A stretch of DNA of 33,109 nt from Acidobacterium sp. (lineage in GTDB: Bacteria > Acidobacteriota > Terriglobia > Terriglobales > Acidobacteriaceae): the NCBI GenBank assembly GCA_003152415.1, contig PMAD01000278.1, forward strand, positions 1 through 33,109, in the 5' to 3' direction. The notes under the pieces were generated by a model. The model ran no database searches, was not told the DNA's origin, and saw nothing but the letters and a program-made list of their open reading frames with translations. Positions within the stretch are counted from its first letter, which is position 1. Every line of letters starts with the position of its first letter. Below, in pieces: positions 1 through 33,109 of this stretch. Both the position numbers and the translations under genes were made by a program.

Positions 1-2
1 TG

Positions 3-1208
3 CTGCTGCCGACCTACGACGTTTTCGACGAAGACCGCTATTTCGAACCGGCGGAATGGGAAGACCAGGGGCCGCTCGACCTCGAAGAGTATTACCAGCA
101 GCTGCGTGCGATTTTCTCGCGCAACATCCCGAAGTATTTCAGCGGAGATAGGCGGGTCGGCGTTTCTCTGACCGGCGGCCTCGATTCGCGCATGATCATG
201 GCGTGGCTCAAGGCGCCGGCCGAGTCGGTTCCGTGTTTTTCGTTCGGCGGCCCTTTCCGCGACTGCCAGGATGTTTCGATTGCGCGCAAAGTCGCCCACG
301 TGTGCGGGTACCCGCATCAGACCATCCCTGTCGGCGACGAGTTTCTGTCGAAGTTCGGGCATTATTCCGAACGCACCGTGTACCTCACCGACGGCTGCGT
401 TGACGTGATGCACTCGCCCGATCTCTACATCAACGAGATCGCGCGCCAGATCGCGCCGGTTCGCATGACCGGCAACTACGGCGGCGAGGTCCTGCGCAGC
501 ATTCGCGCCTTCAAGCCCGCCGAACCGCCGCCCGGATTGTTCACCGCGGGGTTCATGACGTACATCGCCCAGGCGAAGCAGACCTACGCCAGCCTGATCG
601 ACGTGCATCCGCTGTCCTTCTCGGTTTTCCGGCAGGCGCCGTGGCATCATTATGGTCTTCTGGCGCTCGAGGAGACGCAGCTCGCGCTGCGCTCTCCTTA
701 TATAGATAACGAGCTGGTCAGGACGGTCTTCCGCGCCCCGAAAAGCACGCTCAGCAACAACGACATTTCGCTGCGCCTGATTCAGGACGGCAATCCGGCG
801 CTCTCAAAAATCCCGACCGACCGCGGTCTGACCCAGGACGCAGGCCTCTTCGGGGCGCTGCGCCACGAGTACCAGGAGTTCACCTTCAAGGCGGAATACG
901 CGTACGATTACGGAATGCCGCAGTGGGTCGCCCGCGCCGATCACGCCTTCTCGGCTCTTCACCTGGAACGTCTTTTCCTCGGTCGCCACAAGTTCTATCA
1001 CTTCCGCGTCTGGTACCGTGATGCGCTGGCCGCTTATGTGCGCGAGATGCTGCTCGACTCGCGTGCATTGTCGCGTCCGTACATCGAAAAGAAGACCCTG
1101 GAAAACATCGTAACCGGACACGTCAAAGGTGACCGCAATTACACCACCGCCATTCACAAGCTTCTGACACTCGAGCATCTGCACCGTCTGTTTGTTGACA
1201 CACGATGA
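3..1208 (+). CDS. Asparagine-synthase-like amidotransferase, C-terminal part (5' truncated by window)
   Basis: The frame is open from the left edge and ends at TGA 1206-1208, giving 401 visible residues. The ATP-pyrophosphatase loop SLTGGLDSR lies at 165-191. A typical asparagine synthetase C-terminal block, ALRSPYIDNELV, lies near 690-720. The N-terminal glutaminase domain, if present, is outside the window. Family members adenylate a carboxylate and transfer ammonia to it. In polysaccharide loci such homologues are proposed to amidate uronic acids, and this locus also carries two sugar-nucleotide 6-dehydrogenases that make uronates. That role is inference; plain asparagine synthesis is less likely in this context. 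The stop overlaps the next start by four bases (ATGA), which suggests translational coupling. Confidence 0.85.
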   Translation: MLPTYDVFDEDRYFEPAEWEDQGPLDLEEYYQQLRAIFSRNIPKYFSGDRRVGVSLTGGLDSRMIMAWLKAPAESVPCFSFGGPFRDCQDVSIARKVAHVCGYPHQTIPVGDEFLSKFGHYSERTVYLTDGCVDVMHSPDLYINEIARQIAPVRMTGNYGGEVLRSIRAFKPAEPPPGLFTAGFMTYIAQAKQTYASLIDVHPLSFSVFRQAPWHHYGLLALEETQLALRSPYIDNELVRTVFRAPKSTLSNNDISLRLIQDGNPALSKIPTDRGLTQDAGLFGALRHEYQEFTFKAEYAYDYGMPQWVARADHAFSALHLERLFLGRHKFYHFRVWYRDALAAYVREMLLDSRALSRPYIEKKTLENIVTGHVKGDRNYTTAIHKLLTLEHLHRLFVDTR

Positions 1209-2605
1209 GCCCACTGCTGGCCACTCTGGTTTACGCCGTCGGGATCGGCGTGATTTTCTATTTCGACCGCGACGAGAAAGATCGCACCTCCGGATCTCTC
1301 TGGGTTCCGGTGGTGTGGCTGTTGATCAACGGCTCCCGGCCTGTTTCGGCGTGGTTTCAGACCGGCACTCCAGCCGGGGAAGTTTCCGCGGATGGCAGTC
1401 CCATGGACGCCGCCGTGTACGGAGCCGTTATCGCTGCCGGCGTGGTAGTGCTCTGCACACGAGCCAGACGAGTCCTTGATTTTGTCAAGGCCAATCCCGT
1501 CATCCTGCTGTTCGTTGCTTATTGCCTGATCAGTTGCTTATGGGCCGACGACGGCTTCGTCGCCTTCAAGAGGTGGATCAAGTCTGTCGGCGACGTGATC
1601 ATGATCGTGATTGTCCTCACGGATCCGAATCCGCTGGCCGCGATCAAGCGATTTCTGTGCCGCGCCGGATATGTGCTGATTCCGGCCTCAATTCTGTGCA
1701 TCAAGTACTATCCGCAATGGGGGCGTGCCTACAATCCCTGGACTTGGGAGCCGATGTATACCGGGGTCACGACCTTCAAGAATCTGCTGGGCATGACCGT
1801 GCTGGTCAGCGCGCTGGCAACTCTGTGGTGCGCGATTCGCAGCTGGTATGAGTTACAGGGAATGCGGCGCTGGCAGCATCTGGGGGCCGAAGCTATCATT
1901 CTTGCCATGGCGGTGTATTTGTTGCTGACCGCCGATTCCATGACTTCGTTTTCCTGCCTGATGCTCGCGGGGACGGTCATGATCGTTGCCAGCCGGTCCT
2001 TCGTGATGAATCGGCCGTGGATCCTGCACCTGACGGTTGCCGCTGCGATCAGCGTCGCTGTGGTGGCGCTGTTCTTTGACAATTCCGGCGGCATGGTGAA
2101 GGAGCTCGGCAGGAACTCCTCCCTGACCGGGCGCACAGCGATCTGGTCGGAAGTCATCGTCCTCAGCCGGCAGTTTCCCTGGTTCGGAGCGGGATTTGAG
2201 AGCTTCTGGATGGGCGATCGCCTCCTCATCATGTGGAGAGTCGTAAAGGGCATTCAGGAGGCGCACGACGGTTATCTTGAGGTCTATGCGAATCTCGGAT
2301 GGGTCGGCATTGCTTTGCTTGGCACCCTGATCGTCGTCGGGTATCGCAATGTGATGGACGCATGGCGCCGTAACGTCACCATCGGCACCGTGAAAATTGG
2401 GTTTTTTGTAACGGCCCTGATTTACAGTCTCACCGAAGCAGGATTCCGCATGATGTCGCCGGTATGGCTTGGCTTTCTGCTCGCCGCGATCACCATTCCT
2501 CCCCGCCGTTTGAAGCGGAGGCCGGCGCCAGTTCCCTCCAAAGTTGCAAGCCTGGAACCGGAGCCGTATCCCTCCCTGGCCGCGACCTATAAGGCAGGGT
2601 TCTGA
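1205..2605 (+). CDS. Wzy/O-antigen ligase-type polysaccharide polymerase
   Basis: This is a 466-residue polytopic membrane protein with many hydrophobic helices from residue 5 to about 440. The O-antigen ligase/polymerase (Wzy_C, PF04932) region is recognisable: LTGRTAIW from residue 307, a PWFGAGFESFW stretch after it, then AHDGYLEVYANLGW from residue 353. Such proteins act at the periplasmic face of the inner membrane, either polymerising lipid-linked repeat units or ligating polymer to an acceptor. A Wzx-type flippase at 20324 supports the polymerase reading, but sequence alone does not separate ligase from polymerase. The start at 1205 overlaps the previous stop as ATGA. The C-terminal 35 residues are polar and proline-rich and probably cytoplasmic. 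Confidence 0.85.
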   Translation: MSPLLATLVYAVGIGVIFYFDRDEKDRTSGSLWVPVVWLLINGSRPVSAWFQTGTPAGEVSADGSPMDAAVYGAVIAAGVVVLCTRARRVLDFVKANPVILLFVAYCLISCLWADDGFVAFKRWIKSVGDVIMIVIVLTDPNPLAAIKRFLCRAGYVLIPASILCIKYYPQWGRAYNPWTWEPMYTGVTTFKNLLGMTVLVSALATLWCAIRSWYELQGMRRWQHLGAEAIILAMAVYLLLTADSMTSFSCLMLAGTVMIVASRSFVMNRPWILHLTVAAAISVAVVALFFDNSGGMVKELGRNSSLTGRTAIWSEVIVLSRQFPWFGAGFESFWMGDRLLIMWRVVKGIQEAHDGYLEVYANLGWVGIALLGTLIVVGYRNVMDAWRRNVTIGTVKIGFFVTALIYSLTEAGFRMMSPVWLGFLLAAITIPPRRLKRRPAPVPSKVASLEPEPYPSLAATYKAGF

Positions 2606-2784
2606 AAGGCCAGGGTGGCGGACCTTCCGGTGCGCCATCGCGATGTGAAGCGTCTCTGATGCGCGCAAGCTGGCTCGGGCCGCTGATTCCGCGCAGTTCT
2701 GCAACTTGCGCTCGTTGTTTGCAGTCAATCCGGTTGCTAACCCTCTGAGTGTGCAGCATTCCCTCCTCTGGGAAGGAGAGCATC

Positions 2785-4098
2785 TTGAAGATCAGTGTTT
2801 TCGGACTGGGCTACGTCGGCGCCGTCTCGGCCGGTTGTCTCGCACACGATGGTCATGAGGTCGTCGGTGTCGACCCGGTTCAGCTCAAAGTCGATTTCAT
2901 CAACCAGGGTCATACGCCGATCATCGAACCGCAGATCGGGGAACTCATCTCCGAGAATGCGAAGTCGGGACGCCTGCGCGCCACCACCGATCCCGTGGCC
3001 GCGGTCCGGGACACCGAGCTGTCGTTCGTCTGCGTCGGCACGCCCAGTCAGCTGAACGGCAACCTCGATCTCTCGCATATGCGTCGCACCTGCGAGCAGC
3101 TTGGCGCCGCGCTGAAGGCCAAGAACGAGCACCATACCGTCGTCATCCGCAGCACCATCCTGCCGGGAACGATGCGCAACGTCGTCATCCCCATTCTTGA
3201 GGAGTTCTCGGGGAAGAAGGCTGGCGACGAGTTCGGCATGTGCAACAACCCGGAATTTCTGCGCGAAGGCTCCGCGGTCAAAGACTTCTATGGGCCACCC
3301 AAGACGGTCATCGGTGAGGTGAACCGCTGCAGCGGTGAGATTCTTGCAAGCCTCTACGCCAGTCTCGACGCTCCGCTGATCCGGACCACCCTCGAAACCG
3401 CCGAGATGGTGAAGTACGTCGACAACTGCTGGCACGCCCTCAAGGTTGGTTTCGCCAACGAAATCGGCAACCTGGCCAAGGCCATGGGTGTGGATTCGCA
3501 CGAGGTAATGAAGATCTTCATCCAGGATACGAAGCTCAACATTTCGCCAACCTATCTGATGCCTGGTTTCGCCTTCGGCGGCTCGTGTCTGCCCAAGGAC
3601 CTGCGCGCCCTGACCTATCAGGCAAAGTCGCACGACCTCGAGTTGCCCATCCTTTCCTCGATTCTCCCCAGCAACGAGATCCAGGTCAGGCATGGCTTGC
3701 AGCTGGTGCTGGAAGGCGGCCACAAGCGTGTCGGCATTCTCGGATTCAGCTTCAAAGCCGGTACCGACGACCTGCGCGAGAGCCCCGTCATCGATCTCAT
3801 CGAGCGTCTTCTGGGCAAAGGATTCGACCTGCGCATTTACGACAAAAACGTGAACCTCGCCAGTCTGGTCGGCGCGAATCGCGATTTCATCCTGAATCGG
3901 ATTCCGCACATCTCCAGGCTCATGATGCAGGACATGGATTCGGTTCTGCAGCATGCAGAGACCGTCGTTGTCGGCAACCGGGATCCCGATTTCAAAGAAG
4001 TGCCGAAGCGGCTTCGCGATGACCAGCGCCTGGTCGATCTGGTCCGCATCAGTGATCAAAGGAGCGGGAATGGCAACTATAGTGGCATCTGTTGGTAG
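2785..4098 (+). CDS. algD: GDP-mannose 6-dehydrogenase (AlgD family)
   Basis: This cytoplasmic enzyme oxidises GDP-mannose to GDP-mannuronate with two NAD+. The reading frame opens upstream, but TTG at 2785 is chosen: AAGGAG at 2773-2778 sits six bases ahead, and the protein then begins at the Rossmann motif GLGYVG (residues 7-12). The 437-residue product matches remembered Pseudomonas AlgD along its length: CVGTPS, NPEFLREGSA, FAFGGSCLPKD and the C-terminal GICW. The nucleophilic cysteine falls at residue 268, the same number as in Pseudomonas AlgD. Its 3' end overlaps the next gene by 29 bases. No alginate synthase gene (alg8/alg44 type) is visible, so the mannuronate probably enters a Wzy-type heteropolymer (inference). 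Confidence 0.95.
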   Translation: MKISVFGLGYVGAVSAGCLAHDGHEVVGVDPVQLKVDFINQGHTPIIEPQIGELISENAKSGRLRATTDPVAAVRDTELSFVCVGTPSQLNGNLDLSHMRRTCEQLGAALKAKNEHHTVVIRSTILPGTMRNVVIPILEEFSGKKAGDEFGMCNNPEFLREGSAVKDFYGPPKTVIGEVNRCSGEILASLYASLDAPLIRTTLETAEMVKYVDNCWHALKVGFANEIGNLAKAMGVDSHEVMKIFIQDTKLNISPTYLMPGFAFGGSCLPKDLRALTYQAKSHDLELPILSSILPSNEIQVRHGLQLVLEGGHKRVGILGFSFKAGTDDLRESPVIDLIERLLGKGFDLRIYDKNVNLASLVGANRDFILNRIPHISRLMMQDMDSVLQHAETVVVGNRDPDFKEVPKRLRDDQRLVDLVRISDQRSGNGNYSGICW

Positions 4099-5305
4099 TC
4101 CGTTGGCAACTCGGGACCTGAACAAAGCAGCTTCGGCCGAGATTCTCGATTCGATCCAGCATCTCTTTTCCTGGCTGGAGGCCAACGATTACCGCGGCTA
4201 CGACACTTTCGACGGTCTCAGCGCATGGGTGCGCCCACTGACCTTCAAAACCAAGTTTCTCCAGACGGTCCTCCAGCAGGGTGTGCGGAGATTTCCTCTC
4301 AACCTGCGCCCCATGCTCGGCATTCCCCGGGCGCAGTCGACTAAAGGAATGGCTTTCCTGGCGCGCGGCTTCATGCGCCTTCATCAGGCCACCGGCGATC
4401 CGGTTTGGGCGAACAAGGCGGAATTTTGCCTGCAGTGGCTCATTGAACACCAGTCCCCTGGCTATTCCGGGGCTGCCTGGGGCAATCACTTCGACTACAT
4501 CTCGCGGGGGTTCTACCTCCCCAAAGGAACACCGACCGTAGTCTGGACCTCACTCATCGGGCACGCCTTCCTCGACGGCTACGATCACTTCCACAAACAG
4601 CAATACCTCGACGTCGCTGTCAGCGCGTGCGAGCACATCCTGCGCGATCTGCAGTCATCGCCGGACGGGCAGGGCGCCTGCATCAGCTACATTCCGGTTC
4701 AGGACGTGCGGGTTCATAACGCGAACACCCTGGGGGGCAGCCTGCTGGCCCGCGTTTACCATCACACCGGGAAGGAAGTTTTCCGCGCGCCGGCTGAAAA
4801 GGCGATGCGGTACACCGCACAGTATCAGCGGCCCGACGGCTCCTGGTATTACGGCGAGCCGCCCAACATGCACTGGGTCGACAATTTCCACACTGCCTAC
4901 GTACTCGACTGCTTCAAGTATTACGCCGAGAGCACGCGCGATCGCCAGTTCGACGACAATCTCGCGACCGGATACGACTACTGGAAGAAAACCTTTTTCC
5001 TCGAAGACGGCACCCCGCGCTACTACAACCAGAAGACGCTGCCGCTCGACATCCAGTGCAGCGCGCAGGCCATCGACACTCTCGTCTTCTTCTCCGACCG
5101 CGATCCGGAAGCAGCGTCGCTGGCGCTGAAAGTTGCCCGCTGGACCATTGCGAACATGCAGGATCGCTCGGGCTACTTCTACTATCGCCGCTACGCGCGC
5201 GGGGTCGTTAACAAGACCCCGACCCTCCACTGGGGGCAGGCGACGATGATGTGCGCGCTGGGTGGGCTGTACCAGCAACTCCAGACGAAGGAGCCTGCGC
5301 CATGA
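4070..5305 (+). CDS. Six-hairpin glycosidase-like protein, polysaccharide biosynthesis
   Basis: The product has 411 residues and no signal peptide. ATG 4070 is chosen because AAAGGAG at 4058-4064 precedes it by five bases; the frame is open further back but only inside algD. Repeated helical segments with aromatic loops (YDTFDGLSAW, TPTVVWTSLIGHAFLDGYD, PDGSWYYGEP, DIQCSAQAIDTL) suggest an alpha/alpha toroid of the six-hairpin glycosidase type. Homologues in exopolysaccharide loci are sometimes labelled VpsJ-like, and their reaction is not established. The 29-base overlap with algD and the four-base overlap with the following glycosyltransferase imply obligate co-expression. Without a signal peptide it should be cytoplasmic, which does not fit a simple extracellular lyase. 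Alternatives are an epimerase, a lyase or a scaffolding protein. Confidence 0.75.
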   Translation: MATIVASVGSPLATRDLNKAASAEILDSIQHLFSWLEANDYRGYDTFDGLSAWVRPLTFKTKFLQTVLQQGVRRFPLNLRPMLGIPRAQSTKGMAFLARGFMRLHQATGDPVWANKAEFCLQWLIEHQSPGYSGAAWGNHFDYISRGFYLPKGTPTVVWTSLIGHAFLDGYDHFHKQQYLDVAVSACEHILRDLQSSPDGQGACISYIPVQDVRVHNANTLGGSLLARVYHHTGKEVFRAPAEKAMRYTAQYQRPDGSWYYGEPPNMHWVDNFHTAYVLDCFKYYAESTRDRQFDDNLATGYDYWKKTFFLEDGTPRYYNQKTLPLDIQCSAQAIDTLVFFSDRDPEAASLALKVARWTIANMQDRSGYFYYRRYARGVVNKTPTLHWGQATMMCALGGLYQQLQTKEPAP

Positions 5306-6609
5306 AGAGAAAGGTCCTCATCATCGTCGAGAACCTTCCGGTTCCCTTTGACGCTCGGGTATGGGGCGAAGCCCTGTCATTGCGCGCCCATGGATACGAT
5401 GTCACCGTCCTGTGTCCTAAGGACAAGAAGAGCAGGAAGGGCTACGAGTTCCTCAATGGGATTCACGTCTACCGTCACCCCATGTTCGGGGAAGGGAACA
5501 GCATCTCGGGCTACCTGATTGAGTTCTTTTGTGCGCTGATCTTCGAGTTCTTTTACGCTGCGTGGATTTTTCTGCGCAGAGGCTTTCACGTAATCCAGGG
5601 GTGCAACCCGCCGGACGACATTTTCCTCGTCGCTCTGCCTTTCAAAATCTTCGGCGTGAAGTACATCTTCGATCATCACGATGCCAATCCGGAACTCTAT
5701 CTCTCGAAATACGAAAAGAAGGGCCTGCTGTACAAATCCCAGGTTTTGCTGGAGAAGCTGACCTATCGCTTTAGTGACGTTGTCATGGCGACCAACGGCA
5801 GCTACCGCAATCTGGCGATCGCGCGCGGAGGCCACCAGCCGGAAGACGTTTTCGTCGTTCGCAACGGACCCGATCTGGAGCGCATGCGTGCAGTCCCGCC
5901 GGATCCGGCCCTGAAACATGGCAAAGACTACCTCATCGGCTATGTCGGAAATATGAGCGTGCAGGAGGGCCTCGACATTCTGCTTGAGGTCGCCCTGCAC
6001 ATCCGGAATAGGGGGCGCCGTGACATTCACTTCACCTGCGTTGGCGGCGGACCGGGGCTTCCTGGCCTCCGCCAAATGGTGAAGGACATGAACCTTGAGG
6101 ACACCGTTGACTTCACCGGCAGAATCCCCGACGACCAGCTGCTGGCCATTCTTTCCACCTCCGACGTTTGCGTGAATCCCGACAAGCCATGCGAGATGAA
6201 TGACATTTCCACCATGATCAAAATCATGGAGTACATGGCGCTCGAAAAGCCGATCGTCCAGTTCGACCTGAAAGAAGGCCGCTTCAGCGCGGGAGAAGCC
6301 TCCCTCTACGCCAGCAAGGACGACATGGTGGCTGATTTCGCAGCCAGGATTCTCTGGCTCCTCGACCATCCGGAAGAGCGCAGGAGGATGGGCCAGATCG
6401 GACGCAGGCGCGTCGAAACGGAACTGGCCTGGAAGTACTCCGTAGAGCACCTGCTCGCCGCTTACGAGCGGGTCTTTCCGAAGCGTGAAAAGCTCGATTT
6501 CCCCCTGCAGAACCGGAAAATCGCCCCAAAAGCCGTGGTCCCGGAGGACGGTCTTTCGGGTCCGAACGACCCGTTTCCGGCATTGGTTACCTCGCCCAAG
6601 AATCCCTAG
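5302..6609 (+). CDS. Glycosyltransferase family 4 (GT-B fold)
   Basis: This 435-residue GT-B glycosyltransferase transfers a sugar from a nucleotide donor to a lipid-linked acceptor on the cytoplasmic face. ATG 5302 is chosen because AAGGAG at 5288-5293 lies eight bases upstream and the protein then starts KRKVLIIVENLPVPFDARVW, the usual N-terminal strand of the WbuB-like branch. GYVGNMSVQEGLDILLE from about residue 213 begins the donor-binding half. EYMALEKPIVQFD from residue 310 carries the conserved donor-contact glutamate region. A hydrophobic helix near residues 65-90 may be a membrane-association patch. The final 30 residues are a polar tail outside the domain. It overlaps the previous gene by ATGA and ends 13 bases before a terminator hairpin, closing the first operon. 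Donor and linkage cannot be read from sequence. Confidence 0.9.
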   Translation: MKRKVLIIVENLPVPFDARVWGEALSLRAHGYDVTVLCPKDKKSRKGYEFLNGIHVYRHPMFGEGNSISGYLIEFFCALIFEFFYAAWIFLRRGFHVIQGCNPPDDIFLVALPFKIFGVKYIFDHHDANPELYLSKYEKKGLLYKSQVLLEKLTYRFSDVVMATNGSYRNLAIARGGHQPEDVFVVRNGPDLERMRAVPPDPALKHGKDYLIGYVGNMSVQEGLDILLEVALHIRNRGRRDIHFTCVGGGPGLPGLRQMVKDMNLEDTVDFTGRIPDDQLLAILSTSDVCVNPDKPCEMNDISTMIKIMEYMALEKPIVQFDLKEGRFSAGEASLYASKDDMVADFAARILWLLDHPEERRRMGQIGRRRVETELAWKYSVEHLLAAYERVFPKREKLDFPLQNRKIAPKAVVPEDGLSGPNDPFPALVTSPKNP

Positions 6610-6622
6610 TACTGAAGTCACC

Positions 6623-6650
6623 AAAATCTACACTGCGCATGTAGATTTTT
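6623..6650 (+). terminator. A/T-rich hairpin with T tail ending the first operon
   Basis: A perfect 10-bp stem (AAAATCTACA at 6623-6632, TGTAGATTTT at 6640-6649) encloses a seven-base loop and runs into TTTTT then CTATATTTT. It starts 13 bases after the stop at 6609. The stem is weaker than a GC-rich terminator, but position and T tract fit factor-independent termination. Confidence 0.7.
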
Positions 6651-6694
6651 CTATATTTTCCGGCTAAATCTTCCTGGCCCTTTCGTACCCTTGA

Positions 6695-6711
6695 CAATAG
6701 TAATGCTATTG
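6695..6711. promoter_or_regulatory. Small inverted repeat overlapping a TTGACA box
   Basis: CAATAG (6695-6700) and CTATTG (6706-6711) form a six-base inverted repeat with five bases between. The left arm overlaps a perfect TTGACA at 6691-6696, but no good -10 box lies 16-18 bases downstream. It could be an operator or a chance palindrome. Confidence 0.25.
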
Positions 6712-6802
6712 ACGACAAATGGCTTATTGGAAATAGGTACGACGGCGCAGTTCGCCAAAATCGCCAGGTAACCTCGATCTCAAGAATAGTAACTTTAGTG
6801 TC

Positions 6803-6831
6803 TTGCTTGTCGCGTCCTGGATGGCTATACT
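6803..6831 (+). promoter_or_regulatory. Candidate sigma-70 promoter for the beta-helix gene
   Basis: TTGCTT at 6803-6808 and TATACT at 6826-6831 are separated by exactly 17 bases. The -10 box matches the consensus at five of six positions and the -35 at four of six. Transcription would begin near 6838, leaving a leader of about 130 bases before ATG 6968. It lies downstream of a terminator and ahead of an isolated gene, which supports its use. Confidence 0.5.
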
Positions 6832-6967
6832 GCCCCTACCATCGTCACCAGACAATGACATCGGCGGTTCGCCTTGATCGCTTGTCGCTAGCACGCAATC
6901 CCGGAACAAGGCCCGAAGATTTCAAAGATCACAACAGGGCTAAGCGAAGGAGGACGGATGAGGACAT

Positions 6968-8830
6968 ATGAAGCGCAGTACTGCAGGAATTTCCGTATTG
7001 TTGTTTGTGTTTTCGCTCTATAGCCATGCCCAGTCGTGGTCCTCAATTTTAAGCGCCACGCAGGCGATCAACTGGTCCAACTCAGGAGTGGGTGGCATCC
7101 CGGCGCGCGCGACCAATTGCGCCAGTCTTACCTCTTCCGCAACCGTATCCCAGATCAACTCGGCTCTTGCATCCTGCCCCAGCGGTCAAACGGTAGCCTT
7201 GGCGGCGGGCACTTACAACATCAGCGGCACCATTCAGGTTCCGTCAAACGTGACCCTGCGCGGCGCTGGCGCCAACCAGACCATCCTTAACGCAACTGCC
7301 GGCGGCGGCGGCTACGTTGTGGCGCTCGGCTCCGGTGGCCCCGGCTACAGCCCGGTCAACATCACCGGTGGCGCGACCAACGGTTCTACGAGCATCACCC
7401 TCAGCAATGCATCGGGCATCACCACCAACTCGTACCTGGTGATCGCCGAAACCAACAATCCCGCCTTCGTCTCCTCCAACGGCAGCGAAGGACAATGCAC
7501 CTGGTGCGACGGCTGGACCAGCAGCGGAAGCCTTGCTCGCGGCCAGATTGTTCAGGTCACCGCTGTCAGCGGTTCCACCGTCACCATCTCGCCGGGATTG
7601 TATGGCGCGTATACGCAATCGCCCGTCGCCGTTCCCTTCAGCATGTCCGCAACTTATGCCGGTGTGGAGAACCTCCAGGTCTACGCCAACAATAGCGGGT
7701 ATGCAGCCGATTTCGGACTCTCCTCCTGCGCGTATTGCTGGGTGAAAGGCGTGGAAGGGAACTACACGGACGGCGATCAGCTGGAAGACTATTGGGGCTA
7801 TCGCGACGAGATCCGCGACAGCTACTTCTCCAACGCGTACCTGCACGAACCCGGTACCTACGATTCCGACGTCGACCTCGCGTACAAAACCAGCGCCACT
7901 CTGGTCGAGAACAACATCGTGGAGCGGACACACGTCGCCATCATGATGGAGTGGGGCGCGGCCGGCAATGTGATCGGCTACAACTACACCGAGGGCGAGT
8001 TCGACGCCGGCTCACCCAGTTTCCTGATTGGGGGTGTCAGCTTCCACGGAGCCTCTCCGCAATTCAATCTGCTCGAGGGCAACGTCCTCACCCAGGTCTA
8101 TGCGGATTCCGTGTGGGGCACCTCCAGCCAGACCACGGCCTACCGCAACTGGGTGGTCGGCACCAACCACATCTGCGCTCCGGCCAGCGGCCGCGGTACG
8201 GTCAGCTGCTCCGGCGCCGTTTACGGTTTCCAGGCTGCTCGCGCCATGCAGTGGTCGTATCTCGCAACGCTCAACAACATGGTCGGCAACGTCGTGGGCA
8301 GCTCGCAGATGCAGTCGCTGATTGCCTATGGAACCTCCACGATGGGTCAGGTCGCGACGGTTGAATTTCCTTCGACCCGAAGCTATGACGCCGATGCCTA
8401 CGGTTGGTCGTTCGGCTACGGCGAAGCCAGCGACGATGGCACTGGGACCGGATGCGACGGAGTATCCGGCACCTGTCACCTCGCCGGGACCTCAGCCACC
8501 GATCTGATTACCGGAAACTATAACAACATCGGTGCAGCGACCTCATGGGCCAGCGGTACACTGACCTTGCCTGCTTCCTTCTATCAAACCAGCAAACCGT
8601 CCTGGTGGGGCTCGATTCCTTATCCTGCAACCGGTCCTGATGTCACCGGCGGCAGCGGGCCCGGAGGAACTACCTACGGGAACCCTGCTTACCAGTGCTT
8701 CCTGAATGTCATGCACGGAACCGACGGCGGAGCCGGCGGACCGTATAACTTCAACGCCAACACCTGCTACGGGAACGGTGTGACTCCCGGGTCGCCGACC
8801 AACCTGACCGGAACCGTGGTGCCGCAGTAA
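6968..8830 (+). CDS. Secreted right-handed beta-helix (pectate-lyase-like) protein
   Basis: The 620-residue product has a clear signal peptide (residues 1-21, hydrophobic core VLLFVFSL, cleavage after SHA). The mature protein opens with an N-terminal cap and a helix entry typical of pectate-lyase-like folds (TYNISGTIQVPSNVTLRGAG, about residues 80-100). Many short asparagine/glycine-rich turns follow, as expected for a parallel beta-helix of the polysaccharide lyase/epimerase/glycosidase type. Catalytic residues cannot be assigned from sequence alone. With AlgD nearby, a mannuronate lyase or C5-epimerase is attractive but unproven. AGGA lies just before ATG 6968, and a stronger AAGGAGGA at 6947-6954 also serves an out-of-frame ATG at 6958. 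The gene stands alone between a terminator and a hairpin, with its own promoter candidate. Confidence 0.85.
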   Translation: MKRSTAGISVLLFVFSLYSHAQSWSSILSATQAINWSNSGVGGIPARATNCASLTSSATVSQINSALASCPSGQTVALAAGTYNISGTIQVPSNVTLRGAGANQTILNATAGGGGYVVALGSGGPGYSPVNITGGATNGSTSITLSNASGITTNSYLVIAETNNPAFVSSNGSEGQCTWCDGWTSSGSLARGQIVQVTAVSGSTVTISPGLYGAYTQSPVAVPFSMSATYAGVENLQVYANNSGYAADFGLSSCAYCWVKGVEGNYTDGDQLEDYWGYRDEIRDSYFSNAYLHEPGTYDSDVDLAYKTSATLVENNIVERTHVAIMMEWGAAGNVIGYNYTEGEFDAGSPSFLIGGVSFHGASPQFNLLEGNVLTQVYADSVWGTSSQTTAYRNWVVGTNHICAPASGRGTVSCSGAVYGFQAARAMQWSYLATLNNMVGNVVGSSQMQSLIAYGTSTMGQVATVEFPSTRSYDADAYGWSFGYGEASDDGTGTGCDGVSGTCHLAGTSATDLITGNYNNIGAATSWASGTLTLPASFYQTSKPSWWGSIPYPATGPDVTGGSGPGGTTYGNPAYQCFLNVMHGTDGGAGGPYNFNANTCYGNGVTPGSPTNLTGTVVPQ

Positions 8831-8858
8831 GCCGATAGAACTGTGCTGTGAACGATGG

Positions 8859-8886
8859 GTGAAGGGGCTCGTAAGAGCCCCTTCAC
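8859..8886 (+). terminator. Perfect 12-bp hairpin after the beta-helix gene
   Basis: GTGAAGGGGCTC (8859-8870) and GAGCCCCTTCAC (8875-8886) pair perfectly around a GTAA loop, 28 bases beyond the stop at 8830. No T tract follows. It may be a terminator of the tract-less kind, an mRNA-stabilising 3' hairpin or an end-processing site. Confidence 0.5.
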
Positions 8887-8987
8887 AAGGGCTCCGGCGC
8901 CAGACGCTGCGTCCCCAGATTCTTTGGTGCCTCCTCCGGCGCCCGCCGCGGAAGTTAACGTGGTACCCGTGGCGATGAAACAGCTCG

Positions 8988-10217
8988 ATGATGCAAACCT
9001 ATGGCACGCGGATGCGCTCCGAACTCGACGGTCCGCGCCTGCTGACTGGCGCAGTTTGCGTCTGCATTCTGGTCGTCATCCTGATCGCCGGACTTTGGCC
9101 ATTTCGTCCGCAAAAAAACGATGTGGCTTGGCTGCAGGGTGAGAACGGCATTCGCTTCGGCCATCGCGGCATTGTCGTCAGCACCAGGCCTCTTCGCGAA
9201 GATATACCCGGCGGCCCTTGTACTCTTGAGATTTACTTGCGACCCGCACGCGCTTCCGGATCGGGCACAATCGTTGCAGTGGATGACAACTCGGATCCTA
9301 AATATGTCTTCGCCTTGCGCCAGTTCGATGCGAGCCTTGCCGTGCAGCGGCCTGCGCTCGATGCGCGTGGAAACTTAGTTCGGCAGTGGTGGAGGACGGG
9401 CGGCGTATTCGAAAAAAACAGGAGCGTCGTCCTCACCATCACCAGCGTTCAGCGAAGAACGACCCTCTACGTTGACGGAGTTCCAGCCAGTGTCTCGTCG
9501 GATTTTGGGCTCAGCGACGCCGACCTTACCGGGGGGATGATCCTGGGCAATTCCGCGCTTCAGGACAGCTGGCACGGCGACATCCTCGGGCTCGCGATCT
9601 ATGACATCGCGCTTTCGCCGCCCGAAGTTGACGAACACGCCAGTCGTTGGTTGCGTGGGCAAGCGCCGGCAATGAACAGCGGTCACGTTCCCTCAGCGCT
9701 GTACAAGTTCGATGAGCACAGCGGGAACGTCGTCCATGACCAGGGCGCCGACGGAAACTCTCTGCTGATCCGGCCGCGCTTTTTCGTTCTGCATCCGGCA
9801 TTCCTCGAGCCGGTGTGGAAGCCGTTTCGAAGCCGCTGGGATGGCTGGATGACCCGGAGCTACTGGTCCGACATGGCCGTCAATATTGCCGGCTTCGTCC
9901 CGTTTGGATTTTTCTTTGCGCTCTGGTTTTTGCTGACGCCGGGTATCGCGAGGCCTCGCCTGACTGCGATTCTTCTTGGATTCGCGATCAGCCTGGTCAT
10001 TGAAACCCTGCAGTATTTTCTCCCCACACGGGACTCCAGCATGACCGATCTGCTGAACAATACGATCGGCGCCGCGCTTGGAGTGGCTTTGTGCAGGCCG
10101 GCTTTGGCGCAAAAACTGAGGGCCGAACATTTCGCAGCGGCGGAAGTCGACCCCATCGGGAACGGCGCCGCGAGTGCAACTCAACCGAGCCGGATGGGCA
10201 ACGGCCGGGTGCATTGA
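8988..10217 (+). CDS. LamG-like/VanZ-family membrane protein
   Basis: The 409-residue protein has a transmembrane helix at about residues 18-37. A periplasmic concanavalin/LamG-like beta-sandwich follows (about 60-230, with RTTLYVDGVPA and the ILGNSALQDSWHGDILGLAIYD run). A VanZ-type membrane region begins near residue 295 (DMAVNIAGFVPFGFFFALWF, then VIETLQYFLPTRDSSMTDLL). VanZ-family domains in polysaccharide and exosortase-type loci have no settled biochemical role. The LamG part suggests glycan or protein binding outside the membrane. No convincing ribosome binding site precedes 8988, and ATG 9012 in the same frame is an alternative. It is the first gene after the 8859 hairpin and probably heads the second operon. 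Confidence 0.8.
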   Translation: MMQTYGTRMRSELDGPRLLTGAVCVCILVVILIAGLWPFRPQKNDVAWLQGENGIRFGHRGIVVSTRPLREDIPGGPCTLEIYLRPARASGSGTIVAVDDNSDPKYVFALRQFDASLAVQRPALDARGNLVRQWWRTGGVFEKNRSVVLTITSVQRRTTLYVDGVPASVSSDFGLSDADLTGGMILGNSALQDSWHGDILGLAIYDIALSPPEVDEHASRWLRGQAPAMNSGHVPSALYKFDEHSGNVVHDQGADGNSLLIRPRFFVLHPAFLEPVWKPFRSRWDGWMTRSYWSDMAVNIAGFVPFGFFFALWFLLTPGIARPRLTAILLGFAISLVIETLQYFLPTRDSSMTDLLNNTIGAALGVALCRPALAQKLRAEHFAAAEVDPIGNGAASATQPSRMGNGRVH

Positions 10218-10258
10218 ATTCTTGCCCCAGACCCTGATAGGAACCATCTAAAACCTGT

Positions 10259-11416
10259 ATGAATAAATCCCCCAGTGTGGTTGAATTCGAATTGTCATCG
10301 TTGAGTTCGAACGGATCCGCCCCAACCGGGCGCGGCCTCGTTCAGCCGCTCGCCGGCGATGAGGATCTCCCAACCTTTTCCATGCCAGCAACCGACACAA
10401 GCGATCCCGAAATCGGCGCAGGCTCGAGGATCATGCGCAGAATCCTCAGCATGTATATCGGGCAGTCCGGCCGAGTCTGGAAGCATCTCTCTCCTTCGGT
10501 CCGCGACTGGTCGGTCACTCGTGCCTGGGGCCGCCATCTGGATCGGCTGGTTCGCCTTTCCGCCGATCGCAAGCAGTATTTCGCTACGTTCTTTCTGCGC
10601 AATCGGGCCGAAATGGAGATGCTGCGCCGTCTCGTCGATCGGAAACCCCAGGGCGCCCGCTTCGATATGACGGTGCTGGCCTGCAGCAAGGGCGCTGAAG
10701 TCTACTCGATGCTGTGGGCCATCCGTACGGCGCGGCCCGATCTGCAGCTCAACGTGCATGCCATTGACATCTCCCAGGAAATCGTGGACTTCGCCCACCG
10801 AGGTGTCTATTCGCTCAGTGGTTCTGACGCGATGGCCTCCGAAAACGAAGAGGCCGCCAAACAAAAGGGTGACGTCAGCTGGAACACTTCGAGAGACCAG
10901 AATGCGTCGATGTTCGAGCGCGTGTCCGCTCAGGAAATTCAAGCCATGTTCGAGACGAAAGGGAACCAGGCCACCATTAAGCCCTGGCTCCGCCAGGGAA
11001 TCACCTGGATGTGCGGAGACGCGGGCGACCCAGCGCTGCTGGCTGCCATCGGCCCGCAGGATGTCGTCGTCGCTAATCGGTTTCTCTGCCACATGGAACC
11101 CCCCGATGCCCAAAGCTGCCTGCGCAACATTGGCCGGCTCGTCAAGACTGGCGGCTACCTGTTTGTGACCGGAATCGATCTTGACGTGCGGACAAAAGTG
11201 GCTCTCGAGGAATCCTGGAGCCCGATTACCGACCTGGCTCGGGAGATCCACGAAGGAGATACTTCGATCCTCGCCGGCTGGCCGCTGGAATACTGGGGTC
11301 TCGAACCCTTCGACGACCGCAGACCCGACTCGCAGATTCGCTATGCTTCCGTTTTTCGCGTAAGCGAGGCATCTGACTCCACGGAACTGACTGGCTCGGG
11401 ACGCTCCGGAAGGTAG
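10259..11416 (+). CDS. Divergent CheR-type SAM-dependent methyltransferase
   Basis: The 385-residue product has a low-complexity N-terminal stretch (about 1-55). A CheR-like helical region ending in ATFFLRNRAEMEMLRRLV follows, then a Rossmann methyltransferase domain. Motif I reads CSKGAEVYS at residues 142-150, where chemotaxis CheR usually has CSTGEEPYS. HAIDISQEIVDFAHRGVYS matches the CheR AdoMet-pocket region, and NRFLCHMEP from residue 273 corresponds to the usual RNVLIYFDP. Classical CheR methyl-esterifies glutamate side chains of chemoreceptors, but no receptor, CheB or CheA gene is nearby. In this locus it may methylate a carboxylate or hydroxyl on the glycan or its precursor (inference). 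No clear ribosome binding site was seen within the usual distance of 10259. Confidence 0.8.
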   Translation: MNKSPSVVEFELSSLSSNGSAPTGRGLVQPLAGDEDLPTFSMPATDTSDPEIGAGSRIMRRILSMYIGQSGRVWKHLSPSVRDWSVTRAWGRHLDRLVRLSADRKQYFATFFLRNRAEMEMLRRLVDRKPQGARFDMTVLACSKGAEVYSMLWAIRTARPDLQLNVHAIDISQEIVDFAHRGVYSLSGSDAMASENEEAAKQKGDVSWNTSRDQNASMFERVSAQEIQAMFETKGNQATIKPWLRQGITWMCGDAGDPALLAAIGPQDVVVANRFLCHMEPPDAQSCLRNIGRLVKTGGYLFVTGIDLDVRTKVALEESWSPITDLAREIHEGDTSILAGWPLEYWGLEPFDDRRPDSQIRYASVFRVSEASDSTELTGSGRSGR

Positions 11417-11423
11417 AAACGCG

Positions 11424-12011
11424 ATGCGCTTCACCGAGACGCCGATAGCGGGAGTATGGGTGATCGATCCGGAGTTTCGCGGCGACGATCGCGGACGATT
11501 TTTTCGCGCCTGGTGTTCGCGCGAATTTGCGGAGCACGGCATCGGGTTTCTGCCCCTCCAGGCAAATATGGGATTCAGCGCGCTGAAGGGCACGCTGCGC
11601 GGTATGCACTACCAGGTGGAGCCCGCGCTGGAAGCCAAACTCGTTCGCTGCACCCGGGGTGCGATGTTCGACGTGGCGCTCGATCTGCGGCCAGGCTCCG
11701 CCACATTCGGTCAGTGGTTTGGCGCCGAACTAAGCGAAGAAAATGGGCGCATGCTCTACCTGCCGGAGCATTGCGGTCACGGCTACCAGACCCTTGTGGA
11801 TGGGACGGAGATGCACTATATGACCTCGCAGGTTTACACGCCGAGTGCGTGCCGCGGCGCACGCTATGATGATCCCGCGTTTCGGATTCAATGGCCTCTT
11901 CCCGCTACCGCGGTTTCCGATCAGGACCGCGCCTGGCCGCTCACGCCGTTCAACGAGGCGGAGCAGAGTCGGGAAGCCGTCCTTACTGGGCATAAGCCCG
12001 AAAAGGTTTGA
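11424..12011 (+). CDS. rfbC: RmlC-family 4-keto-6-deoxyhexose 3,5-epimerase
   Basis: This 195-residue cupin enzyme belongs to the dTDP-4-dehydrorhamnose 3,5-epimerase family and has the usual family length. The signature LRGMHYQ holds the catalytic His62. A tyrosine at the end of YMTSQVY and the YDDPAFRIQWPL motif correspond to the other active-site positions. The family epimerises C3 and/or C5 of nucleotide-linked 4-keto-6-deoxyhexoses. No rmlA, rmlB or rmlD gene is present here, whereas rfbF and rfbG are. The natural substrate may therefore be CDP-4-keto-6-deoxyglucose rather than the dTDP sugar (inference). It begins seven bases after the methyltransferase gene and is probably co-transcribed with it. 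Confidence 0.85.
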   Translation: MRFTETPIAGVWVIDPEFRGDDRGRFFRAWCSREFAEHGIGFLPLQANMGFSALKGTLRGMHYQVEPALEAKLVRCTRGAMFDVALDLRPGSATFGQWFGAELSEENGRMLYLPEHCGHGYQTLVDGTEMHYMTSQVYTPSACRGARYDDPAFRIQWPLPATAVSDQDRAWPLTPFNEAEQSREAVLTGHKPEKV

Positions 12012-12050
12012 TCCAGGCAGCATTATTTTTATCCAGTCGTCTACGAAGCG

Positions 12051-13220
12051 ATGGAAATGCAAAATCAGAAACCACGCGTCCTCCTGTTCTCGCAACGCAA
12101 CGCTGCCAAACGGCTCCCGTTTCGCTGCGCCCATTTCGAATTCGAGGACGTCATCGCCGAGGTGGACTCCGCGGAAATGATCGCGCCCCGCTTCGATCAG
12201 TCCTCGCGCCGTCACCATTACGCCAAACAGCTTGCCTACCACACCCCGCTGGTTCTGAACCCCGGGATGGAGTCGAAAAACTTCGACCAGACCTACGACC
12301 TTTTCGTCGCCGTCTGCGGAGATCCCTCCGATGTGCTCCGCATCAACGCCATCGGCAACTGGCGCGAGCGCTGCAAAAAAGCGGTCATGGTGATCGACGA
12401 GCTGTGGGTCACGCAGATGAAGGCCTACGGCAACTACCTGCGTCTGCTCAAGCAGTTCGATGTGGTTTGTCTCTACTACAGCCAGAGCCCCGGGCCGCTC
12501 AACGAGCGCATCGGCCCCAGAAGCATGTACCTGCCGCCCGCTGTCGACGCCATCCGCTTCTGTCCGTACCCGAACCCGCCCGAACGCAGCGTTGATGTCT
12601 ACAGCATTGGACGCAGGGGAGCGACGACCCACGCGGCGCTCTTAAAGCTGGCCGCCGAAGAAGGCCTCTACTACGTGTACGACACCACTTCCGCCGATCA
12701 GGTGCTGGACCCCAACGACCATAGGGAGCTGTACGCGAATACACTGAAACGGAGCCGCTACTTCATCGTGAACCCTGGCCTCATCGACCGGCCGGACATA
12801 CGTGGCAACCAGATCGAAATCGGCTACCGCTATTTCGACGGCGTAGCCGCGGGCGCTATCAACGTCGGCGAGCGGCCCAATAACGAAGCCTTCGCCCAGC
12901 TCTTTGACTGGCCCGACCCAATGATCGACTTCCCCTATAACTCGCCGGATTTCGACAAGGTCATCAGCGCGCTCGGGAAGGATCCTGAAAAAGAAGACCA
13001 GATGCGGCGAGCCAACGTCCGCCAGGCTTTGCTCCGGCACGACTGGGTGTATCGCTGGGAAATCATCCTCAAAGCTGTAGATCTCGAGCCGCTGTCGCAC
13101 ATCGTCGAAAGGAAAGCTCGCCTGCGCAGTCTTGCCGAACTTGCTGCGCAGAATCAGTCACTGCCAACGACGGCGCCACATGAATCCGCCCTGCACGCGG
13201 TACCATCGCTGAACCATTGA
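12051..13220 (+). CDS. CgeB-like glycosyltransferase (GT-B)
   Basis: The 389-residue cytoplasmic protein has an N-terminal half without strong motifs and a C-terminal half of the glycosyl transferase group 1/CgeB-like type (PF13524-like). The latter includes RYFIVNPGLIDRPDIRGNQ, then EIGYRYFDGVAAGAINVGE, where an acidic/aromatic segment precedes a small-residue loop that contacts the donor. LYYSQSPGP and MYLPPAVDAIRFCPYP resemble the linker region of these enzymes. Start choice is uncertain: ATG 12051 and ATG 12057 are both possible and neither has an obvious ribosome binding site. The gene lies 39 bases after the epimerase. Donor and acceptor are unknown. It is one of only two clear glycosyltransferases in the window, so others for this glycan must lie outside. 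Confidence 0.75.
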   Translation: MEMQNQKPRVLLFSQRNAAKRLPFRCAHFEFEDVIAEVDSAEMIAPRFDQSSRRHHYAKQLAYHTPLVLNPGMESKNFDQTYDLFVAVCGDPSDVLRINAIGNWRERCKKAVMVIDELWVTQMKAYGNYLRLLKQFDVVCLYYSQSPGPLNERIGPRSMYLPPAVDAIRFCPYPNPPERSVDVYSIGRRGATTHAALLKLAAEEGLYYVYDTTSADQVLDPNDHRELYANTLKRSRYFIVNPGLIDRPDIRGNQIEIGYRYFDGVAAGAINVGERPNNEAFAQLFDWPDPMIDFPYNSPDFDKVISALGKDPEKEDQMRRANVRQALLRHDWVYRWEIILKAVDLEPLSHIVERKARLRSLAELAAQNQSLPTTAPHESALHAVPSLNH

Positions 13221-13226
13221 TTTCCA

Positions 13227-13245
13227 GGGCTCGATCGCGAAGCCC
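13227..13245 (+). other. Weak hairpin in the gap before the pyruvyl transferase gene
   Basis: GGGCTCG and CGAAGCCC pair around an ATCG loop with one bulged A, then AAATTTGC follows. It lies six bases after the stop at 13220. It may attenuate or stabilise the transcript; a chance palindrome is equally possible. Confidence 0.25.
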
Positions 13246-13289
13246 AAATTTGCTGAAGTACTCTTTTCTGCCCGTTCTACTCGGTTGCA

Positions 13290-14636
13290 ATGAGCACAGA
13301 TCAAAAGAAGCCGGCGAAGATCGCCATCCTGCATCACACGGGCGGCGGCAACCTTGGTGACGACGCCATCATGGACGTCGTCATCCATAACATCCGTTCG
13401 CGCTGGCCGGATGCTGAGATCGCGGCTTTTTCCATGAACCCCGGTGACACGGGACGTCGCCACGGAATTCCGTCTTTCGCGATTCGGAGACATACCTGGG
13501 GCATTGGCTACGGCTCCAGAGAGAACGAAAAAACTGAGAAAACCAAACGCGGACCAGGGAACTGGCTGGCGACCACCAGAAATCCCGCCATTCGCCTGCC
13601 CAGAAATGTTTTCCGCGAGCTGGCTTTCCTTGTGACCTCGTTTCAAAAGATCCGGCCGTTCGACATGCTCATCGTCAGCGGCGGCGGCCAGCTCACTGAA
13701 CGCAGCGGCCCGTGGGGTTTTCCCTACGCAATTTTGATCTGGGTCTTGATGGCGAAACTCGCGGGCGTCAGGCGCGTCTTCCTCAACGTTGGCGCGGGTC
13801 CGCTGCGGCATCCGCTGAGTAAGTTTTTCGTTCGCCGATCGCTTTACGCCGCCAATTATGTATCCTTCCGCGACGAGCCCTCGCAGGCGCTCGCGCGACA
13901 AATTGGGTTTTCCGGAAAGAGTCAGGTCTTTCCCGACAACGTCTATAGCCTCGACGTTTCGCTGCCGTCGGCTTCGCCGGGATCACGCCAGCGGCCGGTT
14001 GTCGGCCTCGCTCCCATGCCGTGGCCGTTTTGCGATCCGCGCGAGTACACGGGCGAGAACCTGCAGGACCTCTATGATGAGTACCTGGCCAAGTTCGCGG
14101 CCTTCGCCTCATCGCTGGTCCGATACTCCTGTTCGCTCGACCTGTTTGGCAGCGACGTCGGCACGGATCCTTCCGCGATTGAAGATCTGCGCAGGGTGTT
14201 GCAAACCCAACAAAAGATCGATACTCCGCCCTATGAGCCGGTCGACAGCGTCGATGGTCTGCTGTCCCGAATGGCGGATATGGATTACGTCGTCACCTGC
14301 CGATTCCACGGAGTGGTGCTGGCGCACATCCTGAACAAACCGGTTCTGGCCATCTCGCACCATCCGAAAGTCGCCGATCTCATGGAGGCTCTCGGCCTGT
14401 CGCAATACTGCGTCGACATCCGAACCTTCGACCCGGATCGGCTGGCCGATGCCTTTGCTTCCCTGGTCGACCACACCCGGGAAGTCAAAAGCAGCATGGC
14501 CTCCAGCCTTGCAGCCTACAGGGCCCAGGCAGGAGCTCAGTTCGATTTGCTGTTTCCTCCGACGCACGAAAAAATGAAACCGGCATCCATCGCGCCTCCC
14601 CATAATTCCGCCGTGGTCGGCGCGGCGCCGAAGTAG
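13290..14636 (+). CDS. Polysaccharide pyruvyl transferase family protein
   Basis: The 448-residue product matches the pyruvyl transferase family (PF04230). GGGNLGDDAI lies near residues 18-27, LIVSGGGQL in the first half, and VTCRFHGVVLAHILNKPVLAISHHPK towards the C-terminus. Family enzymes add a pyruvate ketal from phosphoenolpyruvate to hexose or HexNAc residues, giving the polymer extra negative charge; CsaB, ExoV and WcaK belong here. Pyruvyl groups would add to the charge of the uronates predicted from algD and the UDP-HexNAc dehydrogenase. The ATG at 13290 has no strong ribosome binding site, but the family motif begins within 20 residues of it, so an upstream start is unlikely. The C-terminal 25 residues are poorly ordered in composition. 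Confidence 0.88.
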   Translation: MSTDQKKPAKIAILHHTGGGNLGDDAIMDVVIHNIRSRWPDAEIAAFSMNPGDTGRRHGIPSFAIRRHTWGIGYGSRENEKTEKTKRGPGNWLATTRNPAIRLPRNVFRELAFLVTSFQKIRPFDMLIVSGGGQLTERSGPWGFPYAILIWVLMAKLAGVRRVFLNVGAGPLRHPLSKFFVRRSLYAANYVSFRDEPSQALARQIGFSGKSQVFPDNVYSLDVSLPSASPGSRQRPVVGLAPMPWPFCDPREYTGENLQDLYDEYLAKFAAFASSLVRYSCSLDLFGSDVGTDPSAIEDLRRVLQTQQKIDTPPYEPVDSVDGLLSRMADMDYVVTCRFHGVVLAHILNKPVLAISHHPKVADLMEALGLSQYCVDIRTFDPDRLADAFASLVDHTREVKSSMASSLAAYRAQAGAQFDLLFPPTHEKMKPASIAPPHNSAVVGAAPK

Positions 14637-14652
14637 GTGAAGCGTGCACGCG

Positions 14653-14668
14653 GCAACGCCGTACGCAA
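14653..14668 (+). repeat. Upstream copy of a 16-base imperfect direct repeat flanking rfbF
   Basis: GCAACGCCGTACGCAA here matches GCAAGGCCGTACGCAA at 15603-15618 at 15 of 16 positions, 950 bases apart. The downstream copy encodes the last codons of rfbF; this copy is non-coding. Confidence 0.5.
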
Positions 14669-14731
14669 TGGTTTGAACCTTCGAGCCCATGGCTTGAAAA
14701 GATCAAGACTGAATCAACAAGGAGAAGCATT

Positions 14732-15622
14732 ATGAAAGTCGTTCTGTTCTGCGGTGGAATGGGTCTGCGCATTCGCGATGCGGAGAATGTTCCGAAGCCG
14801 CTGGTGCAGATTGGATACCGGCCGGTGCTCTGGCATGTTATGAAGTACTACGCCCACTACGGCCATAAGGATTTCATCCTCTGCCTCGGATACGGCGCGG
14901 ACGCGATCAAGCGCTACTTCCTCGACTACAGCGAGTGCGCGTCGAACGACTTCGTGCTGTCCCAGGGCGGCCGCAAGGTCGAGCTCTTCAACAGCGACAT
15001 TCACGACTGGCGCATCACCTTCGCCGACACCGGCATCAACTCCAATATCGGCCAGCGGCTGAAAGCGGTCGAGCGCTACCTCGATGGCGAGGAGGAATTC
15101 CTGGCCAACTACAGCGACGGTCTCACCGATCTCCCGCTTCCCCAGCAGCTCGATCATTTTCACCGCAACAAGAAGATCGCCAGCTTCCTGTGCGTCCTGC
15201 CCAACCTCAGTTATCACGTCGTCTCGACCGAGCCGGGCAGCAGCCTGGTGACCGGCGTCCACGCCATCACCAACGGATCGGTGCGCATCAACGGCGGCTA
15301 CTTTGCCTTCAAAAAAGAAATCTTCAACTACATCGAAGAGGGCGAAGAGCTCGTCATCGAACCATTCCAGCGCCTCATCGATGAGAAGCAGCTGCTCGGC
15401 TACACCTACGATGGCTTCTGGGCCGGCATGGATACCTTCAAAGACCGCCAGTCGCTGGAAAGCCTGTGGGGCAGCGGATCCGCTCCCTGGCATGCATGGA
15501 GAGGCGACAACGGCGCTGATGATCCCAAACCGTCTGCTCCGGTGCCGGTGGCCGAATTTCTCGACCGGCGCAGTGCGGTCGGCAACGGAATCACCGGGTC
15601 GCGCAAGGCCGTACGCAACTGA
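14732..15622 (+). CDS. rfbF: Glucose-1-phosphate cytidylyltransferase
   Basis: This enzyme makes CDP-glucose from glucose 1-phosphate and CTP, the entry step to CDP-linked deoxysugars. The N-terminus shows the nucleotidyltransferase loop GGMGLR (residues 8-13) and KPLVQIGYRPVLWHVMKYYAH. GYFAFKKEIFNYIEEGEEL and the GFWAGMDTFKDRQSLESLW ending are characteristic of the RfbF/DdhA group. AAGGAG at 14719-14724 lies seven bases before ATG 14732. The 296 residues exceed the usual length of about 257 because of a roughly 40-residue C-terminal tail after the catalytic domain. The gene is flanked by an imperfect 16-base direct repeat (14653-14668 and 15603-15618). It forms a pathway module with the SAF-domain oxidoreductase and rfbG downstream. 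Confidence 0.93.
   Translation: MKVVLFCGGMGLRIRDAENVPKPLVQIGYRPVLWHVMKYYAHYGHKDFILCLGYGADAIKRYFLDYSECASNDFVLSQGGRKVELFNSDIHDWRITFADTGINSNIGQRLKAVERYLDGEEEFLANYSDGLTDLPLPQQLDHFHRNKKIASFLCVLPNLSYHVVSTEPGSSLVTGVHAITNGSVRINGGYFAFKKEIFNYIEEGEELVIEPFQRLIDEKQLLGYTYDGFWAGMDTFKDRQSLESLWGSGSAPWHAWRGDNGADDPKPSAPVPVAEFLDRRSAVGNGITGSRKAVRN
15603..15618 (+). repeat. Downstream copy of the repeat, in the rfbF 3' end
   Basis: This copy codes for the terminal residues of RfbF just before its TGA. Together with 14653-14668 it brackets the gene. This would fit a partial duplication of an rfbF-like 3' end or a small rearrangement scar; chance is not excluded. Confidence 0.5.
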
Positions 15623-15671
15623 TCGAACCCAGACCTGACAAGTTTCCCCGACCACAAAAAAGAACACATCA

Positions 15672-15687
15672 TCGGCGACTCCGCCGA
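15672..15687 (+). other. Small GC-rich hairpin just before the SAF-oxidoreductase ribosome binding site
   Basis: TCGGCG (15672-15677) and CGCCGA (15682-15687) pair around ACTC. The stem ends seven bases before GGAG at 15694-15697, so it could modulate translation of the next gene. No regulatory ligand is suggested by its sequence. Confidence 0.3.
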
Positions 15688-15704
15688 ATGACTGGAGAGA
15701 TGCA

Positions 15705-17042
15705 ATGAGTGTCGATACTGCCTTGCAGAAGCTGGAAGCTTCCGGTAACCCGATTCGCGTCGGCATGGTGGGCGCCGGAGCAACGGGCCGAGCCATCGCC
15801 CTGCAGCTGGGAACGCCGGTTCCGGGCATGCGGCTGGTGGCGATTGCCAACCGAACAGCGGAAAACGCGGAGCGCGCCTTCCGCGAGGCTGGTTTCCCCA
15901 ACTGCGCCCTCGTCGATTCGGCGCACGAAGCCGAAGAGCAGATCGCACGCGGCGTGCCCGTTCTTACCACCGACCCGTCCGTCCTGACCGCTTGCCGCGC
16001 GATTGACGTGATCCTCGAAGTTACGGGCGCCGTCGAAGCCGCCGCCGGAGTCGTGCTCGAGGCATTCAAACACGGCAAGCACGTAGTGCTCGTGAATGCC
16101 GAGCTGGATTCCCTCGTCGGCCCCATCCTCAAGGTCAAAGCCGATGAAGCGGGCGTCGTGCTCACGCACACCGATGGCGATGAGCCCGGTGTTGCGATGA
16201 CCCTGCTGCGCTACCTGCGCACGCTTGGGCTGAAAATCGTCGCCGCAGGCAACATCAAGGGTATGGTCGACTACTATCGCAACCCCGAAACCCAGCGCGC
16301 GTTTGCCGAGAAGAACGATCAGGATGTCCGCAAGGTCACGTCCTTCGCCGACTCCACCAAGCTCTCGATGGAAGCCACCGTCCTCGCCAATGCCACCGGC
16401 TTCAAAGTTGGACGCCGCGGTATGTTCGGTCCGCCCTGCAACTACGTTCGTGAAGTCGCGAATCTCCTGCCCGCGAAAGAAATGCTCGAGACCGGCCTCG
16501 TCGACTTCGCTCTCGGTGCGGCTCCGCATACCGGCGCCTTCGTGATCATCCACGAAACTTCGCCGCTCAAGAAGGCCCAGCTCGCCTACTACAAGCTCGG
16601 CGATGGACCCTTCTACGTCTTCTACACGCCCTTCCATCTGCCGCACCTGCAGATCGCCTCCACCATCGGCCGCGCAGTCGTCAATCGCGATGCGACCGTC
16701 ACGCCCCTCGGCGGACCCGTCTGCGAAGTCGTCAGCGTCGCGAAGCGTGACCTGAAAGCGGGCGAGCGTCTCGATGGCATCGGTGGCTTTTGCACCTACG
16801 GACTCATCGACAACGCCGAGTCGGCGCGCGGCATGAAGGCGCTGCCCATCGGCCTCTCTGAAGGATGCGTCCTGAGGCGCAACCTGCCCAAGGACGCTGT
16901 CATCAGCTTCGACGACGTCGATGCCGTTCCGCAGGGTATCGCCGGAACCCTTTGGCAGGAGCAGAACGCTCGCTGGCCGCTGGCGAAGAAGGTTCCCGGG
17001 GAGTCCGCGCTGCCGTCTGAAATTGTCGCGGGAGTTCGATGA
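15705..17042 (+). CDS. Homoserine-dehydrogenase-like oxidoreductase with SAF domain
   Basis: The 445-residue product opens with a Rossmann NAD(P)-binding motif (GAGATG, residues 23-28) and the homoserine-dehydrogenase-like segment ILEVTGAVEAAAGVVLEAFK. HVVLVNAELDSLVGP and THTDGDEPGVAMTLLRYLRT follow. A SAF-like domain occupies about residues 333-420 (TPLGGPVCEVVSVAKRDLKAGE). It is not a threonine-pathway homoserine dehydrogenase: no ACT domain, and the context is sugar metabolism. GGAG at 15694-15697 supports ATG 15705. It lies between rfbF and rfbG and overlaps rfbG by ATGA. A role in oxidising, reducing or rearranging a CDP-linked or derived sugar is therefore likely, but the reaction is unknown. 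This is one of the most informative unknowns in the window. Confidence 0.8.
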   Translation: MSVDTALQKLEASGNPIRVGMVGAGATGRAIALQLGTPVPGMRLVAIANRTAENAERAFREAGFPNCALVDSAHEAEEQIARGVPVLTTDPSVLTACRAIDVILEVTGAVEAAAGVVLEAFKHGKHVVLVNAELDSLVGPILKVKADEAGVVLTHTDGDEPGVAMTLLRYLRTLGLKIVAAGNIKGMVDYYRNPETQRAFAEKNDQDVRKVTSFADSTKLSMEATVLANATGFKVGRRGMFGPPCNYVREVANLLPAKEMLETGLVDFALGAAPHTGAFVIIHETSPLKKAQLAYYKLGDGPFYVFYTPFHLPHLQIASTIGRAVVNRDATVTPLGGPVCEVVSVAKRDLKAGERLDGIGGFCTYGLIDNAESARGMKALPIGLSEGCVLRRNLPKDAVISFDDVDAVPQGIAGTLWQEQNARWPLAKKVPGESALPSEIVAGVR

Positions 17043-18127
17043 ACGTCAATCGCTCCTTCTGGCAAGGCCGGCGCGTTTTTCTCACCGGGCACACAGGCTT
17101 TAAGGGAAGCTGGTTGTCGCTCTGGCTGAACACGCTCGGAGCCGACGTCACCGGCTACGCGCTCGACCCGCCCACTCAGCCGAGTCTCTTCGAGCAGGCG
17201 CGCGTGGCGGGCAAGCTGCGCTCGCTTCGCGGTGACATTCGCGACTTCGCGCAACTCAAGAGCGCAATGGCCGAGTGCCGCCCCGAAGTCGTTCTCCATC
17301 TCGCGGCGCAGTCGGTCGTGAAGACCGGCTACGAAGACCCCATTGGCAACTACGCTTCGAACGTCATGGGCACAGTGCACGTGCTCGATGCGGTTCGCCA
17401 GCTGAAGCTGCGCTGCGCCTTCGTCAACGTCACCAGCGACAAGTGCTACGACAACCGCGAATGGATCTGGGGCTACCGCGAAGATGAGCCGATGTGCGGT
17501 CACGATCCCTACTCCAACTCCAAGGGCTGCGCCGAACTCGTCACCAGCGCTTATCGCGATTCCTTCTTTTCACCGGACACCATCGCCGATCACGGAGTCG
17601 CGCTCGGCAGCGCCCGCGCCGGCAATGCCATCGGCGGTGGCGACTGGACCAGCCATCAGCTCATCCCCGACCTCATGCGCGCCTTTCTCGACGGCCAGCC
17701 CTGTCTCATCCGCAATCCCTCCGCCTACCGGCCCTGGCAGTTCGTTCTCGAACCGCTGCGGGGATACCTGATGCTCGCCGAGCGTCTCGCCGAAAATGGC
17801 CCCCGCTTCGCATCAGGATGGAACTTCGGCCCGGTCGACTCCGATGTCCAGCCAGTTTCGTGGATTTCCGACGAGCTCGTCCGCCTGTGGGGTCCCGGCG
17901 CAGCATGGGCTCTCGACTCCGGCGCTCATCCGCACGAAGCCCACGCCCTCAAACTCGACGCCTCGAAAGCCGCCGCCGGCCTGCATTGGCGCCCGGTGCT
18001 CTCACTCAAACAAGCGCTCGCCTGGATCGCCGATTGGTATAAAGGTTTCAAGGCAGGCGCCGATCTGCAGCAACTCACCCTGAAGCAGATTGAGCAGTAT
18101 GAGGCCCTGGCCCGCGACGCCGGCTGA
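17039..18127 (+). CDS. rfbG: CDP-glucose 4,6-dehydratase
   Basis: This extended short-chain dehydrogenase/reductase converts CDP-glucose to CDP-4-keto-6-deoxyglucose. The NAD-binding loop GHTGFKG is at residues 17-23. TSDKCY is at 132-137, the RfbG version of the dehydratase active-site motif. The catalytic Tyr158 and Lys162 sit in YSNSK. ARAGNAIGGGDWTSHQLIPDL and YRPWQFVLEPLRGYL are typical of the CDP-glucose branch rather than dTDP-glucose dehydratases. At 362 residues it is of normal length. The start overlaps the preceding stop as ATGA. No RfbH-type 3-dehydratase follows, so the intermediate is probably not taken to a 3,6-dideoxyhexose by genes in this window. Confidence 0.93.
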   Translation: MNVNRSFWQGRRVFLTGHTGFKGSWLSLWLNTLGADVTGYALDPPTQPSLFEQARVAGKLRSLRGDIRDFAQLKSAMAECRPEVVLHLAAQSVVKTGYEDPIGNYASNVMGTVHVLDAVRQLKLRCAFVNVTSDKCYDNREWIWGYREDEPMCGHDPYSNSKGCAELVTSAYRDSFFSPDTIADHGVALGSARAGNAIGGGDWTSHQLIPDLMRAFLDGQPCLIRNPSAYRPWQFVLEPLRGYLMLAERLAENGPRFASGWNFGPVDSDVQPVSWISDELVRLWGPGAAWALDSGAHPHEAHALKLDASKAAAGLHWRPVLSLKQALAWIADWYKGFKAGADLQQLTLKQIEQYEALARDAG

Positions 18128-18233
18128 CCCGGCATACCCCAAAAGTGTCGCCCACGAGTGTTACTGAGGAAAGCCCCCCTCTCCCCAACTGAGGGATACC
18201 GAACATCACACCACCCCGGAGAGAATTTTCGTA

Positions 18234-19556
18234 ATGTCTACGCCCAACATCGTTGTACTCGGAAGCGGTATGGCCGGCTTTGGAGCCGCCCACCGGCTGC
18301 ATCAGGAGGGTGTCGCGCCCGTCATGTACGACAAGAATCCGTACTACGGCGGCCACACCATGTCGTTCCGCTACGAGAGCGGCTTCCTCTTTGACGTCGG
18401 CCCACATATCTCCTTCACCAAAGACACCCGCATCCAGGAGCTCTTCGCCGAAAGCGTCGGTGGGCGCTACGAGACGATTCCCATTTCGCTCAATAACTAC
18501 TGGGAAGGCTACTGGCCTCCGCATCCGGTCCAGCTCCACATGCACGGCCTGCCGGAAGAGACCATCATCAAGGTCATCACGGATTTTCTCGAAGAGCGCA
18601 ACGCGCCCGAGCGGCCGATCAAAAACTATGCCGACTGGCTCTATGCCAGCTTCGGCAAGACCTTCGCCGAGTCGTTCCCCATGCGCTACACGCGCAAGTA
18701 CCACACCACCGAAGCCGAGAACATGAGCACCGACTGGCTGGGCCCGCGTATCTACCGCGCCAGCCTCGAAGAAATGCTGCGCGGCGCGCTCTCCGCATCG
18801 GCGCCGCAGGTGCACTACATCACGCATTTCCGCTATCCAAGCGAAGGCGGATTCCGCCTCTATCTCAACAAGTTTGTTCCCATGGGGAACATCAAGCTGA
18901 ACCACGAGCTGGTTTCCGTCGATCCCCGTGCGCGTGAGCTCCGCTTCTCCAACGGTCACGTCACTAACTACGATTCGCTGGTTTCCTCGGTGGCTCTGCC
19001 CGATCTGATTCGCATGATCAAAGGCGCGCCCCAGGACGTGGTCGATGCGGCTGGCCGCCTCACCTGCTCCACCTGTGTGCTGGTCAACATCGGCCTCAAC
19101 CGCGACGACATTTCCAACGCGCACATGACGTATTTCTACGATGCGGACATTTGCTTCAGCCGCCTCGGCTTCCCGTACATGCTCTCCGCGAAGAACGCCC
19201 CTCCGGGCACCGGCAACATTCAGGCGGAAGTCTACTTCTCGGAGAAGTACAAGCCCTTCCGCGGCAACGCCGACGACTGGATCGAACCGGTCATTCGCGA
19301 CCTTCGCAAGGTCGGCATCATTCGCGACGACGACAAGATCCTCGACAAGAAGGCGATGCTGCTCAAGTACGCCAACATCATCTTCGATCTCGAACGCGCC
19401 GAATCACTCAAAACAGTCCACGCCTACCTCGACGACATCGGCATCGCCTATTGCGGGCGCTATGGCGACTGGGGCTACATGTGGACCGACGAAAGCTTTA
19501 TCAGCGGCGAAAAAGCCGCCGAACGAGCTCTCTCCGCCGTCGTCTCGTCGACCTAA
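18234..19556 (+). CDS. FAD-dependent UDP-galactopyranose-mutase-like/amine-oxidase-like protein
   Basis: The 440-residue flavoprotein begins with a dinucleotide-binding motif GSGMAG (residues 10-15), then YDKNPYYGGHTMSF and FDVGPHISFT (GPH from residue 56). These resemble the GGH and GPHxFHT motifs of UDP-galactopyranose mutase. The rest follows the broader NAD(P)-binding amine-oxidase-like family, including a C-terminal FAD-contact segment near GRYGDWGYMWTDESFISGE. UDP-galactopyranose mutases are about 370-390 residues, so this is a relative rather than a clear orthologue. It may catalyse ring contraction or oxidation of a nucleotide sugar; the substrate is unknown. GGAGAG at 18218-18223 precedes ATG 18234 by ten bases. 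It is followed 50 bases later by a PIG-L deacetylase gene, suggesting a paired modification step. Confidence 0.75.
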   Translation: MSTPNIVVLGSGMAGFGAAHRLHQEGVAPVMYDKNPYYGGHTMSFRYESGFLFDVGPHISFTKDTRIQELFAESVGGRYETIPISLNNYWEGYWPPHPVQLHMHGLPEETIIKVITDFLEERNAPERPIKNYADWLYASFGKTFAESFPMRYTRKYHTTEAENMSTDWLGPRIYRASLEEMLRGALSASAPQVHYITHFRYPSEGGFRLYLNKFVPMGNIKLNHELVSVDPRARELRFSNGHVTNYDSLVSSVALPDLIRMIKGAPQDVVDAAGRLTCSTCVLVNIGLNRDDISNAHMTYFYDADICFSRLGFPYMLSAKNAPPGTGNIQAEVYFSEKYKPFRGNADDWIEPVIRDLRKVGIIRDDDKILDKKAMLLKYANIIFDLERAESLKTVHAYLDDIGIAYCGRYGDWGYMWTDESFISGEKAAERALSAVVSST

Positions 19557-19606
19557 ATCGTCGCCCTCGCCGGCTTCCCTTGTCGTACTTTGAAAGACCC
19601 ATCCCT

Positions 19607-20260
19607 ATGATCAAACTGAACCTCGATGTGAAGAAAGGCGGGGCCATCAAGGTCCTGTGCCTCGGTTCGCATTCTGACGATATTGAGATTGGCTGTGGCG
19701 GCACCATCCTTCGCCTCGTCGATCAGTATCCCGACTGTTCTTTCCACTGGGTGGTCTTCAACGCCATGGGCGTGCGCAAAGCGGAAGCGCAGAAAGCTGC
19801 GGAATCGTTTGCCGGCGCCGATCGGCTCGAGCGCGTGGTGCTGAAAGAGTATCCCGACGGCTTCATGCCCTTCGTCGGCTCCGAAGTGAAGGCGACCTTC
19901 GAGGAACTCAAGCAGAAGGTCGAGCCGGATCTCATCTTCACGCATCAGCGCCACGATGCCCACCAGGATCACCGGCTCCTGTCGGAGCTGACCTGGAATA
20001 CTTTCCGCAATCATTTCATCCTCGAGTATGAAATCCCCAAGTACGACGGCGACATGGGGCGGCCCTCCGTCTTCGTCCCGCTCACCAAGGAGATGTCCCA
20101 GGCCAAGGTGCGCAATCTGATGGACGGCTTTGCGTCGCAACGCAGCCGGAATTGGTTCCAGGAATCTACATTTCACTCGCTGATGCGGCTGCGCGGCATG
20201 GAATGCAATGCGCCCAGCGGCTACGCCGAGGCGTTCTATTGCCGCAAGCTGGTGCTCTGA
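19607..20260 (+). CDS. PIG-L family deacetylase
   Basis: The frame is open far upstream inside the flavoprotein gene, but ATG 19607 gives a complete 217-residue domain. The metal site motifs are HSDD (residues 22-25, usually AHPDD) followed by EIGCGGTI, and the HQRHDAHQDH block at 113-122. The family hydrolyses N-acetyl groups from GlcNAc-type substrates using zinc, in the cytoplasm or at the membrane. The first motif has Ser in place of the usual Pro, a minor variation. With a UDP-HexNAc dehydrogenase in the same locus, it may deacetylate a HexNAc sugar nucleotide or lipid-linked unit (inference). No strong ribosome binding site is visible before 19607. Confidence 0.85.
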   Translation: MIKLNLDVKKGGAIKVLCLGSHSDDIEIGCGGTILRLVDQYPDCSFHWVVFNAMGVRKAEAQKAAESFAGADRLERVVLKEYPDGFMPFVGSEVKATFEELKQKVEPDLIFTHQRHDAHQDHRLLSELTWNTFRNHFILEYEIPKYDGDMGRPSVFVPLTKEMSQAKVRNLMDGFASQRSRNWFQESTFHSLMRLRGMECNAPSGYAEAFYCRKLVL

Positions 20261-20323
20261 CGTGACCCGCAGGTATTGTCAGGGAAGGGAGGCGACCATC
20301 CGCCCGATCTGCGTGGGGAGACG

Positions 20324-21802
20324 ATGAAAGATCTGAAGCAACGAACCATGCGTGGCGGGCTCGCCAAAATCGTTTCGCAGATTACGACGCTTCTGCTGCG
20401 AACGGGCACCCTGATGATCATGGCCCGCCTCCTGCTCCCCAAAGACTTTGGCCTCGTGGGCATGGTCACCGCCGTTATCGGCGTCTTCAGCGTCTTTCGC
20501 GATTTCGGCCTCTCCGCCGCCGCCGTGCAGCGTCAATCCATCACCACGGAGCAGTCGTCGACGCTGTTCTGGATCAATTTGGTGGTCGGCTTAGTTCTGG
20601 GCGTCGTCGCCGTCGCCCTCGGCCCCTTCGTCGCCGCCTTCTACCACGAGCCGCGGCTGGTCGGCGTCACCGCTGTCCTCGCCACCGCTTTTGTCTTCAA
20701 TGCTGCCGGAGTACAGCACAGCGCCCTGCTCGAGCGCCAGATGCGCTTCGTCATGCTGTCGATGATCGACATCGTGTCGCTGGCGGTCAGCACTTCCATC
20801 GGCATCACCATGGCGCTGCGTGGCTTCGCCTACTGGTCGCTCGTCGCCACCTCCACCGTCACGCCCCTGGTCTACACCATCGGCGTCTGGGTGGCTTCGC
20901 GCTGGGTACCGGGAAAGCCGCGCAAACACGGGGAAATTTTCCACATGATGCGCTTCGGCGGCACGCTCACGCTGAATGGCCTCATCATGTACTTCGCCAT
21001 GAATCTGGACAAGGTTCTGCTGGGGCGCTTCTGGGGCGTCGACGCGCTCGGCATTTACGGCCGCGCCTACCAGCTGGTCAACATCCCCACCGACAATCTG
21101 AACTCAGCCGCCGGGGGCGTCGTTTTTGCCGCGCTCTCGCGCCTCCAGGACCAGCCGGCTCGCCTGCGAAGCTTCTTCCTTAAGGGTTATTCGCTGGTGC
21201 TGTCGCTCACCGTGCCCATTACCCTGATGTGCGGCCTCTTTGGCGACGACATCATTCACGTTTTCCTCGGGCCCAAATGGAACTCCGCCGTCCCGATTTT
21301 CCGCATTCTCGCACCCACCACTCTCGGCTTTGCGATTCTCGCGCCTCTGGGATGGCTGCTCTCTTCGTGCGGGCTGGTCGGGCGTGGCCTGCGGATGGCG
21401 TTTGTAATGGCGCCGTTGCTCGTCGGTGGCTACGCCATCGGCTTGCCCTGGGGACCGAAAGGCGTTGCCGTAGCGTACTCGACCGTGATGATGCTGACAG
21501 TCATTCCCCTCATTGCCTGGGCTCGCAGCGGAACGCCCGTCCTGCTCCGCGACCTTCTGCTCTCGATCGGCCGGCCCATGCTGGCGGGTGTCGTCGCTGC
21601 GTCTGTCGCCTTTGCGCCCCGCTTCTTCTGGGGCTACCTGTTGTCGCCGTTGCCTCGCCTCGCTCTGTGTGCCGTCATTCTCTCCGCAATCTACCTCTGG
21701 ATTCTCCTCTATGTCCTCCGCCAAAAGCAGCTGTATGTCGAGATCCTGCGCGGCTTCCTGAAACCGCCCTCCGCCGACGAAGCAGTTGTGGTTTCCGCCT
21801 GA
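20324..21802 (+). CDS. Wzx-type polysaccharide flippase (oligosaccharide translocase family)
   Basis: The 492-residue protein has a dozen or more hydrophobic segments and begins with the amphipathic entry typical of the PF13440/WzxC family (LAKIVSQITTLLLRTGTLMIMARLLLPKDFGLVGM). It moves undecaprenyl-diphosphate-linked repeat units across the inner membrane. YFAMNLDKVLLGRFWGVDALGIYGRAYQL is a family hallmark. The frame is open back to TTG 20276, but ATG 20324 starts the alignable protein and follows GGGGAG at 20315-20320; that spacing of three bases is short, so efficiency is uncertain. With the Wzy-type protein at 1205 it defines a Wzx/Wzy assembly route. Confidence 0.88.
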   Translation: MKDLKQRTMRGGLAKIVSQITTLLLRTGTLMIMARLLLPKDFGLVGMVTAVIGVFSVFRDFGLSAAAVQRQSITTEQSSTLFWINLVVGLVLGVVAVALGPFVAAFYHEPRLVGVTAVLATAFVFNAAGVQHSALLERQMRFVMLSMIDIVSLAVSTSIGITMALRGFAYWSLVATSTVTPLVYTIGVWVASRWVPGKPRKHGEIFHMMRFGGTLTLNGLIMYFAMNLDKVLLGRFWGVDALGIYGRAYQLVNIPTDNLNSAAGGVVFAALSRLQDQPARLRSFFLKGYSLVLSLTVPITLMCGLFGDDIIHVFLGPKWNSAVPIFRILAPTTLGFAILAPLGWLLSSCGLVGRGLRMAFVMAPLLVGGYAIGLPWGPKGVAVAYSTVMMLTVIPLIAWARSGTPVLLRDLLLSIGRPMLAGVVAASVAFAPRFFWGYLLSPLPRLALCAVILSAIYLWILLYVLRQKQLYVEILRGFLKPPSADEAVVVSA

Positions 21803-21900
21803 TCGAGTGAATCCGCATGACGAAATCGTGGCATTGGCCGCAACCGAAACGCGGCTCACAATGGTGAGCAGCACCCACGCTGTCCTGATTCTTGGTATCC

Positions 21901-23262
21901 ATGATGAGAGCAACGATGACCGTGACTTCTTTAGACAAAACCGCTGAATTGCTGCAGAAAATCGAATCCCGCCAGGCCCGCATCGGCATTGTCGGCATGG
22001 GCTACGTTGGCCTGCCGCTGGCTTTGCTGTTCAGCGATGCACGCTTTCGCGTAACTGGATTCGACATCGATTCCCGCAAAGTCGAAACCCTCAACGGCGG
22101 CGGCTCCTACATTGTCCGTATTCCCGGCACCGAGATTCAGCTGGCCCGCGAGAGCGGCTTCACCGCCACCGCCGACTACGCCGAGATCGCCGCGATGGAT
22201 GTCATCATCATCTGCGTGCCGACTCCGCTGAACGAGTACCACGAGCCGGACCTGAGCTACGTCACCGGAACCGTCAGCAGCCTCGCCCCGCATGTCCACG
22301 ATGGGCAGCTGATCGTCCTCGAGAGCACCACCTATCCCGGAACCACCGAGGAAGTCGTAGTCCCGCTGCTCGAGAAGGGAAATCCCGCTGGCCTGCGCAT
22401 CGCCCGCGATGCCTCCAGCTCCGGTTTCTACGTCGCGTTTTCTCCCGAGCGCGAAGATCCCGGCAACGACACCGTCGCCCGTCGCGATATCCCCAAAGTG
22501 GTCGGTGGCTGCGGACCCGCCGCTCGCGATCTGGCCTCCGCTGTCTACAAAACCATCTTCAACCGCACTGTGCCAGTCTCGTCACCCGCCACCGCGGAGA
22601 TGACCAAGCTGCTCGAAAACATCTACCGCTGCGTGAACATCGCTTTGGTCAACGAGCTGAAGCAGCTCTGCATGCGCATGGACATCGATCTCTTCGAGGT
22701 GATCGACGCGGCCAAAACCAAGCCCTTTGGCTTCCAGGCGTTTTATCCCGGTCCCGGCCTCGGTGGTCACTGCATCCCCATCGACCCGTTCTACCTGTCG
22801 TGGAAAGCGAAGGAATTCGACTTCAACACCCGCTTCATCGAGCTGGCCGGGCAAATCAATATCGGCATGCCTTACTTCGTGGTCGAGAACATCATCGAAG
22901 CCATGAGCCAGCAGGGCAAAGCGCTGCGCGGCTCACGCATCCTGATCCTGGGCCTCGCCTATAAGCGCGACATCGACGACCTGCGCGAGTCGCCCTCGCT
23001 CACCATCATCGAGCTCCTGCAAAAGCGCGGCGCTCACGTCGAATACAACGATCCCTTCTTCCCCACCGTCGGTCACGGCCGCAAATACGCGCTCAACATG
23101 ACCAGCACCCCCCTGGAGAAGATTCCGGAATTCGACTGCGTCGTCATCGTTACCGATCACTCGCAGTATGACTTTCCCGCCATCGTTGCCAGGGCGAAGC
23201 TGGTTGTCGACACCCGCAACGCCACCCGGAATATTGACGCCCCCAACATCGTAAAGTGCTGA
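21901..23262 (+). CDS. wbpA: UDP-N-acetylglucosamine 6-dehydrogenase (WbpA-like)
   Basis: This nucleotide-sugar dehydrogenase oxidises C6 of a UDP-HexNAc to the uronate with two NAD+. The Rossmann motif GMGYVGLPLA is near residues 34-43. The active-site segment GLGGHCIPIDPFYLSWKA places the catalytic cysteine at residue 291. SPEREDPGN and TRFIELAGQINIGMPYFVVE resemble the WbpA (UDP-GlcNAc) branch more than the UDP-ManNAc WecC branch, though this is a judgement by eye. The start is uncertain: ATGs at 21901, 21904 and 21916 are in frame and none has a clear ribosome binding site. It is a second uronate-forming dehydrogenase besides AlgD, with a different sugar class. It ends the second operon, 50 bases before a strong terminator. 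Confidence 0.9.
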   Translation: MMRATMTVTSLDKTAELLQKIESRQARIGIVGMGYVGLPLALLFSDARFRVTGFDIDSRKVETLNGGGSYIVRIPGTEIQLARESGFTATADYAEIAAMDVIIICVPTPLNEYHEPDLSYVTGTVSSLAPHVHDGQLIVLESTTYPGTTEEVVVPLLEKGNPAGLRIARDASSSGFYVAFSPEREDPGNDTVARRDIPKVVGGCGPAARDLASAVYKTIFNRTVPVSSPATAEMTKLLENIYRCVNIALVNELKQLCMRMDIDLFEVIDAAKTKPFGFQAFYPGPGLGGHCIPIDPFYLSWKAKEFDFNTRFIELAGQINIGMPYFVVENIIEAMSQQGKALRGSRILILGLAYKRDIDDLRESPSLTIIELLQKRGAHVEYNDPFFPTVGHGRKYALNMTSTPLEKIPEFDCVVIVTDHSQYDFPAIVARAKLVVDTRNATRNIDAPNIVKC

Positions 23263-23312
23263 CCCGGCATTCCCTCAACTCCCGCACTTTCCATCGCCCG
23301 CACAGCAAAGAG

Positions 23313-23347
23313 AAGGCCCGCCTGAAACGGCGGGCCTTTGTTTTGCC
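23313..23347 (+). terminator. Strong terminator between convergent genes
   Basis: AAGGCCCGCC (23313-23322) and GGCGGGCCTT (23329-23338) form a perfect 10-bp stem with a TGAAAC loop, followed by TGTTTTG. It ends the plus-strand run. The A-rich left flank gives only a short T-rich tail on the minus strand, so it may also stop the convergent lipoprotein transcript less efficiently. Confidence 0.88.
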
Positions 23348-23364
23348 CTGAGGCACTTCATTCC

Positions 23365-26300
23365 TTACGGAATCGTCGCGGCGTATACGTTCGACGGCGC
23401 GCTTTCCACTCCCGACGCATCCACGCTCGTGACTTCGTAGTTGTAATTGCTGCCGCTCGCCACTGTGGTGTCCGTGTACGTCGTCGGCGTATTGACCGAC
23501 GTGTTCAGCAGTTCATACGACCCGCTGCCCGTCGACCGGTAGACGTTGTATCCCACTGCCAGGTCGGTTGTTTCCGTCGGTGCGTCCCAGGTCAGCTGGA
23601 CTTCATAGGATGCCGACGAGACGCCCGTCCCGCTCAGGGCGATCGTCGCCGTTGCTCCGCTGGTTGCATTGCTGGTGATTGTCACCAACCCCGTGGCCGC
23701 CCCGGCGGTCGTTGGATCGAACACCAGATCCAGCGTCTCGGACTGGCCTGAACTCAGAGTCACAGGGAACGTAACCCCTGACATCGTGAAGCCCGTCCCG
23801 GTCAGTGTTCCGGCGCTGATGGTGACCGCCGCCGTTCCCGACGAGGTCAGCGTCACGGTTTGCGTGGTGGGTGTGTTCAGGTTGACATTGCCGAACGCGA
23901 CGCTCGTCGATCCAAGCGTCAGTCCAATCGACCCTCCGGTTAGCTGCAGGACGGCAGTTTTCGCCGCGCCGCTCGCGGTCGCTGTCAGCGTTGCCGTTTG
24001 CGTTGAAGTGACCGCGGCAATCGTGGCTGTGAACGGAGCGGTTGTAGCGCCCGCCGCCACTGTCACCGAAGCCGGTACCGTGACAGCTGTATTGTTGCTG
24101 GCCAGGGTAACCACCAGCCCGCCGGTCGGTGCCACAGCACTCAGTGTCACCGTGCATGCATCCGTGCCCGCGGCCGAGAACGACATCGTCGTGCAGGTGA
24201 GCGAGCTCAGCGCGCCTGCTGTCGTGTCGCCCGTCCCGCTCAGACTGATCGTCGCCGTCGGATTCGTGGTGGCGTTGCTGGTGATAAGGACCGTTCCCGT
24301 CTCCGCTCCTGCCGTGGTCGGATCGAACGTCACCTGCAGCGTCGCGCTTTGTCCCGGATTCAGCGTCACCGGGATCGCCGCCCCGCCCAGGGTGAAGCCC
24401 GTTCCCGTCAGCGTTGCCGCGTTAATCGTCAGCGCAGCCGTACCGGATGACGTCACCGTCACCGACTCGCTCGTGGACGTGTTGATAGTTACATCTCCGA
24501 AGGAGAGGCTGTTGGTGCTCAGGCTCATCCCCGCCGTCTGCGCGTCCAGCTGCAGCGTGTAGATCTTCGAAACCCCGCTCGCCGTTGCCGTCAGTGCGGC
24601 AGCCTGCGTCGAAGTGACCGCTGCCACCGTGGCTGTGAATCCTGCGCTCGTAGCCCCGGCTGCCACCGTTACGGAAGCAGGCACGGTCACCGACGAATTG
24701 TTGCTGCTGAGAGTGACCGTCAGCCCGCCCGTTGGTGCGGCCGAACTCAGTGACACAGTGCACGAATCGCTGGCCGCGCCGCTGATCGTCCCATTCGCGC
24801 AGGAGAGCCCGCTGAGCGTTCCTCCCGCCGACTGTCCCGTCCCGCTCAGCCCAATCACTACCGTCCCGTTTGTCGCCGAGTTGCTGGAGATGGTGATCGT
24901 GCCCGTCTGCCCTCCCACTGTGGCCGGATCAAAACTCACCTGCACCGTTGCCGACTGTCCCGGATTCAGCGTTGCCGGGAACGTCGCCCCCGACATCGAG
25001 AAGTCGGTTCCCGTCAGCGTGGCCGAGTCAACGGTCAGCGGAGCGGTTCCGGTCGATGTCAGCGTGATCGTCTCGGTCGTGGATTTGTTGACGGTCACAT
25101 CTCCGAAATTGAGGCTGTTCGTACTCACGCTCAGCCCTGGAGCCTGTGCCACCAGCTGCAGTGCGTAAATCTTCGAAAGGCCGCCTGCGGTCGCAGTCAC
25201 GTTGGCCGTCTCGTTCGACGTCACCGCGGTGGCTGTGGCCGTAAAGAACCCAACCATCGCGCCCGCCGGAACGGTGACTGTGGCTGGCACCGTCAAAGCG
25301 GTGTTGCTGCTTGACAGATTCACCGTCAGTCCGCCCGCCGGCGCCGCCGCGGTCAGGTTCACCGTGCAAGCGTCACTGCCTGCACCTGTGATCGTCCCGC
25401 TTTGGCAGAAGAGCGTACTCAGTGTCCCCGCCACCGCATCGCCCGTGCCGCTCAGGCTCACCAGCGCCGTACCGTTGGTCGGAGCATTCGTCACAACCGT
25501 CAGCGTTCCGGTTGCCGCGCCCGCGGTGGCCGGATCGAATTTCACCTCCACCGTCACCGCGTTTCCAGGGTTCAGGGTCACCGGGAAGCTCTGTCCCGCT
25601 ATCGTGAATCCTGCCCCGGCCACCGTCGCCGAATTGATGGTCAACGCGGCCGTTCCCGACGACAGCAGCGTCACGAACTGAGGTGTCGCCTGCGTGTTGA
25701 TGGTGACATCGCCGAAGGACAGGCTGCTGGCGCTCACGCTCAGAGCCGCCGTCCCGCTGCTGGCCGCCGGCGGGCTCAGTTGCAGAGCAAACGTCGCGGA
25801 GCTCGTTCCCACGCTGGCCGTAATGGTCGCCGTCTGTGTTGCGCTCACCGCGGCCGCGATCGCCGTAAATGTTGCACTGCTCCGGTTAGCCCCAATCAGC
25901 ACCGACGAGGGCACCGTGAGGGCGGAGTCGCTGCTCGCCAGGCTCACCGTGTCGCCACCGCTGTCGGCCGGCGCGCTGAGCGTCACCGTGCAGCTGTCCG
26001 TCCCCGCGCCGGTGATCGTTGCACCCGTGCACGACACTGCGCTCACCGTGGCCGCAGACGTCGCCACCGTGCTGGCGTCCGTATACGTGTAGTCCGTGGA
26101 CTGCCAGTTCCCCGAGATCTCCGAGAGCAGCCGCACATACAGCGTCGCTCCGCTCGTCGGCAGTCCGGTTGCCGTCGCCGAAACCGTGTTCCCCGTCGCC
26201 ACGCCCTCTGTAAGGACACCTAGGTTCTGCGAGCCCGCGCCCGTCGATCCCAGCCACAGCTGGTATTCCGCCACGCCGCTTCCCGCTGACCATGTAAACG

Positions 26301-26883
26301 TCTCCGAGGAACCCGGCAACACGCTTCCCGGCGCCGGGCTGATCATCGCTCCCGGCGCACTCGCTTGCGCGTCTGCCATGCCCGTGCCGCTCAGGCTCAC
26401 AACCGGGTTGCCCGAGGTCGAGTTGCTGCTCAGCGTCAGGCTGCCCGTAGCCGCCCCCACCGATGTTGGTGTGAACTGCAAACTCACCGCGTACGTGCCA
26501 CCGGAGGCGATCGTGACCGGCATGCTGCTCTGCCCCATCACGGAGAAAGGCCCGGTCACGCTCACCTGGGAAATCTGCACCGCTGCCGTGCTCTCGTTCT
26601 TCACCGAAACCGACGCGCCGGCTGTCTGCCCTAACTGAACACTTCCAAAGGAAAGTGAATTCGCGGAAGCTACCAAACTACCGCTCGCCGCGTTGGCCAT
26701 GATACTTCCGCAACCCGACAGCATGAGCGAAACGCTGCACGCCGCCAACGCCAGCGCGCCCGCGCACCATATTTCTCTCCGCAGTCGGCGGCTCGGTTTG
26801 CGCTGAATGGGTTGGTTGCCGGAGGACGCGTGGACGACGCCGCGGGCAGACCCCGCGGAGGGTACGAAGAATATCGAGTGCAT
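23365..26883 (-). CDS. Large lipoprotein with alternating choice-of-anchor D (ASH) and Cys-paired modules
   Basis: The 1172-residue product has a basic N-region (PSRRLRRE), a hydrophobic stretch and a lipobox LSGC with the lipidated cysteine at residue 58, so it should be membrane-anchored. Five choice-of-anchor D/ASH-type domains (ending LSGTG) are seen, the first at about 68-168. An Fn3-like segment follows. Four roughly 100-residue modules then alternate with the remaining ASH domains at a DNA period of about 600 bases. Each module starts with two cysteines about 11-13 apart (for example SCANGTISGAASDSCTV), probably a disulphide. An Fn3 domain ends the protein (about 1088-1172, YNVYRSTGSGSYEL). 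GAGG at 26892-26895 lies eight bases before ATG 26883. The role is probably surface adhesion or matrix binding; no catalytic motif was seen. Confidence 0.85.
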   Translation of the reverse strand: MHSIFFVPSAGSARGVVHASSGNQPIQRKPSRRLRREIWCAGALALAACSVSLMLSGCGSIMANAASGSLVASANSLSFGSVQLGQTAGASVSVKNESTAAVQISQVSVTGPFSVMGQSSMPVTIASGGTYAVSLQFTPTSVGAATGSLTLSSNSTSGNPVVSLSGTGMADAQASAPGAMISPAPGSVLPGSSETFTWSAGSGVAEYQLWLGSTGAGSQNLGVLTEGVATGNTVSATATGLPTSGATLYVRLLSEISGNWQSTDYTYTDASTVATSAATVSAVSCTGATITGAGTDSCTVTLSAPADSGGDTVSLASSDSALTVPSSVLIGANRSSATFTAIAAAVSATQTATITASVGTSSATFALQLSPPAASSGTAALSVSASSLSFGDVTINTQATPQFVTLLSSGTAALTINSATVAGAGFTIAGQSFPVTLNPGNAVTVEVKFDPATAGAATGTLTVVTNAPTNGTALVSLSGTGDAVAGTLSTLFCQSGTITGAGSDACTVNLTAAAPAGGLTVNLSSSNTALTVPATVTVPAGAMVGFFTATATAVTSNETANVTATAGGLSKIYALQLVAQAPGLSVSTNSLNFGDVTVNKSTTETITLTSTGTAPLTVDSATLTGTDFSMSGATFPATLNPGQSATVQVSFDPATVGGQTGTITISSNSATNGTVVIGLSGTGQSAGGTLSGLSCANGTISGAASDSCTVSLSSAAPTGGLTVTLSSNNSSVTVPASVTVAAGATSAGFTATVAAVTSTQAAALTATASGVSKIYTLQLDAQTAGMSLSTNSLSFGDVTINTSTSESVTVTSSGTAALTINAATLTGTGFTLGGAAIPVTLNPGQSATLQVTFDPTTAGAETGTVLITSNATTNPTATISLSGTGDTTAGALSSLTCTTMSFSAAGTDACTVTLSAVAPTGGLVVTLASNNTAVTVPASVTVAAGATTAPFTATIAAVTSTQTATLTATASGAAKTAVLQLTGGSIGLTLGSTSVAFGNVNLNTPTTQTVTLTSSGTAAVTISAGTLTGTGFTMSGVTFPVTLSSGQSETLDLVFDPTTAGAATGLVTITSNATSGATATIALSGTGVSSASYEVQLTWDAPTETTDLAVGYNVYRSTGSGSYELLNTSVNTPTTYTDTTVASGSNYNYEVTSVDASGVESAPSNVYAATIP

Positions 26884-26939
26884 CTACCTCACCTCTTGCA
26901 AAACAAAAAGCGTTCAGCTTCTTCGGACCACAATCCAGC

Positions 26940-26969
26940 CTGAGGCGCCGTAAAATCGGTGCTCCTCAG
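26940..26969 (-). other. Leader hairpin upstream of the lipoprotein gene
   Basis: On the minus strand CTGAGG pairs with CCTCAG, with an inner CCG/CGG pair around ATTTTA, ending 57 bases upstream of ATG 26883. It does not match a riboswitch I can name; cyclic-di-GMP class I hallmarks were looked for and not found. Confidence 0.3.
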
Positions 26970-27712
26970 TAGCCGGATCGGGCCCACTTTCGAGTTGGTC
27001 CCTGGGTTCTGGTGCCGGTTCGAAGGACAAACTTAGCGGATAATGTCTGCTTCATTGAAGGCACGTCAGTCACCAAGTTTTTCAACACTCGGTTACTTTA
27101 GGGTTTTCCACAGGAACTCGCGCATTTTAGAAGGGTTCTCTTGCTCTTCAGCCCTTACCGCCGTCGATGCGGGAGTCATTGCCTGTGTAGGAACTGCGTT
27201 GAAAGTAGACAAATCTTACCAGCATAGGTAATCTTGATGTGTATTACTTTGGTACCTTTTGCACTGCTCTTGTGGCGCAAAGGTCACTCCCCCATGAATG
27301 CGCCCAGGAAACGGGGCACCACCCATCGGCCAACTTCCGAAGCGCGCGTCCCCGTCGCGCCCCGCTTCCACCTGAATTCAGTTTTCTCGTTCCCCGATTG
27401 ACCAAAGATCACCGACACTGGTGCACTTTCTCCGCAGAGAGGCGCCGCTGCATCCGGTTTCATCGGAAATCGTTGCCGCCGCACCTGCACCCGGACTGCC
27501 AAAGCCTTCCTCAACCTGTCCTTTTTTCCTCAGCCCAATCCCACGAAAGAGTACCCCAAAGAGTCATTGACCATGGTTCCTTTCAACGCTAACTTGAACA
27601 GCACGATTCAAGACTTAGCTCCCTCGTGGTGTGTTTGCAGGCGAACGTTGCTCTCTACCCCCCTGACTCACCCTTGGGAAAAAATTTGATTCTCTTAGTT
27701 GTCTTTGGTGCC

Positions 27713-27745
27713 GGACAGGTTGGCGCTCGATTTCATTACCTGTCC
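27713..27745 (+). promoter_or_regulatory. Eight-base inverted repeat upstream of the giant gene
   Basis: GGACAGGT (27713-27720) and ACCTGTCC (27738-27745) are perfect complements with 17 bases between, about 100 bases before ATG 27847. A further TCCTGAC direct repeat follows. It could be an operator or a leader stem-loop. Confidence 0.35.
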
Positions 27746-27846
27746 TGACGATTTCTAATCCTGACCTGCATTGCTGTGCTGCGCCACGTGAGACCTGTGT
27801 GTCTCCTCGCAGATAAAACGAGTTTCGACTTTTGAGAGGTTAGTGT

Positions 27847-30800
27847 ATGTCGCCAGTGGTTGCTTCCCGTCGTCTGACGCCTGCCCGCGTCCTGTCCTTC
27901 CTTTTCGCCAATCTGGTCTGGCTCGCGCCTCTCTTCCTCGCGCCCGCAACCAACGCCTCCGCGGCAACCGACACCTACACCGTCGGGTCCACCGCCGATG
28001 ATTCGGGAGTCGTGCTGGCCACCGCGCAGACAAATTGCCCCGTCAGCACCGCTGGCACAAACACCACCGGCGACGGCAGCTGCACCTTGCGTGACGCGAT
28101 CATGGCGGCCAACGCCGATACTACGGCTACCGCTCTCGTCGTCGACATGACCACTATCGGCGGCACCATCACCGTCGGCAGCAATCTGCCCCAGATGTCC
28201 GTGGCTACCGGAACGACCTTCGAGGGTCCGGGTGCTGGCGCGCTCACGGTTTCTGGCGCGAATCTTTATCAGTTATTCGTGTTTCTGAGTGGTTCTGGAG
28301 GAGGGACCTTTCAGTACTTCACCATCGCCAACGGCTTCGTCAGTGCGACTGGAGGCTGCACCTGCGACCCAGGGTACGGCGCGGGCGTCTACGGCTATAC
28401 CGGTGTCCCGCTGATCCTGACCGACATGGTCTTTTCCGGCAACTCTGCGGCAAACGGCGGCGGTGCGGTCGTCGCGATCGGTGTACTCACCGTGACCGGT
28501 ACCACCTTCTCCAATAACACCAGTCCCGCCGCTGGCGGCGGTATCGCGGGCGCTCTCTACGTCATCGGCTCACCGGCCACGATCTACCAGAGCACCTTCT
28601 CCGGCAACACCGCCTGGATCGGCAGCGCTGTTTATACCTACACGCCGGTGACGCTGACCATCAGCGACAGCACATTTGCGAACAATTCAAATGGAACCGA
28701 AGGCGTCGTTGGCGGAAGCGGCGCGGTTTTCAACGACAACCTCAGTACTCTGACGATTCACGACAGCACCTTCTGGAACAACGTGGGCGCTGCCGGAGTG
28801 GGCGGCGCTCTGAACAACGCCGGGACCATGACGGTCACTGATAGCATCGTGGGCTCTCCGGGTGATTCGGGGAATGCGGACGAGTGCTACAGCAACAACA
28901 CGGTGAACGGACACGGGTGCCCCGCCAACGGCGATGCCAACGGCAACATCACAGCGCCGGCCACCTTCAATCTCGCGCCGCTCGGCTTCTACGGCGGGGC
29001 CAATGAGACCCTGCTGCCTATGTCAGGCAGCGCCGCCATTTGCGGCGGCAAGACAGGCGCCGGGCTCGATGCCGACGCCACCGGCGCCGCCCTCACCGTC
29101 GACGAGCGCGGCTTCCCGCTCGATCCCTCGTGCGGCGCAGGCACAACCGACGCCGGTGCTGTGCAGCTCAACCCCCTTGTTGTGAATTCCGCGACCGACG
29201 ACGGACCGGGAGCCGGAGCCAGCACCTGCACCACCGACTGCACACTGCGTGACGCCATCAACGTAGCGAATAACGCGGGCAACGGCGACATCACCTTCGA
29301 TTCCTCTCTGAATGGCAGCACCATCACCCTGGGCGACTCCACCGCGACCCCCGGCACCGCGCTCACCATCACCGGCGGCGTCAACATCGCCGGTCCCGGC
29401 GCAACCCTGCTCACCCTCTCCGGTCAGAACAAATACGAACCCTTCTACGTTGCCGCCGGATCGCTGAGCGTCTCCGGATTGACCATCACTAACGGCAGCG
29501 CGACCACCGGCACCAACGCCGGCTTCGGCGGCGCCATCCTCAACGGCGGTTCGCTGAGCGTCAGCAACGTTACGTTCACCAACAACACATCAGGTCCAAC
29601 CACCGGCGAAGGCGGTGCCATTTATGCCGTCGGGGCGTTGTCGGTGAGCGACAGCACCTTCGCAAGCAACACCGCAAACGCTGGAGCTGCGATCTACAAC
29701 AACTCCAACAGCGCGGCGTCGATCGACTACAGCACCTTCTCCGGAAATACGAACAACTACACCGGAACCGTGACTCACGCCGGTGCAGCGCTGTCGATCG
29801 CCAACAACACGTTTACGGGCAACGTGGCGAACGGTTTCGCCAATGAGTCCGACATCTATAACGACGGCACCGGATTTGCCGCCGCCAACAACATCCTCGG
29901 CGACGCCTCCGGTTGCCTCGACGCTACTTGCACCGGCAACGGCAACGTCCAGGCCGGCGTTGGCCTGACCCTTTCCGCTCTGGGCAACTACGGCGGACAG
30001 ACTCCGACCATCCTCCCGCAACCGGGCAGCACCGCCATCTGCGGTGGCTTGGTGGCTGATATTCCGTCCGGCTTCACCACCGACCAGCGCGGCTTCTCCA
30101 ACACCACCCCAGGACCCTATGCCTGCGCAGGAACGGCATCCGACTCCGGCTCCGTCCAGACCGATTACACCGCGGTGGCATTCGCTACCCCAGACGGGCC
30201 TTATGCCGGTGCGGCGACCGTTGCCGGCACCGTGCCCCCGGTCATCGTCACCGTCACCGAGAATGGCCAGAACGTCGGCGGCGTCACGGTACCCCTGATC
30301 TTCGCCGGCACGGGAACCGCCACCGGAACCTCCGCTGTCACTGTCGGTGGCACCGGCGCAACCTTTAGTGCCCTTACCGTCAGTGCGGCGGGCACCGACA
30401 CGCTGAACCTCAGCATGCTGGTGGTCGGCGCCGACACTCTGACCGCCGGTCCCGAAACCCTCAACATCGGCACCGCGCCCAACATACCGACCACAACCAC
30501 AGAGGCAACTCCTTCCCCGAACGCCTTCGTGGTCAGCGCCAGCGCGACCACCGTCGCCCTCAGTGCAACTGTTAAGCGCACCAGCAACAATTCAGTCGTG
30601 ACCGATGGCGACGTCACCTTCACCGTCTGCACCACGCAAACCTTCCCGTGCGGGGGCACCGTCATCGGCGCCGCGATCGGCCCGTTCACCCTCAACGGCA
30701 GCGGTGCGACCGGCAGCCAGAATTACAGCATCCCGGCCAACACTGCGGTAGGCACGTACTACGTCATCGCTTCTTACACCGATCCGGGTGGCGTAGGAGG

Positions 30801-33109
30801 GTTCGAATCCAGTCACGACAACACCCAGACCATCACCATTGACACCGTCGTGACGGCGACCACGGCCGTCGCCTCAACCACGCTGACCGCCGGTCACGCC
30901 GCAACACCGTTCACACCGGTCACCGGCTCGGGTGGCGCTGGCGCACTGACCTACAGCGTCTTGCCCGCACTGCCTGCAACCCTGACCATGAGCACCACGA
31001 CCGGCCAGATCACCGGCACGGCCGCTGCGGCCCATGCGACGACCACCTACACGGTGACCGTCACCGACACAGACGCTAATCACGCGTCGGCGACCTTCAG
31101 CCTCACCGTCAACACCGCCGTCACGGCGACCACCGCCGTCGCATCGACCGTTCTGACCGAAGGCACGGCCGCCACGCCGTTCACGCCGGTCACTGGCGCG
31201 GGCGGAACAGGAACCCTGAGCTACAGCGTGTTGCCGGCTCTGCCGACGGGTCTGCTCTTTAACGGAACAACGGGCCAGATCACCAGCACGCCGACAGTGG
31301 CCAGCCCACTGACGACCTACACCGTGACCGTCACGGACGCGAACGGAGCAACTGACACCGCGACCTTTGACCTGACGGTCAATGCCACTCTGACGGCGAC
31401 CCAATCGGTCGCTACCGTCGCCTTCACTCTGAATCACGCGGTAACGCCAGTCATACCCGTGACCGGCTCCGGCGGCACCACGCCTCTCACCTACGGCGTC
31501 GTGCCAGGTTTGCCCACGGGTCTGCTCTACAACACCTCGACCGGCCAGATCACCAGCACGCCGACTGCGGTCCATGCGACCTCCACCTTTACGGTGACCG
31601 TCACGGACCACAACAGCGCCACGGCGACCAACACCTTCAGCCTGACCGTCAATCCCGCGGTTTCCGCGACGACTGCCGTACCCACGACCACGCTGACCGC
31701 CGGTCACGCGGCGACGGCCTTCACACCGGTCACCGCCACGGGCGGCACCGGAGCTCTCACCTATACGGTCTTGCCGGCACTGCCTGCAAGCCTCACCATG
31801 GCCCCCTCGACGGGCCAGATCACCGGCACGCCAGCTGCGGCCAGTGCGACCACCACCTACACCGTCACCGCGACCGACACGAATGGCGCAACCGGCACAG
31901 CAACCTTTAGCTTGACCGTGAACGGCGCGGTGGTAGCAACCACTGCCGTACCCACGACCACGTTGACCGCGGGCATAGCGGCAACAGCCTTTACACCGGT
32001 CACCGCCACGGGCGGCACTGGAGCACTCACCTACACCGTCTTGCCGGCGCTGCCTGCAACTCTGACCATGGCCCCGGCGACCGGCCAGATCACCGGCACG
32101 CCAGCTGCGGCCAGTGCGACCACTACGTACACCGTCACCGCGACTGATACAAACGGCGCGACCGGCACAGCCACCTTCAGCTTGACCGTGAACGGCGCAG
32201 TTTCCGCAACCACGGCCGTACCGACGACCACGCTGACGGCTGGCCATGCGGCAACGCCCTTCACGCCGGTCACCGGCTCTGGTGGCACCGCGCCGCTGGC
32301 TTACAGCGTCTTGCCGGCCCTGCCTGCATCTTTGACCATGGCCCCGGCGACGGGCCAGATCACCGGCACAGCGGCCGCGGCCAGTGCGGCGACCGTCTAC
32401 ACCGTCACCGTCACCGACCACAACGGCGCGACCGGCACGGCGACGTTTAGCCTGACGGTGAACGCCGCAGTGGTGGCAACCACTGCCGTACCGACGACCA
32501 CGCTCACCGCGGGCCACGCGGCCACAGCCTTCACGCCGGTTACAGCCACTGGCGGCACCGGTGCGCTCAGCTACACCGTCCTGCCGGCGCTGCCGACAAC
32601 TCTTACCATGGCTCCGGCCACCGGCCAGATCACCGGCACGCCAGCTGCGGCCAGTGCGGCCACCATCTACACCGTCACCGCCACCGATACCAACGGCGCC
32701 ACCGGCACCGCCACCTTTAGCCTGACCGTCAACGGCGCAGTGGTTGCAACCACTGCGGTGCCCACGACCACGCTGACCGCGGGCCACGCGGCAACAGCCT
32801 TCACCCCCGTCACCGCGACGGGCGGCACCGGAGCGCTCACCTATACTGTCTTGCCGGCGCTGCCTGCAACTCTGACCATGGCCCCGGCGACCGGCCAGAT
32901 CACCGGCACCCCGGCCGCAGCCAGCGCAACCACCACGTACACCGTCACCGCGACGGATACGAACGGCGCCACCGGCACCGCAACCTTCAGCCTGACCGTG
33001 AATGGCGCAGTTTCGGCAACCACGGCCATCCCGACGACCACACTGACCGCGGGCCACGCGGCAACAGCCTTCACCCCCGTCACCGCGACGGGCGGCACCG
33101 GAGCGCTCA
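27847..33109 (+). CDS. Giant secreted protein: two CSLREA/beta-helix/choice-of-anchor Q modules plus 90-residue Ig-like repeats (3' truncated by window)
   Basis: The frame is open from ATG 27847 to the window edge, 1754 codons without a stop. GAGAGG at 27834-27839 supports the start. A signal peptide covers about residues 1-39 (core VWLAPLFLAP, cleavage near NASA). Two copies of a roughly 385-residue module follow. Each opens with the CSLREA-type motif CTLRDAI (residues 79 and 465), continues as an Asn/Gly-rich right-handed beta-helix with repeated STFSGN-like turns, and closes with a choice-of-anchor Q-like block (LGNYGGQTPTILPQPGS in the second). Residues about 779-1000 are Ig-like. From residue about 1003, eight complete and one partial He_PIG-like repeats of exactly 90 residues run to the edge, with TGQITGTP in each core. 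It is likely an adhesin or matrix protein. Any anchoring signal lies outside the window. Confidence 0.88.
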   Translation, partial: MSPVVASRRLTPARVLSFLFANLVWLAPLFLAPATNASAATDTYTVGSTADDSGVVLATAQTNCPVSTAGTNTTGDGSCTLRDAIMAANADTTATALVVDMTTIGGTITVGSNLPQMSVATGTTFEGPGAGALTVSGANLYQLFVFLSGSGGGTFQYFTIANGFVSATGGCTCDPGYGAGVYGYTGVPLILTDMVFSGNSAANGGGAVVAIGVLTVTGTTFSNNTSPAAGGGIAGALYVIGSPATIYQSTFSGNTAWIGSAVYTYTPVTLTISDSTFANNSNGTEGVVGGSGAVFNDNLSTLTIHDSTFWNNVGAAGVGGALNNAGTMTVTDSIVGSPGDSGNADECYSNNTVNGHGCPANGDANGNITAPATFNLAPLGFYGGANETLLPMSGSAAICGGKTGAGLDADATGAALTVDERGFPLDPSCGAGTTDAGAVQLNPLVVNSATDDGPGAGASTCTTDCTLRDAINVANNAGNGDITFDSSLNGSTITLGDSTATPGTALTITGGVNIAGPGATLLTLSGQNKYEPFYVAAGSLSVSGLTITNGSATTGTNAGFGGAILNGGSLSVSNVTFTNNTSGPTTGEGGAIYAVGALSVSDSTFASNTANAGAAIYNNSNSAASIDYSTFSGNTNNYTGTVTHAGAALSIANNTFTGNVANGFANESDIYNDGTGFAAANNILGDASGCLDATCTGNGNVQAGVGLTLSALGNYGGQTPTILPQPGSTAICGGLVADIPSGFTTDQRGFSNTTPGPYACAGTASDSGSVQTDYTAVAFATPDGPYAGAATVAGTVPPVIVTVTENGQNVGGVTVPLIFAGTGTATGTSAVTVGGTGATFSALTVSAAGTDTLNLSMLVVGADTLTAGPETLNIGTAPNIPTTTTEATPSPNAFVVSASATTVALSATVKRTSNNSVVTDGDVTFTVCTTQTFPCGGTVIGAAIGPFTLNGSGATGSQNYSIPANTAVGTYYVIASYTDPGGVGGFESSHDNTQTITIDTVVTATTAVASTTLTAGHAATPFTPVTGSGGAGALTYSVLPALPATLTMSTTTGQITGTAAAAHATTTYTVTVTDTDANHASATFSLTVNTAVTATTAVASTVLTEGTAATPFTPVTGAGGTGTLSYSVLPALPTGLLFNGTTGQITSTPTVASPLTTYTVTVTDANGATDTATFDLTVNATLTATQSVATVAFTLNHAVTPVIPVTGSGGTTPLTYGVVPGLPTGLLYNTSTGQITSTPTAVHATSTFTVTVTDHNSATATNTFSLTVNPAVSATTAVPTTTLTAGHAATAFTPVTATGGTGALTYTVLPALPASLTMAPSTGQITGTPAAASATTTYTVTATDTNGATGTATFSLTVNGAVVATTAVPTTTLTAGIAATAFTPVTATGGTGALTYTVLPALPATLTMAPATGQITGTPAAASATTTYTVTATDTNGATGTATFSLTVNGAVSATTAVPTTTLTAGHAATPFTPVTGSGGTAPLAYSVLPALPASLTMAPATGQITGTAAAASAATVYTVTVTDHNGATGTATFSLTVNAAVVATTAVPTTTLTAGHAATAFTPVTATGGTGALSYTVLPALPTTLTMAPATGQITGTPAAASAATIYTVTATDTNGATGTATFSLTVNGAVVATTAVPTTTLTAGHAATAFTPVTATGGTGALTYTVLPALPATLTMAPATGQITGTPAAASATTTYTVTATDTNGATGTATFSLTVNGAVSATTAIPTTTLTAGHAATAFTPVTATGGTGAL
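30853..33109 (+). repeat. Tandem array of 270-bp units coding for Ig-like repeats
   Basis: Equivalent codons recur at 30853, 31123, 31393, 31663, 31933, 32203, 32473, 32743 and 33013, always 270 bases apart with no indel. The first three units are diverged, the later ones close to identical. For example 32773-32839 and 33043-33109 are the same over 67 bases. The array continues beyond the window. Confidence 0.95.

What the first reader, a model, noticed from the sequence alone, without database searches (positions are those of the whole stretch)
14732..18127. CDP-sugar branch with an unexplained SAF-domain oxidoreductase between rfbF and rfbG
rfbF and rfbG should make CDP-4-keto-6-deoxyglucose. 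The usual next enzyme, the RfbH 3-dehydratase, is absent from the window. Instead a homoserine-dehydrogenase-like protein with a SAF domain sits between the two genes and is translationally coupled to rfbG, and an RmlC-like epimerase lies upstream without any rml partner. This suggests an alternative fate for the CDP-sugar: epimerised, branched or oxidised. Family roles are established knowledge; the joint pathway is inference.
Basis: partly seen in the sequence, partly recalled or inferred. Interest (0 to 1): 0.65.

Follow-up and report, generated by a model that had tools for sequence, protein, structure and literature searches.

The report
DXR-like enzyme for branched sugars
A soil bacterium's sugar-coat gene cluster carries an enzyme related to the one that rearranges sugars in isoprenoid synthesis, and because its relatives sit beside a sugar epimerase in many bacteria and in streptomycin-type antibiotic clusters, it probably shrinks sugar rings to make rare branched sugars.

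Summary
The SAF protein is not a homoserine dehydrogenase but a DRL (type-II DXR) relative (DRL_cat E 1.6e-43; model to 3UPY Z 51.3). It lacks two of three published DXR-II anchor residues and looks like the uncharacterised DLO1 type. An rmlC lies within about 8 kb in 71 of 73 loci of its clade (adjacent in 55), against 1 of 26 outgroup loci by the same search; a 4-ketosugar-type SDR in 65 of 73. Four of four streptomycin-type clusters found in 392 genomes of a Streptomyces-like genus carry a clade member; in one, strE and strL are decayed. A Coxiella-like genome has rmlC-SDR-DRL-oxidase remnants at one of two loci suggested for dihydrohydroxystreptose. Best reading: a reductoisomerase that contracts the ring of epimerised CDP-4-keto-6-deoxyhexose and reduces it to a CDP-3-C-hydroxymethyl sugar. 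The chemistry is inferred. Main rival: a plain C4-reductase followed by the neighbouring UGM-like mutase, as in Campylobacter HS:41. No paper found in the held library assigns this role to the family.

The parts
15705..17042 (+). DRL-family (DLO1-type, SAF-domain) oxidoreductase; proposed NDP-4-ketosugar reductoisomerase
   Evidence: PF21135 E 1.6e-43, NAD_binding_3, SAF; 3upl/3upy best in PDB; tree and residues
17039..18127 (+). CDP-glucose 4,6-dehydratase (RfbG); makes CDP-4-keto-6-deoxyglucose
   Evidence: TIGR02622 466.9 bits, over cut-off
14732..15622 (+). divergent glucose-1-phosphate cytidylyltransferase (RfbF type linked to PIG-L)
   Evidence: TIGR02623 202.8 bits, below cut-off 300.25; 1tzf E 3.4e-49
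11424..12011 (+). RmlC-like 4-ketosugar 3,5-epimerase, second copy in the genome
   Evidence: PF00908 E 7.6e-58; 37% identical to the RmlC of the genome's rml set
18234..19556 (+). UDP-galactopyranose-mutase-like flavoenzyme (Pfam: amine oxidase); proposed ring mutase for the CDP-sugar
   Evidence: 4dsg E 7.1e-33; model matches 4dsg_B, Foldseek E 1.1e-35, TM 0.88
19577..20260 (+). PIG-L/LmbE-type deacetylase (start assumed) that co-occurs with this RfbF type; role unknown
   Evidence: PF02585 E 4.5e-16; present in 31 of 36 loci with this RfbF type, 1 of 26 with the canonical type

Best explanation
The SAF protein is a DLO1-type member of the DRL (type-II DXR) family recruited to sugar-nucleotide metabolism. 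RfbF and RfbG make CDP-4-keto-6-deoxyglucose. The RmlC paralogue epimerises it at C3/C5. The DRL protein then does to the 4-keto sugar what DXR does to deoxyxylulose phosphate: a carbon-carbon rearrangement beside the ketone, which turns old C3 into an exocyclic aldehyde on a contracted furanose ring, followed by NAD(P)H reduction to a hydroxymethyl group. The product would be CDP-5-deoxy-3-C-(hydroxymethyl)pentofuranose, of dihydrostreptose type. The adjacent UGM-like flavoenzyme may then interconvert ring forms before transfer to the polysaccharide. Shown here: the family, the fold (predicted model), the residue pattern and the gene linkage. Inferred: the substrate, the chemistry and the product.
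For: (1) Fold and family: DRL_cat; 3upy Z 51.3, rmsd 1.8 A over 422, the other rows shown (besides 3upl) being type-I DXR at Z 17-20. (2) Residues common to the Brucella enzyme, 16 DLO2-like rows and the clade (window D216, K219, E223, N229, H311) are kept; two of three published anchors are changed (Brucella K191 is N in 97% of the clade, T229 is L in 62%); clade-specific R169, R192, R238 appear, plausible for a nucleotide diphosphate. (3) Linkage: rmlC in 71 of 73 clade loci, within 600 nt upstream in 55, against 1 of 26 outgroup loci; a 4-ketosugar-type SDR in 65 of 73 against 0 of 26. (4) StrL/RmlD-like genes are rare: 3 weak hits in 73 loci. (5) Streptomycin-type clusters: 4 of 392 genomes have StrB1 at 75% or more identity to that of L215, itself matching 1BWD at E 5.6e-216. 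All 4 carry a clade DRL on the same contig within about 22 kb of it, with the clade's residue pattern. The 5 genomes with StrB1 at 66-70% have no StrD, StrE, StrL, StrM or DRL match within about 19 kb. (6) In G1502 strE is reduced to a 64-aa frame and strL to pieces, while an RfbF-like gene, a GalE-like SDR and an RmlC sit beside a retained DRL. (7) PMC3847144 Table 1 lists C. burnetii and S. griseus proteins as DLO1. A Coxiella-like genome has rmlC-SDR-DRL-oxidase remnants. PMC9095892 says the enzymes for the two remaining DHHS activities have still to be identified.
Against: No activity has been measured for any clade member. Three of four streptomycin-type clusters keep an apparently intact StrL, and PMC9095892 holds an RmlD paralogue the most likely contraction enzyme; G1502 has another StrL-like protein (58% identity) elsewhere. 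The window holds a UGM-like mutase, and in the measured C. jejuni HS:41 CDP pathway that enzyme follows a plain C4-reductase (PMC12369002). The Coxiella-like DRL scores best with the sister rows L050/L068, not with the window's clade. PMC5843353 (passage) assigns DHHS to cbu0825-cbu0856 and only 'sugar components' to cbu1831-cbu1838; PMC9095892 counts both regions as suggested for DHHS. The RmlC residue thought to admit a 6-OH (M123 in CBU1838) does not follow the SDR type: Phe in 11 of 17 GalE-like-SDR loci. 8 of 73 loci show no SDR, 11 no cytidylyltransferase, 2 no rmlC.
Confidence: 0.59

Rival explanations
1. The DRL protein is a plain NAD(P)H C4-ketoreductase that replaces RmlD-type reductases. 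The product is an unbranched CDP-6-deoxyhexopyranose, which the UGM-like neighbour converts to the furanose form.
For: C. jejuni HS:41 uses cytidylyltransferase, 4,6-dehydratase, 3,5-epimerase, C4-reductase and FAD mutase to make CDP-fucofuranose and CDP-6-deoxy-altrofuranose (PMC12369002). The window has relatives of every other member of that set, with RfbG as the only SDR among the translations scanned.
Against: It does not explain why a DXR-type fold is used instead of the common SDR reductase, nor why the same clade sits in streptomycin-type clusters that already hold an RmlD-like StrL. The UGM-like gene was found in only 27 of 73 clade loci.
Confidence: 0.28
2. The DRL protein acts on the branch carbon or on a later intermediate, for example the hydroxymethyl/aldehyde redox step that separates dihydrostreptose from streptose, while ring contraction is done by another enzyme such as StrL.
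For: Streptomycin-type clusters hold both StrL and the DRL, and streptose is oxidised at the C-3 hydroxymethyl group (PMC9095892).
Against: In 73 clade loci only 3 weak StrL/RmlD-like hits were found, so no other contraction enzyme is evident there; rmlC lies within 600 nt upstream in 55 of 73, which suggests consecutive steps.
Confidence: 0.08
3. It is a true type-II DXR making methylerythritol phosphate for isoprenoids.
For: 31% identity and near-identical fold to the Brucella enzyme.
Against: The genome has a type-I DXR (455.2 bits, cut-off 315.7). Two published fosmidomycin-anchoring residues are replaced. The clade's setting is sugar-nucleotide genes.
Confidence: 0.02
4. It is an amino-acid (homoserine-type) dehydrogenase that happens to lie in the cluster.
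For: The NAD-binding domain matches the homoserine dehydrogenase family.
Against: Catalytic domain and whole fold are DRL; the homoserine dehydrogenases among the Foldseek rows shown (6dzs, 3mtj) align at TM 0.34-0.42 of the query only. Linkage to rmlC recurs across many phyla.
Confidence: 0.01

Closest known systems
DRL / type-II DXR (Brucella 3UPL, 3UPY; PF21135)
   Same: Domain order, fold (Z 51.3) and five polar residues invariant between groups
   Different: Lacks K191 and T229 anchors, has clade-specific arginines, lies with rmlC and sugar-nucleotide genes; 31% identity
DLO1 family (uncharacterised DXR-II-like oxidoreductases, PMC3847144)
   Same: Position 229 is Leu/Val as published for DLO1; the published list includes Coxiella burnetii and Streptomyces griseus
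   Different: No function was given for DLO1 in the abstract and sections I read; the rmlC linkage and the sugar role are added here
Streptose (streptomycin) and dihydrohydroxystreptose pathways
   Same: 4-ketosugar former, RmlC-type epimerase and a DRL-family protein occur together
   Different: The window's genes are of the CDP type rather than TDP, no StrL-like gene was found in it, and it adds a UGM-like mutase
C. jejuni HS:41 CDP-fucofuranose / CDP-6-deoxy-altrofuranose pathway (PMC12369002)
   Same: Cytidylyltransferase, 4,6-dehydratase, 3,5-epimerase and FAD mutase
UDP-apiose synthase type ring contraction (recalled, from no call)
   Same: 4-Keto intermediate, ring contraction, reduction
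   Different: That enzyme is an SDR acting on UDP-glucuronate; here the proposed contractase is DXR-like

Membership tests
DRL / DXR-II superfamily (PF21135) | NAD-binding domain, DRL catalytic domain, SAF domain in that order | tested here: met
   fold
DXR-II proper | Substrate/fosmidomycin anchors K191, K193, T229 (PMC3847144) | tested here: not met
   K193 kept; K191 is N183 and T229 is L220 in the window
DXR-II proper | Converts DXP to MEP | not testable with these tools
   no assay; type-I DXR present in the genome
DLO1 | Leu/Ile/Val at Brucella position 229 | tested here: met
   L220 in window; L in 62% of the clade; V in the four streptomycin-type-cluster proteins
DLO1 | Falls in one clade with the published DLO1 sequences | not tested
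   the published DLO1 sequences were not fetched; only the residue criterion and the published list were used
CDP-4-keto-6-deoxyglucose pathway | RfbF and RfbG | tested here: met
   RfbG over cut-off; RfbF below its equivalog cut-off but nearest to 1tzf
CDP-3,6-dideoxyhexose (RfbH) pathway | RfbH 3-dehydratase | tested here: not met
   none among 22 window translations; best genome match below cut-off (genome 81% complete)
Streptose/DHHS-type pathway | 4-ketosugar former, RmlC-type epimerase and a DRL protein in one cluster | tested here: met
   for the window and clade; 69, 74 for streptomycin-type clusters
Streptose/DHHS-type pathway | Ring contraction to a 3-C-branched pentose | not testable with these tools
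   needs enzyme assay or polysaccharide NMR
HS:41-type CDP-furanose pathway | C4-reductase like HS41.18 | tested here: inconclusive
   RfbG is the only SDR among the window translations scanned; HS41.18 itself was not used as a query, and a reductase elsewhere in the genome is not excluded
UDP-galactopyranose mutase (18234-19556) | UGM fold | tested here: met
UDP-galactopyranose mutase (18234-19556) | Mutase activity on a nucleotide sugar | not testable with these tools
   no assay

The most novel reading that the evidence does not exclude
The rmlC-linked DRL proteins are a general class of nucleotide-sugar ring contractases with DXR chemistry. Paired with RfbG they give dihydrostreptose-type sugars, with a GalE-like (C4-oxidase) SDR they give hydroxymethyl-lyxose (DHHS-type) sugars, and with UGDH plus a glucuronate-decarboxylase-like SDR they give CDP-apiose-type sugars. 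The DRL of the streptomycin cluster, not StrL, would be the dihydrostreptose synthase, and a family member would be the missing DHHS enzyme.
Probability: 0.48. Interest if true: 0.88.

Novelty: new variant of a known kind. Interest (0 to 1): 0.78.

Why it matters
The enzyme that contracts the sugar ring in streptomycin's streptose and in dihydrohydroxystreptose is described as not yet assigned in a 2022 paper (PMC9095892). This finding offers one testable candidate family for both, links isoprenoid-type reductoisomerase chemistry to sugar-nucleotide biosynthesis, and predicts three classes of rare branched sugars in environmental bacteria of many phyla that could be checked by NMR.

Tried and rejected
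Homoserine dehydrogenase: rejected on the catalytic domain and fold. True isoprenoid DXR-II: rejected on residues and on the presence of type-I DXR. A conserved rfbF-SAF-rfbG order: only 6 of 57 loci plus the window; the stable unit is rmlC-DRL. Using the RmlC pocket residue (M123 of CBU1838, found by a simple HG motif) to predict 6-OH substrates: the pattern ran against the idea (Phe in 11 of 17 GalE-like-SDR loci; Tyr in 26 of 36 RfbG loci). Matching one Coxiella-like oxidase fragment to UGM: no PDB match, so UGM-likeness is claimed for the window protein only. Placing the Coxiella-like DRL inside the window's clade: it scored best with L050/L068, so it counts as a wider relative. Literature: ten searches listed no paper that assigns a sugar-nucleotide or ring-contraction role to DLO1/DRL; the library lacks most subscription journals, and the Brucella DRL structure paper is not held.

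Rows and limits of the counts. Two of the 25 (L115, L117) were not in the tree and were put in the clade by 48-49% identity. Many loci are close relatives (for example five Bosea), so the 73 are not independent. L024, L037, L045 (cut by contig ends) and L125 (decayed) were kept apart; L056-L058 and L073 were dropped (fragment or no DRL); L001 and L099 are duplicates. The rmlC count rests on tblastn with the window's RmlC; L050, counted as having none, has a divergent RmlC-like domain downstream by Pfam, and several outgroup loci have short flanks. Weak second DRLs of G413, G677, G744, G648 and G770 were not examined. The second tree left out five long-branch rows. In one search, 64 of 396 genomes matched and I looked at loci of 7: of these L226, L228 and L229 have rmlC, SDR and cytidylyltransferase beside the DRL, L225 and L230 have none of them. 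In one search, 27 of 392 matched and 13 loci were looked at; the nine outside the four clusters showed no sugar neighbours with my queries. In one search, 133 of 392 genomes have some StrB1-like match; beyond the four clusters I examined only five.
Full report
OBSERVATION. The window lies on a 357-contig, 4.25 Mb genome that is 81% complete. Its closest named relatives at this locus are Acidobacteriota: L002 has 97% identity over the SAF protein. The SAF stop and the rfbG start overlap as ATGA. RfbG is a confident CDP-glucose 4,6-dehydratase. RfbF and RmlC fall under their equivalog cut-offs, so they are divergent members.

FAMILY. Pfam gives the SAF protein a DRL catalytic domain (E 1.6e-43) between a NAD-binding and a SAF domain. 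The nearest solved proteins are the Brucella type-II DXR entries 3upl and 3upy (E about 3e-65). An AlphaFold2 model (mean pLDDT 90.8) matches 3upy with Z 51.3, 1.8 A over 422 residues; apart from 3upl the other rows shown are type-I DXR entries at Z 17 to 20. PMC3847144 (abstract, section 5 part 1 and section 6 read) divides relatives of DXR-II into DXR-II, DLO1 and DLO2; DLO1 and DLO2 were uncharacterised, and position 229 is Leu/Ile/Val in DLO1 against Thr in DXR-II. The window has Leu there. Sixteen outgroup rows have mostly Ser (94%), within what the paper gives for DLO2. Five polar residues are common to the Brucella sequence, these sixteen rows and the clade (window D216, K219, E223, N229, H311); the Brucella anchor K191 is Asn; R169, R192, R238, Q197 and others are invariant in the clade only. 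That the arginines bind a nucleotide diphosphate is inference.

LINKAGE. A scan with the SAF protein alone returned 57 loci from many phyla. The family PF21135 was found in 16 of 396 genomes of the window's phylum and 35 of 369 of a class sample around Marinobacter. A tree puts the window in a large clade (71 of 96 rows, SH-aLRT 94; 78 of 98 rows, 96). Of 73 loci of that clade 71 hold an rmlC, 55 of them within 600 nt upstream on the same strand, against 1 of 26 outgroup loci, several with short flanks; one outgroup locus counted as lacking it, L050, has a divergent RmlC-like domain downstream. A 4-ketosugar-type SDR is found in 65 of 73: RfbG in 36, a GalE-like SDR in 19, a glucuronate-decarboxylase-like SDR in 10, the last always with a UDP-glucose-dehydrogenase-like gene. 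A cytidylyltransferase of one of two types is present in 62 of 73. The nearest solved relatives of the GalE-like SDR are 6vo6/6vo8, which I recall as C. jejuni Cj1427; Cj1427 is described as a C4-dehydrogenase in PMC10680097 (passages read). The decarboxylase-like SDR is nearest to UDP-glucuronate decarboxylase. So the DRL and RmlC are the constant parts, and the maker of the 4-keto substrate varies.

KNOWN RING-CONTRACTED SUGARS. PMC9095892 (abstract with introduction part 1, discussion, data section and passages read) states that streptose and dihydrohydroxystreptose (DHHS) need a ring contraction, that CBU1838 and StrM are double epimerases that were not seen to do it, that an RmlD paralogue is the likely enzyme, and that identifying the enzymes for the two remaining DHHS activities is the key challenge. 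PMC3847144 Table 1 lists C. burnetii and S. griseus proteins as DLO1. CBU_1834 is an RmlA, CBU_1835 is annotated protoporphyrinogen oxidase and CBU_1837 an NAD-dependent epimerase/dehydratase (PMC3539893 and PMC6384241, passages read). No paper naming CBU_1836 was listed. An unnamed 1.7 Mb genome has, in one stretch of 42% G+C, remnants in the order rmlC, SDR, DRL, oxidase. Its rmlC piece is about 89% identical over 108 residues to 7pvi (12 differences counted in the alignment). I take 7pvi for CBU1838 because it has the Met described for that protein; the accession numbers printed in PMC9095892 do not include 7pvi, so this is inference. The oxidase pieces resemble, by eye, two CBU_1835 peptides printed in PMC6384241. 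The order suggests that CBU_1836 is the DRL. Against this line: the DRL there is nearer to the sister rows L050/L068 than to the window's clade, and PMC5843353 (passage) assigns DHHS to another region (cbu0825-cbu0856), while PMC9095892 counts both regions as suggested.

STREPTOMYCIN-TYPE CLUSTERS. In 392 genomes of one unnamed genus, which I take for Streptomyces by size, G+C and gene content, 27 have a DRL-family gene and 4 have StrB1 at 75% or more identity to that of L215, whose best solved match is 1BWD (E 5.6e-216). All four have a clade DRL on the same contig within about 22 kb of StrB1, apparently in the place of StrU (that name is recalled, and no call confirmed it). Three have StrD, StrE, StrL and StrM at full or nearly full length. 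In the fourth, G1502, strE is a 64-aa remnant and strL is in pieces, StrD and StrM remain, and a cytidylyltransferase-like gene (293.7 bits, just under the cut-off of 300.25), a GalE-like SDR and an RmlC stand next to the retained DRL. It looks like an exchange of the sugar supply with the DRL kept, and fits a DRL that does the contraction on a substrate that keeps its 6-hydroxyl. G1502 has another StrL-like gene elsewhere (58% identity), so it is not proof. Five genomes with StrB1 at 66-70% have no match to StrD, StrE, StrL, StrM or DRL within about 19 kb; one of them, G1318, has a distant DRL-family gene on another contig.

MECHANISM. Type-II DXR moves a carbon-carbon bond beside a ketone and reduces the resulting aldehyde. 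The same steps on a pyranose 4-ulose give a furanose with an exocyclic carbon at the branch, which is the streptose skeleton (reasoned from recalled chemistry). In the window this would give CDP-5-deoxy-3-C-(hydroxymethyl)pentofuranose. The neighbour at 18234-19556 is a UDP-galactopyranose-mutase-like protein by sequence and predicted fold, which could adjust the ring form.

RIVAL. C. jejuni HS:41 makes CDP-fucofuranose and CDP-6-deoxy-altrofuranose with a cytidylyltransferase, 4,6-dehydratase, 3,5-epimerase, C4-reductase and FAD mutase (PMC12369002; abstract, introduction and the reductase section read). The window matches this set except that the DRL stands where the C4-reductase stands. I therefore give a plain C4-reductase more than a quarter of the probability. 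The DXR-like fold, the presence beside StrL in streptomycin-type clusters and, more weakly, the Coxiella-like locus favour ring contraction.

NOVELTY. The fold family and the existence of DLO1 are known. Ten searches of the held library listed no paper that links DLO1/DRL to sugar nucleotides or ring contraction; subscription journals are mostly not held. I rate it a new variant of a known kind, with high interest because it makes an open question directly testable.

Noticed in passing
window 14732-15622 and 19577-20260: Two RfbF types never met in one of the 73 clade loci: the window's type goes with a PIG-L deacetylase (31 of 36), the canonical type does not (1 of 26). What the deacetylase does is unexplained.
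   Followed up: partly
window 18234-19556: The 'amine oxidase' is a eukaryotic-type UDP-galactopyranose-mutase-like protein.
   Followed up: yes
   Followed up: partly
L111, L113, L115, L119, L033, L054: UGDH plus a glucuronate-decarboxylase-like SDR beside rmlC-DRL, suggesting a CDP-apiose-like product.
   Followed up: partly
window 2749-4098 and 21892-23262: Two different UDP-glucose/GDP-mannose-dehydrogenase-family genes flank the cluster.
   Followed up: no
window 23365-26883 (-) and 27847-33108 (+): Long reading frames with repeated Ig-like (ASH/HYDIN-type and He_PIG) domains next to the polysaccharide cluster.
   Followed up: no
window 8988-10217: A protein that joins a LamG-type lectin domain to a VanZ-like domain.
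   Followed up: no
loci L152-L181: Many small genomes of an actinobacterial phylum sample carry strong DRL-family genes (64 of 396 genomes matched in all); the context of most was not examined.
   Followed up: no
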